Assembly (NCBI RefSeq): GCF_002355155.1
Contig: NZ_AP017369.1
Location: 1,984,001-2,048,000, forward strand
Reading direction: 5' to 3'
Source: Corynebacterium suranareeae
GTDB lineage: Bacteria > Actinomycetota > Actinomycetes > Mycobacteriales > Mycobacteriaceae
Length of the DNA stretch: 64,000 bases
Position 1 is the first letter of the stretch; each line of letters starts with the position of its first letter. The translations under genes and the position numbers were made by a program. Shown in pieces: positions 1-64,000 of this stretch. Below the pieces are notes generated by a model. That model ran no database searches, was not told the DNA's origin, and saw nothing but the letters and a program-made list of their open reading frames with translations.

Positions 1-211
1 GTATCCACTCACCGCACAGCGTCCCGGTGGCGATATGGCTGTTCCTGAGCCATTAGTCATTGATTACGACCTCACCGAGTGGCAAAACGCCCTGGTCGAT
101 AAACGACACCCAAACAAGGGCATTCCACTGCCACTCAAGGCTAATTATCGAGGGTTGCTGCGCAAACAACCAGCTGCTCCCGCCGCCTCTCCTGCACCAA
201 CCACCCCTTAA
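1..211 (+). CDS. C-terminal end of an unknown protein (5' partial)
   Basis: An open frame enters from the left edge (codons in phase with base 2) and stops at TAA 209-211. About 69 residues are visible. They include the stretch DYDLTEWQNALVDKRHPNKG and a Pro/Ala-rich tail ending APAASPAPTTP. The stop lies 22 bases before the next start, so the gene probably belongs to the same operon as the DNA polymerase. I do not recognise the family. Short proline/alanine tails recur in this element (for example 13056-14144 and 59519-60331). Confidence 0.6.
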   Translation, partial: YPLTAQRPGGDMAVPEPLVIDYDLTEWQNALVDKRHPNKGIPLPLKANYRGLLRKQPAAPAASPAPTTP

Positions 212-233
212 CAACCACAAGAAAGCAACCATT

Positions 234-3200
234 ATGTCCGCACCAACCATCTACCCCGGCACCAAAGCATCTATTGACACCATCACCATGGGTGATGCCC
301 GAATCGTCTATTTCGATATTGAGTCACTCCACAATATTTTCACTGTAGCAACCTATGACTCCCTGACTCACCACGTCGATTTCTTTTATCTACTCGATCA
401 CGACACCAGCCCGCAGGTCACAGTACTGCCACACTCAATGGATTATTTCGACCAGACCCGCAGCGATGCTGTCATGACCGCCATTGTTAATCAAAACCCA
501 GCGTTCGCAGAAATTAAAGGTTCACCCATCACCACTGCTGATGTGAGCTTGCACAATCTGGGTGACACCAACGCCAATCGACGCTGGCAGTCTAATGTCC
601 TGCTGGCACGACTACTCGGTGGAATTAACGAACGCGGTCACATCTCCACCAATCATTACGGTAATGATCTTGCTCGACAGTTTGCTGAAGCAACCCTGGT
701 CACCCGTGATTTCGATGCCGATTATGACCCCACAACAGCGCACCCTTTTATCGCCGGTTTCAACTCGATCAACTATGACACCTCCCTGATCAGCCTGTAC
801 TTCGCGCTGTTGACCTCGAATATCGGAAGCACACAGACGTATTTCCCGGTGATCACCGCACAGGAGCTTCGTGCGCATAACGACAAACTCTTTAGCCCTG
901 AGTTCATCAAAAACATGCCGAAGTATCTCTGGGATCGCAACAACGGCGCTGGCTATGAATCCGCCTCGTATTATCGCAACACCATGCTCAAATCGGGTCG
1001 CCACATTGATATTCAACGACTCAATGAAAAGCAGCTCTTTGTCGGACTCAAGCGCCTGCTTGGTCTACTCGGCCACCAAATTCTTGAATCGGATCGTCTC
1101 TCTGGCGATGATGCCCATGTAGACACTAACGAAGACGTACTCGATCTCATTGCCTACAACGTCTCAGATGTGGTGGGCACCAGACTGCTTGCTGAAGACC
1201 CGGTGTATTCCGGCTCATTCGACCTACGGGCAGGACTTCTCAGCACCTACCCTGAGACTATCTTTGATCATGATGGAACCTTCCGTCAGCCATCCACGCA
1301 GATGCATAAAGATCGCCTGACGATTAATACCTCATCTGCACAGTTCGCAGCACGTATTTTGGCGCCTTATCGTCCACTGCGTGATGTCCCAGATGCTATT
1401 GGTGACATGCCAGTGGTGTCCTACCTCTATCCTGACGCAGCTGTAGCTCAAGCAACAGGTCAAAAGCAGGTCAACGTGCTAGACGAATCGAAGAAGTTCT
1501 TCTATGACAACATCACTGACCCAGCAGCGCGTGCCGCCTTTGATGAAGTGTTTGCTTTTTACGCAGACATTGAGGGGCGCAACTTCAACAGTAACAATGA
1601 GGCTATTGATACTCAGATCAACCAGCTACGAGCGTATCTCAACCGGGTTGTCCCATTCGACGCAGCAGGGCACGCGCTCTATGATGTGCGCACCCGTTTT
1701 GAGCAGATCTTCCCCAAGAATCTCAGTTACATCAATGATGCAGCTGATATGACCCCCCGTGCGGTATCGAACTTTGATGATCTGGTCGCACTCTTCGATG
1801 ATATTCGCGGTGTGCTTGATCGAGGCTTAGAGATCTCATCCCCGAATCATCATGAGATGGTCGATACTATGCGCAAGCAGCTGCACTATGTGCAGGCGTT
1901 TTATCGTGCCTGGGGACCTATCCAGCGCCGCTTTAATGATGCAGGCCCAGCGGTGACTCAGCCACAGCTCACAGTGATCTACCCACCGCTAACCCCTGCA
2001 TCCGCAGAAAAATTCGACAAGATCACCTCAGTCGCTGCTGTGCAGAAACGCCCGACCACCCTGCCCTATTTCCGTGCCGATGGAACCCCTACTCGTGGCT
2101 TTGCCAACTTCTCCACTGGTGGTATTCACGGCGCAGAATACAACGGAGATCGCTTTGATCATGATGTCAACACCTACGCATCATCATCGACTGAGTTTTT
2201 CGCTGTTCTTGACGCGTCTCTGAGTGCGCTTCATGCAGCCCACCAAGCAGATCCTGACTCAGCTGATTATCAGATCGCACAGGATGCTCTTTCCTGGGCA
2301 AAGCAGGTCCTTGATAATCAAACCCATTACGATAAGTCGCCACAGCTGCATAACCCAGCAACAGGTGTCACCTACGACAAGGAGATTGTCGCCTTAGCTG
2401 CCTGGTGGATTCGTAATAAGCCTGTTGATGTTGTCTTACCATCAGGTGAGACCACCACTGTAAAGCACGCTGATGTCCTGGCGTCTACTTCCCGCAAGAG
2501 CACCCCATATTGGCGCGCCGAACCCAAGGGATCGAAAGAGCCAATCCTGTTCCCAGTAGCAAAATCTGGCGGTTCCTCGCTTGAAAAGAAGTACAACTAC
2601 ACCTCTGCAGGTACAACAATTCACGAGGACTTCACCAGTTACTATCCTCTACTACTGACCAATATGGCTGCATTTACTAATGCTGACCTAGGTATTGATG
2701 AGAAAACCGGGCGCCCTCGTGACCGCTACAGTGACATTTTCGAACAAAAAGAGATCTATGGTGCACAGCGCAAAGACCCTTCTATTGATGAAAAAACAAA
2801 ACAACGTCTAGGAATTTTGCGAGAAGGCACCAAGCTGATTCTTAACTCTGCTACCGGTGCCGCTGATGCCGGTCACGACACTCCGATCCTCATGAACAAC
2901 CGCGTTATTGCCATGCGCATTATTGGGCAATTATTTTCTTGGAGAATTGGGCAAGCTCAATCATTGGCTGGTGCAACGATTATCTCCACCAACACTGATG
3001 GTCTCTATTCTGTGCTGGATATGGAGACCAACCAGCGTGTTCTTGATGAGCACGCTACAGCTATCGGCGTGCAGATTGAACCAGAAGAGCTCGATATTGT
3101 CTCCAAGGACTCCAACTCACGTGCCGAATTCCTCAGCAACGGATATATCAATGCTGCAGGTGATCTGGCGTGTTGGGATGGTCCCAACTCTAGGAACTCG

Positions 3201-4025
3201 CTTGATCACCCAGCCTTTGTTGACCATGTATTAGTGAAATACTTCCAACTCATCGTCAACAACACTGTCCCAGAGATTCCAGAAACCCCTGAACTTGAGG
3301 GCGTACCACTGGCCCTTGATCAACCCATGAACCGCCATGAAGTCTCGAAAATCGTCGCCACCATGCATGAAGAATTCGAGCCGAAGAAGCTGCTGTCGTT
3401 TTACCAAAACATCTTGGCTTCTTCTCGCGGTTCTAATACGTTCCTATTCTCTGTCCCCTATATTCCCGCAGCAGAAGGAGAAGAAACCCACCCTGCAACA
3501 GATACCACCACCATTGCGACACCAACCTTAAGTTTTGATGCTTATGGCAATAAAGCCGAGGTCATGCCGACCCAATCCACCCTGAATAAACGCGTACCCT
3601 CGTTGCTGCAGTATTACACGCGAACGTTCCATGTGCGCAAAAATACTGAGCAGGCTGTCTTTGATGTTATTGGCGCCAACCCAGTACTCATTGCCGCAGC
3701 AAAGGCAACGGCAATTACCGCAGCCTCTGCTGATTCACGCAAAAAGAAGGGTGTCGCACCCACCAACGCTGACCCAGTGGCCATGCATATGCTGGAGGTC
3801 GCCGGTGTTGATACGCAATCGTTGCGCCATGAAAAGGATCTCAAGGTCACCAAGCACACCGGCCAAGACCCAAGCCTGCCTGTGGTGGTCTTTAACCAAA
3901 CCATCTGGCACAACCCCAACGACGATGTAATCAACGCACTGCTCGGCGCTATTGACCAGGATGCCTATATTGATATGGCGATCTCGTCCTACAACAATTC
4001 CTGGCGCAACATCATCCCAGCCTAA
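234..4025 (+). CDS. Family B DNA polymerase with 3'-5' exonuclease
   Basis: Probably the replicative DNA polymerase of the element (1263 aa). The exonuclease motifs are in order: ExoI FDIES near residue 28, ExoII FNSINYD near 175-181, and ExoIII YNVSD near 307. The polymerase motifs follow: motif A DFTSYYPLL near 799, motif B KLILNSATG near 865, and motif C STNTDG near 919. In motif C the first Asp of the usual DTD is Asn and the second Asp is kept. The protein is longer than typical phage family B enzymes because of inserts between the exonuclease and palm. I chose ATG 234 because GAAAG lies just upstream; the frame stays open from base 60, but that stretch overlaps the preceding gene. It is followed by an inverted repeat and the VRR-NUC gene. 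Confidence 0.88.
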   Translation: MSAPTIYPGTKASIDTITMGDARIVYFDIESLHNIFTVATYDSLTHHVDFFYLLDHDTSPQVTVLPHSMDYFDQTRSDAVMTAIVNQNPAFAEIKGSPITTADVSLHNLGDTNANRRWQSNVLLARLLGGINERGHISTNHYGNDLARQFAEATLVTRDFDADYDPTTAHPFIAGFNSINYDTSLISLYFALLTSNIGSTQTYFPVITAQELRAHNDKLFSPEFIKNMPKYLWDRNNGAGYESASYYRNTMLKSGRHIDIQRLNEKQLFVGLKRLLGLLGHQILESDRLSGDDAHVDTNEDVLDLIAYNVSDVVGTRLLAEDPVYSGSFDLRAGLLSTYPETIFDHDGTFRQPSTQMHKDRLTINTSSAQFAARILAPYRPLRDVPDAIGDMPVVSYLYPDAAVAQATGQKQVNVLDESKKFFYDNITDPAARAAFDEVFAFYADIEGRNFNSNNEAIDTQINQLRAYLNRVVPFDAAGHALYDVRTRFEQIFPKNLSYINDAADMTPRAVSNFDDLVALFDDIRGVLDRGLEISSPNHHEMVDTMRKQLHYVQAFYRAWGPIQRRFNDAGPAVTQPQLTVIYPPLTPASAEKFDKITSVAAVQKRPTTLPYFRADGTPTRGFANFSTGGIHGAEYNGDRFDHDVNTYASSSTEFFAVLDASLSALHAAHQADPDSADYQIAQDALSWAKQVLDNQTHYDKSPQLHNPATGVTYDKEIVALAAWWIRNKPVDVVLPSGETTTVKHADVLASTSRKSTPYWRAEPKGSKEPILFPVAKSGGSSLEKKYNYTSAGTTIHEDFTSYYPLLLTNMAAFTNADLGIDEKTGRPRDRYSDIFEQKEIYGAQRKDPSIDEKTKQRLGILREGTKLILNSATGAADAGHDTPILMNNRVIAMRIIGQLFSWRIGQAQSLAGATIISTNTDGLYSVLDMETNQRVLDEHATAIGVQIEPEELDIVSKDSNSRAEFLSNGYINAAGDLACWDGPNSRNSLDHPAFVDHVLVKYFQLIVNNTVPEIPETPELEGVPLALDQPMNRHEVSKIVATMHEEFEPKKLLSFYQNILASSRGSNTFLFSVPYIPAAEGEETHPATDTTTIATPTLSFDAYGNKAEVMPTQSTLNKRVPSLLQYYTRTFHVRKNTEQAVFDVIGANPVLIAAAKATAITAASADSRKKKGVAPTNADPVAMHMLEVAGVDTQSLRHEKDLKVTKHTGQDPSLPVVVFNQTIWHNPNDDVINALLGAIDQDAYIDMAISSYNNSWRNIIPA

Positions 4026-4040
4026 TACCACCGCTGGGGT

Positions 4041-4115
4041 AACCCCTTGATGACTTAAAAAGCCTGGTAAAGCTGTTAAAATTCAGTAATACCAACACTT
4101 AATCATCAAGGGGTT
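4041..4115 (+). promoter_or_regulatory. Inverted repeat whose right arm covers the next gene's Shine-Dalgarno
   Basis: AACCCCTTGATGA (4041-4053) is the exact reverse complement of TCATCAAGGGGTT (4103-4115). The right arm contains AAGGGG, the likely ribosome binding site of the VRR-NUC gene that starts at 4121. Pairing across the 49-base loop would mask that site. There is no T-run after the stem, so a plain terminator is less likely. A translational or attenuation role is inference. Confidence 0.5.
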
Positions 4116-4120
4116 TAACT

Positions 4121-4558
4121 ATGTCCACCACCACGCACCGTGCACCTAGCAGACCTTTAGAAAAGGTCATTGAGCAGGCTCTACAGGATGCTTGTGCCGC
4201 ACATAACATCATGTACTTAAAGTTCACCTCAGGTGTCACCGGCGTGCCTGATCGCATCCTGCAGGGTGTTAACGCAGCGGGTCAACCGCTCACTGTCTAT
4301 GTGGAGCTTAAGCGTCCAGGAACACACCCGCGTACTCGCCAAAAGGAGGTCATGAACAGACTCATGAGTCGCGGTGCATTAGTGTTTGTCGTCGATGCGA
4401 GAGACATCGACGTAACTCATTTCCGACACAGCTATCACACTGTGGAATCACTCTTAGAACTCACGTTTCTCAGCACTGAGATACCCGTTCCAGAGCGCTT
4501 TGAATTATTTAATGCAAACACAAAGGCGAATACCTATAGCGCTGTACCAGCGCTATAA
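4121..4558 (+). CDS. VRR-NUC domain nuclease
   Basis: A 145-aa PD-(D/E)xK-fold protein of the VRR-NUC type. The core motifs are GVPDRI near residues 45-50 (the metal-binding Asp), VELKRPG near 66-72 (the E-x-K pair), and a downstream Q...MNRLMSRGALVFVVD helix-strand. VRR-NUC domains occur stand-alone in phages and plasmids, often beside helicases and polymerases, and act as structure-specific nucleases. The length is normal for a stand-alone phage version. It sits between the DNA polymerase and a SNF2 helicase, which fits a replication or recombination role. The ATG follows AAGGGGTTTAACT. Confidence 0.85.
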   Translation: MSTTTHRAPSRPLEKVIEQALQDACAAHNIMYLKFTSGVTGVPDRILQGVNAAGQPLTVYVELKRPGTHPRTRQKEVMNRLMSRGALVFVVDARDIDVTHFRHSYHTVESLLELTFLSTEIPVPERFELFNANTKANTYSAVPAL

Positions 4559-4590
4559 AGAGGCAATTTTTTTATCAAGATCTTTACAAT

Positions 4591-4637
4591 AATAACCACC
4601 CATGAGCAGGCTCAATGACTTCTCATGGGTGGTTATT
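4591..4637 (+). terminator. Strong hairpin after VRR-NUC gene
   Basis: AATAACCACCCATGAG (4591-4606) pairs perfectly with CTCATGGGTGGTTATT (4622-4637), giving a 16-bp stem with a 15-base loop. It lies 33 bases after the stop codon. The T-run is poor, but the position suggests transcription termination or mRNA end protection. Confidence 0.6.
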
Positions 4638-4649
4638 TCATGCAAGGGC

Positions 4650-4668
4650 GTTGCGTGAAACACGCAAC
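4650..4668 (+). other. Short perfect hairpin
   Basis: GTTGCGTG / AAA / CACGCAAC forms an 8-bp stem with a 3-base loop. It is followed by a GGGAGGGAGGG purine run (4671-4680). It lies in the leader of the membrane-protein gene starting at 4797. The function is unknown; it could be an operator or part of the terminator region. Confidence 0.35.
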
Positions 4669-4796
4669 CGGGAGGGAGGGTGAAGTCTGGGATTCCTTGC
4701 GGGCATATGTCCACGGGGCTTGCTATGCTTCAAACGATTTCATTCAAGAAACTTAATTTATTAACAACTCATACAAGAAAAGGAGAGCTGGTCATC

Positions 4797-5216
4797 ATGA
4801 TCACTCGTCACGATGTTCCTTACATCATCGCACCACCGATTTATGCACTGGTGGCGAGCTTGGTGACCACGCCACCATGGTTTTATAGAACCACGTACAC
4901 CATTGAGGATCTTGATTTTAAGATCAGCTGGGTCTACACCATCACCATCTACATCAGCCTCATGATCCTTATTATCGGGTTCTACCAGGCTAATATGCGC
5001 AAGGCGTGCCCCTATGAGGAAGATCCTTTGGTCGATATTTGGCACAAGGTGTGGAGCACTGCGCTCTTTGCCTTACCTGTCGTTTTATCCATCGCAGTGT
5101 ACTCACTCATCACCCAACGCGGGTTTGACTGGTATGTCATGATTTTCATCCTCCCTGTGGGTTTGATGATTGCTTATGGATTCTTCAAGCCTTGTGATTG
5201 TGACAAGCACCGTTAA
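4797..5216 (+). CDS. Small multi-pass membrane protein
   Basis: 139 aa with about four hydrophobic segments, around residues 8-24, 42-62, 83-102 and 111-130. The end is a short cytoplasmic-looking tail with a Cys pair (CDCDKHR). ATG 4797 follows AGGAGAG (4781-4787). The frame is open further upstream, but no better ribosome site is seen there. I recognise no family. A small inner-membrane protein beside replication genes could be a membrane anchor or an exclusion protein, but nothing in the sequence shows this. Confidence 0.6.
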   Translation: MITRHDVPYIIAPPIYALVASLVTTPPWFYRTTYTIEDLDFKISWVYTITIYISLMILIIGFYQANMRKACPYEEDPLVDIWHKVWSTALFALPVVLSIAVYSLITQRGFDWYVMIFILPVGLMIAYGFFKPCDCDKHR

Positions 5217-5245
5217 GGTATACTTGTGCAAGACTTTCCACACCG

Positions 5246-5264
5246 GCAGCCCAATAAGGGCTGC
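5246..5264 (+). other. Small hairpin in 3' region
   Basis: GCAGCCC (5246-5252) pairs with GGGCTGC (5258-5264) across a 5-base loop, shortly before the T-rich terminator at 5291. Confidence 0.35.
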
Positions 5265-5290
5265 GCCTAACTTAACAACGACACATCGAC

Positions 5291-5329
5291 AACCCCTCCC
5301 CGGTCACACGCCCAGGAGGGGTTCTTTTT
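5291..5329 (+). terminator. Rho-independent terminator
   Basis: AACCCCTCC (5291-5299) pairs with GGAGGGGTT (5315-5323) and is followed by CTTTTT. It closes the polymerase/VRR-NUC/membrane-protein transcription unit before the SNF2 gene. Confidence 0.8.
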
Positions 5330-5394
5330 CACCCTTTTTAAAATATACTTATATGTATTATTTCTCTCTTTTTGCAGCCTAGGAGTCCACTGCT

Positions 5395-7230
5395 ATGACC
5401 TCAACAACTCAGCCCGCCACCACACCTAAACACAGCGCAGACACCACTTCTGAGCCCTGGGATGTGGTCATTGAAAACACCCTCGAACCATTCCAAAAGG
5501 TCGTTCGTCAATTTATGATCGACCGACCTTATTCAGGTATTTTCCTCAACATGGGTGGTGGAAAAACACTGACCACCCTGTCCGCATTGACCTATATCCA
5601 GCCGCCAGGACACATTCTGGTTGTCGCGCCCTTAAATATCTCTCGGCTCACCTGGCCTGAAGAAGTTCGCAAATGGAATATCCCTGTCAACGCGGTATCG
5701 CTGATCACCAATGAGCGCGGTACGAAACTCACTCGGGCCAAACGCCTCAAGCTCTACGAGGAGACAGCGACAACGCCACCAACGCTGTATTACATCACCA
5801 TTAATCTGCTCGAAGATATTGTCAATTACTTTGGGGATAGGTGGCCTTTTTGGACAGTCATTATTGATGAGTCCCAGACAATCTCTGATGTATCCTCCAA
5901 GCGCACCAAAGCACTATTTTCTGTGCGACCTCATATCGGCAGGCTGATTCTGCTCACCGGAACGCCGAGTGCTAATAAGTTCGACGCCATTTATGCCCAA
6001 GTCGCGGTATTGGATTATGGTGCCAGCCTGGGTGAAAACATCGACGTTTTCCGTGCAAGATGGTGTGCACCAGACGTTATTACCGATAAACAGGTACGCC
6101 GCTGGAAACCGGCTAACAAACAGGCCGAGGCAGAGGTCTACCGCACTATTAGTCATCTTGTTATGTCTGCCGTTAACACAGACATCAAGCTGCCACCGCT
6201 GCATTTTGTCGATCATGAGGTACACATGAACGACGATGAGCACCGCGATTATGAACTCTTCAAAAAAGACGCCGTACTCGCAGCACTACTCGATATGGCT
6301 GAAGATAATGAAGTAGCACACGCAGACACACCGCCTCCATCAACCACACCAGCGCCGACACCAGCATCACCACAGCACTCCGCCCCCGCTATCCCAACCG
6401 GTCTACTTCAAGCCGTAGCACAATCCACCTCACCAAGTGGTCGCGCTATTGCCCCTGTGACCACCGCTGAACTTGACCATTTTGATGATCTGCCAGTACA
6501 GCGCCAAGAAGATCTTGGCGCCTTGGTTGTCATCTCTGCGGTCCACGCTGCAACCTTGCGTATGAAGTTACTGCAATATGCCGGTGGTGCTGTCTATGTC
6601 GATCCAGAAGATTCTGCTCAAGCTCAAGATCTGGACGCCAGCACTGCACGTGATGTTATCGACGCTACCAACGCCGCCATGACCACCATGACGTCCAGAC
6701 CCACCATGATCGTGCATTTGCACAAAGTGCGTAAAGTCATTGAGATTTTGTGTAACCCTGCACTTGGTGGCGAGCCTGTGCACATCGACCAGGATGAGAA
6801 CGGAAGGCAGTTGTACACGCCGACACCCACACTTGTTGCTTATCGCTTTATCTCTGATAAAGAGATTCTGCTTCATTATCTGGCGCAGGCCGGGGTTCAA
6901 GGTGTGGAGGTCTTTGATGGGTCGCCTGACATACTGCGCCGTTGGAATGCGGGGCGCATTCCGGTCTTACTTTTGCAGCCTGCGTCTGCTGGTCACGGCT
7001 TGAATTTCCAGCACGGTGGTCACCGCTTGATCTGGTACAACCTACCAGACAATAACGAGCACTATATGCAAGCGAATGCCCGCTTGCACCGTATTGGTCA
7101 AAAAGACCCCGTGACCATTCACCGCATTATTACTGCTGATACTTATGATGCGAATATGCCGGCGATTCTGGCCGGTAAAGCAAATAGACAGCAACGTCTC
7201 ATCGACGCGGTGCGCCGTGACCCTGTATAA
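5395..7230 (+). CDS. SNF2-family DEAD-like helicase/ATPase
   Basis: 611 aa, a DNA-dependent ATPase of the SF2/SNF2 group. Motif I is MGGGKTLTTL near residue 50. Motif II is the variant DESQ near 157. Motif III is LTGTPSANK near 187. Motif V is SAGHGLNFQ and motif VI is QANARLHRIGQ near 555-567. Between the two RecA lobes is an insert of over 100 residues with a Pro/Thr/Ala-rich stretch near residues 308-335. Such helicases are common in phage replication modules, and the neighbouring VRR-NUC domain is sometimes fused to them. ATG 5395 follows TAGGAGT. The preceding terminator suggests its own promoter in the AT-rich 5330-5375 stretch. Confidence 0.85.
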   Translation: MTSTTQPATTPKHSADTTSEPWDVVIENTLEPFQKVVRQFMIDRPYSGIFLNMGGGKTLTTLSALTYIQPPGHILVVAPLNISRLTWPEEVRKWNIPVNAVSLITNERGTKLTRAKRLKLYEETATTPPTLYYITINLLEDIVNYFGDRWPFWTVIIDESQTISDVSSKRTKALFSVRPHIGRLILLTGTPSANKFDAIYAQVAVLDYGASLGENIDVFRARWCAPDVITDKQVRRWKPANKQAEAEVYRTISHLVMSAVNTDIKLPPLHFVDHEVHMNDDEHRDYELFKKDAVLAALLDMAEDNEVAHADTPPPSTTPAPTPASPQHSAPAIPTGLLQAVAQSTSPSGRAIAPVTTAELDHFDDLPVQRQEDLGALVVISAVHAATLRMKLLQYAGGAVYVDPEDSAQAQDLDASTARDVIDATNAAMTTMTSRPTMIVHLHKVRKVIEILCNPALGGEPVHIDQDENGRQLYTPTPTLVAYRFISDKEILLHYLAQAGVQGVEVFDGSPDILRRWNAGRIPVLLLQPASAGHGLNFQHGGHRLIWYNLPDNNEHYMQANARLHRIGQKDPVTIHRIITADTYDANMPAILAGKANRQQRLIDAVRRDPV

Positions 7231-7285
7231 GACCGGCACGCTCATTCCGTTTTAGCTACTAAGCACCAATCACAACACTGCAAAC

Positions 7286-7321
7286 ACACCCCAATCAGCA
7301 TGATCGCGCCGGTTGGGGTGT
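7286..7321 (+). terminator. Hairpin after SNF2 gene
   Basis: ACACCCCAA (7286-7294) pairs with TTGGGGTGT (7313-7321) across an 18-base loop, about 55 bases after the SNF2 stop. There is no T-run, so it may be a weak terminator or an mRNA-end structure. Confidence 0.45.
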
Positions 7322-7354
7322 CGCGCTGCCACCATATAAGAAAGCACCAATCTC

Positions 7355-7738
7355 ATGTCCCACACTGACAACAATTCCCAACACCCACCCATCCCCAAGG
7401 GTTTTTGGCAACAGATTGATCACCAGCTCGATCGCATCGTCGCGCAACGCCCCGAGACCTTCGACGCACTGCGTGAGACGTTGCTCGATCCCGCCTACAC
7501 CGCGATTGTCCATGACCGAGATCGCTACGGCGTTGTTACCTATGACTCCAATTCAGCCTTTTTCTCAGGCTCTGGCGGAGACAACGGCCTGGCCGATGTG
7601 CTCATTAACTGTGATTGGCGCATGACTGACTACCGCGCTGCATACTACTTTGTCATGACACACAAATACACCAAAGAATCATTTACCTATATCGAAGGCG
7701 ACGTGAAACGCGGCGATCTCATCGACAACGACAATTAG
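7355..7738 (+). CDS. Hypothetical protein, 127 aa
   Basis: A soluble-looking protein with a hydrophilic N-terminus, a region rich in acidic and aromatic residues (VVTYDSNSAFFSGSGGDN) and an acidic C-terminal tail (DLIDNDN). ATG 7355 follows AAGAAAG. The stop is 12 bases before the next start, and that short gap holds AGGGAGAAA, so the two genes are probably co-transcribed. I do not recognise a family. Confidence 0.6.
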   Translation: MSHTDNNSQHPPIPKGFWQQIDHQLDRIVAQRPETFDALRETLLDPAYTAIVHDRDRYGVVTYDSNSAFFSGSGGDNGLADVLINCDWRMTDYRAAYYFVMTHKYTKESFTYIEGDVKRGDLIDNDN

Positions 7739-7750
7739 GGAGAAACCATC

Positions 7751-8101
7751 ATGCCCCGTATCAACATGTATCTCGCAGGCCCCATGACCGGCTACCCCGA
7801 GTACAACTACCCCGCCTTTCATGCGGTAGCACAGCGTTTCCGTGCAGCTGGCTTTACCGTACTCTCCCCTGCCGAAGATGAATATGAAACGCAGCTGACG
7901 GCACCACTGCCTGAGAACGCCGAGCACAAATATGGCTACTACTTGCGCCTCGGTATCGAAAAGCTGCTCAAGGCTGATGTTGTCCATATGCTGAAAGGGT
8001 GGCAAAACAGCACTGGCGCTACCTTAGAGCACAACATTGCGCAGAAACTGGGCCTGTCGATCACCTATGAAGAGCCACCAACAACTCTCGTTGATACCTG
8101 A
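7751..8101 (+). CDS. DUF4406 / nucleoside 2-deoxyribosyltransferase-like protein
   Basis: 116 aa opening with INMYLAGPMTGYPEYNYPAF, the hallmark of DUF4406 and related nucleoside 2-deoxyribosyltransferase-fold proteins common in phages. The family fold binds nucleosides. A later segment (ADVVHMLKGWQNSTGATLEH) holds the conserved 'D.v..l.gw..S.Ga..E' motif with the usual catalytic-type Glu. It probably acts in nucleotide metabolism, like the dNMP kinase and NUDIX genes downstream. ATG follows AGGGAGAAACCATC. Confidence 0.8.
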   Translation: MPRINMYLAGPMTGYPEYNYPAFHAVAQRFRAAGFTVLSPAEDEYETQLTAPLPENAEHKYGYYLRLGIEKLLKADVVHMLKGWQNSTGATLEHNIAQKLGLSITYEEPPTTLVDT

Positions 8102-8111
8102 GATGAATTAA

Positions 8112-8140
8112 ACCCCCGCTAAGACAATCTCAGCGGGGGT
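8112..8140. terminator. Terminator hairpin between convergent genes
   Basis: ACCCCCGCT (8112-8120) pairs with AGCGGGGGT (8132-8140). It lies between the end of the DUF4406 gene on + and the end of the Lsr2-like gene on -. Confidence 0.65.
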
Positions 8141-8207
8141 GATCATGAATGAGTGTGCTGCCCAGGGAGGAACCTCTAGTACCGTTCAACAATTCTCCAC
8201 GTGGTTC

Positions 8208-8558
8208 TTATTCGAAAGGAATACCTTCTTCTTCGCAATACTCTTTGTACGCGTCGATAATTTCTTGTGGCACGATACCGCGTTGTCCTACCTGCATGTC
8301 GTTATCGAGTGCCCATAGGCGTGCTTTGCGATGCAATTCTGCATCTATGGAGCCACGGCGCACCTGTCGTGCGGATTCTTCACGGCCAATCTTGATGACT
8401 TCTTTAAGCGTGATCATATCGAGCTCTGTGTCAATGTCGTCGCCGTTAAGGTCAACCACATACTGCTTGCCGTTGTAGACCACACCAACAGAGACAACAT
8501 TGGTGATGCGTTCGTGTGAAACGTCGGATGTGTATTCGACCGACTGAATAATCGCCAT
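8208..8558 (-). CDS. Lsr2/CgpS-like nucleoid-associated silencer
   Basis: 116 aa, close to the usual ~112 of Lsr2. The N-terminal half (IIQSVEYTSDVS... VVYNGKQYVVDLNGDDID) matches the Lsr2 oligomerisation domain pattern, with the L-x-E-V-I-K-I-G-R segment. The C-terminal half (ARLWALDNDMQVGQRGIVPQ, then EIIDAYKEY) matches the DNA-binding domain, where Lsr2 normally reads RGR-IP-x-x-VI-x-AY. Here the second Arg of the RGR minor-groove hook is Ile. Lsr2-type proteins coat AT-rich DNA and silence foreign genes; CgpS does this for the CGP3 prophage. I chose ATG 8558 because AGGA lies at a proper spacing; ATG 8564 is possible. It faces a 600-bp AT-rich gap. Confidence 0.8.
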   Translation of the reverse strand: MAIIQSVEYTSDVSHERITNVVSVGVVYNGKQYVVDLNGDDIDTELDMITLKEVIKIGREESARQVRRGSIDAELHRKARLWALDNDMQVGQRGIVPQEIIDAYKEYCEEEGIPFE

Positions 8559-8576
8559 GTCCATAGTCCTAACCAA

Positions 8577-9160
8577 TCATGTAATAAATGCAATAACTTA
8601 ATGTCACATAATACTACATAATTTATTGTGTTTAGGTTATGTCAAAGTTATTGACATACTTTCTTAAAGCTCGTGATTGAACATCCAGCAGGGTTAAAAA
8701 AACTTCTTTAATCAAGTCTTTTCCTCACTAGTTGCCCTTATTCTCCATTAAATCACTAAATTATCTAATAATGCAATTCAATCGACCCTTATTGGTCAAT
8801 TAAGTGTCAATTAAAGGGGTTTTCTTATGACTAATGAAAAGTAGCGTCGGTATCCACTTTTAATCTTTGCGCCAAAACCCGCAGTGAAACTAGTTAATAA
8901 CCTAAATTACATTCACGACTCACCATTAAGACTAATAACAGCATGTCCTTTTGGTCGCTGCTCGCACACCGTAGGAGATCATTTCCGTCTACGGTGACGC
9001 ACACATCCGACCATGCCAACGACTAGTAAAAGCACAGTCAATCCGCGGATACCACCAGCATAGGCACACGCCGGCAGTGATGCACCGCACTTGAGAAAAA
9101 TAAATCATCTCAAGAAACAAACTAATACGTTATTATTGTATTTCAAATAGATAAAAGAAA
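8577..9160. other. AT-rich 584-bp intergenic region
   Basis: I find no convincing gene here. It holds the promoter and operator above. It also holds a tandem repeat of GTCAATTAA (8795-8803 and 8806-8814, 11-bp period), a five-codon open frame MTNEK (8827-8844) behind an AAAGGGG ribosome site, and a hairpin CACCGTAG (8967-8974) / CTACGGTG (8989-8996). The AT-richness and the neighbouring silencer make it a likely silenced regulatory region. Confidence 0.5.
8617..8658 (-). promoter_or_regulatory. Promoter and inverted-repeat operator of the Lsr2-like gene
   Basis: On the - strand TTGACA (8645-8640) is followed after 17 bases by ATTATG (8622-8617), a good -35/-10 pair reading toward the silencer gene. 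The -35 lies inside a perfect inverted repeat, TATGTCAA (8638-8645) - 5 bases - TTGACATA (8651-8658). A dimeric repressor bound there would block the promoter. Confidence 0.5.
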
Positions 9161-9781
9161 GTGACTTTTAAAGTGCTTATTCGCCTTGCCGAGCATCAAG
9201 GTCGGCTCCATGTCCATAGCCCCTACTCAAAAGCTTTTACCACCCGCGCCCGAAAGCTCAACGGTCTCTGGTCACCCGAAACAAAGACCTGGCATTTCAG
9301 CCTCGATAAAGAACAACAAGTGCGACGTACGCTCAAGGATGTCTACGGTTGGGATGAACATGCGACCCCCGAACTGTGCACTGTACAGCTCACTGTGACC
9401 CCAGAAACAATCCTCAACAAACACACACTCACCATCGCCGGCGCAACAATACTTAGTCGTGTACGCAGAAATTACTCTGTGTGGCTAGGCGATAATGTCC
9501 GCATCATCAGCGGTAATTTCCCAGAAGCAGCAGGATCACCCCAGTACCCCCTCATCATGGGTGTGGGTGCTCAACCTGTTGTTATCCATGTGCAGAAATT
9601 CCCTGTAGATGCTGTTTCGACTATTCCCCCTCGATTTAATCCTATTGTTGTCACCGCGCCACCGAACATAGATATTGCAGCTCTTCGAGCTGAACGCGAG
9701 CGCCTAACTCACCGCATCAGCGAAATTGACAAGAAAATCGCAAGTGCTGTGCACCCAACCATCCAGACTGAGGCTGCCTAA
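9161..9781 (+). CDS. Hypothetical protein with HARP-like N-terminal motif
   Basis: 206 aa. The N-terminal ~65 residues hold the pattern 'ARKLNGLWSPETKTWHF ... LKDVYGWD'. It resembles the small 'lGGrWdpekKvW..d......vr.ll..iYG' domain found in many phage and plasmid proteins and related to HARP-type regions of SNF2 proteins. The C-terminus is a predicted coiled coil (ALRAERERLTHRISEIDKKI). The start is GTG 9161, preceded by AAAGAAA. It is the first gene of a tight run of five + strand genes. A DNA-binding accessory role is inference. Confidence 0.55.
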   Translation: MTFKVLIRLAEHQGRLHVHSPYSKAFTTRARKLNGLWSPETKTWHFSLDKEQQVRRTLKDVYGWDEHATPELCTVQLTVTPETILNKHTLTIAGATILSRVRRNYSVWLGDNVRIISGNFPEAAGSPQYPLIMGVGAQPVVIHVQKFPVDAVSTIPPRFNPIVVTAPPNIDIAALRAERERLTHRISEIDKKIASAVHPTIQTEAA

Positions 9782-9783
9782 TA

Positions 9784-10323
9784 ATGATGCAGACCCTTAA
9801 GCGGAAAATTCCGCTCATCTCATGTAATAGCCTCAAAGAAGTGCAGTTACTTTTTCTTAAAGGTCAGATGCACGCAGTCGGCTACAAGCTAGATACCGAT
9901 CTTCGCAAGCTTACCAATACCGACGTACGGGATCTTATTAACGAACTCTTCGGCACCACTGTGACCAGCAAAGATGACCCGGTGGCAGATTATGCCACCA
10001 CCGATCCTGAGTTCGCGGTCCTCGTTGAGTTGGTCTACCACGACTGCGCACGCCGCGCTGCCATGGGTCTATCCAGGGTGCAGCAGCTTATTTATAACAA
10101 CGCTACCAAGTCAACCCACTACCGCAGTGTTGCTGCCAACCATCGCAAACACATCCGTGAGCTTCACGAACAAACACAACGAGATGGTATTCACCTCGAC
10201 AACCTGTTGTCTCGTGCAGTGATCACCGATCTCAGCGTTGCCATGAACCGTGCTCGATTAGACAACATCGCTTCGTGGAAATCAGCCGGCGTGCAGCGCT
10301 ATCTCAACCCCACCATCTCTTAA
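9784..10323 (+). CDS. Hypothetical protein, 179 aa
   Basis: A basic, mainly helical protein with two Cys (SCNSLK near the N-terminus and HDCARRAAMG in the middle) and no membrane segment. ATG 9784 is two bases past the previous stop, so translation is probably coupled. I recognise no family. It may form part of a functional set with its small neighbours in the 9161-11810 run. Confidence 0.55.
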   Translation: MMQTLKRKIPLISCNSLKEVQLLFLKGQMHAVGYKLDTDLRKLTNTDVRDLINELFGTTVTSKDDPVADYATTDPEFAVLVELVYHDCARRAAMGLSRVQQLIYNNATKSTHYRSVAANHRKHIRELHEQTQRDGIHLDNLLSRAVITDLSVAMNRARLDNIASWKSAGVQRYLNPTIS

Positions 10324-10352
10324 AAACCCACAACCAAGAAAGCAGCCAATCC

Positions 10353-10886
10353 ATGACCACTGCATCACCACTCAAGCCCAAGAATTCCCTCAACGGCGCC
10401 CAGACAACCTTTGTGCACAACTGTATTACCGATGGTCCTACCGAGCTAAAAAACACCATTGATGCACGTGGCGGTATCGAGCAGCTCCGTGACAATGAAA
10501 TTTCGCAGCTCCCTGACAAGCTGTGGTTCAATAGCGCAACTTCGACATCCAATGACGAATTCACCACCGATGATGCTCGACTAGCGCTGCTGTACAACAT
10601 GGCGCTGAATAAGGCATTAGCGCATCGCAATGAGCTTGCCGCCCGCTGGTACGCCATTGTTAATCCGCAAACCTCACAGGAAGCCAGCCACAAGCGCATT
10701 GCGTCCTGGCATCTTACACAGTTACACGCCCTAGTCACCCTGTCCCGCACCCTAGGGATCATCATTCCTGGCGATGAGATCGACACTGTAGCACAGTCGA
10801 TGGAAAAAGCCCGTCAAGCCGGCACTGAAAATTGGTCCACTGTCGCTATGCGCACCTACGTGATCAACCACAAGGCATCCAAATGA
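10353..10886 (+). CDS. Hypothetical protein, 177 aa
   Basis: A helical soluble protein. ATG 10353 follows AAGAAAGCAGCCAATCC, the usual ribosome-site style here. The frame is open upstream to 10275, but that overlaps the previous gene. Its stop TGA overlaps the next start (ATGA at 10883-10886), showing coupling. The motif LYNMALNKALAHRNELAARWY suggests amphipathic helices. The family is unknown. Confidence 0.55.
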   Translation: MTTASPLKPKNSLNGAQTTFVHNCITDGPTELKNTIDARGGIEQLRDNEISQLPDKLWFNSATSTSNDEFTTDDARLALLYNMALNKALAHRNELAARWYAIVNPQTSQEASHKRIASWHLTQLHALVTLSRTLGIIIPGDEIDTVAQSMEKARQAGTENWSTVAMRTYVINHKASK

Positions 10887-11629
10887 CTCGCGATATTTTC
10901 CACGAGGCTGCAAAACTCATCGCGCACCTGGGGTGGAAAGACGCTTTTCCTGCGCTGCAGCGCACAGACCCAGCGCCAACACATGCCGTGCCGATCAGGG
11001 CTTTTGACCCCAAAGCAGGGGACATCATCACCGATGACAATCGAGACAGTGCTTATATCTATGACACCCTGGTCATCACCCAGCCCTATAAACACGAGTT
11101 ACCGAATCAGAACACCCACCCGTACGAATGGGCTCTCAAACAAATTGCCACACTTGATCCAGCGTTCTCAATCAAGCTCGATCGCTCAGTGGCCGTCCCT
11201 GAAATTGGACTTTACGCCCGCACACTGCATGACCTTAATACTCAGCATCAGGACTTTTTGGCACAGCGTAATGCCATGCTGCTTGTTGTCGCACAATGCG
11301 GTGCTGATCCAAAAAATATCGCAGACGTACTTGGTGTGACCACCGACCAGATCTATCGGATTCTCAGTGCTACCCCGGCTGAATCCCCCGCCCACTTGGG
11401 TATTAGCCCTGCCACGACAATGGGTGATGTGGTCGAATTCATAAAAAAACGTCGCGCCACCATGCACCTGCGCAGCGTGGCTGTTCGCGCACTGCTTTTT
11501 CATGGTCTCACGCCAGCGGTTATCTCCCGACTCAGCGGCATGTCGCGAGCCGGTGTAATCAACGCAGCCAAGGCATTCCCCACCACCAACCACAACGATA
11601 AGAAAAGAAAGCAGCACTTCCATGTCTAA
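10883..11629 (+). CDS. Putative DNA-binding protein with two helix-turn-helix segments
   Basis: 248 aa. Two stretches look like helix-turn-helix units: NIADVLGVTTDQIYRILSAT near residues 150-170, and FHGLTPAVISRLSGMSRAGV near 213-235. The N-terminal half is unrecognised. The start overlaps the preceding stop (ATGA), and the end overlaps the next small HTH gene by 8 bases. This tight coupling suggests a shared regulatory role. The helix-turn-helix calls are by eye. Confidence 0.5.
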   Translation: MTRDIFHEAAKLIAHLGWKDAFPALQRTDPAPTHAVPIRAFDPKAGDIITDDNRDSAYIYDTLVITQPYKHELPNQNTHPYEWALKQIATLDPAFSIKLDRSVAVPEIGLYARTLHDLNTQHQDFLAQRNAMLLVVAQCGADPKNIADVLGVTTDQIYRILSATPAESPAHLGISPATTMGDVVEFIKKRRATMHLRSVAVRALLFHGLTPAVISRLSGMSRAGVINAAKAFPTTNHNDKKRKQHFHV

Positions 11630-11810
11630 TCTCGGCAACTACTACGCAGCACGACGTACCGTTATTGAGCAACTACGCAATGAAGGTCTTGACGCGAAAC
11701 AGATCGCGGCACAATTGCAGCTCAGCCCCGATCTCATTAACGCAGATCTTGAGGCTCTAGAAAAAGAGAAGGGTGAAACCCAGAAAAAATATCAGCAGCG
11801 TGGTCTTTAG
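11622..11810 (+). CDS. Small helix-turn-helix protein, 62 aa
   Basis: Residues ~15-45 (VIEQLRNEGLDAKQIAAQLQ, then LSPDLINADLEALE) fit a helix-turn-helix of the transposase/sigma-like 'GLd.kqIA..L.ls' type. The tail is charged and may be a coiled coil. The start overlaps the preceding gene, and GAAAG lies just upstream. It is probably a small DNA-binding regulator. A hairpin at 11845-11881 follows. Confidence 0.55.
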   Translation: MSNLGNYYAARRTVIEQLRNEGLDAKQIAAQLQLSPDLINADLEALEKEKGETQKKYQQRGL

Positions 11811-11844
11811 CCTTAATCGCCAACGCCACACTGAGCCAACCACC

Positions 11845-11881
11845 GCAATAGCCCAGCAACATGATGTCGCTGGGCTATTGC
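11845..11881 (+). terminator. Perfect 13-bp hairpin
   Basis: GCAATAGCCCAGC (11845-11857) pairs with GCTGGGCTATTGC (11869-11881) across an 11-base loop. It is followed by GCATTTCT. It separates the 9161-11810 gene run from the next small gene. Confidence 0.65.
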
Positions 11882-11917
11882 GCATTTCTACACACCCGCA
11901 CCATGAAAGGAGATCCA

Positions 11918-12256
11918 ATGATGACCCCTCAACCAATGGTCGCGCTCTTTACCCTCCACGCTAATCCCGTGCATGACCGCAAAGAACGCGCCACCACCAT
12001 TACTGGCTCGCTAAGCTCCATCCGTCGCTGGCTGGTCTCGCAATCAGATCTTTATGGCTGGAATCTGGGCGATTTCTCAGCCTGGGGTCTTGATCGACGC
12101 GATCGTGACCCTTGTGAAATCATCCCTGAGCTTAATCAAGACACCCTACTCGCCTGTGCATCCCTGGTCTGGGATATTCCACTAGCTCATATTGCACTGC
12201 AGGCTGTGGTCCCCCAACCAGAAAATATCCCACTGATGAGAGCAGCGACGCTCTAA
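11918..12256 (+). CDS. Hypothetical protein, 112 aa
   Basis: A small soluble protein with several Trp (RRWLVSQSDLYGWNLGDFSA, then WGLD). ATG 11918 (or 11921) follows AAAGGAGATCCA, one of the best ribosome sites in the window. The middle fits 'LSSIRRWLVSQSDLYGWNLG', a helical segment followed by a turn. The family is unknown. A bidirectional terminator follows. Confidence 0.6.
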   Translation: MMTPQPMVALFTLHANPVHDRKERATTITGSLSSIRRWLVSQSDLYGWNLGDFSAWGLDRRDRDPCEIIPELNQDTLLACASLVWDIPLAHIALQAVVPQPENIPLMRAATL

Positions 12257-12260
12257 GCAC

Positions 12261-12299
12261 AAAAAACAGCCATCAACACAACGTTGATGGCTGTTTTTT
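12261..12299. terminator. Bidirectional Rho-independent terminator
   Basis: AAAAAACAGCCATCAAC (12261-12277) pairs perfectly with GTTGATGGCTGTTTTTT (12283-12299). A-run and T-run flanks let it work in both directions between convergent genes. Confidence 0.9.
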
Positions 12300-12316
12300 A
12301 ACCCTCTACTACTACA

Positions 12317-12913
12317 TTACTGTATCGCAGCAGCAAGTTCCTGCTCAGTAGGGATCGCCAATGGCGTACCCGCATAGATGAGGTCAGGATCAATCAGCTT
12401 GTTGCGATCAATGATCAACCCGACCGGCACACCACTGTCCTGAGAAATAGAGGACAAGGTTTCGCCATTCTCAATGACGTGCACAGTACCTGGGCGTGCG
12501 GGTCCTGCGACAGCATCGAGTGCTGATGCTGGGCCATCACCGTTGTCAGTAATGGTGACGGTGGGGTCGGTGGGAGCCGTTGGCTCTTGAGCACTGTCGT
12601 GCTCACGGGGTTCTTTGTGATCTGAGTCTGCGCCTTCGGCGGTGCCTGTGTTGCTGTCGGCGTCAGATGAAGAAGGATCGTGAACCTTCGTGACAATTTC
12701 CGTTTCTGTCACGACCTGGGTTTTTACCTCGTCCTGTGGCTCTACGACGGCCACTGTATTGACATCACCACCGCCTTGAGCGAGAAAGGTCACGCCTGAT
12801 CCACCTGCAATAACAGCAGCAGCAATAAACGCACCTGCTGCCACACCTGGCACTCGATTCTTCGGCATTGCGCCTTTAACTGCCATGTTCGTTTGTCCTT
12901 TACCTTTACCCAT
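12317..12913 (-). CDS. LysM-domain membrane-anchored protein
   Basis: 198 aa. A short basic N-terminus is followed by one transmembrane segment (GVAAGAFIAAAVIAGGSGVT, residues ~23-42). A long acidic/Thr/Pro linker (~50-135) follows, then a C-terminal LysM peptidoglycan-binding domain (HVIENGETLSSISQDSGV... IIDRNKLIDPDLIYAGTPL). This layout puts the LysM in the cell-wall space. It could mark the transfer or release site on the wall, or modify the host envelope. An internal ATG (MAVKG, residue 10) behind AAAGGACA is an alternative start. The divergent spacing to 13056 holds promoters for both genes. Confidence 0.8.
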   Translation of the reverse strand: MGKGKGQTNMAVKGAMPKNRVPGVAAGAFIAAAVIAGGSGVTFLAQGGGDVNTVAVVEPQDEVKTQVVTETEIVTKVHDPSSSDADSNTGTAEGADSDHKEPREHDSAQEPTAPTDPTVTITDNGDGPASALDAVAGPARPGTVHVIENGETLSSISQDSGVPVGLIIDRNKLIDPDLIYAGTPLAIPTEQELAAAIQ

Positions 12914-13055
12914 TTAATGTTCCCTGGATACTACAAAATAAACTCTAGTATCTTATTAATTTCTGTTACTATTAACATATAGGTTTTTTTAAGTTTCGTC
13001 TACATAAACCTCCAACAGAAATCACCACTTCACTTCTCGAAAGGCTTTTTCTCTT
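12914..13055. promoter_or_regulatory. Divergent AT-rich promoter region
   Basis: 142 bp between the LysM gene (-) and the SSB-like gene (+). It is strongly AT-rich around 12940-12990, with TACTATTAACATAT-like boxes. I cannot assign -35/-10 elements with confidence, but the divergent gene layout requires promoters here. Confidence 0.4.
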
Positions 13056-14144
13056 ATGACCTATCCAGCCACCCCTACCCCAGCTCAGTCAGCACAGCAG
13101 ACTAAGCCAGCAAAACAGTACGCTGCAAACCGCCTTCAGGAGGGTTCACAGATCCTCGTTGATGGTCGCATCAGCTTCTCCCGCATTGCGAGCTTCATTA
13201 CTGGCGACGAGCGCGATCAGCGCAATCAGGGACAGACCTTCCCTATTAACTTTGATTACACCTCTCTCGGGCTAAGCCATGCTGCCGTCCGGTTCAAGGA
13301 CCCACAGGCAGCCACCTATGAGGAAATGTTCATTCATGAGCGCCTCTACACCTCCCCCACTAAGCCGGACAATGGGCTCAACTACAGCATCGACAATAAG
13401 TCCAACCGTCTCCCACAGGTCTGGGTACCGGCCCTGGATGAAGCGGGTAACCCCACTGGCGCCCATGAGCAGCTTGAAGGTCTTGAAGGTGAGCTTGATA
13501 ACGGCCTCACGGCCACCATCCTGCTAGAGGTCTACAAGACCAGTCAGCCCAACCGTGGCATCCGACTTAATGCTGTTTTCCTGCATGAACCTGTGCGCTA
13601 CTACGCACGTGGCTTCAACACCGATCATCTTGCAGCACTAGGCATCGTGCTCAATGGTTCACCTAAGGACTCTGTACAGCTAGTACCAAACAATGACGGC
13701 GTACAGCAATCCGCCAACACCGACGCTAATGGTCTCCCATTGCCAGGTCAGGGCTACGGCGCACCAGCACCACAGCAAGCTGCACCTCAGCCTCAGTACC
13801 AGCAGTCAGCTCCACAGGCACAACCTGCACCGGCACCAGTTGCGCAGTTCCAGCAGGCAGCGCCTCAGGCACCTGCTCAGCCAGCACAGCAGCAGTATCA
13901 GGCACCACTTCCTGCTGGCAATCCTCTTGCAGCAGGTCAGCCAGTTGCGCCACAGGCCGGTTCTGCATTTACCGATGCTCCGGGTGCTGTGCCACAGGCA
14001 CCAGCAGTTCAGGCTGCTCCCGCTGTAGCTCAGGCGCCTGTCGCGCCAGTAGTTGATATGACCGAACCAGCATCCCCATGGGATCTTCCAGCTGCACCTA
14101 GTCAGCCAGCGCAGCCAGCTCAGGGCATCACCTACCCGGCATAA
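13056..14144 (+). CDS. Putative single-strand DNA-binding-like protein with Pro/Gln/Ala tail
   Basis: 362 aa. Residues ~25-205 form a folded domain (ILVDGRISFSRIASFITGDE; ARGFNTDHLAALGIVL). Residues ~220-345 are low-complexity Pro/Gln/Ala, then comes MTEPASPWDLP near the end. A compact N-terminal domain with a long PQA linker and a short hydrophobic/acidic patch resembles phage and actinobacterial SSB proteins. I cannot confirm an OB fold by eye. The neighbouring primase-polymerase gene supports a replication role. A protein of similar build (59519-60331) is encoded in the transfer module. ATG follows GAAAGG. Confidence 0.45.
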   Translation: MTYPATPTPAQSAQQTKPAKQYAANRLQEGSQILVDGRISFSRIASFITGDERDQRNQGQTFPINFDYTSLGLSHAAVRFKDPQAATYEEMFIHERLYTSPTKPDNGLNYSIDNKSNRLPQVWVPALDEAGNPTGAHEQLEGLEGELDNGLTATILLEVYKTSQPNRGIRLNAVFLHEPVRYYARGFNTDHLAALGIVLNGSPKDSVQLVPNNDGVQQSANTDANGLPLPGQGYGAPAPQQAAPQPQYQQSAPQAQPAPAPVAQFQQAAPQAPAQPAQQQYQAPLPAGNPLAAGQPVAPQAGSAFTDAPGAVPQAPAVQAAPAVAQAPVAPVVDMTEPASPWDLPAAPSQPAQPAQGITYPA

Positions 14145-14161
14145 CAACCAGCACAACCCTT

Positions 14162-14202
14162 AGACCCCAGACTCGCATTTTGCAGGGTTTGGGGTCTTTT
14201 TT
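14162..14202 (+). terminator. Rho-independent terminator
   Basis: AGACCCCA (14162-14169) pairs with TGGGGTCT (14190-14197) and is followed by a TTTTT run. It lies 18 bases after the SSB-like gene. Confidence 0.8.
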
Positions 14203-14296
14203 CACCAGGGTCGAGGCGCGGTCTGTGTGCCCACCTCGACCCGTTTTTCGCCCACCACTTTTCGCCAACCTACCAACAACAAAGCCCAGGTCACTT

Positions 14297-15577
14297 ATGG
14301 TCAACCCTCTTCACACGCTTGATAACTCACCGTTTGATCCGGTGGCACAGTTTCCTGCGTTTTATCACAACCCGCTTATCAATCACTTGGGCCGCCGTCG
14401 CGCCTGGACAATCTCAGACATCAACAAACGCCCCATCAATGTCCAACAGATGCTGACCACGGCCACCTACGGTAGCCCCGTTATTCATGGTGCCCGCATC
14501 GAAGACGCAGCAACCTCCCTGCTCACCCTGGATGAACTGCGTACACAGATTCCCACCGCTGCCAACAATGCGTTTTATCTCGATGCTGTCCAAGATGGCT
14601 GTCTTATTTTAGATATTGAAAAAACCTGTCCCCCCGAGGTCGCAGCCACACTACTCACGCTCTCCCCCACCGCCTTTTACACAGAGGTGTCCATGAGTGG
14701 TCGTGGCTATCACCTGGTTATGCCGATACCAGAGAATTTCGCAGCGTTTCCTGCCGTACACAACAAACCCAGTATCAAACACCCCAAGCGCTGGTTCGAA
14801 ATTCTCACCTCACAGTGGATCACCTTCACCCGACAACCAATCCCAGAGCATGTTCTCCATCACAGTGAATCTGCTAACACAAGTGCTGTGCCATGGTTGA
14901 ATGATCAACCACTTACATGGGAAAACGTCTTTGCAGACTTAGCTAAAACTGTTGCACCCAACTTAAAAACCGGTGCCGGACTTACCATCACACCCAATGC
15001 ACTGATGCCACCAGATCTCAGCGATGCTGAGCGCATTCGCGACGATGAAGTCATCGACTCGACCTGTCGATTATTTGCCGAACATTACTCGAAAACACTT
15101 GCGGACTTCTATGATGATGCATCCCGGTTCGAGTTCAGCCAAATTGGTGTCATTATCAATCTACTGCTTCCCACTATGAGGATGCATCCCACCACGATCA
15201 GTCTCGACAAACCCATCAACTCCGATCACATCATCAGACTTCTGTTCGCTGTCGCTACTCGCATGATCACTCACCGCAGCAAACATGATGAGGAGCGATC
15301 TGGCGTGCCGTATCTGATGTATCAGGTTATTTCCTGCCTTGACATGCGAGAACACCCCGACAATGGTGACTACCGTTTCGTACCCTCCCGGCATAGTAAA
15401 AACCATTACACCCATAACCCCCCAAACAATATCGTCCACCAACAACCACAACCCCAGCTCAGCACAGCAGATTCACCACATCACTACCGCGCACTACCCC
15501 AAGAAAACACGGTGTCCGAACACAGTTTTAAAATCTACAACCCGCCAGCTGCACCCCCTCTAGGAGGTGAGAAATAG
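14297..15577 (+). CDS. Primase-polymerase (AEP)-like protein
   Basis: 426 aa. The motif pair DGCLILDIEKT (near residue 103-110) and EVSMSGRGYHLVMPIP (near 130-145) matches the archaeo-eukaryotic primase-type catalytic core of phage and plasmid prim-pols (acidic motif I, then S-G-x-G-x-H motif II). Motif I reads D-x-E, not D-x-D. The C-terminal half has no recognised helicase and may be a DNA-binding or regulatory part. It probably makes primers for the family B polymerase. ATG 14297 is preceded by a weak CCAGG; the frame is open back to 14180, across the terminator. Confidence 0.6.
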   Translation: MVNPLHTLDNSPFDPVAQFPAFYHNPLINHLGRRRAWTISDINKRPINVQQMLTTATYGSPVIHGARIEDAATSLLTLDELRTQIPTAANNAFYLDAVQDGCLILDIEKTCPPEVAATLLTLSPTAFYTEVSMSGRGYHLVMPIPENFAAFPAVHNKPSIKHPKRWFEILTSQWITFTRQPIPEHVLHHSESANTSAVPWLNDQPLTWENVFADLAKTVAPNLKTGAGLTITPNALMPPDLSDAERIRDDEVIDSTCRLFAEHYSKTLADFYDDASRFEFSQIGVIINLLLPTMRMHPTTISLDKPINSDHIIRLLFAVATRMITHRSKHDEERSGVPYLMYQVISCLDMREHPDNGDYRFVPSRHSKNHYTHNPPNNIVHQQPQPQLSTADSPHHYRALPQENTVSEHSFKIYNPPAAPPLGGEK

Positions 15578-15998
15578 ATTTATTATTGAAACACTTGTTC
15601 TAAACATAAAGAACGCGCTACCATTCATAGTCAGTGGGCACCGTACCCCATGACAACCAGTGGAAATTTAAGGAGCGCAGCGTTGCACATGTTGGGTAAA
15701 CAAAATTATTCAACATCTATCCAGTCAAATGTTGACGTAGACACATTGCTAAGCACTCACGGAGTTTACATGCGTTTTTATATTTTTTAACAAGTTGTTA
15801 TTGCGGGGTTATTAGTCTTCTTAAAGTATCGAGTTTTATTTACATAACTTGACCTGTAATCACACAATAAAGTACTAATTAATTACTACGGGGCGCTGCG
15901 GATTTAAAAGTCACTAAAATTAATTCTTTCCGTACCTGCCCACTCCTTTTTTCTTTCGATCACTGCCTATTCACCACTTGAACGGAGCATTATTCACC
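15578..15998. other. AT-rich intergenic region, 421 bp
   Basis: No convincing gene. A 33-codon open frame (15690-15791, MLGKQNYSTS...) lacks a well-placed ribosome site. The stretch 15780-15900 is very AT-rich and probably contains the promoter for the next gene. It resembles the other AT-rich gap (8577-9160) as a candidate binding zone for the Lsr2-like protein. Confidence 0.4.
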
Positions 15999-16574
15999 AT
16001 GTTGAAATTCCGCATCATCTCCACGACCGTTACTAAATCTCAACTAACTCCGCGAAAAAATTGGAGCCACCCCAGCACCGCCCCCATAGTCACGGTAGTC
16101 ACCGCACCAACACTGTGTTCCGCCGTCAAGGTGTGGAACGCAACCGAACGTATCCCCGCGCAAAAACTACTTTGCGTAGAAGAAATACACGTTCTTGGTA
16201 AATGCAACGATGCCATCATCGCTGAATCTTTAACCAAAAAAGATAATCCTCACGCACTCGCCCCCGACGACTTCGACCACATGGGTGATGTCTTTGGCTA
16301 TGCCCAGAGCAACCCCACTATCTTTGATGATATTGTTGCGGCGCTGAATGGTGCTGGTTATGGTCTGCTGCCTGGTTTGGTCATTCACCCCATTGATGAA
16401 CACACCGTTGGGCTCGTCTTTGATACTCATTTCGATACCGGGACTCATATCCTGGGAGAACGTGGCGTGTACTCCGACATCACTCACATGACTGACGATA
16501 AGTCTGCTCGTGGCTTCGATGCCGTTATCGCTATCGCACGAGCCATCATCCTCAAAGTTGAACAGATCATGTAG
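15999..16574 (+). CDS. Hypothetical protein, 191 aa
   Basis: A soluble protein with an N-terminal basic, Thr-rich stretch. A folded-looking C-terminal half reads NPTIFDDIVAALNGAGYGLL, then PGLVIHP...GLVFDTHFDTG. I chose ATG 15999 behind CGGAGC; TTG 15978 is open in the same frame. No family recognised. It precedes two small open frames and the MoxR/VWA gene pair. Confidence 0.5.
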   Translation: MLKFRIISTTVTKSQLTPRKNWSHPSTAPIVTVVTAPTLCSAVKVWNATERIPAQKLLCVEEIHVLGKCNDAIIAESLTKKDNPHALAPDDFDHMGDVFGYAQSNPTIFDDIVAALNGAGYGLLPGLVIHPIDEHTVGLVFDTHFDTGTHILGERGVYSDITHMTDDKSARGFDAVIAIARAIILKVEQIM

Positions 16575-16583
16575 CAGCACATC

Positions 16584-16759
16584 ATGACTCACTTAATTCA
16601 CCACAAATACCCGCTCGTACCGGCATCACTACCCGTGTACGCGCAGAATCAGACTTGCTCTCCGCCCTCGATGAGCAAGTCTGTGTCATATCTACCCGCA
16701 CTATTTTCTTGACTAAACGAAATGTGAAGCACACTCTCTTCTCCACACACATCGCATAA
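16584..16759 (+). pseudogene. Possible broken small gene
   Basis: A + strand frame ending at TAA 16757-16759 encodes a protein-like stretch (RVRAESDLLSALDEQVCV, then ISTRTIFLTKRNVKH). It has no in-frame ATG, GTG or TTG near its 5' end. ATG 16584 is in another frame, which stops after about 43 codons. A frameshift near 16606-16612 would join them. AAGAAAG for the next gene overlaps its stop. It could be a disrupted gene, a sequencing error or chance. Confidence 0.3.
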
Positions 16760-16774
16760 GAAAGAACACTCATT

Positions 16775-16957
16775 ATGGCTAAAGAATTCGAATTCACCAT
16801 CCCTGACCAACATAATCGCTTACCACTTATTTACCTGGTCGCAGCACGCACAATTACGAGTGCTCGCACACAGCTTCGCGCTGAGCTTGATCAGGATGAC
16901 CCTGAACTACTCTCAAGCATCGACATTGATGCTCTCCCCTACGTCATCGTTGAATAA
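16775..16957 (+). CDS. Small hypothetical protein, 60 aa
   Basis: MAKEFEFTIPDQHNRLPLIY and onward: a short acidic protein. ATG 16775 follows AAGAAAGAACACTCATT. The segment VAARTITSARTQLRAELDQD is helical. The family is unknown; the ribosome site and codon use suggest it is translated. Confidence 0.5.
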   Translation: MAKEFEFTIPDQHNRLPLIYLVAARTITSARTQLRAELDQDDPELLSSIDIDALPYVIVE

Positions 16958-17245
16958 AGGCATTTCCCTTCCCCCCTGTGGTCTGACCTGTCAGGCAGTC
17001 GGGCTGGTTGATTTTTCTGGCGGTGGCTGCATGGTGCAGCGTCGGTGAAAAGACAACACAGCGAAGCTGTGTTCGGGGGATTATGTGAGATCGCACCGGC
17101 TCCTGTTGCGGTGCGGATCGCACATTGTTCTCTTGCGTCCTGGCTCAGATAGCTACTACCCAGGCGTATCTCTTGTGCTGAAACAACAGCGCAACACTCA
17201 CTCTTCTCATTACTCAACAACTTACTTTTAAGGACTACACAACTT
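16958..17245 (+). ncRNA. Possible structured RNA or leader upstream of the MoxR gene
   Basis: 288 bp without a credible gene, and GC-richer than other gaps here. It contains the hairpin AACACAGC-GAA-GCTGTGTT (about 17054-17072), repeated GATCGCAC / GCGGTGCGGATCGCAC elements, and C/G-rich blocks. A 93-codon antisense frame (16939-17220) looks like noise. It may be a small RNA or a regulatory leader; the evidence is only structural. Confidence 0.25.
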
Positions 17246-18502
17246 ATGTCTCTCTACCTTGACGACACTTTGTCTCGCATCGTTGAACTTGATCTCAAAG
17301 ACACCCGCATTGTGCCGTTTCTTGCTGGTGAACCAGGTATCGGTAAAACCTCATTCATCTACGGAATCGGTGAGCGTGCAGGCTACAAAGTCTTCAGTAT
17401 CTCGGTGAACACCCTTGCCGATAAGGGCGACCTCACTGGTGCTCGCACCCTGCAGGACCCCACCGATGGCAAGTGGAAGCAAATGTTTTTCCCGCACGCG
17501 ACCTTCGTTGAGGCAAATGACTACGCACTGGCAAACCCCAGTGAAACCGTCGTTATTCTTCTCGATGAGATTAACCGAACCGATTCAGATGTCACCTCTG
17601 CGTCCATGACTATCTCCACTGAGCGTCGCGTTGGCACCACTGATCTAGCACCTAATGTCCGCCTTGCTGTCACCGGCAACCTCACCGGTAATGTCACCCA
17701 TCTTGACTCTGCATCGTTGACCAGGTTCTCCCTCTACGAAGTCAAGCCATCTGCAGAGACTTTTATGAAGATCATGGGCGACAACCTCAACAAATACATC
17801 CGTACTGTGCTGACTAAGTTCCCTGAGTACATCTTCATGAAGCCAACTACCGCTACCGCTCTCATTACCACTGATGATGACGATAATGATGATGCCAGTG
17901 CACAACAAATGATGGACTTCAACGCCGTGCTTGGATCTGATCAAGACATGGTTCAGTTTACCGCCCCTCGTACAATTGAGGGCTTATCTATCTGGCTCAA
18001 CAATGCAGATGATGGCTTTCTTCGTCTACTACTCAAAGACACAGCTGACGGACATTCAAGGTCTACCTCCTTGCTACAGGTCGCACTTGAATCTCACACC
18101 GGCAATACGGCATTTACCGCAGAAATCCTCAGCGAAATGACTAATGACCTGCTCAGCGCAGCATCCCAGGCACCCTCTGGGCCGATCAAGCCGTTTGCCT
18201 ACGACCGGCTCGCAGCGGCACCAAGCAACACTGTGCTTGAACAAGAGGTAGACACACTAAGCAACAATGATCGAGCCGAAGTTCTTATTTTTGCACTGCA
18301 TGACTCAATTAATGCTGCCGCTCCAAATATCATCGCACATCTCGCGTCCAACGGTGTTCTTGATGAACTACCGATTGACAAGATCGGCAAAATTGCTTCA
18401 CTCGGTTCTGTGCCAGCTGCCAATTATCACGCCTTGACCAGACAAGATACCACGCTAACTCGAAATCTCGGCCCCGGCATTTTGGCTGTCATCAAAGGAT
18501 AA
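17246..18502 (+). CDS. MoxR-type AAA+ ATPase
   Basis: 418 aa. Walker A GEPGIGKT is near residue 28-35 and Walker B VVILLDEINR near 103-112. A sensor 1-like VRLAVTGNLTGN follows, then an LTRFSLYEV arginine-finger region near 155. This is the MoxR/CbbQ-like layout. MoxR ATPases usually work with VWA-domain partners to remodel protein or nucleic-acid complexes, and the next gene is exactly such a partner. An Asp-rich insert (DDDDNDD near 211-217) is unusual. ATG 17246 follows AAGGA. Confidence 0.85.
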   Translation: MSLYLDDTLSRIVELDLKDTRIVPFLAGEPGIGKTSFIYGIGERAGYKVFSISVNTLADKGDLTGARTLQDPTDGKWKQMFFPHATFVEANDYALANPSETVVILLDEINRTDSDVTSASMTISTERRVGTTDLAPNVRLAVTGNLTGNVTHLDSASLTRFSLYEVKPSAETFMKIMGDNLNKYIRTVLTKFPEYIFMKPTTATALITTDDDDNDDASAQQMMDFNAVLGSDQDMVQFTAPRTIEGLSIWLNNADDGFLRLLLKDTADGHSRSTSLLQVALESHTGNTAFTAEILSEMTNDLLSAASQAPSGPIKPFAYDRLAAAPSNTVLEQEVDTLSNNDRAEVLIFALHDSINAAAPNIIAHLASNGVLDELPIDKIGKIASLGSVPAANYHALTRQDTTLTRNLGPGILAVIKG

Positions 18503-18613
18503 TAACCCACCCTCGCTGAAGTAGTTATGCGTCTGCCCGCGTGGAGCAGACAAAAATTCAACATCCACGCACCTGTACCTCTCTTGACTCTCGTAGTAGA
18601 AAGCGATCCCCCC

Positions 18614-20440
18614 ATGGTTACCTTCAGCGTCTCCAATCACGCACCACACACATTTAGCCCTTTTGATATTCAGCCACCTCTTACTGGTAACTCCACCACT
18701 GGCGAGCATGGTTACGAGTACACCGCAGTGCTAGAAAAACTAGCCACCAACCATCTATTCACCCCTATCAACCCACAGCATCCAGCCACTATCACAGTTA
18801 CCGATAGCGGATCTACCATTGATCTCGATGCAGCAGCATTAGCACAGCATCTTGCTCTCGCTATTACGTCAGATTCATTGCTCGCGAATCATCAAGACCA
18901 CAACCGTGACATGATGGATCTTCTCTCACAGCTCACGCATCATGTGGGGTTTGATCGTCGATTCATTGTGGATCAACTTTTTGTCTCCCAAGCCCTTAAA
19001 ACTCACCGTTTACCAGCACCGGCGAACAACGTTATTTACACTGTCGCCAACGATGTCATCCCCTCTGCTAAAGACATCTTGTCCATCACCGCAAAGATGA
19101 ACAATCCACTGACCGCTACCACACGTGCCCCAGTGACCACTGATGAGGTTCACGCAGCCTATGACGTGTTTTTTGCCTCTCTTGCATCAGTATTTTTCCC
19201 CTGCACTTATGGTGCAGTGTTCCTCAACAATGCCGAATTTATTAAATTTGTTGACTACCTCATTGCTGAGGCAACCACGTTGCACACTGCATCAATTATC
19301 TCCACCGACACCTTCAATCAGTTCCAATCAATGCGTAACATCACCATTGACGACCTCACTGCAGAGTTTCTATTGCGCAAAGATGAACATGACACAACTG
19401 ATGATTATTCATTCCCTCGCACACTCATCTCGCTACTGCATTCCTGGGTATATCACAATCACAGTAACGCACAAACCAACAATAATGCACCGACCTGCAC
19501 TTTGACTCCCTTTAGCGTGACCCAATGGATCATGCCAGAAACCATTGTCTTCATTAATGCTGAAGCACATGCTCACGCATCCTCCCAGGATATTGAAAAG
19601 AAGTGGAAGGAGATTAACGCGGCATTAACAGGATCTATCCGCATTATGTCGCCTAATGCTATTTCCAAGTTGCAATCTGCCCAACATCTCGGAGTGCAAG
19701 CTCAGATGCAGGCCCTGCGTGCTCGAAAAAATCATCAAACAGCACAAAAGCGAGCTGCACAAGAAAACGACTTCTCTCAAGCGCTCCCTTCTCCGCAAAC
19801 CATCGTTCTCTCTGTCGCAGACGTTCTGAGCAAGCTAACTCATGTGCGTCAATCACAGAACCCGCAAAAGTATCAGAAAAAGACCCTGACCAGGGCTTCT
19901 CGCCGCCACCCAGACAATCCTAATGTCTCTGGCACCGTTAAAAGCAAACGCTTCTATCCTGATTTGCATGTCTATGTAGATACTTCGGGATCTATTAGTG
20001 AAGAAAGTTACCGCAACTCTGTGGTGCTGCTCATGCAGCTTGCCACCAAGCTAGACATCAACCTCTATTTCTCCACCTTCTCACATGTGCTCTCCCAAGA
20101 AATCCTACTACCTACTAAGGGTAAATCCGTACAGCAATTAACTGCTCTCATTTCGGCCATCCCCAAAGTCTCTGGCGGAACTGACTATCACCAAATTTGG
20201 GATTACATCCAAACCAACCCACAACGCCAAGAACGCATGAATCTCGTGCTCACCGACTTTGGTTTTATGCCTAATCGTGGATTAAACATCGACCACCCAA
20301 ATTCGATGTTCTATGTTCCGATTCTGCCGGACTATGGCAGCTGGTCAATGGTGCGTAGAGATATGACTGACTTCGCTAACGCCATGGTTGATTTCGACCC
20401 CTATATCCATAGCCGACTACTTGGCGTACATGGAAAATAG
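18614..20440 (+). CDS. VWA-domain protein, partner of the MoxR ATPase
   Basis: 608 aa. The C-terminal ~170 residues form a von Willebrand A domain with the metal-binding motif DTSGSIS near residue 455, a Thr/Gly metal site near SGGTDY, and a downstream LTDFGFM. The first ~400 residues are helical and unrecognised. A basic helical linker (ARKNHQTAQKRAAQEND) comes before the VWA domain. MoxR-VWA pairs act as chaperone-like remodelling machines. I chose ATG 18614 because GTAGAAAG precedes it; the frame is open from 18527. The ClpB-like AAA+ gene follows 76 bases later. Confidence 0.8.
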   Translation: MVTFSVSNHAPHTFSPFDIQPPLTGNSTTGEHGYEYTAVLEKLATNHLFTPINPQHPATITVTDSGSTIDLDAAALAQHLALAITSDSLLANHQDHNRDMMDLLSQLTHHVGFDRRFIVDQLFVSQALKTHRLPAPANNVIYTVANDVIPSAKDILSITAKMNNPLTATTRAPVTTDEVHAAYDVFFASLASVFFPCTYGAVFLNNAEFIKFVDYLIAEATTLHTASIISTDTFNQFQSMRNITIDDLTAEFLLRKDEHDTTDDYSFPRTLISLLHSWVYHNHSNAQTNNNAPTCTLTPFSVTQWIMPETIVFINAEAHAHASSQDIEKKWKEINAALTGSIRIMSPNAISKLQSAQHLGVQAQMQALRARKNHQTAQKRAAQENDFSQALPSPQTIVLSVADVLSKLTHVRQSQNPQKYQKKTLTRASRRHPDNPNVSGTVKSKRFYPDLHVYVDTSGSISEESYRNSVVLLMQLATKLDINLYFSTFSHVLSQEILLPTKGKSVQQLTALISAIPKVSGGTDYHQIWDYIQTNPQRQERMNLVLTDFGFMPNRGLNIDHPNSMFYVPILPDYGSWSMVRRDMTDFANAMVDFDPYIHSRLLGVHGK

Positions 20441-20516
20441 CAACTGACCTATCTCGGGTCAGTGAATTCTTGCTGATTGCCACACCACCAACCACTACAA
20501 GAAAGAACCACCCACC

Positions 20517-22421
20517 GTGCCTTTTCACGATTTCACTGACCCGAACAACGATCCTGGACAACACAACCCAACTAATCCAACTGCTCAACCAACATCTGCA
20601 TCCACCCCACATCCATCACAGCACGGCCTTCCCTCCGGTGCCATCATGACTCCTTTCCCTGGTGCTCAACAACAAACCGCACCGGACGAAGAGCCTGGTA
20701 CCAACCTCAATGACCTTCATAAAGACTCTGATCCAGCACTATATCGTGATGATGTTATTGATCAGACTCTCGCCATTTTGATCAGCAAAAACAAGCCCAA
20801 CCCACTGCTGGTTGGGCCTGCTGGTACGGGTAAAACCCGTATTGTTGAAGATATTGCGCGGCGACTTGCCAATAATGATCCATCTATTCCCAATCAACTT
20901 GTTGGTCACCGTATTCTCGATGTCTCTATTGCAGAGCTTATCTCTGGCACCGGCATTGTTGGTCAACTCGAAGAGCGCATCTTGGACCTTATCAAATACG
21001 CAACCGATCCCAGCAACCAAGTCATCATCTTTATTGACGAGATTCACCAAATCGCCGGCGATCAATCCAGTCATGGCGGATCACAAGCCAAGGTCGCGCA
21101 GATTCTCAAACCTCATCTTGCCCGTGGCGACCTCCGTGTCATTGGTGCCACCACCACGCAAGAGGCTCGTGACTTCGACCATGACCCTGCACTGAAACGC
21201 CGTTTCAGCAGGGTAAACGTCGATGAGTTTAATCGAGATCAGACTCTGACCATTCTTAACGCAGCCCGAGATAGCTACCTACAACATTTCGATAATGCTG
21301 TCACGGTATCCGATGATGTGCTGAGTTATGTCTACACTTACTCGGAACAGTTCAATACAAACAGTGTTGCGCAACCAGATGCTGCCCTGACACTACTTGA
21401 TAAGGCGTTAGCTTCGCTGACCATGGAGAATCAACGTCTGATTAACACTCGCATTATCCCACCGACCCTCAAGTTTCCGATGTCTGAGGAGCATGTGCAC
21501 ACCACCGCACGCGAACTTGCTTTCGGTGCCCAAGTGCCAGCAACCATCAGCACCGACCAAACTCGCGAAAAGCTCACAGCGCTGTTTGGTCAAGATCATA
21601 TTATTGAGCCAGTACTCACAGCCCTCAAGCGGGAGCAGCTCGGTATTTTCCCGCGTACCAGGCCGTTAAGCTGGGTTTTTGCGGGTTCTTCCGGTGTGGG
21701 CAAAACCGAGATGGCCCGTATCCTCTCCCATGCCATCAACGGCGGTGACCCCATCATTATTAACGGGCCTGAATACATCAGTTCAGAATCTATTACCGGA
21801 CTTATTGGATCGTCCGATGGCTATATTGGCTCAAATTCTAAACGCACCAAACCACTTGACCCGCTGATTTCTAATCCGCACCAAGTTATTGTGCTGGATG
21901 AGTTCGAGAAGTCGCACCCTAATTTCAGGCAGCTGTTTATGGCGGCTCTTGATACAGGCTCTATGACAATGGCTAATGGCACAACCTTGAATTTCTCTCA
22001 AGCCATTATCATTGCCACCACTAATGCAGCCAGCGATAAAATCGGCCGCAACAGTTTTGGGTTCGACTCAGGTAACGCAGGTGTGCTCGGCTCTGCTCAT
22101 GCTGCAACCGACCCACGTGCGCAAGAGCGTCTTAAAAAATTGCTTGCCAAAGACTTCCCCGTAGAACTGCTGAATCGTTTTCAAGATGTCTTTGCCTTCA
22201 ACCGTATTGACGCACACACCTACCGTGAGATTCTTGTTGATCTCTATGCACGTCGCCGCGACGCTGTGCTGCTCAGTCACCCCCATTATGCAGCACAGAT
22301 CCCCACTGATATTGACGCAAGCGCCCTTGATCAGTTGGTCGAGACCACCTTTATCTCAGATTTTGGTGCACGTCCTGCTGCACGCGCCATCGAAGACTAC
22401 ATCGCATCTTTGTTGATATAA
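20517..22421 (+). CDS. ClpA/ClpB-like double AAA+ ATPase
   Basis: 634 aa with two AAA+ modules. D1 has Walker A GPAGTGKT (near residue 98) and Walker B IIFIDEIHQIAG (near 175). D2 has GSSGVGKT (near 390), a pore-like YIGSN region, Walker B VIVLDEFEKSHP (near 460) and sensor 1 IIIATTNAAS (near 500). A Clp-type C-terminal domain ends in FGARPAARAIEDYI. The Clp N-domain and the long ClpB middle domain appear absent; the N-terminus is a disordered Pro/Gln stretch. GTG start 20517 follows AAGAAAG. It is next to the MoxR-VWA pair, so three ATPase/partner genes form one unit. Confidence 0.85.
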   Translation: MPFHDFTDPNNDPGQHNPTNPTAQPTSASTPHPSQHGLPSGAIMTPFPGAQQQTAPDEEPGTNLNDLHKDSDPALYRDDVIDQTLAILISKNKPNPLLVGPAGTGKTRIVEDIARRLANNDPSIPNQLVGHRILDVSIAELISGTGIVGQLEERILDLIKYATDPSNQVIIFIDEIHQIAGDQSSHGGSQAKVAQILKPHLARGDLRVIGATTTQEARDFDHDPALKRRFSRVNVDEFNRDQTLTILNAARDSYLQHFDNAVTVSDDVLSYVYTYSEQFNTNSVAQPDAALTLLDKALASLTMENQRLINTRIIPPTLKFPMSEEHVHTTARELAFGAQVPATISTDQTREKLTALFGQDHIIEPVLTALKREQLGIFPRTRPLSWVFAGSSGVGKTEMARILSHAINGGDPIIINGPEYISSESITGLIGSSDGYIGSNSKRTKPLDPLISNPHQVIVLDEFEKSHPNFRQLFMAALDTGSMTMANGTTLNFSQAIIIATTNAASDKIGRNSFGFDSGNAGVLGSAHAATDPRAQERLKKLLAKDFPVELLNRFQDVFAFNRIDAHTYREILVDLYARRRDAVLLSHPHYAAQIPTDIDASALDQLVETTFISDFGARPAARAIEDYIASLLI

Positions 22422-22441
22422 CCAACCTTTAGGAGTACATC

Positions 22442-22918
22442 ATGACTGATACCGCTACTCACAACACCTCAAGAGCTCGACCTGAGCTAACTGCTGACCA
22501 AGCTGCATTTATTACCGGTTTTTGCGATGCAGCCATTTTCACAGCCATCGTCACAATAGACGACGAACCTATGTTTCTTACCGATGCGTTCTTCTTAGGT
22601 CAAGAAACCTATACCGACATTCTTATAGCTCAGCTCCGCAATAACAAAGCCATTGTTAAAGATTGTCTTGAATTCCTCCATGACAATTACGACACAATGA
22701 AAAAGCTCATTGACGATGGTTTATGTCCAGATTGGGAACACCACGGTCATGACTTCTTACTCACTCGTGACCATCATGGCGCCGGATTCTGGGATCGTGG
22801 CTATGACGAATACGGTGACCGACTCACCGACAATGCCGAAAAATATTCAGAAAATTGCTTCAACTTCTGGATAGAGCCTGATAGTGACCCGCTCAGCATC
22901 AGCTACGACTACCGCTAA
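22442..22918 (+). CDS. Conserved phage/plasmid-type hypothetical protein
   Basis: 158 aa with the motif GHDFLLTRDHHGAGFWDRGY, then GDRLTDNAEKY. This is a block I recognise from many small phage and plasmid proteins of unknown function ('DFwLTRngHGaGFWDRg...G..Lt..A..yG'). It is acidic and Cys-poor, with no membrane segment. ATG 22442 follows TTAGGAGTACATC. It marks the region as mobile DNA, but its biochemical role is unknown. Confidence 0.75.
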   Translation: MTDTATHNTSRARPELTADQAAFITGFCDAAIFTAIVTIDDEPMFLTDAFFLGQETYTDILIAQLRNNKAIVKDCLEFLHDNYDTMKKLIDDGLCPDWEHHGHDFLLTRDHHGAGFWDRGYDEYGDRLTDNAEKYSENCFNFWIEPDSDPLSISYDYR

Positions 22919-22956
22919 CACCCCTTGACCTTATTTTTCTTTGGTTAAGGGGTGTT
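22917..22956 (+). terminator. Hairpin overlapping the stop codon
   Basis: AACACCCCTTGACC (22917-22930) pairs with GGTTAAGGGGTGTT (22943-22956) with one G-U pair and a T-rich loop. The left arm includes part of the TAA stop of the preceding gene. Confidence 0.6.
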
Positions 22957-23008
22957 ATCACCTCACCCCACACACCCATGTCTTTACAACCAAAGAAAAC
23001 TCACCCAC

Positions 23009-23167
23009 ATGTACAAAATTCAGACTTCCTCTCAGCCACTTCATGATGGCTACGACAACTCCAAACTTGATCCCACCAGCCCTTGTTACTGCGACCAAGA
23101 GTATGAAGACTACCTCAATGCCGTACTCATGACAGATCATGAATCGCTCTACCCCACTGCTGCATAA
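23009..23167 (+). CDS. Small hypothetical protein, 52 aa
   Basis: Starts MYKIQTSSQPLHDGYDNSKL and is acidic, with one CxC pair (PCYCDQEYEDYL). ATG 23009 follows CAAAGAAAA. It sits between the 'GFWDRG' protein and the long helicase, all in one direction. Size and context suggest a real small gene. The function is unknown. Confidence 0.45.
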   Translation: MYKIQTSSQPLHDGYDNSKLDPTSPCYCDQEYEDYLNAVLMTDHESLYPTAA

Positions 23168-23219
23168 AAAACCTGTCTCAACACACATCCATTTTTATAT
23201 ATAAGAAAGCCACATCCCC

Positions 23220-26200
23220 ATGCCTATTATTATTGACAACCTTAATCCTGACGACGACTCCGCTATCGGTGCCGTCACCGAATACAACCCCGACACCGAC
23301 GCAGATTTGCTTGACGCTATTAACGCCGATGCTGAACTTGACGGTGATACTGCTGCCACCACTGACCCTGCAGAAGAAGAAGGTGCAGGCGCTACAGCCG
23401 AGCAGCCAAAGAAGAAAAAGCGTAAAGCCCCTATTCTTAAGTCTAAAGGTCTTACTGCAAAGTTCTTTCACCGTGATCTCACTGGTGTGGGTGGTAAGAC
23501 AGGTCGCCTCAATAAGAATGTGCACCCAACTAACCCTGATCTGTCTTACCAGCCGGTATCTGATGTCTACACCCCTCAGTCAACTGATCACAAAGGTATT
23601 AAGACCCGCTACATCCTTACTCACCCAACCCCTGCTGTCGTCCTCACTGAATCCATCAGCAACGCACTGCATGTCTCCACCCTGCGTCGCAACAACAACG
23701 TCAACAACTCTGATGCAGAGTTGGCCGCTTGGCCGTACCTCTACCAGCTCGATATTCCGCAGCTGGACCAAATGATTAATGTCGCTGACATCTGCGGTTA
23801 CCATTTCCACGGTTACAACCTGTGGGTGGACTTTACCCCGCAGACCATTGCTCTACGCACCGGTAAGACTGTGCTTGATGACGGTACCACCGCATCTGAT
23901 AACACAACTCATGTCTACTATCGAGTCACTGTGCATGTTATCGCTGGCCAAGATCACGGCTCTACCTTGCTTGATGATCAGGGCACCCAGGTGCTCGATA
24001 AGGATGGTAATCCTATTTCTATCCCAAGCATCAAGCGCATTGGTGCTGTCTGCAACCTGTTCGAGGATAACCCGCTAGGATTCGCTAGTGTTAATTCTTT
24101 CGCACATGTGGACTTCTCATGGGACCCAGCGACGACCCTGGTAGATATGCTCAACAATCTTGATTCATATCTCTCCAACCACATCAATGTCGCCAGCTCA
24201 CCCACCCCTATTACGCTGGATATGGCCATGCTTAATGAGTGGTCGGAAAAGTCCTATCACCTATACGAACGCGTTGTTGCGCAGGCGAAACTCATTAACA
24301 GCAACAAGATCACCAACCATGTCAGCGATGTCATTAAACAAAATGCCCGCGATATTTTGTGGCTCACCCAGCAACTGACCCCCACTATCACCGACATCAA
24401 CGAGGTGCCTATCTCCAAGAAGGCAATGCTGCCGATGTCTCGTCAGCTGCGCATTTTGGAGCATTACGATGTACCGTTGACCGCGTATTCTTCCCTGTTC
24501 TGGACTGTCAGTGCCATCAAGAATGAATCCATGGTTCAGTACCTCGTGCGACAGAATATGCAGCTAACCTTGAGCTCCAACCTGGATGCACTCAACTCGA
24601 TTGTCTCCCAGCTACCTGTGCCAGATGAGAATGTTGTGGCTGCTTCTGGTTACCAGATTCAACCACATTTCTCCACGCAGCAACGTGAAGCCATCACCAC
24701 TGATAATCCGCTCGCGATTATTCAGGCCGGCGCCGGTACCGGCAAATCTACAGTGATTCTGGAACGCATTGAGTACTTGTGCGCTGCAGGTACCAACCCG
24801 GAAGAAATCGCTGTGCTGTCGTTTACTAACGCTGCCGCAGATAACATCACGGCAAAAAATGACAAGGTAACTTCCATGACCATCTCCAAGATGGTTCACG
24901 AGATTTACGCACACAATTTCCCTGATCATGAGATCTCCACCATTGACACCATTATCAACACCCTTGATATTGAGTATGGCGATCAGATGGTGACCTCTGA
25001 TTACATGATTCAGCTTCGTGACCTGCTCTATAAGGTCATGACCCAAGGCGGTAATGCCAACCTGACCGCATTGAGTATTTTCATGGAATCTCATATTGAG
25101 GCTTTCATTTCTGTACTCAGCCAGATTAAGCAGACCTCGCTGGAACTGGAAATAATCATCTGCTACCTGCTCTTGGACAAGCTGGTCGAGCCTCATGCAT
25201 CTCCGAAGTACCTCATTATTGATGAGGTACAGGACAACTCGGTCTTCGAGTTCGTCTTCGCACTTCGTTTTGCAGCTAAGCACAACACGAGCCTGTACCT
25301 TGTCGGTGACTCATCACAGACCTTGTATGAGTTCCGTTCTGCTAACCCTAAGGCCCTGAACTCCCTGGAAGCGTCTGGTGTTTTCGGTACCTACCGTTTG
25401 ACCACCAATTACCGTTCCAACCAGGAGATTCTGGACTTCGCTAATATCCACCTCTCCGATATTGAGGCTAACCAGTTCGCTGGTATCCAGCTCTACGCCA
25501 ACTCTTTTGATGCACCTACTGCAGACAGCTTCAAAGAAAAGGTTGAACTAGACATGCACCATGTGTCTAAGCAATCTGAGTTTACCGACAGCATTCCTTA
25601 TTTCATGCAGTCCAATAAGGATCGCTTTGACTCGGCCATTCTCAACAATGAGCAGACCATCGTGCTCGCGCACTCCGGTCGCGAGATCCGTGCAGCGCAG
25701 CAAGCTCTCGCTGAAATGTATCCCAACATCACTGTGCGCAACTTGCAGTCCGATAAGGGCTTCAACAACACAGTGTTCTCGACCTTTATTAAGGATTTCT
25801 GGTTTGAGGTCACCGCTGTTGACCCAGCTCATGCCGCATTTACGTTCACGAGCCAGGTCACTGCGCACCTAGATAAGCTCGTGCGCGGAAAACGTGAGCA
25901 AATGGAGGGTCGCGTCATCAAGGCTATGGCTACATGGTGGCGTGAAAATGAGCGTGATATTCAGGGTTGGGTGCAGCAAACTCAGTCCGGCATGATCACC
26001 CATGACGAATTCTTCTATCGTCTTCGCCAGTGCATTCTTGACTACGAAATCAGAAATAACCGCGCTCGACAGTCCATGCTTAATGCACGTAACAATGCCA
26101 ATAAGGAGGCTGTCGCACAGGAAAAGCCACTACTCATGGTCTCCACCATCCACAGTGCTAAAGGTCTGGAATTCGATAATGTCATCGTGCTTCAAAAACC

Positions 26201-27065
26201 AAGCTCCGATGCAGAGATGACCGAAGAAGGTAAGCGCGCCACCTATGTGGCTCTAACCCGTGCAAAAAAGCGTGAACTCATTATTGCTGGTTCTACTCGC
26301 GCATTCCCACGCATCGTCACCGACTATGAGCAGATCGTTGATCTTCTCGAAGAGCGCGACGCCGAACGCAAGATCAAGGAAGAAGAAGCTGCAGCGCTTG
26401 CCCTCCTTGAGGCTGAACAGGAAGCGCGTGCTCTTGCTGTTGCTGAATCTCAGGCTCAAGCACTGTTGCTCGACAACAATCCCTGGTTGCGTGGTCTCAG
26501 CGATGAGGAAGTCACCGCACTGGTCGATCAAGAAATCGTCAACAATGCTGAAGCTGCGCTACAGATCGAAGAAGAGGAGGAAGCTCGCGAACTCGAAGCC
26601 GCAGAACCAGCAATTCAGCAGTACTTGTCGCAATTCGCTTTCGATTCGTTCTCGGAAGAGGATGCTGCTCTGCCGGCTCAGTCACCTGTACCAGCTGCAG
26701 CCACCGACTCAGTGGCACCGCAGCCTGTACTCCACCCAGCTATCCCGACCCATGTGAATGTTCAGACAAGCACTGCTCCGGTAGCACCAACTGTTACCGA
26801 GCTTGAGGCACCTATCAATGAGGGGCCAGTAACTCAGCCGACTTCTCTTCCAGAGATCACTGAGCCAGCTGTAGCGGTTGAGCCAACCATGCCAGTTGAT
26901 GTTGCACCACAACCTCAGCTAGGTGACAACCTTGTCTACAGCACCTCTACCCCCAATTGTCACAGTGACGTTTCTGCAGTGAACTCTGATGCGTCAGAAA
27001 ACGCTGCTGTTAACCCAGTCGTGTCCGATATTGAAGCACTTCGTGCAATTTTTAACAAGCAGTAA
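23220..27065 (+). CDS. UvrD/Rep-type SF1A helicase with long extensions
   Basis: 1281 aa. The helicase core spans about residues 480-1030: motif I IQAGAGTGKST (~502), Ia VLSFTNAAADNI (~536), II LIIDEVQDNS (~666), III LVGDSSQTLYEFR (~698), IV NYRSNQEI (~731), V VSTIHSAKGLEF (~976) and VI YVALTRAKK (~1011). The first ~470 residues are not a recognised helicase part; they include a KKKKRKAP basic patch and several beta-rich segments. The last ~240 residues are an acidic coiled coil followed by Pro/Ala-rich sequence. Standard UvrD/Rep is ~650-750 aa. Probably the replicative or repair helicase of the element. ATG follows AAGAAAG. Confidence 0.88.
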   Translation: MPIIIDNLNPDDDSAIGAVTEYNPDTDADLLDAINADAELDGDTAATTDPAEEEGAGATAEQPKKKKRKAPILKSKGLTAKFFHRDLTGVGGKTGRLNKNVHPTNPDLSYQPVSDVYTPQSTDHKGIKTRYILTHPTPAVVLTESISNALHVSTLRRNNNVNNSDAELAAWPYLYQLDIPQLDQMINVADICGYHFHGYNLWVDFTPQTIALRTGKTVLDDGTTASDNTTHVYYRVTVHVIAGQDHGSTLLDDQGTQVLDKDGNPISIPSIKRIGAVCNLFEDNPLGFASVNSFAHVDFSWDPATTLVDMLNNLDSYLSNHINVASSPTPITLDMAMLNEWSEKSYHLYERVVAQAKLINSNKITNHVSDVIKQNARDILWLTQQLTPTITDINEVPISKKAMLPMSRQLRILEHYDVPLTAYSSLFWTVSAIKNESMVQYLVRQNMQLTLSSNLDALNSIVSQLPVPDENVVAASGYQIQPHFSTQQREAITTDNPLAIIQAGAGTGKSTVILERIEYLCAAGTNPEEIAVLSFTNAAADNITAKNDKVTSMTISKMVHEIYAHNFPDHEISTIDTIINTLDIEYGDQMVTSDYMIQLRDLLYKVMTQGGNANLTALSIFMESHIEAFISVLSQIKQTSLELEIIICYLLLDKLVEPHASPKYLIIDEVQDNSVFEFVFALRFAAKHNTSLYLVGDSSQTLYEFRSANPKALNSLEASGVFGTYRLTTNYRSNQEILDFANIHLSDIEANQFAGIQLYANSFDAPTADSFKEKVELDMHHVSKQSEFTDSIPYFMQSNKDRFDSAILNNEQTIVLAHSGREIRAAQQALAEMYPNITVRNLQSDKGFNNTVFSTFIKDFWFEVTAVDPAHAAFTFTSQVTAHLDKLVRGKREQMEGRVIKAMATWWRENERDIQGWVQQTQSGMITHDEFFYRLRQCILDYEIRNNRARQSMLNARNNANKEAVAQEKPLLMVSTIHSAKGLEFDNVIVLQKPSSDAEMTEEGKRATYVALTRAKKRELIIAGSTRAFPRIVTDYEQIVDLLEERDAERKIKEEEAAALALLEAEQEARALAVAESQAQALLLDNNPWLRGLSDEEVTALVDQEIVNNAEAALQIEEEEEARELEAAEPAIQQYLSQFAFDSFSEEDAALPAQSPVPAAATDSVAPQPVLHPAIPTHVNVQTSTAPVAPTVTELEAPINEGPVTQPTSLPEITEPAVAVEPTMPVDVAPQPQLGDNLVYSTSTPNCHSDVSAVNSDASENAAVNPVVSDIEALRAIFNKQ

Positions 27066-27097
27066 TAAAACACACGAAGCTGTTTCATGCACCACCC

Positions 27098-27153
27098 CAA
27101 GAACCCCGTTGCAGCACCGACATATCTCTATGTTCGCTGTAACGGGGTTCTTG
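27098..27153 (+). terminator. 18-bp hairpin after the helicase gene
   Basis: CAAGAACCCCGTTGCAGC (27098-27115) pairs with GCTGTAACGGGGTTCTTG (27136-27153), with one G-U pair. Confidence 0.7.
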
Positions 27154-27205
27154 CGCTCGACCTTTAGTACTCACCTTTTCCTTGATTGGTTTCCACTACA
27201 CACCC

Positions 27206-27583
27206 ATGACCCCTATTACTACCACCAACACCCCGCTGTATTCAGCACTACTCCATACTCGTATCTCTGATGCGGAATTGTTGACACCAACAACAACTGT
27301 GCACGAAATTCTCGTCTACGGTCCAGCAGATTGCCCAGGGTGTACAGCGACACTTGATTTCTTTGCTCGCAAAAACATGCCGGCCACAAAAGTCACTGTG
27401 GCTGCCGGTGATGTAGCACATACCTACATCACTCAAGACTTAGGCTATCTCCAAGCGCCAGTGGTCACTATACGTGTCAGCCCCCCAAAGACTGACCACG
27501 ACAACGAACACAACACCCAGATCCTGCACTGGGCCGGCGTTAATCGCTACCTCATGCAGGCACTCTCCCGTACTCATTTCTAG
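27206..27583 (+). CDS. Thioredoxin/glutaredoxin-fold protein (NrdH-like)
   Basis: 125 aa. The segment ILVYGPADCPGCTATLDFFA gives the beta-strand plus CPGC redox site of glutaredoxin/NrdH proteins. AGDVAHTYITQDLGYLQAPV supplies the cis-Pro region (QAPVV), and the C-terminus reads WAGVN. It could reduce a ribonucleotide reductase, although none is seen here. I chose ATG 27206; an upstream TTG (27182) is in frame. Neither has a strong ribosome site. It fits with the nearby nucleotide genes. Confidence 0.7.
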   Translation: MTPITTTNTPLYSALLHTRISDAELLTPTTTVHEILVYGPADCPGCTATLDFFARKNMPATKVTVAAGDVAHTYITQDLGYLQAPVVTIRVSPPKTDHDNEHNTQILHWAGVNRYLMQALSRTHF

Positions 27584-27597
27584 AAAGGTTTTCCATC

Positions 27598-27978
27598 ATG
27601 TCTGAATCTACTTCTTCCACTAACTCCACCGCCATCCTCAACGACACCTTCAACCCGAAGCCTGGCGTACCTTATGCACGCGTCGAAGATCACGAGTTTG
27701 CCACGCGTGACGAATTCCGCGCTTGGGCTTCCAAGGAAATGGCAGCCGGCAACGTTTTCTCTGCAACCATCGCCAACGCTCCACGTGAAGACCGCATCAA
27801 GTCTTTTGTCATGGACCTTGTTCGCGACGGTATTGACGATGCTGCTGAAGAAATTGTCTCACGTATTGATTGTGGCGACTTCACTATGAAGGAGGCTCTC
27901 ACCGCGATCACGGCATCAATCAACGACCTCGACGCTGAGGATGTTGTCAGCGACATCGTTAACGACCACTTCAGTTAA
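27598..27978 (+). CDS. Hypothetical acidic protein, 126 aa
   Basis: Acidic, mostly helical, with a Ser/Thr-rich N-terminus. Motifs include EFATRDEFRAWASKEMAAGN and repeated DDAAEEIVSRID / DAEDVVSDIVND. No domain recognised. ATG 27598 follows GAAAGG. A strong terminator comes right after it, so it ends a transcription unit that includes the thioredoxin-fold gene. Confidence 0.6.
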   Translation: MSESTSSTNSTAILNDTFNPKPGVPYARVEDHEFATRDEFRAWASKEMAAGNVFSATIANAPREDRIKSFVMDLVRDGIDDAAEEIVSRIDCGDFTMKEALTAITASINDLDAEDVVSDIVNDHFS

Positions 27979-27999
27979 TCCCTCCCCCCACACCCTCAC

Positions 28000-28041
28000 A
28001 AAGAGCGTCGAAGCAATCTACGCTTCGACGCTCTTTTTTTT
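28000..28041 (+). terminator. Rho-independent terminator
   Basis: AAAGAGCGTCGAAGC (28000-28014) pairs with GCTTCGACGCTCTTT (28022-28036) and is followed by a run of T. One of the clearest terminators in the window. Confidence 0.92.
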
Positions 28042-28073
28042 CGCTGCCTATATAAGAAAAGGACGACACCACC

Positions 28074-28541
28074 ATGATTGAACATAATCTGTGGTTCAAC
28101 AACATCACCAACCTTGCCTCTAAAAAAGAAGCAGCTGATAAATCCGGTATTCCAGTTCTCGAACTATATGACCAACTTGATGATGGGATTCTCCCCGAAA
28201 AGACTGTCATCGCTCTTGCACGTGCTTATGACCTCTCGCCTGTTGAAGCTCTTCTGCACACCGGCTACCTCTCTGAAGAAGAGACCTCCAGCATTACAGA
28301 GGACACCACCCCAGATTCAGCTGACGACTACCCCACCTGGGCACTCAACTCGCACCTTGACCACAGCATTCTCGAAGCTTTTGGCGACATCGCTGAAGAA
28401 GTAAACAGCGGACGAGTTTCTCGCGACAACGCCATAGAACAGATTAATGCATGGCTTGACGAGCTTCCAGGCAGCCTATTTAGCAATCTCCGCAGCACTA
28501 AAGCAGGCTACCTCGAACTGTTCGAGACCTATCTCGACTAA
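28074..28541 (+). CDS. Helix-turn-helix (XRE-like) protein
   Basis: 155 aa. Residues ~15-60 (LASKKEAADKSGIPVLELYD ... KTVIALARAYDLSPVEALLH, then TGYL) match the helix-turn-helix layout of mycobacterial and corynebacterial phage regulators ('vi.iAraygv.pveaLv.tGYl'). The C-terminal part is acidic and helical, perhaps for dimerisation. It is a candidate transcription regulator of the downstream NUDIX/dNMP kinase operon, or of the element. ATG follows AAAAGGACGACACCACC. Confidence 0.65.
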   Translation: MIEHNLWFNNITNLASKKEAADKSGIPVLELYDQLDDGILPEKTVIALARAYDLSPVEALLHTGYLSEEETSSITEDTTPDSADDYPTWALNSHLDHSILEAFGDIAEEVNSGRVSRDNAIEQINAWLDELPGSLFSNLRSTKAGYLELFETYLD

Positions 28542-28577
28542 ACCCAACCAGCACAACAGTAAGGAGAACCCTCACCC

Positions 28578-28835
28578 ATGTCCTTTAAGCACCTCTATGA
28601 CGAGACACCAGAAATGGTCATGTATTGCTCCGGGCCGCTGTGTGATGCAGAACTAGAGCATGACCGTGATGGGTGGACATGCCTTGAATGCGGCACCTTT
28701 TGGGTTGATGTCGTCAACGGTGAACGTGCCCAAGAGGATACACCCGATGATGAGCTAGAAGGATTACCTGTATATGACCTTTACGGCACCCACCTCTACA
28801 ATCACCATGAACACCCAGAAAGTGCAGAATTATAA
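28578..28835 (+). CDS. Small zinc-ribbon protein, 85 aa
   Basis: Four Cys in two pairs, CSGPLCD and CLECG, with WTCLECGTFW between strands, fit a zinc ribbon. The rest is acidic. Start ATG 28578 follows AAGGAGAACCCTCACCC. Its stop TAA overlaps the ATG of the NUDIX gene by one base (TAATG), so translation is coupled. Zinc ribbons of this size often bind nucleic acid or partner proteins. Confidence 0.6.
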   Translation: MSFKHLYDETPEMVMYCSGPLCDAELEHDRDGWTCLECGTFWVDVVNGERAQEDTPDDELEGLPVYDLYGTHLYNHHEHPESAEL

Positions 28836-29620
28836 TGACCGCACCTAACTCCCACCGTGTACCACGCCTGGCCTCCACGGTCATTATTGCCCGCGAGTCT
28901 GCTGACTCAAGCACTCTAGAATTCTTTATCCAGCAGCGACAATCCACTATGGCTTATGCAGCAAGCGCTGTTGTCTTCCCCGGTGGTGGTGTTGAATACA
29001 GCGATTACCCATATATTTTACCCCACCAAGACGCGCATATGACTCGCGAACAGATCGAACATCATGCGTACAGACTCCACATCGACCCGGAGACCATGGC
29101 GGCGCACATTACTGCTGCACGCCGTGAAGTATGGGAAGAAACAGGCGTCGATCTCGATAATTACGCCCATGAGCTGATCCCTCTTGATCGCTGGATCACA
29201 CCGGACATTCCTGCTTTTAGGCGCCGTTACGACACCGCCACCTTCGTGCTCGTCCCCAAAGACAGCAGTGATACAGAAGACAACGCCCTACAACCCCGAC
29301 ACCAAACAACCGAAGCAACCCACTCTTATTGGGCAACTGCAGCTGACCTACTATCACAGTGGTCGAACGCAGAGCTCAACCTGTTGTTGCCGACATGGTG
29401 GCACATCAACCAACTGAGTCACTTCCGCACGCTAGACCAGCTCTATAGCTTCGCCCAACATGCTCATAATCCACAGCACACCCCGCCAACGGTGTTTTCT
29501 AACTGGGTTGTGCCCGCTAATGCGACCACCATGCAGCACTATGGATTCCCTGATCCAGCCATCTACTTTGACCATGCCACCATCGCAGGAAAACACCACA
29601 AAATCCCCTCAAGAAAGTAG
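28835..29620 (+). CDS. NUDIX hydrolase (NUDT19-like)
   Basis: 261 aa. The Nudix signature is split as VVFPGGGVEYSD (residues ~48-59) and AARREVWEETGVDL (~92-105), with a ~35-residue insert between the glycine-rich part and the REVWEETG helix. NUDT19/RP2-like enzymes carry such an insert. The family cleaves nucleoside diphosphate-linked substrates, including CoA esters and modified nucleotides. Metal-binding Glu residues are intact. It is translated with the preceding zinc-ribbon gene and lies 8 bases before the dNMP kinase gene, which suggests nucleotide-pool clean-up. The exact substrate cannot be read from sequence. Confidence 0.85.
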   Translation: MTAPNSHRVPRLASTVIIARESADSSTLEFFIQQRQSTMAYAASAVVFPGGGVEYSDYPYILPHQDAHMTREQIEHHAYRLHIDPETMAAHITAARREVWEETGVDLDNYAHELIPLDRWITPDIPAFRRRYDTATFVLVPKDSSDTEDNALQPRHQTTEATHSYWATAADLLSQWSNAELNLLLPTWWHINQLSHFRTLDQLYSFAQHAHNPQHTPPTVFSNWVVPANATTMQHYGFPDPAIYFDHATIAGKHHKIPSRK

Positions 29621-29628
29621 GTCTCACC

Positions 29629-30333
29629 ATGACTTTTGCAGAACTTACCGCACCGCGCACCATCATCGCTTTTAATGGCCGTGCCGAATCTGGCAAAGAT
29701 ACCGCAGCACAATATCTCACCAATATGCACAGTTTTCACCGCATTGCCTTTGCCGATGGTATCCGTGACGCACTCTATGCACTCAACCCACTCGTCTGTG
29801 TGGAACAGGCTGTTACCACGGATTCAGCCATCTATGACCGCGTTGCCACAGTCGTAGACAAGCTCGGATGGGATAGTGCCAAACAACTTCCTGAAATCCG
29901 TGCACTCATGCAGCGCATTGGTACCGAGGCCGGTTGGCGTATTCACGGCGAGCATCTCTGGATCAACCTTGCCGTCAAAAAGATTAACGAGCTACCAGCT
30001 GGAAAGGCAGTTGTCATCACTGACCTGCGGTTCCCCAATGAAATTGAGTGGTTGAACAACCTCAAGGACAACCCACTGAACACCGTGCAGACCATCAAAG
30101 TCATCCGACCAGATCATGAATCGACCTTGACTGCAGGCTCATTCGGTACTGCCTCACATATTTCAGAGAGCTTTAATCTCGCTACCGATGTTACGCTCCG
30201 CAACGACGGCTCCATTGACGATTTACATACACAACTGGCTGATGTTCTGAGCACCTCACCACAACCGGTGCTCTCTCGTAACACCCCTGTACCAAAACAC
30301 AACGCACCGGCTCCAACCACTGATGCCGTATAA
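29629..30333 (+). CDS. Deoxynucleoside monophosphate kinase, phage type
   Basis: 234 aa. P-loop FNGRAESGKDTAAQYL is near residues 13-28; FADGIRDALYALNP and VVITDLRFPNE (near 128) follow. The 'DlRFpNE' block is typical of phage T4 gp1-like dNMP kinases. They phosphorylate dNMPs, including modified ones, for phage DNA synthesis. The tail is Pro/Thr-rich. ATG 29629 comes after AAGAAAGTAGGTCTCACC. It is the last gene of the + strand run and is followed by a bidirectional terminator. Confidence 0.85.
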   Translation: MTFAELTAPRTIIAFNGRAESGKDTAAQYLTNMHSFHRIAFADGIRDALYALNPLVCVEQAVTTDSAIYDRVATVVDKLGWDSAKQLPEIRALMQRIGTEAGWRIHGEHLWINLAVKKINELPAGKAVVITDLRFPNEIEWLNNLKDNPLNTVQTIKVIRPDHESTLTAGSFGTASHISESFNLATDVTLRNDGSIDDLHTQLADVLSTSPQPVLSRNTPVPKHNAPAPTTDAV

Positions 30334-30390
30334 ATAACCCCCGTATCAAGATCGCTGCACTCACGCAGACCTTGGTACGGGGGTTATTTT
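30332..30390. terminator. Bidirectional terminator between convergent operons
   Basis: AAATAACCCCCGTATCAAG (30332-30350) pairs with CTTGGTACGGGGGTTATTT (30371-30389) with one G-U pair. It is followed by a T-run on + and has A/T on the other side. It separates the + strand metabolic run from the - strand polymerase operon. Confidence 0.88.
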
Positions 30391-30412
30391 TTAATTAACT
30401 ACAGCTCACACT

Positions 30413-30640
30413 TTAACCAAAGCTAAAGCCATCATTCTGCTGCTGCACTTGAGCTTCTTCCTGGATAACTGGCTGCTCTTCCTGGTTCATAGCCTGGTAA
30501 CGCTGACGCATTCGCAGCTGCTGATCAACAGAGTTCAGTACGCCGTTAGCATCCATACCACCCTCGCCAAGTCGAACCTGAGTCTTGGGTACACCCATAA
30601 GCTCTTGGGTGTCGCGGTTAGTGGGATCTGGAGTCGTCAT
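30413..30640 (-). CDS. Small protein, 75 aa, Gln-rich with aromatic tail
   Basis: Starts MTTPDPTNRDTQELMGVPKT and ends in a Gln/Glu-rich stretch finishing QQQNDGFSFG. It is the last gene of the RNA polymerase operon. ATG follows GAAAGAAGGATTCATT. It has no known domain. The disordered tail ending in acidic plus Phe resembles the tails of two other genes in this operon (33095-34105 and 32816-33091). Confidence 0.55.
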   Translation of the reverse strand: MTTPDPTNRDTQELMGVPKTQVRLGEGGMDANGVLNSVDQQLRMRQRYQAMNQEEQPVIQEEAQVQQQNDGFSFG

Positions 30641-30668
30641 AATGAATCCTTCTTTCTATCGTTTTATA

Positions 30669-32801
30669 TTAGTAGCCGTACTGCGAATCATTGGTTTTTG
30701 CTTCAGTCTCACGAACATACGCCTCATAAGGATTCGCAGGTCGATCCTCTGGCAGATTGGATTCACGGAAATCATGAACGGTCATATCCAACTGTGCTGC
30801 CTGATTAAGCTGTGCCGCTTGTACACGACGGCGAGCTGCCAATTCTCGACCTGATCCACGACTCTCCTGAGGTCGAACCATAGCATCAGTATACTCGCTC
30901 GACGTGTCTTTTTCCATAGTTATGGATTTAACAAAAGCATCCGCATCCTGCCCAAACGTCTGCCCATGCTTGCGCACAAACTTATCCAAAATCACTGGGT
31001 GATCGCGCTGCATCACCTTCTCAGCCTGATCCATCGCCCACACCTGAACTTCCTTGACCTGCTCAGTAGTCATCGCAGTCTGGTTGCCATCATCCTGCAG
31101 AACCTTAATGGCAGCCTGTGTACGCTGCGCCATAGCAATCTGACGCACCCGAGAAGCACTGCGTCCGCGTGTATCAAAATCAGGCAACAGTTTCTTCGCA
31201 GAGGCAAGACCGCTTTCTGAGACATCAGTAGCCGTCATAAAGCCAGCAACCACATCACGAACACCATCGGAACCATGCTGCTCACCAGCCACGCGCATCT
31301 CTGTCGCCAAGGTCGCAGCCAGATTGTCCGCGAAATTCTGTACATTACCCATCGGCTCACGAACGCTGAACCAGCCGGCATTTTTGCTCAAGCCTGCACC
31401 ATCAGGAAACTGCCATGTCGGTGTCTTAGAGGTCACCATGCCACGTCGTTGTTCACCCAGACGCACGGTGCCAAAAGCCGTCTCATTAAACCGGGCAGCA
31501 TAGCCTGGATCGCGCTCCATACGACGACCCACAATATCGCGGGCAGCGCCATAAATATCCTTCGACTTCAGGCCATGCTCTTCGCCCTGTTTGACCACCA
31601 TGTCAATATCTTCTGCCACCTGTGCAGAGACATCGCTCGCATCCACTATCGCTTGACCATCCGCATCTACTTCCCGCATCGCCTCATATGCTTGATCAGA
31701 TAGCCGCACCACAGTCTGCGCAGCAGAATTCACACTCATGGGGATTCGTTCACGGTTGCTAATAATCGCTGTTTTCTGCTGTATAAACGCATCAGAGAGC
31801 GACTTCGCTTCCTTCTCCGTCTTATCCCGCGTCAGCTTTGACTTCCAAAAATCTTTGGATACATATTTCGACAACTTAGTGTCTTTAGCCTGTTCCAGAT
31901 CCTTGTTGATCTTGCGCTTCATATCCACATTGACACCGGTCATACGCGGACTCATACACCACATCACCGCAGCGGTCGTACATGCCGCCATCACAGTCTG
32001 GGTGTTGACACCTTTGCGTAGTGGCCCCATCGCAGCCTGTGCCATCTCTTGTGCAAAGTTATCATGAGCTGCATTGATCTTCCGCCTACGAGCAGCTGCA
32101 TCTTTGGCATCCCGTGCTAGGTACGGATTATCACTTTTTGGTGGCTTCGCATACTTCTTTTCCGCTGCCTTGCGTTCCTTTTTGGCAATATCAATAGGGT
32201 CAAGACTCTGCGCATGGACTTCGCGCATATGTAGTTGCCCATCCACACCAGAAAGGTCAGCTTCATTATCGACCGCCTCTTGTGCACCACTGAGAGGCAC
32301 ACCAGCATCATCGACTAGTCGATCGCCATCGCTACGATCATCTTGCCCAGCACGCACCCAATGACTGGTATCAAATTCTTCAACGTCATTGAGATCATCA
32401 AAATCAGACGAAGCTGATTCACCAAAAATACTGCGCTGCTCACCGCCATCAACCTCATAGCTCTGTGTTATCTCAGATGGGTGAAGCTTTCGCCGAGGCA
32501 GCACATCACGCAGTGTTTCTGGTTCTGCAGGCTCACCATAAGCAACAGACTGTTGCTCCACACCAATAATAGAAGCCAAGTCGCTGCTACTCATGACATT
32601 TTTAGTTGGGTCATGCAGCTGCCCCAACGTCTTAGGCCGGGTTAATGACTGGGCCGAAGGTTCCTCGACACTAACCTCTTCTACCTGTTCACGCACCTGC
32701 GCACTTGCTTGTGTAGCAAGACTGATCTCTGCCTCTACGACCGCCTGGGCACGCCGAGCAACCTGCTCTTCTCGTACCTTATTGTTCTCATTCCCAGCCA
32801 C
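30669..32801 (-). CDS. Large hypothetical protein, 710 aa
   Basis: The N-terminal ~240 residues are acidic and low-complexity; one stretch is rich in Asp (FDDLNDVEEFD). Then comes a basic segment, a short hydrophobic stretch (MAACTTAAVMWCMSP, near residue 285-300, maybe not membrane-spanning), and a long helical C-terminal part with many charged residues. I chose GTG 32801, because the AAGGAG overlapping the previous stop is 10 bases upstream; GTG 32810 is too close. The position right behind the RNA polymerase suggests a polymerase-associated or virion-packaged protein, but there is no direct proof. Confidence 0.55.
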   Translation of the reverse strand: MAGNENNKVREEQVARRAQAVVEAEISLATQASAQVREQVEEVSVEEPSAQSLTRPKTLGQLHDPTKNVMSSSDLASIIGVEQQSVAYGEPAEPETLRDVLPRRKLHPSEITQSYEVDGGEQRSIFGESASSDFDDLNDVEEFDTSHWVRAGQDDRSDGDRLVDDAGVPLSGAQEAVDNEADLSGVDGQLHMREVHAQSLDPIDIAKKERKAAEKKYAKPPKSDNPYLARDAKDAAARRRKINAAHDNFAQEMAQAAMGPLRKGVNTQTVMAACTTAAVMWCMSPRMTGVNVDMKRKINKDLEQAKDTKLSKYVSKDFWKSKLTRDKTEKEAKSLSDAFIQQKTAIISNRERIPMSVNSAAQTVVRLSDQAYEAMREVDADGQAIVDASDVSAQVAEDIDMVVKQGEEHGLKSKDIYGAARDIVGRRMERDPGYAARFNETAFGTVRLGEQRRGMVTSKTPTWQFPDGAGLSKNAGWFSVREPMGNVQNFADNLAATLATEMRVAGEQHGSDGVRDVVAGFMTATDVSESGLASAKKLLPDFDTRGRSASRVRQIAMAQRTQAAIKVLQDDGNQTAMTTEQVKEVQVWAMDQAEKVMQRDHPVILDKFVRKHGQTFGQDADAFVKSITMEKDTSSEYTDAMVRPQESRGSGRELAARRRVQAAQLNQAAQLDMTVHDFRESNLPEDRPANPYEAYVRETEAKTNDSQYGY

Positions 32802-32815
32802 TGTTCCCACACTCC

Positions 32816-33091
32816 TTAAAAGTCCATATCGTCAAACTGATTATTCTGAGCTGCTGCGCCTGTGCGTTCAAAGCGTCGCAACAATTCTGCGGCACCCATC
32901 CGTGCTGTTCGCACATGCGCCGGCACAGCAGCAGCTACTTCTTTGTCTGGTAGAGGTGACACAGGCTGCGCTGCAACCTCCGCCACGGGGTCAGAGACAA
33001 CTACCTCACGTGCAACAGATCGACTCTGCTGTCGTGGTGTACTTTTCATGCTCTGACCCCGCGTTCCTTTTCTGCTGAAATCTACTGCCAT
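32816..33091 (-). CDS. Small protein, 91 aa, acidic Phe-ending tail
   Basis: Starts MAVDFSRKGTRGQSMK and is basic at the N-terminus. It ends NNQFDDMDF, a tip that resembles SSB C-terminal tips (acidic then Phe). The start is 3 bases after the stop of the preceding frame (33095), so it is translated with it. A Val/Ala/Pro-rich linker forms the middle. No family recognised. Confidence 0.55.
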   Translation of the reverse strand: MAVDFSRKGTRGQSMKSTPRQQSRSVAREVVVSDPVAEVAAQPVSPLPDKEVAAAVPAHVRTARMGAAELLRRFERTGAAAQNNQFDDMDF

Positions 33092-33094
33092 TGT

Positions 33095-34105
33095 TTAGAG
33101 CTCAAACCCGCCATCCTGTTGTTGTGGTGGTTCCTGTTGGTTGTAACGGCTTGTATCAAATCGACCCATAAACTGATTGTTTGCACCACCGTTAGTAAAT
33201 GGGTTTCCTGTACCTGGCTTCGGTGCAACCGGTGTAGGTGGAACAGAATTTTGTGGTACCGGATTATGCACAGGTGGAATATTCTGCTGCTGAGGCACAG
33301 CCGGTTGTTGCGCCCCCATTGCAGGTCCCTGATGTCCATAATTCCCGATTTTTCCACCCTGGTCGAATGGCTGACCAACGCCCCGGAAGTCCGTCTGAGC
33401 AGGTGAAACAGGCTGCTGTACTACAGGTGTAGCTGGTACCTCAGGTTGAGCTACAGGCGAGGTGGTAGGCAGCTGTTCATAATCAAACTGCCCAACTGCA
33501 ACCCCAGATACCTCTGCTACATCAGCCACCGGTGCCGGCACCGCAGCTCCCGCACCGACCAACGCTGGTACACGCCGCTCAATACGGAAACCAGAGCGTT
33601 GCTGGACCCGCTCAAAGCTCGCCAATGACTGCTGTGCAGAGATCGACTGAATCTCTACATCAGGGATACCAAAACGTGCTGCATCCTCCATTGCCTTGAT
33701 ATTGGCTCGCACCACACGAGGAGCAAAGTCATAGGCATCACCGTCGTAGATGTTGACCTGCTGCTTTGCCATCTCACACAACAAATCAAAGCGATTCTTC
33801 TTATCGCCATAGGCAAGCTGATCAAGTGCTAGTGGCTTAATCTCAGTCGGCAGCTCATCGTGGCTGAGCACACGCATATAGCCCTGCTCATCAGAGAATT
33901 CTTCCGCGATCTTCTCCACCTGGTCAACGCCAACAGAAACACCCATGCCCTTGTCATCGGCGTACATCTCCATGTACTGCTGTACCCATTCATCCTTGGT
34001 GGCCTGAATAGGCTGGTGGTTGTCATCCTTGACCACCTCCCATTCATAGCGACCTTGCTCATTCTCGCTTCGACGCATCTTGTGACCTTGATAAAGATCA
34101 CCCAC
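33095..34105 (-). CDS. C-terminal part of the RNA polymerase-like protein in the -1 frame
   Basis: 336 codons reading VGDLYQGHKMRRSENEQGRY and onward. The first ~160 residues are folded-looking (EWVQQYMEMYADDKGMGVSV, DQVEKIAEEFSDEQGYMRVL). The last ~150 are Pro/Gln/Ala/Asn-rich, ending QQQDGGFEL. No ribosome site precedes its possible GTG start at 34105. The upstream polymerase frame carries polymerase-like sequence right up to this point and then becomes atypical (many Arg/Trp/Ser). So I read this as the continuation of the polymerase, reached by a -1 shift at 34105-34111, giving about 2172 aa in total. A separate gene or a sequencing error remains possible. Confidence 0.6.
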   Translation of the reverse strand: MGDLYQGHKMRRSENEQGRYEWEVVKDDNHQPIQATKDEWVQQYMEMYADDKGMGVSVGVDQVEKIAEEFSDEQGYMRVLSHDELPTEIKPLALDQLAYGDKKNRFDLLCEMAKQQVNIYDGDAYDFAPRVVRANIKAMEDAARFGIPDVEIQSISAQQSLASFERVQQRSGFRIERRVPALVGAGAAVPAPVADVAEVSGVAVGQFDYEQLPTTSPVAQPEVPATPVVQQPVSPAQTDFRGVGQPFDQGGKIGNYGHQGPAMGAQQPAVPQQQNIPPVHNPVPQNSVPPTPVAPKPGTGNPFTNGGANNQFMGRFDTSRYNQQEPPQQQDGGFEL

Positions 34106-37100
34106 GGGCCCATGAGAGTTTCTGCACGGTACAACGCATCAATGGGGTCATGCTTTGCCTGCAGAATTGACTGTTGCGCTGGTGCAGATGCAGCCATTGC
34201 TTCCTTGGTCAGACCTAGGTTGCGGCACAATGCCACCATTTCCTGTTCTTTTTTACCAGCCACACCGGTAAAGAGCACCTTGATGGCAGTTGCTTTCTGG
34301 GAACCCTCATAGTGGCTACGCAGTGCTTGCGCTGTTGGTTGACCTATATCCTTAAAGCCCTGCTCAGGGTCAGCGCCGATATAGGTGGCATATTCCTTCA
34401 GCTTGCCTGGTGAACCTTTCGCGCCCGTTTCAAAGCACTGTGCAACAGAAGACATATGGTTTTCCATGCCGTCAAAACGCAGGGTCACCAAACCATCACG
34501 GTTGGCAAAAGCCTGTGCATAGTGCTCGTTGAGATCATCCATGTGTGCACGGTTGACCTCTAGTAATTCTTCACGGCTAATCTCGCCGGCCTCGTACTCA
34601 CGCTGGTAGCGGTTAAGCTCAGAGACAATGACCTTCATGTTCTCAGCCATTGCTGGATCATGATGCTGCGCTACCTGCACATCGAGACTGTCATGCAAGG
34701 TCAGCCCATAGAACATCGAGCCGTCCTCCATGCGCTTACCATCACCAAGATCGAGCATATTTGCCTCAACAGTCAGCCTCGACAGTGCTTCCTCATGCGC
34801 CTTTTTCGGCAGATTGCCGACTAGACCCACAGAGTCACCATCGAAGTCACCGTCAAAACTCTTCACCGACACTGGGTTAACTGCCACACCATGTAAATCT
34901 TCATTGATGACAACTCGCAAATAGCGCACACCACCATCGCGGATCACCGGATCACGCCACACCATCGCATAACCATTATCGAGGACACCCAACTCTCGTG
35001 CCATCGAAGAGTTCATGGCTACTTCATCAACTGCCAGGCGTGGGTCGCCTGTCCACACAGCAGTAGCGGAGTGTGACTGGCGTGCCGACATGAAGCCATC
35101 TTTGAACAGATTGTTCTTGGTCTCAATGCGGCTGGCAACAATATCATTAGCAATCCCGTCAAAGCTTGCCTGCACCTTTTTCTGTGCCTGATCGACAAAC
35201 TTCTGTGACTCGCTCAGTCGCTTTTCCGCAGCACGGGGTAACGTGCCATGCTCAGCTTCCTCCTGGCGCAATGCATCAATCTTGGCTTGCTCTTCTGCCA
35301 ACTTGTAGCACGTATCAAAAATGGACATGTATCGCGTGGTGTACTCATGTCGAGAGGTACTACCGTCCGCTAAATCTTCATCACTACGCAGATGCGGGCT
35401 GAGCAATGGCAGCTGATACATGCCTGGATTGTTGGGTGATTCTTCCAGCTGTGCGCCATTGCGCAGCTGCAGCTGAAAGGGAATCTCCATGACGCCACCT
35501 GCACGACTGATCTGCTCAACAAAAGCTTCTCGCACCTGTGCGCGATTAACACGATCGTTCAGGTTGCCGCCCTCATCGTAAATGCTCGGCATTTCGATGA
35601 CATTGCGCTGCTCATTAGACTCACTGAGTCCCTCACGCAATTCACCATAGGGGGTGACATCAAGACCCGTGACCCGCAGATATTCCTGGAAGTTAGACAA
35701 CGCAGAGACGTTGGTGCCATAAAAGTGCTCCATAATTTCATGGCATTCCTGAGCTTGGAGCACCCACGCTAGCTGTGAGGACGCTTTACGCCCCTGACCT
35801 TCACGAACAGCGTCTTCGTCATACACATTGGTTTTCGCATCAACAGCCATATGCGTGACGATGAAGTTGAGATCGCCAGATGCACCCGGCTGCACACGAG
35901 TAGAACCGTCATTGTTCCTAAACGTCACATCCTGTGGATCATTCATGAGCTCACGTGCCGTACCACCATTAAAACGAGAAATGGCAGAAAACGGACTCAT
36001 GACAACCTCTAGATCGGGGTTGTCGCGGAAAAACGCCACCTCTGATTCCAGCCCTGCAGCACGTGCATCAGCATCACTCATCGCTGGATCAACAACAAGA
36101 GCGATCACGCCCTTATTACCGTGGAAGTCAGACAACTTATCACCGGCTACCAGTGGTCGCATCTTATCTTCCGTGTCGCGAATAACATGGGTATTCGCAA
36201 AATCAGCAGAGACAATAATGCCGTCTTCAAAATTCCAACCATGAAGCTGCGTCATAGCCGTACGTGCACCACCCGTAACAGCACTAGCCTGCATGATGTT
36301 CGAAAACGTCATGTTCTGACGATCATGGGGGTCAAAGCCCATCGCCCACGCCTCAGGATGTGCTGCAACAGGTACTCGATCAGCCGGGTCACCAGGGGTA
36401 ATCATGCCATCAGCACCCACCTGCGCAGAGGGCAGCAAATAGCGTACTGAGCCCTGGTTTGCCGCCATACCGGTCATCATGGGATCAAAGAACCCTGCGC
36501 CGGCATCAACATCAAGCACAGAAATATTGCGCCCACCAGTCAGCACCAGTGCGTCACGAGAGTTATCGTTACGCGCATCAAAACCACGCTGCTGTGCCCG
36601 AATATCCTCCATCACATTGGCGCCATCACGAATTGAGTTGTCGTAACGCACACGCAAACTCGCAGTCTCAAGCAACGCAGCGCGCCACTCATCGCTCAAA
36701 CCTTCTTCAGCACTACGCTCGAAAAAGTCCACTGGGAAGCGATTGTCATACAGTCGCTTATACGCACTGTTGATGCTGGTTGTAGCACCCACTCGGGAGC
36801 GTTCAGTAAACATCAAATCTTCTCGCACACGGTATGCTAACGCCTCTGACATCACCTGCTCATAGCCTTTGAGCTTGGTACGCTCTTCTAAACTCTTTGT
36901 CTCACTGGGTTTTTGTGGTACCACAGATGCGGTGTAACCAGGGGCGAACATATAGTTCTCGCTACCATTAAATTTGGTGACAATTTCACCATGCTCACCG
37001 CGAGTAAAAATCTGACCGATCTCGCCTTGCACATGGCGGGTGCGCTCACCGCGAACCTGCCCCTTACTATCTGTGACACGACTATCTTTCGCACCGACAC

Positions 37101-39612
37101 GTCGCTGCGCAGACCACCGGACCACGCCGTTGTCATCAACAGCAATATCAACCACATCAGCACCGTTGCGAGAAATAGTCTCGGCAATAACGGTGCCGAA
37201 TCGAGCCAACTGCGGGTCAAGATCCGGGTTGTTAATCATCTTCTGCGCAGTCTCAGGGTTAAATTTGAGCAGCTGCTGATTAATAACGTCATTATAAAAT
37301 TCATCACCGCGCAGCTCATCGCCAGTAATCGAAGTTGCTCGCAACGCCGCGATAATATCGTCATGGTTTGACCACAAAGATTTAGCACTCGGCATGTGCT
37401 TCGCCACCGCCACCGGATCAAAACGCAAACCGGTAACCGGATCAGGCTCCACCGTTCCGACATAATCGTCAAGAACAAGTGCTGCGTGCGCACGCACACG
37501 ATCCTCAACAGACGCAGCATTCATTGCTGAGGTCATCGCAGCGATCTGCTCATAATCACCATCGCGAATTGCAGCCATATAGTCGTCGCGATTGACACCA
37601 GGATTAAGCAGGTCGGTCTCTTCTCCACGCAGCATCGCCCAATAGTCCTGCTTTATCGCCATGAGCACATCGTCACCGGCAAAAGTTGGCGTGAAATCAG
37701 GATCTTCCGCATACTGTGCAGAAAGCGCAATCAGTTCTTCAACGCCAAGCTCCTCAGCCACACGTGCACGGGTGAGGGCAACACTGTCACTGAGCCATTT
37801 CAAGCCACTGTCCTCATCATCAAACCACTTTCCGGGACCAGCACCTCGATCACGTGCATCCTGAGCGATCGAAAGTCCTTCGCGCACCATAAAAGAGGAA
37901 CGATTCTTAGTGAAATACGCATCCTGTGCCTGCTCCAACGCACGTGGATGGCGTTCATTAGGTACACCAACAAGACCCTTACCATCCTGTCGTTCAACCT
38001 CCCGACCGAGAGCAAATTTCACAAGATCGACAACTTCTGCCGGACTTGGCTCATAATCGGTAGCCGGTGTCCACGTTCCATCACCATTCTCCATGCGCTC
38101 ACGAGCTCGCAGACGTTCTTCCGCTGTTTGTTCGGCGGAATACTTAATCACAGTGCCAGAATCATAGACACGACCCACCCACTGTTCATTGGCGCGAGTA
38201 TCAGTGAGGCGAATATCAATACGGGTGCCCTCAATACGCACTTTGAGCTGCCCCGGCTCACGATCTGGCTCGATCCTAAAATCCACACCCTCATCGGACA
38301 GGTAGGTCAAAATAGCTTCCGAGCGTGCAATACCCTCGTCGGACATGACTTTATTGGGGTCAATTTTTTGGCTCGCAACATCTGCTGTATCAATCAACCC
38401 AGCACGCAACCAGGATGCTGCAGCTCGATATTCTTTCGCCGTCATAAACTGCCCAATATTAGGCAGTCGCATCTGGTCATTCTCGGTGATGGTACGCCAG
38501 GCAATAGCTTCGCCATTGACCCATTGAGTCAGCGGTCGCACACCACCTTTAGTGTCATCTTCTCGGTGAGTGCCCTCATAGACGTCATTATCCTGCAGAT
38601 GAATGGTTGCTAGATCAAGATCCCTAATCATGCCAACGCTGTCCTCGGACAGCGACAGCAGCTTGGTTCCATGCACACGAACTACTTCACGGTCTGACCA
38701 GCGTGGATCATAAGGCGAAATAGGTAAACGACGACCACCCAGATCAGGACCCTCAGGCAAACCATTAGGTCCAATTGCAGCGCCGACCATCTTGTCGAAA
38801 CGATGACGCAATGCCTGATAGCCCTTTGAGCTTTCACCATCGCGAGCAATCGCATTAAACATAGGTGCTGCGTGAGGCGCTACCTCAGCAAAGGCAGCAT
38901 TGACAGAGGCGAAAAATGCCTGAGTACTCCCCCGCTGCTCTACTGGTTCGTAGGCTGCGAGATGCTCATCAACAAGCGCTCGGATCGCACGGCCATCAGA
39001 AGCACTAAGCTGCGACACCCCAGCATTAACGTGTGTACCCCAGGTACCAAACATCTCGACACCTTCATAGAAGGCGTATTCCTGAAAATAACTCTCCATC
39101 GGATCAATGTCAGGTAGCCCAGCACTTTCTGACTGACGGGCTGATTCTTGTGCAGACACCTGTTCTGCCTGCGCAGTAGCTTGGTCGCGTTCCTGGAAGA
39201 TAGCTGCTTGTTCTTGTGCACGCTGTTCAGCTTCAACCTGTGCTTGTAACTGCTGCTGCACCAGCACATCATGTGATGTCTTAATAGAGATATAAGACTT
39301 TGAGTTAAGTATGTTTTGTCGTGTCACACCAGCAAACTGTGGTCGGTGCACACCGCCATGAGCTTGAGCATCAGCAGCAAAGGCATCATCGAAAGACGCA
39401 AACATGATGGCGCCATAGGTCGCTTCATCATTAAGGTCTAAGCCTTTATTATTTGCTGCGTGCTGGTTCGCAAAGGCACGTGCCAACTGATAGATACGCG
39501 CGGCATCCTGATCGCCCAGTGGAGACTTACCCCAGTGATCTTTTTGACCCCACTCTGAGCGCGCCATCTCAAGCGATCGCTCAAAAGCGTGTCGAAATAA
39601 AGTTTTGGACAT
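33829..39612 (-). CDS. Single-chain RNA polymerase-like protein (beta plus beta-prime catalytic regions)
   Basis: 1927 codons. A beta-type part has GWNFEDGIIVS (near residue 1122) and GDKLSDFHGNKGVI (near 1155), matching RpoB's NYEDAI and GDKxxxRHGNKG with both Lys. A beta-prime part has FDGDFDGDSVG (near 1585), matching the NADFDGD Mg-binding loop with all three Asp, then SGAKGSPGKLKEY (near 1730), a bridge-helix match, and a trigger-loop-like stretch near 1770. The first ~1000 residues are less conserved. CGP3 of C. glutamicum has a comparable fused polymerase (NCgl1702, from memory), next to the CglI genes as here. ATG 39612 has the SD GGAGGA. Codons after about residue 1836 in this frame look non-coding. 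Confidence 0.8.
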   Translation of the reverse strand: MSKTLFRHAFERSLEMARSEWGQKDHWGKSPLGDQDAARIYQLARAFANQHAANNKGLDLNDEATYGAIMFASFDDAFAADAQAHGGVHRPQFAGVTRQNILNSKSYISIKTSHDVLVQQQLQAQVEAEQRAQEQAAIFQERDQATAQAEQVSAQESARQSESAGLPDIDPMESYFQEYAFYEGVEMFGTWGTHVNAGVSQLSASDGRAIRALVDEHLAAYEPVEQRGSTQAFFASVNAAFAEVAPHAAPMFNAIARDGESSKGYQALRHRFDKMVGAAIGPNGLPEGPDLGGRRLPISPYDPRWSDREVVRVHGTKLLSLSEDSVGMIRDLDLATIHLQDNDVYEGTHREDDTKGGVRPLTQWVNGEAIAWRTITENDQMRLPNIGQFMTAKEYRAAASWLRAGLIDTADVASQKIDPNKVMSDEGIARSEAILTYLSDEGVDFRIEPDREPGQLKVRIEGTRIDIRLTDTRANEQWVGRVYDSGTVIKYSAEQTAEERLRARERMENGDGTWTPATDYEPSPAEVVDLVKFALGREVERQDGKGLVGVPNERHPRALEQAQDAYFTKNRSSFMVREGLSIAQDARDRGAGPGKWFDDEDSGLKWLSDSVALTRARVAEELGVEELIALSAQYAEDPDFTPTFAGDDVLMAIKQDYWAMLRGEETDLLNPGVNRDDYMAAIRDGDYEQIAAMTSAMNAASVEDRVRAHAALVLDDYVGTVEPDPVTGLRFDPVAVAKHMPSAKSLWSNHDDIIAALRATSITGDELRGDEFYNDVINQQLLKFNPETAQKMINNPDLDPQLARFGTVIAETISRNGADVVDIAVDDNGVVRWSAQRRVGAKDSRVTDSKGQVRGERTRHVQGEIGQIFTRGEHGEIVTKFNGSENYMFAPGYTASVVPQKPSETKSLEERTKLKGYEQVMSEALAYRVREDLMFTERSRVGATTSINSAYKRLYDNRFPVDFFERSAEEGLSDEWRAALLETASLRVRYDNSIRDGANVMEDIRAQQRGFDARNDNSRDALVLTGGRNISVLDVDAGAGFFDPMMTGMAANQGSVRYLLPSAQVGADGMITPGDPADRVPVAAHPEAWAMGFDPHDRQNMTFSNIMQASAVTGGARTAMTQLHGWNFEDGIIVSADFANTHVIRDTEDKMRPLVAGDKLSDFHGNKGVIALVVDPAMSDADARAAGLESEVAFFRDNPDLEVVMSPFSAISRFNGGTARELMNDPQDVTFRNNDGSTRVQPGASGDLNFIVTHMAVDAKTNVYDEDAVREGQGRKASSQLAWVLQAQECHEIMEHFYGTNVSALSNFQEYLRVTGLDVTPYGELREGLSESNEQRNVIEMPSIYDEGGNLNDRVNRAQVREAFVEQISRAGGVMEIPFQLQLRNGAQLEESPNNPGMYQLPLLSPHLRSDEDLADGSTSRHEYTTRYMSIFDTCYKLAEEQAKIDALRQEEAEHGTLPRAAEKRLSESQKFVDQAQKKVQASFDGIANDIVASRIETKNNLFKDGFMSARQSHSATAVWTGDPRLAVDEVAMNSSMARELGVLDNGYAMVWRDPVIRDGGVRYLRVVINEDLHGVAVNPVSVKSFDGDFDGDSVGLVGNLPKKAHEEALSRLTVEANMLDLGDGKRMEDGSMFYGLTLHDSLDVQVAQHHDPAMAENMKVIVSELNRYQREYEAGEISREELLEVNRAHMDDLNEHYAQAFANRDGLVTLRFDGMENHMSSVAQCFETGAKGSPGKLKEYATYIGADPEQGFKDIGQPTAQALRSHYEGSQKATAIKVLFTGVAGKKEQEMVALCRNLGLTKEAMAASAPAQQSILQAKHDPIDALYRAETLMGPWVIFIKVTRCVEARMSKVAMNGRWSRMTTTSLFRPPRMNGYSSTWRCTPMTRAWVFLLALTRWRRSRKNSLMSRAICVCSATMSCRLRLSH
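34105..34111 (-). other. Candidate -1 ribosomal frameshift heptamer
   Basis: On the - strand the bases read G GGC CCG in the polymerase frame, fitting the X XXY YYZ slippery pattern. A one-base back-step yields ...MGP then VGDLYQGHK in the frame of 33095-34105. C in the Y positions is less slippery than A or T, so a real one-base deletion or an assembly error must also be considered. Confidence 0.45.
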
Positions 39613-40035
39613 AATAAAGTCCTCCCTTTTCTTTATTCTTTTGTCATATCACTAGTGGATATGCGGATGTGTGTTATTACATCCATAATCATACTCTAAA
39701 ACTTAATTGTTTTTAAAGTACTTTTAGAACTAAAAATTAAAGTTGAAAACTTAGGTCTTCAGGTCACCGACAACCTCGCTTATGCCTAAAAATTTGTACT
39801 CACCCGCCCTTGCGCATTAGGATTCTCTCAGCTAAGACATGTTCACCACGGCACCTAAAAAGACACCATCTTGAGCCGCACATTCGTTCACTACATTCAC
39901 TGAAAAATCTTGTTGACCACTGATAACTAACAAGAAGCGGCAAATATGTGCGGCTTGGCATAAACTGTGTCAATCGGTACCTGTGTAATAGACACACGGT
40001 AAACACGCACAAGATAAAACATTGCGAGATTTTTC
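39613..40035. promoter_or_regulatory. Divergent 423-bp region with clustered GCCGC sites
   Basis: It separates the polymerase operon (-) from the restriction operon (+). The polymerase side is AT-rich (39690-39750). The restriction side has the inverted repeat AGCCGCACAT (39874-39883) / ATGTGCGGCT (39946-39955). GCCGC (either strand) occurs at 39875-39879, 39937-39941 and 39950-39954, the sequence recognised by the CglI nuclease. I see no firm -35/-10 for either operon. Confidence 0.45.
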
Positions 40036-41127
40036 ATGAGTACAAAACCCACTATTGTGTCCACATTTTCTGGTTGTGGTGGTCTTGATCTTGGCCTCCA
40101 AGAGGTCGGCTTTGACCCCATTTGGGCCAACGACTTCTCAAAAGAAGCAGTCGAAACCTATAGGCACAACATCGGTGACCACATTGTTCACGGTGACATC
40201 ACTGAGATTGATCCATTTACTGATGACACCATCCCTGACGGCGATCTTGTCACAGGTGGTTTCCCCTGCCAGGATTTCTCCATGATTTGGAAGCGCCCCG
40301 GACTCGACGGCAAGCGTGGCACCCTATACCAAAATTTTCGTGATTTTGTTGCAGCAAAAAAGCCTAAAGCCTTTATCGCAGAAAACGTCAAGGGACTCCT
40401 TACGGCGAACCAACACAAGGCTATTAAGACCATCATCGAAGACCTCGAAGCTGTAGAACCTGGCTACATCGTCAAGCCCCGCCTGTACAACTTCGCTGAG
40501 TACGGTGTCCCGCAATTCCGTGAACGTGTGCTCATTGTCGGCATTCGTCGTGATACTGGCTTTGACTTCAAACACCCCGCCCCCACCCACGGCCCTCGCG
40601 GTGACATGCCTTATAAGACTGCCGGCGAAGCGCTCACAGACGTTGAAAAAGTACCCTTCAACAACAACCACATGAAGATCATGCCTCGCACCATTGAAGT
40701 GCTTAAGCGCATCCCTGAGGGTGAGAACTTCACGGCTATCCCCAAGGATGACCCTTTCTACGTCAAGGGCATGATTAGCCACGTTTACCGTCGCTTGCAC
40801 CGTGATGAGCCGTCCAAAACCCTTATCGCCGGTGGCGGCGGGGGTACATGGGGATACCATTATGAGGAAAATCGAGCATTGACCAACCGCGAGCGGGCTA
40901 GAATTCAATCGTTCCCCGATGACTTTGAGTTTTTGGGATCAAACACTGAAGTCCGCCGCCAAATCGGTAATGCGGTCCCTCCTGTGGGTATGCACGCTGT
41001 GGGTGAACGACTGATGAACTTGTACACCGGGAATTACACCCCCGTCGATCTAGAGGAACAGCACGCGTACTTGCAGACGCTCACCATTAAGGAACGTCTC
41101 GCGCTGGCTGATCAGGAAGCTGATTAA
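40036..41127 (+). CDS. cglIM: C5 cytosine DNA methyltransferase, CglI-type
   Basis: 363 aa. The motifs are: I FSGCGGLDLGLQEVG (AdoMet site, residue ~10), IV GGFPCQDFS with the catalytic Cys near residue 76, VI ENVKGL (near 117), VIII RERVLIVGIRR (near 160), and X QIGNAVPP (near 315). The variable target-recognition part lies about 200-290. It is the first of three genes (methyltransferase, PLD nuclease, DEAD-Z1 motor) arranged as in the CglI and NgoAVII systems, so it should protect GCCGC-type sites. The symbol is by analogy and needs sequence comparison. The next gene starts 8 bases downstream. Confidence 0.85.
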   Translation: MSTKPTIVSTFSGCGGLDLGLQEVGFDPIWANDFSKEAVETYRHNIGDHIVHGDITEIDPFTDDTIPDGDLVTGGFPCQDFSMIWKRPGLDGKRGTLYQNFRDFVAAKKPKAFIAENVKGLLTANQHKAIKTIIEDLEAVEPGYIVKPRLYNFAEYGVPQFRERVLIVGIRRDTGFDFKHPAPTHGPRGDMPYKTAGEALTDVEKVPFNNNHMKIMPRTIEVLKRIPEGENFTAIPKDDPFYVKGMISHVYRRLHRDEPSKTLIAGGGGGTWGYHYEENRALTNRERARIQSFPDDFEFLGSNTEVRRQIGNAVPPVGMHAVGERLMNLYTGNYTPVDLEEQHAYLQTLTIKERLALADQEAD

Positions 41128-41135
41128 GTAGATAT

Positions 41136-42209
41136 ATGAAGCCCACCGTTAATGTTGTGTTCAATGCGCATCGACCTAACGATACGCAGCCGTTGGATAA
41201 GTTCTTTGATAAAGAACTCAAAGACACGCATCATCTCGATATAACGGTGGGCTATATCAGTGAGAAATCACTGCGGTATTTGCGCGATATTCTCGAAGAA
41301 AAGACCAACATCACCGCCAACCTCACGTGTGGAATGCACGCTTGTGAAGGCATGACTGCCCCGCAATTACATTACGCACGTGAATTACACACGTTCCTCA
41401 GTAACAACAATCGTGGCGGAGTTTTCGTACTTCCTCGCCTGCGATACCACGGTAAAATTTATCTTTTTCACCAACGCACAGCGCCAGATCCAAAAGCATA
41501 TATCGGCAGTGCAAATCTCTCGGCCATCATTCCCGGCCACGCATCAACTTTCGAGACCGGTGTCATGCTTGACCCCGCGCCTACCGAACTCATCCAACAT
41601 CTTCAACGTGATGTTGAGCCGCTTAAAGTACCCATCGACGAATATCACGTCCCCATTGTCGCTGATCAAAACGCCCTGATGCGGGGCGTGTCCAGGGCTG
41701 CACCAATGTCAACGTCCCATGTCGTTGCAGTCATGTCTAGCCCTGCTCAATACACCTTTGATCTTCCGCTAAAAGCCCACCCAAAAAGCAGCCTCAACGC
41801 TCACCTTGGCGGTGACGGTGGGCGAATGCAAAAAACCGGACGAAGACTTTCCCGCAAATGGTATGAGGGTGAGCTCATTGTTGATGAGAAATATCGCGAT
41901 CTGCCTGGATACCCACAAAAAGGAGTGCCATTTACAGTCATCACTGATGATGGATGGACTTTTGAATGCAAGACCAGCGGTGACGGTGGTAAAAATCTTC
42001 GAAGTGTTGGCAGTCTTGAGACCTTCGGTGCCTGGATGAAGTCACGGCTTATCGACGCCGGTGCACTTGAGTTCGGTGAAACGGCCACCGAAAAAAACAT
42101 CGAACGATTTGGACGATCCCATCTCACAATGAAGTACCACCCCGACTACAATGTCTGGTCATTCGATCTCAGCACTATTACGCCAATCCACCACACTGAA
42201 CAGGACTAG
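41136..42209 (+). CDS. cglIR: CglI/NgoAVII-type restriction nuclease, PLD family
   Basis: 357 aa. The N-terminal half is a phospholipase-D-like nuclease domain with YHGKIYLFHQ (H-x-K, near residue 104) followed by KAYIGSANLS (the usual S/N residues). The C-terminal ~150 residues probably form the B3-like DNA-recognition domain of this family (PQKGVPFTVITDDGWTFECK). In CglI and NgoAVII, R dimers bind 5'-GCCGC and cut a few bases away once activated by the motor subunit. There is no strong ribosome site; translation may be coupled to the methyltransferase gene. Confidence 0.85.
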   Translation: MKPTVNVVFNAHRPNDTQPLDKFFDKELKDTHHLDITVGYISEKSLRYLRDILEEKTNITANLTCGMHACEGMTAPQLHYARELHTFLSNNNRGGVFVLPRLRYHGKIYLFHQRTAPDPKAYIGSANLSAIIPGHASTFETGVMLDPAPTELIQHLQRDVEPLKVPIDEYHVPIVADQNALMRGVSRAAPMSTSHVVAVMSSPAQYTFDLPLKAHPKSSLNAHLGGDGGRMQKTGRRLSRKWYEGELIVDEKYRDLPGYPQKGVPFTVITDDGWTFECKTSGDGGKNLRSVGSLETFGAWMKSRLIDAGALEFGETATEKNIERFGRSHLTMKYHPDYNVWSFDLSTITPIHHTEQD

Positions 42210-42210
42210 T

Positions 42211-44109
42211 ATGAGCGCACCATCACATCTTGAAATTTATACTCAAAGCATCAAAGACAATCCAGACCTCAATACCAAAGTCACACAAACTATCAACGCT
42301 TTCAACGAAACAGTTTTAGCGGACTACGATTATTTTGGTGATCGGCAGGTACTTCTTTACGGTGATGTCCAAAGTGGTAAAACGTCACACATGCTGGGTA
42401 TTGTCGCTGACTGTTTAGACAAAAACTTCAACACAATTATCATTCTCACCTCGCCTAATATTCGTCTCGTACAACAAACCTATGACCGTGTATTCCAGTC
42501 TTTTTCCAACGTACTAGTGTGCGACAAAGATGACTTTAACGACTTCCGAGCTAATCAAAACCGAACCATTCCTCAAAAGTCAATCATCGTCATAGGAAAA
42601 ATCCCGGCTGTGCTTGATAAGTGGATAGAGACTTTTGATCAAACACAAGCCCTTAGTGGGAACCCTGTACTCATCATTGATGATGAGGCGGACGCAACAA
42701 GCCTTAACACTAAAGTAAACAAAAACGAAGTATCCACCATCAATGACAACCTCAGAAGCATCCGTGAACTTGCTACTGGATGCGTCTATCTTCAGGTGAC
42801 AGGCACACCCCAGGCTGTACTTCTACAAACCATCGAAAGCGGTTGGACTGCCGAACAAGCGCTGCATTTCGCTCCCGGTGATAAATACATCGGTGGATCA
42901 CAATTTTTCAACGAATTCCCTAGCCCCTACACCCGACTATTCGCAAACACAGAACAAGATGAGCATCGCCACCTTATTGACGCTGTACACACATTTATGT
43001 TGACAGCAGCGATGTTCAAGATCAACGGTGAGACCCTGTGCAACATGCTGGTGCATCCCAGCCACACCGGTGCAATGCACGATGATTACAGCACCAATGT
43101 GAAAGCAATTATCGCAGATACATTCTCTCGTTTTGATGAGCTCGAAATTCAACAGTCTTTAAGACAGTCCTATGAGCAAATCTGCCAAACATATACCGAG
43201 GCACCGTCATTAAAGACCACCCTTGGCGTTGTGAAATTCATGGAAAAGGATTTCAACACCTACATCATTAACAGCAAAAATAAGACAGACGAATCTGATT
43301 GGGCTAGTGGTTACAACATTGTCATCGGTGGTAACTCCCTTGGACGTGGCTTAACATTCGACAACTTACAAACCGTTTTCTACGTGCGCGAATCCAAGCG
43401 ACCACAGGCAGACACCCTGTGGCAGCACGCCCGCATGTTTGGCTACAAACGCCACAAAGACACCATGCGCGTGTTCATGCCGGCCACTATTGCTCAAACC
43501 TTCCAAGAGGTCTATCTCGGCAACGAAGCTATTAAAAATCAGCTCGATCATGGCACGCATATCAACGACATTCGAGTCATTTTAGGTGATGGTGTCGCAC
43601 CTACTCGTGGCAATGTTCTCGACAAACGCAAAGTTGGAAAACTCAGCGGTGGTGTCAACTACTTTGCTGCTGATCCTAAAATCAAGAATCTCGAAGCGCT
43701 CGACAACAAACTCTTGGCCTACTTGGACAAGCACGGTGAGGACTCCACCATCGGTATGCGGGCGATGATCACCATTCTCAACGCCTTTACTGTAGACCCC
43801 AACGACCTCGATCTCGCTACATTCAAAGCCGCACTCCTTGACTTTGAGCGCAACCAACCTCATCTCACAGCGCGTATAGTGCTGCGAACAAACCGTAAGG
43901 TCAATCAGGGTACAGGTGCCCTGCTCTCCCCTACTGACCAAGCACTCAGCCGTGAAGAAGTCACACACCCATTATTGATCCTGTACCGCATTGAAGGTGT
44001 TAACGATGCTGCTGCGCAAAGAGGTGAACCTACATGGTCAAGCGATCCTATTTGGGTCCCAAACATTAAGCTGCCGGGTCAACGTCAATTCTGGCGCGTA
44101 GACAACTAA
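42211..44109 (+). CDS. cglIIR: DEAD-Z1 translocase subunit of the CglI-type system
   Basis: 632 aa. The atypical Walker A GDVQSGKTSHML is near residue 51 and the DEAD-box Walker B IIDDEADATS near 157. The Z1 domain follows, with NSLGRGLTFDNLQTVFYV and WQHARMFGYKR as motor motifs V/VI-like blocks. The last ~150 residues match the unique C-domain position. In CglI this subunit hydrolyses ATP to move along DNA and switch on the nuclease. ATG 42211 starts one base after the nuclease's TAG; the frame is open upstream. A strong bidirectional terminator follows. Confidence 0.88.
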   Translation: MSAPSHLEIYTQSIKDNPDLNTKVTQTINAFNETVLADYDYFGDRQVLLYGDVQSGKTSHMLGIVADCLDKNFNTIIILTSPNIRLVQQTYDRVFQSFSNVLVCDKDDFNDFRANQNRTIPQKSIIVIGKIPAVLDKWIETFDQTQALSGNPVLIIDDEADATSLNTKVNKNEVSTINDNLRSIRELATGCVYLQVTGTPQAVLLQTIESGWTAEQALHFAPGDKYIGGSQFFNEFPSPYTRLFANTEQDEHRHLIDAVHTFMLTAAMFKINGETLCNMLVHPSHTGAMHDDYSTNVKAIIADTFSRFDELEIQQSLRQSYEQICQTYTEAPSLKTTLGVVKFMEKDFNTYIINSKNKTDESDWASGYNIVIGGNSLGRGLTFDNLQTVFYVRESKRPQADTLWQHARMFGYKRHKDTMRVFMPATIAQTFQEVYLGNEAIKNQLDHGTHINDIRVILGDGVAPTRGNVLDKRKVGKLSGGVNYFAADPKIKNLEALDNKLLAYLDKHGEDSTIGMRAMITILNAFTVDPNDLDLATFKAALLDFERNQPHLTARIVLRTNRKVNQGTGALLSPTDQALSREEVTHPLLILYRIEGVNDAAAQRGEPTWSSDPIWVPNIKLPGQRQFWRVDN

Positions 44110-44134
44110 GTCTCACGCTATCACCAAAAACACA

Positions 44135-44172
44135 CAAACACCGCTGTGGAATACTTTCCACAGCGGTGTTTG
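44135..44172. terminator. Bidirectional terminator
   Basis: CAAACACCGCTGTGGAA (44135-44151) pairs perfectly with TTCCACAGCGGTGTTTG (44156-44172), 17 bp with a 4-base loop. It lies between the restriction operon and the convergent coupling-protein C-part gene. Confidence 0.85.
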
Positions 44173-44189
44173 TTATCTCTCAACTACAA

Positions 44190-45713
44190 CTAAACACCTT
44201 CAATGCGCCTAAAGGCTCGCGCGACTTCTTTATCAAAGTGACCTTGGGCAAGATCACGCCAATGCGGAAGCTTCACCAACATCATGCGGAATGCTCGGGT
44301 GGTCTTATATTTACCCATAGCAGACAGCGGATCATCGTCTGTACCAGATAGCGCCTCTTCCCCCTCAGCGTAGACACGCGACTGCTCCACCCCTGCCTGG
44401 GCACGCATAAGTGCAATATCTTCCTGCGACAACGCTTCGATCAGCACAGTGCCATCGACAGCATTAACCAAGCCGTTGTTAGCAGTCACCCGGAAATTCG
44501 GATCTTGAGCAAAGGCATGGACGCATTCATCATATGCGGCAGTGAGCTCATCTTCGAGTGAATCCTGCAGGATGCGGTCGAATTGATCAACCAGCATATC
44601 TCGTGACACCTTGCCTTCGGCATAACGCTTCAACTGCATGTCAGCGAGCTTATGTTCTGCATTCTCCTGATCATGGATGAACTCATCGTTGACCTCCGCT
44701 TCTTCTGCCAGAGACTTCTTTTCAATCTTCACGCCAGTAGCGACTGGAAAACCTTGTGAACTGTCTTCAAAATCATCATCAAAGTCGTCGTACTCTGATT
44801 CCATGAAGTCACGTGCGTTCATTACAGCTTCATTAGCCTCATCATAATCTGGCGCGTCATCGTACTCGTCTTTCGCAATCATCGTATCTACGATGTCCAT
44901 GATTTCTGCCGAGTACACATCCATATCCAGGCGTGCAATATCTGAGTCATCAAGCCCAGTCGCCTTTTTGTAAATATCGACGGCACGCTGAGTACGAATC
45001 GACTGCGCCATACGCTTTTCCAGCATCGCCATAAAGTCCGGTGCATTTTGATTCACATCGAATTCATTGGCGCTCGACAGTGTTGGGATAGTCTGCAACG
45101 AGTATTCGCGACCCGGTTGGATAATCTGGTTAGCAAACAGCATGAAACTCATCGGCCAAATCGTTTCATTGCGTGACCACACCGGATACTGACCTGCACG
45201 GAAAACAACGGCATTCTGCGATGGCAGAGTATTTAGGTCATTATAAGACACCACCGGCTCTTTCTCAGTTGCAGACGTATACGACACTTTGCCCTCGGTG
45301 CGCATAACTAACTGAGCCAAGTCACGGGTCACTGTCTTTGAGTTCCTGCGTACAACATGCCGTTCACCTGACCAGTCCACCAACGTCTTAATCATTGTTT
45401 CGTCTGTGGATTTCAAGAAAATAATATTGGACGTGTTGTGGGTCGGGATCATATCGTCAGTGATGTAGAGATGGTCACGGTCGGCAATGCTGATGCATTG
45501 CACGGTGTCGCGACGAGAGAACTCTACAGAGACGATTTCGTTGTTTGCTGCCGGCACATCGAGGCGTGCCCGATCTGCTGGATCGAAGTTGTCTAAGATC
45601 TCTGGCGCCGGCGCTGTGACACCAGGTAGAAACACCCTATCCCCTCGTGCCAGCATCGCTTGAAGCTCTGCCGTGGTGACGATTCTGCGCTCGCCGGCAA
45701 TTGTCTGCGTCAT
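44190..45713 (-). CDS. Coupling protein (VirD4/TraG-type), C-terminal part with IntC
   Basis: 507 aa. Residues 1-93 are a C-terminal intein half ending CISIADRDHLYITDD.IPTHN, with Cys at the class 3 block F position and the terminal His-Asn. Residue 94 is Thr, the first C-extein residue. The remaining 414 residues start TSNIIFLKSTDETMIKTLVD, matching the motif after the conserved 'GN' in VirD4/TraG ATPases, followed by an acidic C-terminal tail. Splicing with the protein from 48861-52079 would rebuild a ~1405-aa coupling protein. ATG 45713 follows GAAGGGG. On its own it lacks the Walker motifs. Confidence 0.88.
   Translation of the reverse strand: MTQTIAGERRIVTTAELQAMLARGDRVFLPGVTAPAPEILDNFDPADRARLDVPAANNEIVSVEFSRRDTVQCISIADRDHLYITDDMIPTHNTSNIIFLKSTDETMIKTLVDWSGERHVVRRNSKTVTRDLAQLVMRTEGKVSYTSATEKEPVVSYNDLNTLPSQNAVVFRAGQYPVWSRNETIWPMSFMLFANQIIQPGREYSLQTIPTLSSANEFDVNQNAPDFMAMLEKRMAQSIRTQRAVDIYKKATGLDDSDIARLDMDVYSAEIMDIVDTMIAKDEYDDAPDYDEANEAVMNARDFMESEYDDFDDDFEDSSQGFPVATGVKIEKKSLAEEAEVNDEFIHDQENAEHKLADMQLKRYAEGKVSRDMLVDQFDRILQDSLEDELTAAYDECVHAFAQDPNFRVTANNGLVNAVDGTVLIEALSQEDIALMRAQAGVEQSRVYAEGEEALSGTDDDPLSAMGKYKTTRAFRMMLVKLPHWRDLAQGHFDKEVARAFRRIEGV
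45435..45713 (-). other. C-terminal split-intein half (IntC)
   Basis: 93 residues. RRIVTTAELQAML...RVFLP resembles the linker region of phage terminase-type inteins. Block F/G end in THN before Thr+1. There is no in-cis endonuclease domain. Confidence 0.85.
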
Positions 45714-45810
45714 ATTATAAACCCCTTCAATTAAATCAAGTAATTAATATACTAACTTAATTAAGTTTATTTTTTAAGATTTACTATGCTCTACGCAAAC
45801 GCACCCAGAA

Positions 45811-45880
45811 TCACCATAAGCACCGTTTCCAGACGCAGAAACTAATTGAGCATATTGTAAAATATAGCTATGCTGACAAT
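45811..45880 (+). repeat. Direct repeat copy A (partner 46919-46988)
   Basis: 70 bases matching 46919-46988 with four mismatches. Both include a TTGTAAAATATAGCTATG block and an ATG. In the partner this is the start of the endonuclease gene; here it is followed by a 24-codon remnant. Confidence 0.88.
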
Positions 45881-45944
45881 GATTCCGCCACAACCATCTA
45901 CACAGCTGGTAGATAGAAGCGTTGAGAAGTGCTTTAAGTGTTAG
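45870..45944 (+). pseudogene. Remnant of a second endonuclease gene start
   Basis: ATG 45870 opens a 24-residue frame (MLTMIPPQPSTQLVDRSVEK, then CFKC) ending at TAG. It matches the spacing of M-x-T-M and the -QLvD- motif at the N-terminus of the 46978-48798 endonuclease (MPTMLIDTHPHLAAQLLDPD). The upstream 60 bases are nearly identical, so I take it as a decayed partial copy. Confidence 0.5.
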
Positions 45945-46639
45945 CGATTAAAGCGCCCACAAATATAACCAACAGCAAATCCAGCAAGAGCAGTTGTTGT
46001 TGCACTCTCGACAGGACGGGTGGCTATATCCTCGGCAGGACTATCGGGGCTATCAGCACTGCGCTCTTCAAGATCGCTATCATCTTTATCTTCGTCATGA
46101 AAATCAATGAGTATGCCATCAATAAAGTCATCCATGGTTGATGTGATGAAACTGGCGACTGCAATGAGCAGCAGCGCTACACACGTAATCCAAGCAGGTG
46201 TACCACTAGACGCATCAGGTGCGTTTGGAACGATGACTCCAAATGCAACACAGTAGACAACTCCAGGAATTAGTAGCCCATAAATAACAAATAGTACTGC
46301 ATAAGCAATAGCAACACTGAGCCTAGAAGAAGTCTTGCTGACGTAAAGCGCCATGCGACGTGCAATATGCGCGAACTCATGGCGACCGTGCACTACTCTA
46401 TACTTTGTTATCACCATGTAGATCACCAGGATTACTAAAGATATAATCATTGCACTGGAAGTTAGCCCTTCGGCCAATGGGAGTGGCGCAATCATCAAAG
46501 ACAGCAACAGCGATCTAATTTTGCGAACGAATAATGTGCGTAACATGCTTCCTGCAATTTGCATATTGCTGGGATCATCTTTGGTTCTATCGCGTCCACC
46601 CTTGGGGTAGTGGTCTTCAATTCTATTGGTATTAGTCAC
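45941..46639 (-). CDS. Multi-pass membrane protein inside the fractured locus
   Basis: 232 aa from GTG 46639, which has AAGGAG 11 bases upstream; the frame is open to 46720. There are four hydrophobic segments (around SLLLSLMIAPLPLAEG, AMIISLVILVIYMV, IAYAVLFVIYGLLIPGVVYC and CVALLLIAVASFIT). The hydrophilic parts are acidic (DFHDEDKDDSDLEE) and the C-terminus is GFAVGYICGRF. No family recognised. It sits with the endonuclease gene between the two coupling-protein halves, which is not explained by the fractured-gene model alone. It could be a co-inserted passenger or a transfer-apparatus membrane protein. Confidence 0.6.
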   Translation of the reverse strand: MTNTNRIEDHYPKGGRDRTKDDPSNMQIAGSMLRTLFVRKIRSLLLSLMIAPLPLAEGLTSSAMIISLVILVIYMVITKYRVVHGRHEFAHIARRMALYVSKTSSRLSVAIAYAVLFVIYGLLIPGVVYCVAFGVIVPNAPDASSGTPAWITCVALLLIAVASFITSTMDDFIDGILIDFHDEDKDDSDLEERSADSPDSPAEDIATRPVESATTTALAGFAVGYICGRFNR

Positions 46640-46918
46640 TGGACTTTTTTCTCCTTGTGTAAATGTTCCCGAAAATAGTAGATTCATCCCGCTTTTAGGA
46701 ACGGTAATTAACTCTGTCAATGAAACTGTGAAGTAAAAGCAGTTTCAATAAAAGCACATCTATACGTGCTCTCACTATCACTGTGCGCGCATCATAAAAA
46801 CGCGCAAGCACTATATAAATATCAACAGTTTCTACACAATAATCAGAAAACAATAAATAAGCTGGTCACCGCAGCAACTCACCCCACCCGGCCCCCTTTT
46901 CCCTCGCTGACACCGGAG

Positions 46919-46988
46919 TCACCATAAACACCGTTTCCAGACACAGAAACTAATTGAGCATATTGTAAAATATAGCTATGCCAACAAT
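46919..46988 (+). repeat. Direct repeat copy B (partner 45811-45880)
   Basis: Includes the presumed promoter and the first codons of the endonuclease gene. It is 66/70 identical to copy A. Together the copies flank the membrane-protein gene. Confidence 0.88.
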
Positions 46989-48798
46989 GCTTATTGATAC
47001 CCACCCACATCTTGCAGCACAACTTCTTGATCCTGATTTAGGCAAACTTCTTACCGCTGGCTCCAACAAAAAGGTCCAGTGGCAATGCCCTGAGCACGCT
47101 GATCATATCTGGACAGCCTCGGTGAATAACCGAACCAATGCGAAGAACCCGCGCTGCCCATATTGTGCCAGCACGCGAGTATTAGCTGGATTTAATGACC
47201 TTGCCACCACTCACCCACATCTCGCTGTGCAGCTGGTTGACCAAGATATTGCCCTCACCATTTCTGCTGGTTCTGGCAAAAAGCAACTGTGGCAGTGTGC
47301 AGTAAACCCCAAGCACCAGTGGTTGGCTACGCCAAATAATCGCACGAGTACTAAATCTGCGAGTTCGGGTTGTCCCTATTGCGCAAATCGAGCAGTCTTA
47401 GTCGGTGACAATGACTTTGCAACAACCCACCCCGAACTTGCAGCGCAGTTAGTAGATCAATCTGCAGCGACAACCTTTACAGCCGGCCACAACAAGCCTG
47501 TTGAGTGGATCTGTTGCAAACATGAGCCACCATTTATCTGGAAAACCTCACCAATTTTGCGTGTACGACAGAACACCCAGTGTCCTGTGTGCTCCGAACG
47601 AGCTGTGGCACCAACACTTAATGATCTTGCAACCACTCACCCTAAACTTGCCGAGCAAATCACAGACCCTCAACCAAACGGCATGAGTGCCACAACTATT
47701 ATCCCAACCATCAGTAGGGGCTCCCATACGCAATTAACATGGCAATGTTCTAAAAATCATGACCATCAGTGGATCGCTACAGTGAAAGATCGAGTTCGCG
47801 GGACAGATTGCCCCACCTGCGCAAATACAGGGACATCACGTAAAGAAGCCGAGCTTGTTGAGGTCATCCGAGCATTGCTCCCAAACACTGATGTCCAGCA
47901 AGGTGCGCTCATTAATGGGCGTACTGGTAATCGAGGTGCATCGCCATCAACCGATGTACTCATACCGTCCAAAAATCTCGCTATCGAGTTCAACGGCCTG
48001 TACTGGCACTCTGAGCTTTTCCTCAAAGATAAGCATTATCATGCGAACAAATCGGCTCTCGCAGAACAAGCCGGCGTGCAGCTTATTCATGTGTGGGAGG
48101 ACGACTGGAATCTTCGCCGCGACATTGTGATCCGCATGATCGCGCACAAGCTTCATGCAACCCATAATCTCGGCACCGTCCTACCAGCAGAAACCACTGA
48201 CCCGCGTGTGTCCACCACAGCCTTTGCCCGCACACTCACACCAACTGCAGTCTCTGGTTCACATGCTGCTGCATTCTTGAACAGGAACCATATTCAGGGT
48301 GCTGTCTCGGCCACCAAGCATCTAGCCCTGTGCGATAACAACGGTGACATTCGAGCACTACTATCGGTGCGCTCACCAAAAAACAATGCCCGCATGTATC
48401 GCAAAAAAGGCACATGGGAGATCCAGCGCTATGCGACACTCGGTAACGTCCCTGGCGGTTTTACTAGGCTGCTAAAGTTTGCCGAACACACACTCAACGA
48501 ACACGGCACAGTGCTCAAACAATGGATCTCGTTTTCTGCAGCAGATGTCTCTGACGGTGGTTTGTATCGAGCTGCCGGCTTTACTGCTGAGCAACAGCTT
48601 GCACCGGATTATCGCTATGTCGGTGGCGCAACAGGTTGGCGCCGAACACCCAAAGAAAGCTTCCAACGCAAGCGATTTAGAGACGACCCAGCGTTGCTGT
48701 GGAACGAATCTTGGACAGAGCACGAAGCAGCGCTCAACAACGAGCTGTACAGAATCTACGATGCCGGCAAAACCCGGTGGGTTAAAAATGTTGCTTGA
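46978..48798 (+). CDS. Homing endonuclease, zinc-ribbon repeats plus Vsr/EDxHD domain
   Basis: 606 aa. The N-terminal ~290 residues hold four repeats of 'ATTHP.LA.Q..D...kv.WqC...H.W.a...nR....CP.Ca', each a Cys-type zinc ribbon. Residues ~300-405 form a Vsr-like nuclease: STDVLIPSKNLAIEFNGLYW (acidic residues), then HSE, then H..K, then QLIHVWEDDW. A C-terminal domain (~410-606) follows. This matches the free-standing Vsr-type homing nucleases seen between split-intein genes ('fractured genes', Dassa and colleagues, from memory). It would cut unbroken alleles and spread the fracture. There is no ribosome site, so it may be leaderless. It runs opposite to the coupling-protein halves. Confidence 0.85.
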   Translation: MPTMLIDTHPHLAAQLLDPDLGKLLTAGSNKKVQWQCPEHADHIWTASVNNRTNAKNPRCPYCASTRVLAGFNDLATTHPHLAVQLVDQDIALTISAGSGKKQLWQCAVNPKHQWLATPNNRTSTKSASSGCPYCANRAVLVGDNDFATTHPELAAQLVDQSAATTFTAGHNKPVEWICCKHEPPFIWKTSPILRVRQNTQCPVCSERAVAPTLNDLATTHPKLAEQITDPQPNGMSATTIIPTISRGSHTQLTWQCSKNHDHQWIATVKDRVRGTDCPTCANTGTSRKEAELVEVIRALLPNTDVQQGALINGRTGNRGASPSTDVLIPSKNLAIEFNGLYWHSELFLKDKHYHANKSALAEQAGVQLIHVWEDDWNLRRDIVIRMIAHKLHATHNLGTVLPAETTDPRVSTTAFARTLTPTAVSGSHAAAFLNRNHIQGAVSATKHLALCDNNGDIRALLSVRSPKNNARMYRKKGTWEIQRYATLGNVPGGFTRLLKFAEHTLNEHGTVLKQWISFSAADVSDGGLYRAAGFTAEQQLAPDYRYVGGATGWRRTPKESFQRKRFRDDPALLWNESWTEHEAALNNELYRIYDAGKTRWVKNVA

Positions 48799-48812
48799 TT
48801 GTATACAACGAA

Positions 48813-48847
48813 AACAACCCCCTGAGGATAATCATCAGGGGGTTGTT
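48813..48847. terminator. Bidirectional terminator
   Basis: AACAACCCCCTGA (48813-48825) pairs perfectly with TCAGGGGGTTGTT (48835-48847). It lies between the convergent endonuclease and coupling-protein N-part genes. Confidence 0.85.
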
Positions 48848-48860
48848 CTGTTTCAACTCA

Positions 48861-51800
48861 TTATGCTGCGCTTGCTGCATCCTGCTCGGCAGGAACCACA
48901 ATCACTTCCCACAAATGCTCATCACACGCCTCTGTGGTTGAGCCATCTTTACGTGTCACTGTGAACACGTCCCGCTCACCTTGTGGGAACACGCCGTCAA
49001 TCTCGCTGACCGTTCCCTTTGGGGTAAGCACCTTCATGCCCTCTTCTGCTTCGCCCATCGTGACCCATCCATCGGGTGTTGCGATCTTCGCCGTCAACGG
49101 CTGCGCATTACCTTGGAGAATCTTGTCTGAGGCTTCGCCATACACCTGCGTCAATTGCTGCAGTGTCTGCAGGATCAACGTAAATTGCTGTTCCTGACCC
49201 AAACCAATCGAAAGCATGGTTTCAAACCCTGCGATTCCGTGCCCTTCCGATTGCAAATTTCCCAACTCATCCAACATGAACCGAGTCTTATAATCCGGCT
49301 TCTGGTTCTCGCGTGTCATATACGACGAGTCAAAATTCAGATCCACTAGCTGTTTGATAAGAATCAAAATCAACTTCGCATATTTCATAAGATGCGGAGG
49401 CGTTACGAAAAACACTGCCTTAGGCTTCTCCGAATACCGCACACTCAGAGCCGACACCGCATCAACCATCGCATCAACCTGCTTGATCATGTCGTGACCA
49501 GGCATATTGATCTGCTCCTGCGTGAGCTGGTTAAGATTCAGTTTCTTCGTCTTAAACTGCACATGCCCTGGAACAAAGTCACCAGCATCGTTTTTCACCA
49601 GCTCAATCAGCAGACCATTCTTAATGATCTTCTCATCGGTCACCGGATCAGTAATAAACGCACGGCCTTTAAGGTTCGTTTGGTAGCCCTTGGTGAACTT
49701 GAAGAACAACGTCTTGATCAAAGTGCCAGAAGTGCCGTTGAGAATCCGCAAACGCAAGTACGCAGTATTACTCGGGAACGAATCCTTAATATAAAACCGC
49801 GCCCAACCCTCAACCGACAACGTGTCATCATGAACAAAATTCTTACCCAACGGCTTGGTGAACTTGGCGTCACTGTAGGCATCCCATTTCACCTGTGATC
49901 CAACCAAGTTGTAGCGCTTCACATAGGGGGCTGCAAAACGAACACCCATGCGCCGTGGAAACGACAATCCGGCCAAGTCAACATTCTGACTTAGTGTGCC
50001 TGAGGTTAACGTTGAAATTGTGGGGTCTGTAAAGAAGGACATCGCTGTAATCGCGATACCGTAGACCGACGCGATCATTTTTTCAGCGCCACCCATTGCT
50101 TTCAGGGCCTTATCTGCGTTGCCTACCAAAGTACGAACACTGGACTTTGGCAGACCGTCTGTGGCACTAAAGAACAAGGTGAGCATGTCTTTTTCTTTCT
50201 CACCCTCCCACAGAAACATTTCGTTCTCTTCGGCCTCTGTCACAGCATCCTGGAACATCATGGCTGCATTTTCATCAGTCTCTAAGTTACCGAATTCACC
50301 GGCACGTGCACGTTCATTAAGCCGCTCAACGGGGTTCTTCAGCTTCTTTGCCGAAAGCTGCACAAAGAGCTGGTAGCAGTTGTAGAGCGTTACTTTGCCC
50401 CACATCTGATCAATACGTGTATCGAGGACTTTGGCATCCCAATTCTCAGCTGCAGCCTGCTTGCGCATCTCGCGCTCCTCTTCCAAATAGAAGTCGATAA
50501 GACCATAGGCTGCACGCTTGAAGGCATTGTTGGCCGCATTCGGCCATACCGGATCATCGGCACCGTCCACCGGAAAGAACACCTCTGCGATATTTTCCAC
50601 ATAGGTTGCGCACTTCATCCCGTTACCTTCGCGAGCTGCTTCGGCTGCTAATCCCAACGGGTTATAAATATCAGTTTTCAGGTTGTTAATCAGGTTAAAC
50701 TGAACAACCTGAAAACCGCGCTTAGACATCCGAACATAATTTTTCTTCAGCAACTCGCCTTTAGGGTCGTTGATACACATATTGTTCGGTCGAGTTTCCC
50801 GTGTCCACATGTCGATCATTGGCTCAATGTAGGTCTGACCCTTACCTGCACGAGTCATAGCCAGCACCAACGTGTTCACCGGAGCCTCATCGACGACATA
50901 GGCGCCAGCTGGTCGCTGCGGCTCATAATCGGGGAATTCCCAATCCTCATTGATGTGCTGCGCAACAGTATCCTGCTTACCAGTCTTGTCGCGATTACTA
51001 CCGCCAGGGTTCCATTCAATCGTTGTCGGATTAAAAAACCGTCGCAGCTCAGGAAGGTTCGGCACGTCTGACTTATCAAAAATCGAGTGACTAAATTCGT
51101 TGTCAATCATCGGCAAACTCTTAGTCACCGGCTGTCCTGCATTGTCATAGAGCACCTCACCCTTTTCGGAGACAATTTCACCGGTGTCGTTGTCGATAAT
51201 TGTCTCCTGCGCAAACTGTGTCACATCCACCTTTTTCAAACCCTTATTCGACAACATCACATGAGAAATCATGCTTGAGGGCTGGACTGGTGAGTGTGCA
51301 CCGACATCAGGGAACAAGCTCAAATCGCGCACAATCTCCTGCGGAATAGCCAAACGCGCGTCATTAGTGTGCTGGTTAATATCCGTGGTGTCCACAGCAA
51401 CATTCTGAGTCTCTAACTGACGCATCATAGCTGCACGTGACATCGCATACACACCTGTTGCAATAGCAATCACAAACATCACCCGAATAAGACTGGTGTG
51501 CCCAAATAACAGCCAGCTACCCACCGAATTATCAATAGGTTCTGGTGCATCAAAGCCATGTTCTGCGAACACACTAGCTACATAATCGGCGTACCACACT
51601 GGCTCTTTAGGCACGCTACGTGTACAGTCACCAAAATTATTGCCAAATTCATCAAGCGGTTGGTAGCACGTGGTGTGAGCACTACTGGTGCCAATTTGCT
51701 GTTCGACGGCAACGTAATAGGGCCTCACACCAAGCTCATCGAAAAGCTCTTCATCATAGGGTGAGCTAGTATTCATCATTGTCTGGACCAAAAGCCCGAT

Positions 51801-52079
51801 GCCGCCCCAGACCAACCACATCACGATCAGTACAAACACACCCAAAATTGCAGCGCCCACCTCAACCCACATTGGTGAGCGCATTTCTCCAATTTCACCA
51901 CGTGCTAATTGCTGCTCATTATGCACATCGCGGTTGCGGGCTTTATCTGTTACCCGCTGTTTTCGCAGCTGATCAAATGTGCGATCAGTCTGTTTCAGAT
52001 CTTTGGTCCCACCACCTTTAAAGGTCTTGCCACCAGACACATTGTCATAGTCGCGTTTGCTTGAACCAAATAACGCCAT
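48861..52079 (-). CDS. Coupling protein (VirD4/TraG-type), N-terminal part with IntN
   Basis: 1072 aa. Two N-terminal membrane segments (ILGVFVLIVMWLVWGGIGLL near residue 75; VMFVIAIATGVYA near 200) anchor it. The ATPase has Walker A VLAMTRAGKGQT near 410, Walker B INDPKGEL near 440, and MLDELGNLQSEG...FETMLS near 940, then ILQTLQQLTQVYGEAS...ILQGN. Intein residues AQPLTAKIATPDGWVTMGEA start at 992 and run to the stop. The protein therefore lacks the end of the RecA-like core unless spliced to 44190-45713. In conjugation these hexameric ATPases bring relaxase-bound DNA to the transfer pore. ATG 52079 was chosen over an open upstream stretch that crosses a terminator hairpin. Confidence 0.9.
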   Translation of the reverse strand: MALFGSSKRDYDNVSGGKTFKGGGTKDLKQTDRTFDQLRKQRVTDKARNRDVHNEQQLARGEIGEMRSPMWVEVGAAILGVFVLIVMWLVWGGIGLLVQTMMNTSSPYDEELFDELGVRPYYVAVEQQIGTSSAHTTCYQPLDEFGNNFGDCTRSVPKEPVWYADYVASVFAEHGFDAPEPIDNSVGSWLLFGHTSLIRVMFVIAIATGVYAMSRAAMMRQLETQNVAVDTTDINQHTNDARLAIPQEIVRDLSLFPDVGAHSPVQPSSMISHVMLSNKGLKKVDVTQFAQETIIDNDTGEIVSEKGEVLYDNAGQPVTKSLPMIDNEFSHSIFDKSDVPNLPELRRFFNPTTIEWNPGGSNRDKTGKQDTVAQHINEDWEFPDYEPQRPAGAYVVDEAPVNTLVLAMTRAGKGQTYIEPMIDMWTRETRPNNMCINDPKGELLKKNYVRMSKRGFQVVQFNLINNLKTDIYNPLGLAAEAAREGNGMKCATYVENIAEVFFPVDGADDPVWPNAANNAFKRAAYGLIDFYLEEEREMRKQAAAENWDAKVLDTRIDQMWGKVTLYNCYQLFVQLSAKKLKNPVERLNERARAGEFGNLETDENAAMMFQDAVTEAEENEMFLWEGEKEKDMLTLFFSATDGLPKSSVRTLVGNADKALKAMGGAEKMIASVYGIAITAMSFFTDPTISTLTSGTLSQNVDLAGLSFPRRMGVRFAAPYVKRYNLVGSQVKWDAYSDAKFTKPLGKNFVHDDTLSVEGWARFYIKDSFPSNTAYLRLRILNGTSGTLIKTLFFKFTKGYQTNLKGRAFITDPVTDEKIIKNGLLIELVKNDAGDFVPGHVQFKTKKLNLNQLTQEQINMPGHDMIKQVDAMVDAVSALSVRYSEKPKAVFFVTPPHLMKYAKLILILIKQLVDLNFDSSYMTRENQKPDYKTRFMLDELGNLQSEGHGIAGFETMLSIGLGQEQQFTLILQTLQQLTQVYGEASDKILQGNAQPLTAKIATPDGWVTMGEAEEGMKVLTPKGTVSEIDGVFPQGERDVFTVTRKDGSTTEACDEHLWEVIVVPAEQDAASAA
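48864..49106 (-). other. N-terminal split-intein half (IntN)
   Basis: 81 residues from Ala1 to the C-terminus. Block A-like TPDGWVTMGE; block B-like TTEACDEHLW with His and Trp two apart. Ala1 and HLW fit class 3 (direct attack by the block F Cys). Confidence 0.85.
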
Positions 52080-52113
52080 TGTCCTTGCCTTTCTGTTGAT
52101 TATTGCTATACAA

Positions 52114-52147
52114 ATGCCCGCCACACAATTTCTTATGTGGCGGGCAT
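52114..52147 (-). terminator. 12-bp hairpin between transfer genes
   Basis: ATGCCCGCCACA (52114-52125) pairs with TGTGGCGGGCAT (52136-52147), just after the stop of the 52183-54708 gene in the - direction. Confidence 0.7.
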
Positions 52148-52182
52148 CAACCTGACTACTTTGGAACCCACAATGCGATCTT

Positions 52183-54708
52183 TTAGAAGAACACTCCACC
52201 AGCGACCAAGCCGGCAATCAGCGCCGTAACAGCACTACCGACAATCATGAAAACGTAGCTTTGATCTTTCTGCTTCAAAGACTCAACAAAGCTCATCGAG
52301 TTCGCCTCAGCCTGATCCGAACGCTCACGCTCGGCAGCCATTTCAATCTCGTGTACTTCATTGTTTGCACGAATCTGTTCTTCCATACGCTTCAACGCCG
52401 CTTCAGCATCTAGGCGTGCGGTGGTAATTTCTCGCTCAGCACGTTCTTCCGATGCAGCGACAATAGTGTCGCGACGCTTAAGCTCTGCTGCAAACTCCTT
52501 CTCCTGGCGCTCAAGTGCCTGTCGCTGGGAGGCGATCATCTTGTCAGTCTCGACGCGGATACCCTCGATGCGCTCTTCGGCTTCCTTGGTTAGCTGTGCC
52601 ACGCGATTATCCGCAGCAAGCTTCTGCTCATTCACCGATGCCAAACGCAGATCATCTTCGCGGTGATCAGCAATAAACTTGTCAAGGTCACCAATGAAAC
52701 CGTCGAAAGTTGCTCGTTGCAGTTCCGCCTGGCGCTCCACAATGGGTCGCAGCTCGTCAATAATGCGAGATTCTGCAGCGTTAGCCCGTTCACCAGCACG
52801 TGCACGACGCAGTGTGTTCATGCGTGCTGTGTAATCCTCAATAGTGCGATCCCGCAGGCTCGTCAGCTCTCGACCTACTGCCTCAAGTGATGCAGTATGC
52901 CGTGGCATATGGCGGCGGTCGTACTCCACGCGCTGTTCTGCGATCTTTGCCATGACATATTCTTCACGGTTCGCCTCATACTCCTGCTGCAATTGCTGAC
53001 GACGCTCTGACTCCACGCGCTGTTGATCACCAGCCATAACATCGCGGTCACGCTCAATGGCGCGGTAAACCTCGTAGAATTCGGAATCCTTATTATCCAG
53101 TCCAAGATCACGAGCGATCTCAAGATTAGAGCGATCGTTTAGAGCAATATACATCGCGCGTACTTCTTCATAATCACGCTGATGCTGGTCAAGCAGCTGA
53201 CCATTAAATACCGTCACCAATGTACGAAGCTGATCACCTAACCACGGTGTAGTCTCCTGGAATTGCGGCATCGCTACCTGGAACGGTGCCCTAGTCAGAG
53301 CGTTATTGAAGTTTGCTTCATCGACATACAGCCCCAAGTCGTCATTAACATAACGTTTGGTGACAGCATCGCCCACTTGATCAGCGTCAAAGCTTCGGTC
53401 ATCAGCTGCGTGCACCTGCGCCAATGCTGCCTGAGAATCCTGAACCGGATTGTAAGCCAGTGCTTGTGCAAGATCTTCTCGCAGAGCATTCAGCTCTGAA
53501 CCAGTCTTTGCTTGCACGGACTCAGACACACCACGAATCAGCGCCTGGATCTGCTCATCAGACATACCGGCTACTGGTGCTGGTGCTACACCAGATGCAC
53601 CAAAATCTGGCTCATCGTCACCGCCGAAAGGATCGTCTTCTACTACATCACCAAAAGGTGCCTCGTCATCGTCACCAAAAGGATCTGCATCGGCTACCGT
53701 TTCTGCAAGCGCCTCATCCGCGGACTCATCCTCAGGCTCGGTAGCCTCTACATCGTCAATACCAAAACCATCACTGAAATCCGGCGTATCCACCTGTTCT
53801 GCTAGTTCGGCATCATCAAGGCTCGCAATAACCACTGTGTCATGGGACTCCTGTGCATCAGCATCCACTACGTCTGCGCTGTGAAGCACCGGCTGTGGCG
53901 CTACATGATGCTTGCCCTGCAACTTGGTGAACACGTGCACAATATTGTCAATGATCTCTGCACTGCTCGGATAGGAGCCCGCATTAAGCTTTTCGCGAAT
54001 GAGATCATCAGTGATAACTCCCGCTGCATTGACACCCTCAAGACCATAGGGCACGTCACCATCTTCGTCATCAATATCTACCTCCGAGGTCTCGTTCAAT
54101 ACCTCCAAGAACGTCGCGATAACCTCGAAATCAACCACGTCTTCGAGGTCAGTCGCACCACTAAGTACGTCACCAACCTCTGCAAAAATGTCACCGCGTG
54201 CCGAAGCGCTGTTTTTCGCTGGCACCTTGAACACCACCAGCTCACCCGTATCCGGTTCAATTGCAGCGACACCGTAGTGCCAGCGCGCCTTGTTGCGCAG
54301 CAGATCAAATTCATCCATACGATCAAAAGAGGCTTCATCTGGAATGACACCGAGTACATCATTATCGAGCAGTTCAGGCGTAACCACAGAATGAATATCA
54401 TCGTTGATCACCAGATTGATGATCGTGCCCTTATCCTCATTGCTCTTTTCTTTGGCATTGAGCCCACCGAATTGTGGATCGTGAGTTGGTAGCAGCATGA
54501 CTACCCAACCGGTCTCACCTGGCAAGGCGAATGCGTCATTGCGACGCATAACCTCGACTGCAGCACCTGGTTCGGTTTCCTGAATGACCGAAGCGAGTCG
54601 TTCTTCTTTGCGCAATGGCTTTAGTGCCGCATCGCCAGAAACAGCCCCCTCCCCCACTCCATGAGAGTTTTTCGCTTTGGTAAAGCGATTTTTCAATGAA
54701 TCGAGCAT
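52183..54708 (-). CDS. Tail-anchored coiled-coil protein, 841 aa
   Basis: The N-terminal ~250 residues have several alternating strand-like segments. Residues ~300-400 are acidic and low-complexity (FGDDDEAPFGDVVEDDPFGG). Residues ~550-810 form long charged coiled coils (e.g. EEERIEGIRVETDKM-like, ERAEREITTARLDAEAALKR). The last ~25 residues are one membrane span (FMIVGSAVTALIAGLVAGGV, then FF). The layout suggests a cytoplasmic scaffold anchored by its C-terminus. It lies between the AAA+ ATPase and the coupling protein in the transfer module, so a structural role in transfer is likely by context only. ATG follows CAGGGGTT. Confidence 0.6.
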   Translation of the reverse strand: MLDSLKNRFTKAKNSHGVGEGAVSGDAALKPLRKEERLASVIQETEPGAAVEVMRRNDAFALPGETGWVVMLLPTHDPQFGGLNAKEKSNEDKGTIINLVINDDIHSVVTPELLDNDVLGVIPDEASFDRMDEFDLLRNKARWHYGVAAIEPDTGELVVFKVPAKNSASARGDIFAEVGDVLSGATDLEDVVDFEVIATFLEVLNETSEVDIDDEDGDVPYGLEGVNAAGVITDDLIREKLNAGSYPSSAEIIDNIVHVFTKLQGKHHVAPQPVLHSADVVDADAQESHDTVVIASLDDAELAEQVDTPDFSDGFGIDDVEATEPEDESADEALAETVADADPFGDDDEAPFGDVVEDDPFGGDDEPDFGASGVAPAPVAGMSDEQIQALIRGVSESVQAKTGSELNALREDLAQALAYNPVQDSQAALAQVHAADDRSFDADQVGDAVTKRYVNDDLGLYVDEANFNNALTRAPFQVAMPQFQETTPWLGDQLRTLVTVFNGQLLDQHQRDYEEVRAMYIALNDRSNLEIARDLGLDNKDSEFYEVYRAIERDRDVMAGDQQRVESERRQQLQQEYEANREEYVMAKIAEQRVEYDRRHMPRHTASLEAVGRELTSLRDRTIEDYTARMNTLRRARAGERANAAESRIIDELRPIVERQAELQRATFDGFIGDLDKFIADHREDDLRLASVNEQKLAADNRVAQLTKEAEERIEGIRVETDKMIASQRQALERQEKEFAAELKRRDTIVAASEERAEREITTARLDAEAALKRMEEQIRANNEVHEIEMAAERERSDQAEANSMSFVESLKQKDQSYVFMIVGSAVTALIAGLVAGGVFF

Positions 54709-54756
54709 AACCCCTGCTTTCCGCTGTATTTCGAGAATCTACATATGTCGAAAACT

Positions 54757-54801
54757 ATTAAAGTCGCGTAATTAATATAACACTAATTACGCGACTTTAA
54801 T
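54757..54801 (-). terminator. 18-bp perfect AT-rich palindromic hairpin
   Basis: ATTAAAGTCGCGTAATTA (54757-54774) pairs with TAATTACGCGACTTTAAT (54784-54801) around a 9-base loop. It follows the AAA+ gene in the - direction; T-rich flank on - strand. It may instead, or also, be a protein-binding palindrome. Confidence 0.6.
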
Positions 54802-54848
54802 ATTGAGTTTCTTTGTGTTTATAACTTATTCAAGCGACCCCAGAGTAA

Positions 54849-56636
54849 TTACCCCTCTACACGCTTAATCACCACACGTGCTGTAGACACACGGTTGGTC
54901 TTATTACGCATCTGACCATCGACATCAACGTAAATGTCACGCACCTCGGGGTAGGTATTAATAAAGGTTGCGACCTCGGTGACTACTTCCCGCTGCAAAG
55001 ATCGCACCGCACCACGGGCACCACCGGACTCCGCACTTTCCTCCACCTGATCCACCAACAAGAACTCCATCACCTTGTGCGAACAGTGCATAACCACACC
55101 ATGTCGTGCGTATACCTCACTAGCCACATCTTTGAGCTTTTTGGTGATAATCCTGTCCTGCGTCGTTTCCGATAGTGGTTGAAACGGCACAATCTCATCC
55201 ACACGCCCAAGAAGTTCTGGTGGAAAGCCTTTATTTTTGATTGACGTATGAATGTTTTTAATAAAGTCTTTAATTGCTCGTCCATCACCTGTGTCATCAG
55301 TGGCGTAATTCGAAATAGTCTCGAAAATCTCAGAACCAGCGTTGGTTGTCATAACAATATAGGTATTAAGAAAACTCACCTCGCGGTTGTAATCATCAGA
55401 TAATCGACCATCATCAAGTACTTGCAGCAAAAGCCGTGCAATAGCTCGGTCAGCCTTTTCTACTTCATCGAGCAGAACAATGGCATTACCCTGGTCTGCC
55501 ACGCGGCGCGTGAGTTCAGACCTAAACAGATCTAGACTTGATTCCAAGGCAAATTCCGACATATCAAATCGAATAAGGCGCCCGGTATCATCACCAAACA
55601 GTACTCGTGCCAACTGCTTAACTAGCTCTGTTTTACCCACACCAGTGGGGCCAGTGAACAAAAAATTCGACAGTGGCCTGGACTTATCATGAAGATCGGC
55701 CACCACCAGCTGCAAACGACGTGCTACCACAGTCGTAGCGAGACTTTGCGCCATCACTTTCTCATCAAGCTTGTCTTTAATGCTCGTACCATCGACCTTG
55801 AAGGCAATATCCACACCAATAGCATCGTGGAGCACATCGCCCAGCAGATCCATATCCATCGGCTTGCCAGAGAGTCGATGCCAACCCACCATTGCATCAA
55901 GGACGCGAATTGATTTACGAGGCTGGACAGAACTCGGCATAAAACGCTCAGTGGTGGAGTAAATCTGCTCAAAAACGTGATCGTCATAAAACTGATCGCT
56001 TACACCATAACGATCCGCCATACCACGCAAAATCGCCACAGTGGTCTTCTGATCGGTCGGTGTTAGTCGAATTTCCTGCAAGCGCTCCGTCAATGCTTGG
56101 TTCGGCCTGATGTGCTCATGAAATTCTTCCAACGTGGTCGCAGCGATAACACGCACACCAAGCACGCCTGACATCGCCAAAATCGGCTTAATTGCCTCTA
56201 CCGCAGCAGTAGACAGCTGCACAATTTGGTGAAACTCGTCAATAAAGAGCACCAGCTCATGACCCTCGTGCTTGCGATAAGCAATAGCGTCTTCAAACAC
56301 ACCTTTAATGCGTGCTGCCATCTGCGCCGGCGTGCTCAAATCCGCAACCATTTTCGCTACATCGACCTCGATATAGTTACGTTCTGGATCTTTCACCAGT
56401 GCTTGCTGCACCAACGTGGTTTTACCCGAACCCGCAGGACCAACGAGCATGACATTCGAGATCTCTGGTCGCATCAGCGCAGCCATAATCTTATTGACTT
56501 CTTCTTCGCGTCCAACAATCTCACGCACCGGTACGGCAACAGGTGCTGCATACGCGCTCAAATAGGGGTACTTGTCTTCATCAATCTCCCGATTAATCGA
56601 CACACCTACCGACACACCTACCATACTCTGAGTCAT
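54849..56636 (-). CDS. ClpB/ClpA-like double AAA+ ATPase (transfer module copy)
   Basis: 595 aa. D1: Walker A GPAGSGKTTLV near residue 63 and Walker B LVLFIDEFHQIV near 130. D2: GPTGVGKTELVKQLA near 328, DMSEFALESSLD, Walker B AIVLLDEVEKAD near 390, and sensor 1 IVMTTNAGSE near 430. A Clp-type C-domain (LLGRVDEIVPFQPL) follows. It has no ClpN domain and no long middle domain. It shares the two-module build with the 20517-22421 protein, but the sequences are clearly different. In the transfer module it might energise secretion or unfold relaxase; this is inference. ATG 56636 follows GGTGGGGAC. Confidence 0.85.
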   Translation of the reverse strand: MTQSMVGVSVGVSINREIDEDKYPYLSAYAAPVAVPVREIVGREEEVNKIMAALMRPEISNVMLVGPAGSGKTTLVQQALVKDPERNYIEVDVAKMVADLSTPAQMAARIKGVFEDAIAYRKHEGHELVLFIDEFHQIVQLSTAAVEAIKPILAMSGVLGVRVIAATTLEEFHEHIRPNQALTERLQEIRLTPTDQKTTVAILRGMADRYGVSDQFYDDHVFEQIYSTTERFMPSSVQPRKSIRVLDAMVGWHRLSGKPMDMDLLGDVLHDAIGVDIAFKVDGTSIKDKLDEKVMAQSLATTVVARRLQLVVADLHDKSRPLSNFLFTGPTGVGKTELVKQLARVLFGDDTGRLIRFDMSEFALESSLDLFRSELTRRVADQGNAIVLLDEVEKADRAIARLLLQVLDDGRLSDDYNREVSFLNTYIVMTTNAGSEIFETISNYATDDTGDGRAIKDFIKNIHTSIKNKGFPPELLGRVDEIVPFQPLSETTQDRIITKKLKDVASEVYARHGVVMHCSHKVMEFLLVDQVEESAESGGARGAVRSLQREVVTEVATFINTYPEVRDIYVDVDGQMRNKTNRVSTARVVIKRVEG

Positions 56637-56707
56637 GTCCCCACCTTTACAAAAAAGTTAATTGAGTTTAATAATCAATTAAATACTACACTTTATTAAT
56701 TATTTTG

Positions 56708-57289
56708 TTAATGCAGATTATCCCCGTAAATATTGTCCCAGTGCGCAACAAAAGACTCCTCTGCCTGCTGCGCTGCACTCATGGCAGCACTCCATTGATC
56801 CAGAGACATATACACCCACGGCCCATCCATGTGCGGCGGGTACGCCTTCATGCGCATCAACCCAAAAGGGCCGACAATCATCGCAGCAGACGTGCCCAAG
56901 CACAGGCCAATAAGCACGCCGACAAAACCGCCAAAAATAAGACCTAGGGCCGGACCACCCACAATGAGTACACAGAGCGTAATAAATAGCGCCACCATGA
57001 GTTTTTTCATTGCCTCAAAGGGATACACCCGCTTCATGACCCATACATAGGGTTGTGACTCATCAGGTTGATAATGCACAAACTTAATCGTGTCTCCGCC
57101 ACCACCACTATCGTCATCGCTGAAATTCACGAGCATCACCTCGGCTTCAATCTGACGTAAACCTACAGGTACATCCAACAACCGCGCTGTACCCGCATCA
57201 AGAGTGACCAGCTCAGTGCTGTCAAGCCCAAGACTGTGAAATTGCGCTTCGAGCTCAGCAATTTTTCGATCATCATGCGATTTAGACAT
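56708..57289 (-). CDS. Small membrane protein, 193 aa
   Basis: A ~110-residue soluble N-terminal part with DDDSGGGGD, two strongly hydrophobic segments (LMVALFITLCVLIVGGPALG; FGGFVGVLIGLCLGTSAAMI) and a hydrophilic C-terminus. ATG 57289 overlaps the previous stop (ATGTCTAA), showing coupled translation with 57282-58421; ATG 57298 is also open. Family unknown, but its pairing with another membrane protein suggests a complex in the transfer module. Confidence 0.6.
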   Translation of the reverse strand: MSKSHDDRKIAELEAQFHSLGLDSTELVTLDAGTARLLDVPVGLRQIEAEVMLVNFSDDDSGGGGDTIKFVHYQPDESQPYVWVMKRVYPFEAMKKLMVALFITLCVLIVGGPALGLIFGGFVGVLIGLCLGTSAAMIVGPFGLMRMKAYPPHMDGPWVYMSLDQWSAAMSAAQQAEESFVAHWDNIYGDNLH

Positions 57290-58421
57290 CGCGAACACCT
57301 GCTGCCACGTCTATCTGGGCACCGTCTGCATCGACTGGGTTATCAGCGTCTCTCCGCTCCGAAATTCCGCTGGTTTTATTGACATAAGCCAACACCTCAT
57401 CAACCGCAGAATTATCAACGACACTAACTTCTAGCGCATTCTTCTTGTGCGCAGCCTTCGCACGGTGGTTATCTTTCTTGCGCTGCACTTTCTCCTTGTG
57501 AGCAACCTGTTTCTGTGCAGCCAGCTCCGCGAGACGTGCTTGTTTTGCAGCCTTCTTCTCGGCACGCTGTGCAATGACAGCAGCTTTCCCTGACTGCTCT
57601 GCCACAAATTCCTGTGCTTTTCGCTTACGTTCTGCCTCTTTGTCGCGCTCAGCCTGAGTCTGCTTACGCTGTGCATCACGTTCTAGCTGTTTGGCTGCCC
57701 GAACTTTACGCTGAGATTCTTGCCTATGGTTCCACCACCCGGCGACATCGACGCCATCAGCTCGACCAATAATGAGGCGGTCTTTTTTACGAACACTTGC
57801 CTGTGCGACACCATGAGCCTGCACGGTGACATCAAGTTTGTCCGCCACAGCACACGCGCGACATTCACACCCGCGCAAGCCTGAACCATAATCCTCTAGC
57901 TGTGCGGGATTATTATGCAGCTCACGGCCAAGTTTGTGGTGATAGCGTCGTTGCGTTTCCACCAACATGTGCTGACGCAGTGACGCAATATAATTTCCAA
58001 CTGCTGCTGCATCTGAGGCGACGGGCTTTTTAGCCTTCTTCGCTTCGGCTCGGGCCGCAATGTCTGCTGCAATATCGTTCTTGATACCCTCCCAGATCAC
58101 CGAATCCATCTCCACAGGATCAGCTTCCTCATACACTGTGCCAGACATACGCTGCTCATAGCGCAACAGTGCGTAGACCACCATGACAATCACCGCCACA
58201 AAAATCGGCACGTACAACAACGGCAAACCGGCACCAATAATGAGCACCAATACGGCCAGCGCACTGAGAACCCCACTGACAATGATGTGTACTGTCCACC
58301 GGGACTCCGTTATTTCTGTGACTCGTACACGGTGATCGGCTGCATCCCGTGCTACTTCGCAGCGTGTGGTGCGATTCCAGGTGTGGAGAATAACCTCATT
58401 CTCCGGCGTTCCCATTTTCAT
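57282..58421 (-). CDS. Membrane protein with long basic coiled coil, 379 aa
   Basis: Two adjacent membrane spans lie at residues ~44-85 (IIVSGVLSALAVLVLIIGAG; VPIFVAVIVMVVYAL). A linker follows with a CECRACA motif near 185. A long Lys/Arg/Ala/Gln-rich coiled coil (~235-340, e.g. AEKKAAKQARLAELAAQKQV) is next, then an acidic C-terminus. Family unknown. It is coupled to the downstream gene. Coiled coils at membranes in conjugation modules often act as assembly parts, but I see no T4SS family signature. Confidence 0.6.
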   Translation of the reverse strand: MKMGTPENEVILHTWNRTTRCEVARDAADHRVRVTEITESRWTVHIIVSGVLSALAVLVLIIGAGLPLLYVPIFVAVIVMVVYALLRYEQRMSGTVYEEADPVEMDSVIWEGIKNDIAADIAARAEAKKAKKPVASDAAAVGNYIASLRQHMLVETQRRYHHKLGRELHNNPAQLEDYGSGLRGCECRACAVADKLDVTVQAHGVAQASVRKKDRLIIGRADGVDVAGWWNHRQESQRKVRAAKQLERDAQRKQTQAERDKEAERKRKAQEFVAEQSGKAAVIAQRAEKKAAKQARLAELAAQKQVAHKEKVQRKKDNHRAKAAHKKNALEVSVVDNSAVDEVLAYVNKTSGISERRDADNPVDADGAQIDVAAGVRDV

Positions 58422-58516
58422 AACTTATTATCTACTTTCCCAATCCGAAAATATACTAATTTACTCCCCTGTAATATTAATACTTTAAAAGTAGACTTTT
58501 AAATAGCGAGAAATGG

Positions 58517-58559
58517 ACAACAACCCCGCTCCCAGCACAGCTGGAAACGGGGTTGTTGT
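58517..58559 (-). terminator. Hairpin between transfer genes
   Basis: ACAACAACCCCG (58517-58528) pairs with CGGGGTTGTTGT (58548-58559). An inner CCAGC/GCTGG stem adds stability. It lies after the 58583-59428 gene in the - direction. Confidence 0.7.
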
Positions 58560-58582
58560 TTCGCCTTGAGGTCTGAGGCCTA

Positions 58583-59428
58583 CTAGACCTCGTAACCTTG
58601 GTCGTAGCTAGTGTCCACAGATCGCGACTCCTGAGGTAGCGCTACCTGTGCGATCTCAGCTCGCTGGGGCTGACCCAGATTCGCAAACTGCGGGATCTCG
58701 GTGCTGATCTCATTACTCACCTGGTTGGCACCAAACCCTGATGCAGATGTTCCAGCGTTGCTGTAGTCATCACCACCACCAAAGTAGTTTTGTGCCAGTC
58801 CTGCAAGACCGCCTGTTGCGCTACCAATGCCAGCACCGGTGAGACCACCAAGTGTCGAGTAACCAAGCCCGCCACCCTGAACGGCACCAGACAACGAGTC
58901 AGCGAGACCCTCGTGACCCGATTCGGCCAAACTATCGTGTATTTTATCGGCACCAAAGCCGGTCACACCGCTTGCCATCGCAGATTTCAGCACACCTGGA
59001 CCACCATCTTTAAGATACGATCCCAGGCCACCGGCAATAGCGGAATATGCACTCGCCTTCATTGAGCCACCTTCGGCCTGAATCGCATCATTAGCAAGCT
59101 TGGTAAACACACCAGCACCTGCACCAGCGAGACCTTTGCCGACCATGTTGCGCGCTTTCGACGACAAACTCTGCCCGTCTTCAAAGTCGTTGTAGGCAAG
59201 CCCTGCACCTGCGGCTGCACCGGCAAGACCAGCGCCCATATTGCCATACCGACCCATGAAGCCACTATTCTCTGCAGAGTTCTGAGCAGTATTGTTTACC
59301 TGCCCGAAGCTCATCTGCTGGTTCTGAGCTTGCTGATTGTTCTGCGAATTGCCCAAAAACTTATCTTTCGCCCATCCCGCAGCAACAGGGGCGACTGTTC
59401 CTGCGACGGCCAGAAGTGGAATTGCCAT
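58583..59428 (-). CDS. Gly/Ala-rich repetitive protein, 281 aa
   Basis: Starts with a hydrophobic segment (MAIPLLAVAGTVAPVAAGWA), then Gln/Asn-rich sequence. A long Gly/Ala/Ser-rich middle has glycine-zipper-like repeats (GAGLAGAAAGAGLAYND; KGLAGAGAGVFTKLAND; GLTGAGIGSATGGLAGLA). It ends hydrophilic. Glycine-zipper proteins insert into or line membranes; it could form or coat a pore. Family unknown. ATG follows GGGAGAAG, a good ribosome site. Confidence 0.6.
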   Translation of the reverse strand: MAIPLLAVAGTVAPVAAGWAKDKFLGNSQNNQQAQNQQMSFGQVNNTAQNSAENSGFMGRYGNMGAGLAGAAAGAGLAYNDFEDGQSLSSKARNMVGKGLAGAGAGVFTKLANDAIQAEGGSMKASAYSAIAGGLGSYLKDGGPGVLKSAMASGVTGFGADKIHDSLAESGHEGLADSLSGAVQGGGLGYSTLGGLTGAGIGSATGGLAGLAQNYFGGGDDYSNAGTSASGFGANQVSNEISTEIPQFANLGQPQRAEIAQVALPQESRSVDTSYDQGYEV

Positions 59429-59472
59429 TTTATTCTTCTCCCAAAATATCTAGTAAATGAGTCCCGAGACAA

Positions 59473-59502
59473 ACACCCCAACAAATAAGTTTGCTGGGGT
59501 GT
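59473..59502 (-). terminator. Hairpin after the SSB-like gene
   Basis: ACACCCCAACAAA (59473-59485) pairs with TTTGCTGGGGTGT (59490-59502), with one G-U pair on the - strand RNA. It lies just after the stop of 59519-60331. Confidence 0.7.
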
Positions 59503-59518
59503 GTGTGTTAAAGAACTC

Positions 59519-60331
59519 TTAGAACGGTGGTTCGTTCTCAACCTGTGGTGCTACCGGCTGCTGAGCTGCCTGTGGCGCCAAAGCTGCGGCAACTGCCGGC
59601 GGCTGAGTGAAAGGGTTTCCGGCAGGTGCTTGCGGAACCTGAGCTGCGGCTGCAGCCTGCTGAGCAGTTGCCTGTGCTACCGCATCGGCATAGACCGGAG
59701 CGCCCGCATACGCTGGCTGCTGATTCTGCATAACTGGCTGCGGTGCCACCTGTGGTGCTTGAGCCTGGGTAGCTTGGGCTTGCGCAGCCTTCTGCGCTTC
59801 CGCTGCTTGGCGATTCATAGCCACAGCCATAAATTGCTGCTGCTGGATATTCATCGCGTCTGAGATGGGAACCCCGGATGGCTGCAAAGACTTAGTGTTC
59901 ATGACCGGAGGAAGAGACTTGCCGTCCTTAGTCTTCGGGAACATGACATCTGCCTTGACCAACATGGAGTAACCGACCGTCTCACCGTCTTTACTCAAAA
60001 GCGGTGTCATCTGATTACGCCCCTGTGCAGCCACCGCCTGCATCGCCTGAATCTGCGCATCAGAATATGCAACGCCTGTGTTGCGCTGACCACCTTTAGT
60101 TTCAAGGTGGAGGTGAGGCATAGTCTGTGGCGCAAGATTCGCATTCGCACGAGTGCCATCAGCATCAATTGGGATCTGAGCTACCTGAACATCCGCAAAG
60201 TGAATAGTGTTACCCTTTTCGGTCACATGCTTGGCGCTGTCATAGACATTGACAACGAGATCTACACCCTTAGTGGACGCATTCGGGTTGATGACATTGC
60301 CATCTTTATCTTTACTTCGGAAATTCGCCAT
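59519..60331 (-). CDS. SSB-like protein with Gln/Ala/Pro tail and acidic Pro-Pro-Phe tip
   Basis: 270 aa. The N-terminal ~155 residues are a compact domain (DLVVNVYDSAKHVTEKGNTI; KADVMFPKTKDGKSLPPVM). Residues ~160-262 are Ala/Gln/Pro-rich, and the end reads VENEPPF, very like the actinobacterial SSB tip (acidic, Pro-Pro-Phe) that recruits partner proteins. I cannot confirm an OB fold. In the transfer module it could coat the transferred single strand. ATG follows CGAAAGGGC. A good promoter lies at 60401-60429. Confidence 0.5.
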   Translation of the reverse strand: MANFRSKDKDGNVINPNASTKGVDLVVNVYDSAKHVTEKGNTIHFADVQVAQIPIDADGTRANANLAPQTMPHLHLETKGGQRNTGVAYSDAQIQAMQAVAAQGRNQMTPLLSKDGETVGYSMLVKADVMFPKTKDGKSLPPVMNTKSLQPSGVPISDAMNIQQQQFMAVAMNRQAAEAQKAAQAQATQAQAPQVAPQPVMQNQQPAYAGAPVYADAVAQATAQQAAAAAQVPQAPAGNPFTQPPAVAAALAPQAAQQPVAPQVENEPPF

Positions 60332-60356
60332 GATAAAAGCCCTTTCGCACTAGTTT

Positions 60357-60386
60357 GTTTGGGACTTTGTTTATGACTTCCCAAAC
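60357..60386 (-). promoter_or_regulatory. Inverted repeat in the leader of the SSB-like gene
   Basis: GTTTGGGA (60357-60364) and TCCCAAAC (60379-60386) form an 8-bp repeat 14 bases apart. It lies between the -10 box and the ribosome site, so it is a candidate operator or leader hairpin. Confidence 0.4.
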
Positions 60387-60400
60387 AATTCTTATTAAGT

Positions 60401-60429
60401 ATTAATGTGAAGCATAATCATCTTGTCAA
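60401..60429 (-). promoter_or_regulatory. Promoter for the SSB-like gene
   Basis: On the - strand TTGACA (60429-60424) is followed after exactly 17 bases by ATTAAT (60406-60401). It is the best -35/-10 match I find in the transfer module. Confidence 0.55.
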
Positions 60430-60548
60430 ATAAATGCAATACTTTTTTCGAAAACTTATGAAATTTATTTACACCTGTTTGAATAGATTTTTTAAACAAA
60501 AAAAGAACACATCGACTTAATACATGTCAAAGTTTTCTTTTTAATCAA

Positions 60549-63293
60549 TTAACCTAAGCCACCATCCAGCACAGCCCGATCCACTGCATCGCGAATAAGT
60601 GGTTGTACCCGCTTATCCAGTGTGACTGTTCGACCTCGCTTGATCTGCACAGATTCTTGCTGCACACGTCGTTGCACCACCTCAAAAGCTGGCTGTACAG
60701 GTACCTGATCAATCTCTTGTTGTCGTTGCGCTGCTAATTCTTCTTCACGAAGAGCCTGCTCTTCTGCTGCACGCTGGGCACGCTGTCGCGCCTGCTCTTT
60801 GATCCTGGCAAGCATGGCGCTGCGTAAAATACCGGTGCGAGAAACCTCAATGCTCGTTGCTTCCATGCGTGAAATATCGGCATCCGCTACACCCAACTCT
60901 TCGACCACCGCCTCGGGCTCTTGCTGCGAGCTGATCATCCACTCCCGTGCACGCTCAAAGGCATACCGTCGCTGGGTGACAAGCTCTCCATAACTACGCA
61001 CAATCGGTTGACTGACTTTTTGATCGCTAAACCAGTCATAATGTAGATCATGTAAATCAACCCCGCGCACCTGCTCAAAATCATGCTCCGGTCGGAACAC
61101 CACCTGAAACCGGCCACGCAAATGATGCACCGGGTCATGAGTCTCACGCTCTGTACTATCACGTGACTCTTCCTCAAGATACGTGCGCACAGAATCAGAT
61201 ACATCAGCAGCCGGCAACTCAATTGTTTGCTGCTGTATATGTCGTTCATCTGCAACCTCTCCCCCAGCCTCGCGTGGATCTGCTGCGTCCATCAATACAG
61301 CATCCCCACCGACCTCTAAACGAGCTCCTAGCTGCGCCCATTCTCGACGCAGATCATCAATTTTTTGCCCATAGGTCACCATCATGCGCTCAATTCGACC
61401 ATCTAAGACAGCACGTCCGGCTTTACCTTCAGCACCTGTGCGTGCAAGCAATCCACCGCCTGGTTGATCATAAAGTTGACGGCCTAAAGCCTCAGCAGCA
61501 CGTTCATCGCTCATACGAGCCAACGAACGATCCGCACGCAGAGCACGCAGACCCACCACCTTTTTGCCGTAGTCTGCAACCTCAGCCCACTGTTTTTCCC
61601 ACTGACCCACAGGTGGCGCAAAGGTTAAAAAGTGCTGGTACTTCGATTGGCACATTGCATGGTACTGCTCTTCGGCATCATAAAAACTCCACATCACCTG
61701 TGAGGTGGGATCTGCTAGACCTTGAGCATTAGCGTCCTCCCAGGATCGTTTTTTCGCAGCAAACTCATGGCGTTGTTCGCGGTGATGGTTCAACCGTGCA
61801 GAATACGAGCGCAAACGCAGCCCAAATTCCTCAATACTTGGCTCAGGCGCTTCCGCTTCTACTTCTTGTGTGCCACTACCACCCTGCTCGTCTAGATCCT
61901 TACTCTTTTTCCGTGCAATACCATCAAGCAAATCCTCATAGTCTTGACCCATGACAGTCAACATGGCTGTCGAGACATCGCGCTGCTCATCGGGGATCGC
62001 AGATAGGACACTGTAGACACCATTCATAGCCTGCTCAATGATCTTTTCCCGACCATTATCAATCAAACGCTGTGTGTCCTGCTTGCCTAAACCTTCTTTG
62101 ACCCGGCGTTTTTGTGCATACTGATAAACCTGGGACATTGCTGCCGGCATGGGTGAATCTGATTCACCTAATCGCGCCTCCACCAACTCACGCACTAATC
62201 TATTCGGCTTATCCATTTCTTTGGCGTTGGTCGATGCGCGCCACAGGCGCTTATCCTCGGGCAAACAAGCGACTACAAATTGCGCAGCACTTTCTTGGGT
62301 AAGTTGATGAAACGCCCAGCGCTTGACATAACTGGTGACATTACGTTTTTCATACCCCACCGCTGCCGACAAGTGCGCCATATGCTGATGCTGATCAAGC
62401 CAGGCATCAATACCACGCCGCAGAACTGCTTTACCGGGTGCATTGATTTTGCCTTTTTGCGTGCCATCAGCTGCACGATTCCCATGACCGGCATCGACCA
62501 GAGTCAAGTGTGCGTGCACATGCTTCGTATCGACCTGGATCACGCCAACATAGCGTAGGTCATCATAATGGCGCTGCGCTAAACGATCGACACCGTGCAT
62601 GACAGCCATCCGCAGCTTCATCTGATCGACCTGCCCGCGATAATCACCGGCACGCTTAATATCTAAATCCTCTGGAATAAGACCATGCTCTGCTAAATAT
62701 TCTTGAGTAAAAGACAAAACCACTTTCATCACGGTGTGGCCGTCCTCGTAAAGCTCTTGCACATTGTTACTTGCTGCATGAAGATCATCGTGCGACAGTG
62801 AGACATCGCCGTAGCCAAAGGCCACACCGCCATTACCCTGAGCGCTCAGCATCAAATCATGTACGCGCTGCCCATCCTGGGTAGTAAATTCTGCGAGTTC
62901 CCTAGGGTGCACAGGTTGTGATGGGTTGGCGGTGTCGGGAGCTGTGTCCGCGCCCGCGCGCAGTGCTGCTCGCCGGGCGCTGCGTTCTTCACGACGTTGT
63001 TTCAAGGTGGTGCGGCGACCTTGCCGGCCACGACGAGGGCTCATTTCAGGCTGCTGGTCATAGCCTGTTTCGCTGTCCGTGGTGAGCTGCTCCACAGCGC
63101 TATCACGGGCCATATACCGCATGATGAAGTCATCTAGTTTGTTGCGCACAATCGGCGCCACTGTTTCTACCGCATCACTGCGTGCCATATAGCCAGAAAT
63201 ATATTTACCTGGTGATGATCCCCGAGAACCTTTACCATTTGCTTGTTTGATCGTGTATTCATTGCGCACGATAATGGCTTGTTTCAAACTCAT
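60549..63293 (-). CDS. MobL-like relaxase
   Basis: 914 aa. The start (AIIVRNEYTIKQANGKGSRG; KYISGYMARSDAVE) and a repeat-like IMRYMARDSAVE fit the N-terminal motifs of MobL-type relaxases. A metal-binding motif VDTKHVHAHLTLVDAGHG (H-x-H, near residue 260) is the usual relaxase motif III. The last ~350 residues are charged helical/coiled coil (ARIKEQARQRAQRAAEEQAL). Relaxases nick the origin of transfer and stay bound to the 5' end. A helicase or primase domain is not evident. ATG follows GTGGGGAAAA. It directly follows, on the same strand, a degenerate paralogue (63387-64000). Confidence 0.8.
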   Translation of the reverse strand: MSLKQAIIVRNEYTIKQANGKGSRGSSPGKYISGYMARSDAVETVAPIVRNKLDDFIMRYMARDSAVEQLTTDSETGYDQQPEMSPRRGRQGRRTTLKQRREERSARRAALRAGADTAPDTANPSQPVHPRELAEFTTQDGQRVHDLMLSAQGNGGVAFGYGDVSLSHDDLHAASNNVQELYEDGHTVMKVVLSFTQEYLAEHGLIPEDLDIKRAGDYRGQVDQMKLRMAVMHGVDRLAQRHYDDLRYVGVIQVDTKHVHAHLTLVDAGHGNRAADGTQKGKINAPGKAVLRRGIDAWLDQHQHMAHLSAAVGYEKRNVTSYVKRWAFHQLTQESAAQFVVACLPEDKRLWRASTNAKEMDKPNRLVRELVEARLGESDSPMPAAMSQVYQYAQKRRVKEGLGKQDTQRLIDNGREKIIEQAMNGVYSVLSAIPDEQRDVSTAMLTVMGQDYEDLLDGIARKKSKDLDEQGGSGTQEVEAEAPEPSIEEFGLRLRSYSARLNHHREQRHEFAAKKRSWEDANAQGLADPTSQVMWSFYDAEEQYHAMCQSKYQHFLTFAPPVGQWEKQWAEVADYGKKVVGLRALRADRSLARMSDERAAEALGRQLYDQPGGGLLARTGAEGKAGRAVLDGRIERMMVTYGQKIDDLRREWAQLGARLEVGGDAVLMDAADPREAGGEVADERHIQQQTIELPAADVSDSVRTYLEEESRDSTERETHDPVHHLRGRFQVVFRPEHDFEQVRGVDLHDLHYDWFSDQKVSQPIVRSYGELVTQRRYAFERAREWMISSQQEPEAVVEELGVADADISRMEATSIEVSRTGILRSAMLARIKEQARQRAQRAAEEQALREEELAAQRQQEIDQVPVQPAFEVVQRRVQQESVQIKRGRTVTLDKRVQPLIRDAVDRAVLDGGLG

Positions 63294-63326
63294 TTTTCCC
63301 CACAGCTCTTTCGTTAACTACTACAA

Positions 63327-63363
63327 CAACAGCGCCGCCACCAAAACGGTAACGACGCTGTTG
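63327..63363 (-). terminator. Hairpin between relaxase and relaxase fragment
   Basis: CAACAGCG (63327-63334) pairs with CGCTGTTG (63356-63363) with a 21-base loop, after the stop of the fragment gene. Confidence 0.55.
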
Positions 63364-63386
63364 CTTCTCCTGATGCCTCACCTTGC

Positions 63387-64000
63387 CTAAAGCACGACGT
63401 TGCGCGCCTCTTGATCCACAAGCCAGGCTTCAACACCACGTCTAAACAACACACGCTCGGTGTCCGTAATCTGCACCTGTGCGTTGCCACGTGCGTCATC
63501 GACACCAAAACCTGCATCGGCCATAATGATGTGCGCATACACATAGCTACGACTCACCTCGACAGATGCGACATAACGCACGTCCTCAAAAAACGTTCCC
63601 TCAAGCCCCATGAGCCCATTCATCACGGCTAAGCGTAATTCCATGAGATCAATGTCTGGATGAGTGTCCGCATAAATATCCTGACCAAAATAATTCAGGT
63701 CAAAGCCCATAACCCCATGCTCATGAAGATAGCTCTTATCAAAAACGACAATTGCCGAGATGACTGTATGCCCGCACGCAAACAGATCCTGAATATCTTC
63801 TGCAGCGGTTGCTACATCTTCATTACTGAGCGACGCGTCACCATAACCGAAGCACGAACCTCCGTCATCGGCTCTCAACCCTCGGGCTGCAATATTGTGC
63901 TGGATATGCTCATAGGGCTCTAGTTGTGTCTTGGTTGCACCGCGACCTTTGACCAGGCGCTGTTCAATCATGACCATAGCGTCATCGAGTTTCACTGTAT
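63387..64000 (-). CDS. Relaxase-like paralogue without the metal-binding histidines (5' partial)
   Basis: The visible part (>203 residues) aligns along its length with residues ~45-325 of the MobL-like relaxase. Examples are GGSCFGYGDASLSNEDVATA versus GGVAFGYGDVSLSHDDLHAA, and RRGVEAWLVDQ versus RRGIDAWLDQH. The motif III equivalent is YVYAHIIMADAGFG, so two of the three His are Tyr. The frame ends at TAA after DQEARNVVL, much shorter than the relaxase. A GTG at 63995 is possible, but the frame continues off the window and the alignment suggests ~45 more residues upstream. It may be a regulator, a DNA-binding accessory or a decaying copy. Confidence 0.7.
   Translation of the reverse strand, partial: TVKLDDAMVMIEQRLVKGRGATKTQLEPYEHIQHNIAARGLRADDGGSCFGYGDASLSNEDVATAAEDIQDLFACGHTVISAIVVFDKSYLHEHGVMGFDLNYFGQDIYADTHPDIDLMELRLAVMNGLMGLEGTFFEDVRYVASVEVSRSYVYAHIIMADAGFGVDDARGNAQVQITDTERVLFRRGVEAWLVDQEARNVVL

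What the first reader, a model, noticed from the sequence alone, without database searches (positions are those of the whole stretch)
44190..52079. Fractured conjugative coupling-protein gene rejoined by a split intein
The VirD4/TraG-type ATPase is encoded as two genes 3.1 kb apart. The N-part stops inside an intein N-half and the C-part opens with an intein C-half. The junction falls after the conserved ILQGN and before TSNIIFLKSTDE. An opposite-strand Vsr/EDxHD endonuclease gene lies between them. This matches the fractured-gene arrangement described for split inteins with free homing endonucleases. A coupling protein split this way would need trans-splicing before conjugation can run.
Basis: partly seen in the sequence, partly recalled or inferred. 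Interest (0 to 1): 0.95.

Follow-up and report, generated by a model that had tools for sequence, protein, structure and literature searches.

The report
Conjugation ATPase split by class-3 intein
In this bacterial mobile element the gene for the ATPase that feeds DNA into the conjugation channel is cut into two genes 3.1 kb apart, each carrying half of a self-splicing protein (intein), so the working ATPase would have to be stitched together from two separately made proteins before DNA transfer can start.

Summary
Confirmed and sharpened. The VirD4/TraG-type coupling protein is two genes: the N-half (48861-52079, minus) ends in an 81-residue intein N-part; the C-half (44190-45713, minus) starts with a 93-residue intein C-part. 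Intact plasmid relatives run through the junction without gap or overlap (ILQGN|TSNI). The intein has the class 3 signature (Ala1, Trp-Cys-Thr); the papers seen name one naturally split class 3 intein, AceL NrdHF. The arrangement recurs: 104 of the 120 listed C-half relatives look split, and 15 of 120 share an exact contig length with a homologue of the nuclease in the gap. Other actinobacteria hold uninterrupted class 3 inteins with a LAGLIDADG domain at this site; most split C-halves keep the linker motif that precedes that domain. The gap's opposite-strand gene is an EDxHD/Vsr-type (Hef-like) homing endonuclease with treble-clef repeats. A sister species has the same pair, intein core unchanged, exteins, IntN and nuclease under purifying selection; its N-half is further interrupted by a group II intron and a second conserved insert. 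Trans-splicing itself is untested. New variant of the fractured-gene/split-intein kind, in a new host gene.

The parts
49107..52079 (-). N-extein: first 991 residues of the VirD4/TraG-type coupling protein, ending ...DKILQGN
   Evidence: ORF; PF02534 and PF12696; 60% identical to Rhodococcus pGS01 protein over residues 10-991
48864..49106 (-). IntN: 81-residue N-terminal half of a class 3 intein (Ala1; Trp of the WCT motif in DEHLW)
   Evidence: phmmer to 6riz, 6qaz, 6bs8, and at E 0.18 6rix and 6riy; 51-54% identical to cis inteins in L006, L007, L008, L048
48813..48847 (-). 13-bp perfect hairpin with 9-nt loop followed by T's, just after the N-half stop: likely terminator shared by the N-half and the convergent HEN gene
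   Evidence: read from the sequence; loop too long for the scanner, which did not list it; a similar hairpin in the sister species
46978..48798 (+). free-standing homing endonuclease, 606 aa: 4 DUF4379 treble-clef repeats, EDxHD/Vsr-type nuclease domain (about 286-400), C-terminal GNAT/Mom-like fold (about 410-604)
   Evidence: Pfam, 3r3p profile match, AlphaFold model pLDDT 90.2, Foldseek, Hef-like phage relatives, dN/dS 0.073
45941..46720 (-). 259-aa hydrophobic protein of unknown function in the gap, TTG start (ATG at 46687)
   Evidence: ORF; no Pfam family at E 1; 80% identical copy in L058; no match in loci L002-L054
45805..45884 (.). 80-bp direct repeat, copy 1, flanking the 259-aa gene
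46913..46992 (.). 80-bp direct repeat, copy 2 (91%), overlapping the first codons of the HEN gene
45435..45713 (-). IntC: 93-residue C-terminal half of the class 3 intein (Cys73 in VQC, Thr91-His92-Asn93), with its own start codon and RBS-like GAAGGGG; residues about 11-30 carry the linker motif that precedes the LAGLIDADG domain in cis relatives
44193..45434 (-). C-extein: last 414 residues of the coupling protein, starting TSNIIFLKSTDE
   Evidence: 39% identical to the intact Rhodococcus, Gordonia and Streptomyces relatives; PF12696 profile 56-125 continues where the N-half stops at 59, weak and below cut-off, E 0.0069
52183..54708 (-). 841-aa gene just upstream of the coupling gene; pGS01 and pGKT2 have a gene in the same place (likeness of the proteins not tested)
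54849..56636 (-). AAA+ ATPase of the conjugation cluster
   Evidence: Pfam; an AAA family ATPase in the same place in pGS01 and pGKT2
60549..63293 (-). MobL relaxase
   Evidence: PF18555 E 1.5e-57
33829..39612 (-). 1927-aa protein whose relatives follow the coupling gene in pGS01 and pGKT2
   Evidence: 44.7% identical to both plasmids' genes over 86%

Best explanation
The coupling-protein gene of this conjugative element is carried as two separate genes that end and begin with the two halves of an intein bearing the class 3 signature, and the two proteins are predicted to associate through these halves and splice in trans into one 1405-residue VirD4/TraG-type ATPase. Inferred steps: IntN (81 aa) and IntC (93 aa) fold together into one HINT domain; Cys73 of IntC (the C of the Trp-Cys-Thr motif) attacks the bond between Asn991 and Ala1 of IntN to give the class 3 branched thioester; Thr94, the first C-extein residue, takes over the N-extein; Asn93 cyclises and frees the intein; the exteins are joined as ...ILQGN-TSNI.... 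The intein most likely descends from a cis class 3 intein with an internal LAGLIDADG nuclease at the same site: the LAGLIDADG domain was lost, the chain was broken upstream of the linker that preceded it, and homing passed to the free-standing EDxHD/Vsr-type nuclease in the gap, which would cut coupling genes that lack the insert and have the whole gap (IntN, nuclease gene, IntC) copied in. Each half probably has its own transcription unit, so active coupling protein should appear only when both are expressed.
For: Shown: gapless, overlap-free junction against four intact relatives. Class 3 residues by alignment with solved inteins (weakly): Ala1, W in DEHLW, C in VQC, T before HN; C and T together in 96 of 107 split-type C-halves (window included, P0096 not; 9 not resolved by the pattern, 1 with D, 1 with V; three of the 107 are rows later dropped). 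Recurrence: 104 of 120 listed C-half relatives look split (107 by pattern; P0134, P0144, P0156 dropped on inspection), all 104 starting with Met; 51 of 60 on contigs of 10 kb or more. Of 15 N-side coupling-protein hits with the intein at this site, 12 end 5-19 residues after the HLW block or its equivalent and 3 are cis. Nuclease linkage: 15 of 120 C-half clusters, all 15 split, and 4 of 15 N-half clusters share the exact longest-contig length of one of the 120 listed HEN homologues (of 5860), against a mean of 0.46 and maximum of 3 C-HEN pairs with shifted lengths. Origin: cis inteins with LAGLIDADG at the same site in 4 of 45 genome loci and in P0008, P0011, P0015; linker motif 256-259 residues before THN in the 5 of 10 cis proteins where it matched, median 79 in split ones (88 of 107); cis model matches PI-SceI, gp41-1 and class 3 DnaB inteins. 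Function: in a second species of the genus the same pair and the HEN are intact, dN/dS 0.03-0.08 for exteins and HEN, 0.02 for IntN, 0.17 for IntC with its last 30 residues unchanged.
Against: No spliced product has been seen. Generic intein profiles fall below cut-off. No split form at this site in 45 genome loci, in the 8 matching plasmid records, or in the family sample apart from the window (1 of 251); in the genus only 2 of 242 genomes carry it, one being the window, so most split relatives are metagenome proteins whose DNA I could not read, and 56 of the 107 lay on contigs under 10 kb where a cut gene can look split; only 10 starts were looked at one by one. Equal contig length shows co-location, not that the HEN lies between the halves; the 895,628-bp pair has no HEN among those listed. 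P0012 and P0013 lack the Trp (Ser, Phe). The N-terminal 63 residues of IntC are only loosely constrained (dN/dS 0.29, bootstrap 0.10-0.97). Nothing was tested about the nuclease's cut site. The split rows are not one clade (p 2e-56), so several origins, losses or transfers are needed, and I did not resolve which.
Confidence: 0.88

Rival explanations
1. The halves never splice: the intein halves act only as a docking pair, and the coupling protein works as a non-covalent two-subunit ATPase.
For: No product has been observed; general intein profiles do not reach their cut-offs.
Against: The class 3 residues are present, the last 30 IntC residues and 80 of 81 IntN residues are unchanged between two species, and Cys and Thr are kept in 96 of 107 split-type relatives; pure docking would not need Cys73, Thr91 or Asn93.
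Confidence: 0.06
2. The gene is a decayed leftover: an intein-containing coupling gene broken by an insertion, no longer used.
For: The element lies in a chromosome-sized contig, and the sister species' N-half carries two further insertions.
Against: Purifying selection on both exteins, IntN and HEN; the C-half has its own start codon and RBS-like sequence and a linker motif seen in 88 of 107 split-type rows; one sister insertion matches a group II intron, which would splice out.
Confidence: 0.04
3. Trans-splicing is real but the nuclease gene in the gap is an unrelated passenger with no role in the intein's spread.
For: Relatives also occur in phages, often many per genome (409 phage records, 986 places); the cut site is untested.
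Against: Contig-length matching puts 15 of 120 C-halves and 4 of 15 N-halves with a HEN homologue, chance about 0.5 C-HEN pairs; it is the only ORF of the genome with a DUF4379 match; fractured genes with an EDxHD HEN are the described pattern (Dassa 2009, recalled).
Confidence: 0.12

Closest known systems
AceL NrdHF split class 3 intein (PMC7891396; passages seen)
   Same: Naturally split class 3 intein in a fractured gene with a nuclease gene between the halves; [quoted passage not shown]
   Different: There the host is a ribonucleotide reductase in a phage-like contig, the nuclease is GIY-YIG, the WCT motif deviates (Met at the W position), 98+48 aa. Here: conjugation ATPase, EDxHD/Vsr-type nuclease, canonical WCT in the window, 81+93 aa, and a large family.
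Fractured genes with split inteins and EDxHD nucleases (Dassa et al. 2009, NAR 37:2560; not held; recalled, its entry seen in the reference list of PMC12350094)
   Same: Two gene halves with split-intein ends and a free-standing EDxHD nuclease in between.
   Different: Other host genes (recalled: phage-type replication and metabolic genes), not conjugation; the nuclease here is on the opposite strand, DUF4379-bearing and Hef-like, and a second gene lies in the gap.
Cis class 3 inteins at the same site (L006, L007, L008, L048; P0008, P0011, P0015)
   Same: Same insertion point; the four loci are 51-54% (IntN) and 53-73% (IntC) identical to the window.
   Different: One uninterrupted ORF with an internal LAGLIDADG nuclease.
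Hef-like homing endonucleases of Campylobacter and Xanthomonas phages; CapR/DUF4379 + EDxHD/Vsr HEGs of phage introns (PMC12350094; passages seen)
   Same: Treble-clef repeats followed by an EDxHD/Vsr-type nuclease; best phage matches 24-30% identical over 79-99% of the window's HEN.
   Different: Those sit free in phages or inside group I/II introns; this one is tied to a split intein. Membership in the intron group was not tested beyond shared domain types.
Intact VirD4/TraG-type coupling proteins of pGS01, pGKT2 and Streptomyces NBC_01454 plasmid
   Same: Same protein; similar gene neighbourhood (MobL relaxase, AAA+ ATPase upstream, large protein downstream).
   Different: One gene, no intein at this site.

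Membership tests
Class 3 intein | No Cys/Ser at intein position 1 | tested here: met
   Ala1 directly after Asn991; Ala also in 14 of 15 N-side hits, P0014 not resolved by the pattern
Class 3 intein | Trp-Cys-Thr motif (Trp in block B, Cys in block F, Thr before the penultimate His); definition as in PMC7664689 and PMC7891396 (passages) | tested here: met
   W aligns with EHLW of 6riz, a gp41-1 variant given the WCT motif; C and T align with VRC and PTHN of 6bs8, titled the class 3 DnaB intein, though at a weak E 0.69
Class 3 intein | Asn at the intein's end and nucleophile at +1 | tested here: met
   His92-Asn93 then Thr94
Class 3 intein | Branched thioester on the block F cysteine | not testable with these tools
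   needs biochemistry
Naturally split intein | The two halves on separate genes, each joined to one extein, exteins contiguous in intact relatives | tested here: met
Naturally split intein | Ligated product from two polypeptides | not testable with these tools
   needs co-expression
Fractured gene with free-standing homing endonuclease | Nuclease gene between the gene halves | tested here: met
   HEN 46978-48798, intact in two species; co-located homologues elsewhere, order unknown
Fractured gene with free-standing homing endonuclease | Nuclease cuts the uninterrupted allele at or near the insertion point | not tested
   no cut-site data
EDxHD/Vsr homing endonuclease | EDxHD/Vsr nuclease domain | tested here: met
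   A3 profile to 3r3p (I-Bth0305I) E 1.1e-4 over 49 profile positions; MTES_1575 in 24 and Vsr in 1 of 31 relatives. The window protein alone does not reach a nuclease family's cut-off (MTES_1575 E 0.026), phmmer found no nuclease, and the 50 PDB fold matches shown did not include one
VirD4/TraG-type coupling protein | T4SS-DNA_transf / TraG-D_C domains across both halves | tested here: met
   PF02534 and PF12696 over cut-off in the N-half; PF12696 continues in the C-half below cut-off

The most novel reading that the evidence does not exclude
The coupling-protein gene of these conjugative elements is a shared landing ground for several chemistries of self-splicing parasite: split class 3 inteins at QGN|TSN, group II introns at codon 967 and a second RNA-like insert inside the Walker A motif, each travelling with its own likely nuclease gene. 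In the sister species one conjugation ATPase has to be put together from four gene pieces, by two RNA splices and one protein trans-splice, so whether the element can transfer hangs on three self-splicing reactions. The split intein form has arisen or spread many times, and split class 3 inteins are common, not rare.
Probability: 0.55. Interest if true: 0.9.

Novelty: new variant of a known kind. Interest (0 to 1): 0.8.

Why it matters
Split class 3 inteins were described in 2020 as very rare, with one example (PMC7891396, passages). Here is a family of about a hundred with mostly canonical catalytic residues, a possible source of new cysteine-catalysed trans-splicing pairs. It also would put protein trans-splicing in the path of bacterial conjugation: the motor that recruits DNA would exist only after two separately encoded halves meet. 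And because cis, split and intein-free versions of one gene at one site are all found, with the old linker still visible in most split forms, the route from cis intein to split intein becomes directly traceable.

Tried and rejected
Generic intein profiles (TIGR01443, TIGR01445) were tried and are too insensitive here. The HEN alone found no nuclease in the PDB by sequence; the family profile did. The AlphaFold model of the HEN gave DUF4379 and GNAT/Mom matches among the 50 shown, not the nuclease. An RNA intron instead of an intein was considered for the window and rejected: no Rfam family reaches its gathering score anywhere in the window, and the two ORFs themselves encode intein halves. Single origin of the split form was tested and rejected, with cautions: a quick tree, long branches, only some of the intein-free genome loci put in (17 free rows in all), and three rows (P0134, P0144, P0156) dropped after the first tree drew my eye to one of them. 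Rfam did not class insert 1 of the sister species or its short relative in L018; 'group I-like' rests on a motif that I recall. The A3 nuclease profile found none of the 16 other ORFs given, mostly intron ORFs, so I do not claim that the nucleases are one family beyond sharing domain types. Alignments used part of what was listed: A2 30 rows (window plus 29 of 120), A3 31 rows (window plus 30 of 120), A4 10 rows. No match to the locus DNA among plasmids by megablast. Host genus: unnamed in these data; not identified.
Full report
What is there. On the minus strand a coupling-protein gene is interrupted. The N-half (ATG 52079, stop 48861; 1072 aa) carries PF02534 and the start of PF12696; the C-half (45713-44190; 507 aa) carries the rest, below cut-off. 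Between them, in 3147 bp, lie a 606-aa gene on the plus strand and a 259-aa gene on the minus strand. Four intact plasmid proteins align with the N-half to residue 991 and with the C-half from residue 94, with no residue missing or doubled between. What is left over, 81 residues at the end of the N-half and 93 at the start of the C-half, is an intein: the N part matches gp41-1 and class 3 DnaB inteins in the PDB, the C part matches the class 3 DnaB intein only weakly (E 0.69), and both match uninterrupted inteins at the same site in L006, L007, L008 and L048 at 51-73%. General intein models miss it.

Class. PMC7664689 (passages) defines class 3 inteins by a missing first Cys/Ser and a Trp-Cys-Thr motif. 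The window has Ala1, Trp in DEHLW, Cys in VQC, Thr in PTHN, and Thr at +1. The only natural split class 3 intein in the papers I saw is AceL NrdHF (PMC7891396, passages). Searches for an intein in a coupling protein or type IV secretion system (listings only) showed no paper on such a split gene; that covers only the open library held.

It is a family. Of 374 proteins related to the C-half, the best 120 were listed. By pattern 107 are split, 10 are cis and 3 intein-free (P0096, a split form with a long upstream stretch, is counted as split here). Three of the 107 were dropped: P0134 and P0156 are pieces of cis inteins, P0144 is cut short. That leaves 104, all starting with Met; those on short contigs were not all inspected. 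On contigs of 10 kb or more it is 51 split, 6 cis, 3 free of 60. Of 53 hits to the end of the N-half, 15 are coupling proteins with the intein at this site: 12 split N-halves, two of which (P0012, P0013) lack the Trp, and 3 cis; a sixteenth coupling protein, P0048, has a cis intein elsewhere, after GK of its Walker A region. In 45 genome loci found by the C-half alignment, 4 have a cis intein here and none a split one. In the family sample the N-half is in 1 of 251 genomes, the window's own; in 242 genomes of the genus 2 have the C-half, one being the window's.

The nuclease. The 606-aa protein has four DUF4379 repeats. A profile of 31 relatives matches the EDxHD enzyme I-Bth0305I (3r3p, E 1.1e-4, after five DUF4379-type ribosomal proteins); 24 of 31 match MTES_1575, 1 matches Vsr. 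Some phage relatives are annotated as Hef-like homing endonucleases. PMC12350094 (passages) describes a large outgroup of EDxHD/Vsr nucleases with CapR/DUF4379-like repeats in phage group II introns, with relatives mostly in group I introns. Sixteen pairs of C-half and HEN clusters (15 C-halves, all split) share exact contig lengths, against a mean of 0.46 and maximum of 3 with shifted lengths; the HEN list was the best 120 of 5860. The AlphaFold model (mean pLDDT 90.2, pTM 0.56) has a C-terminal GNAT/Mom-like fold that I cannot explain.

How it arose. Cis relatives carry LAGLIDADG: P0008, P0015, P0123, P0011, and all four genome loci. One of them models like PI-SceI plus class 3 inteins (whole-model pLDDT only 62). 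Where the linker motif T..EL...G...LP was matched in cis proteins (5 of 10; the sixth 'cis' row, P0096, is split), it lies 256-259 residues before THN; in split-type C-halves (88 of 107) it lies a median 79 before, near the protein's start. So the split C-half looks like a cis intein from which the LAGLIDADG domain was removed and the chain opened upstream of the linker. Split, cis and free rows are mixed on the tree (105 split, 17 cis, 17 free rows; split needs at least 11 changes, 7 forced by well-supported branches), and one split clade is rejected.

It is kept. In the sister genome G307 the C-half, HEN and intein parts are intact. dN/dS (counted by the Nei-Gojobori method in a script): exteins 0.029-0.078 (residues 967-991 not included), IntN 0.020, IntC 0.17 (bootstrap 0.04-0.40), HEN 0.073; the last 30 residues of IntC have no amino-acid change, its first 63 are looser (0.29, 0.10-0.97). 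IntN and the IntC core are thus at least as constrained as the exteins. A hairpin follows the N-half stop in both species (13 bp in the window), and the C-half has its own RBS-like GAAGGGG, so the halves are likely separate transcription units; no promoter was shown (one search finds no more promoter-like sites than shuffles).

The sister's N-half is in three pieces (residues 1-414, 415-967, 967-1072). The second insert is a group II intron by Rfam with a 405-aa ORF that matches no reverse transcriptase family. The first has no Rfam match, but its 5' 300 nt is 77% identical to an insert at the same codon in Virgibacillus (L043), and a 112-nt part is 79% identical to one in L018; the ORFs of both inserts are 54-55% identical to those in L043. 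Relatives L043, L044, L051, L052 and L053 have group II introns in this gene region, L044 also a group I intron. The window has none. A gene holding both an intron and an intein is known from other systems (phage SPbeta ribonucleotide reductase; recalled); both together with a split intein in a conjugation gene I have not seen described.

Mechanism. Shown: anatomy, class signature, recurrence, linkage, selection. Inferred: association, splicing, homing, and dependence of transfer on splicing. The proposed order follows the class 3 pathway in PMC7891396.

Noticed in passing
L058 7688-14632 (sister genome G307): N-half gene interrupted twice more: a group II intron at codon 967 carrying a 405-aa ORF with no RT match, and a 1.66-kb insert in the Walker A motif carrying a 402-aa DUF7487 ORF.
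   Followed up: partly
L018, L043, L044, L051, L052, L053: Coupling genes of Firmicutes, a Muribaculaceae-labelled MAG and three viral-collection contigs broken at several sites; group II introns (RF02004, RF00029) in L043, L044, L051, L052, L053 and a group I intron in L044; L018 has no Rfam hit.
   Followed up: partly
L058 insert 1, L043, L018 at codon 414/415: Conserved insert with 77-79% nucleotide identity outside the ORF and a GTTCAACGA(T/G)TATC motif (group I-like, recalled) that Rfam does not recognise.
   Followed up: partly
window 45805-46992: The 259-aa gene is flanked by 80-bp direct repeats (91%), one overlapping the start of the HEN gene: looks like a cargo insertion or duplication in the gap; also in the sister.
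   Followed up: partly
window 46978-48798, residues about 410-604: The nuclease ends in a GNAT/Mom-like fold, as in the phage Mu DNA-modification protein Mom (8bv8, E 1.7e-6).
   Followed up: no
[not shown]
   Followed up: no
L004 3491-3712 and 5726-5890: Two IntN-like matches (32% and 40%) inside the neighbouring AAA ATPase gene of a Streptomyces plasmid (1431 aa, against 588 in pGKT2): likely more inteins in the same conjugation cluster.
   Followed up: no
P0048: A different coupling protein with a cis LAGLIDADG intein placed right after GK of its Walker A region.
   Followed up: no
window N-half codons 415-894 against L058: Third-position divergence is 0-15% per 60 codons from the sister's first insert site on, against 8-32% before it and 37% at codons 895-954: possible co-conversion tract.
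   Followed up: partly
window 48864-49106: IntN is 53-56% identical to intein-like stretches in phage SNF2/DarB-like helicase genes (e.g. PhiPA3, N1M2).
   Followed up: no
window 33829-39612: The 1927-aa protein has weak, below cut-off matches to RNA polymerase Rpb2/Rpb1 domains (E 3e-4 and 0.0015).
   Followed up: no
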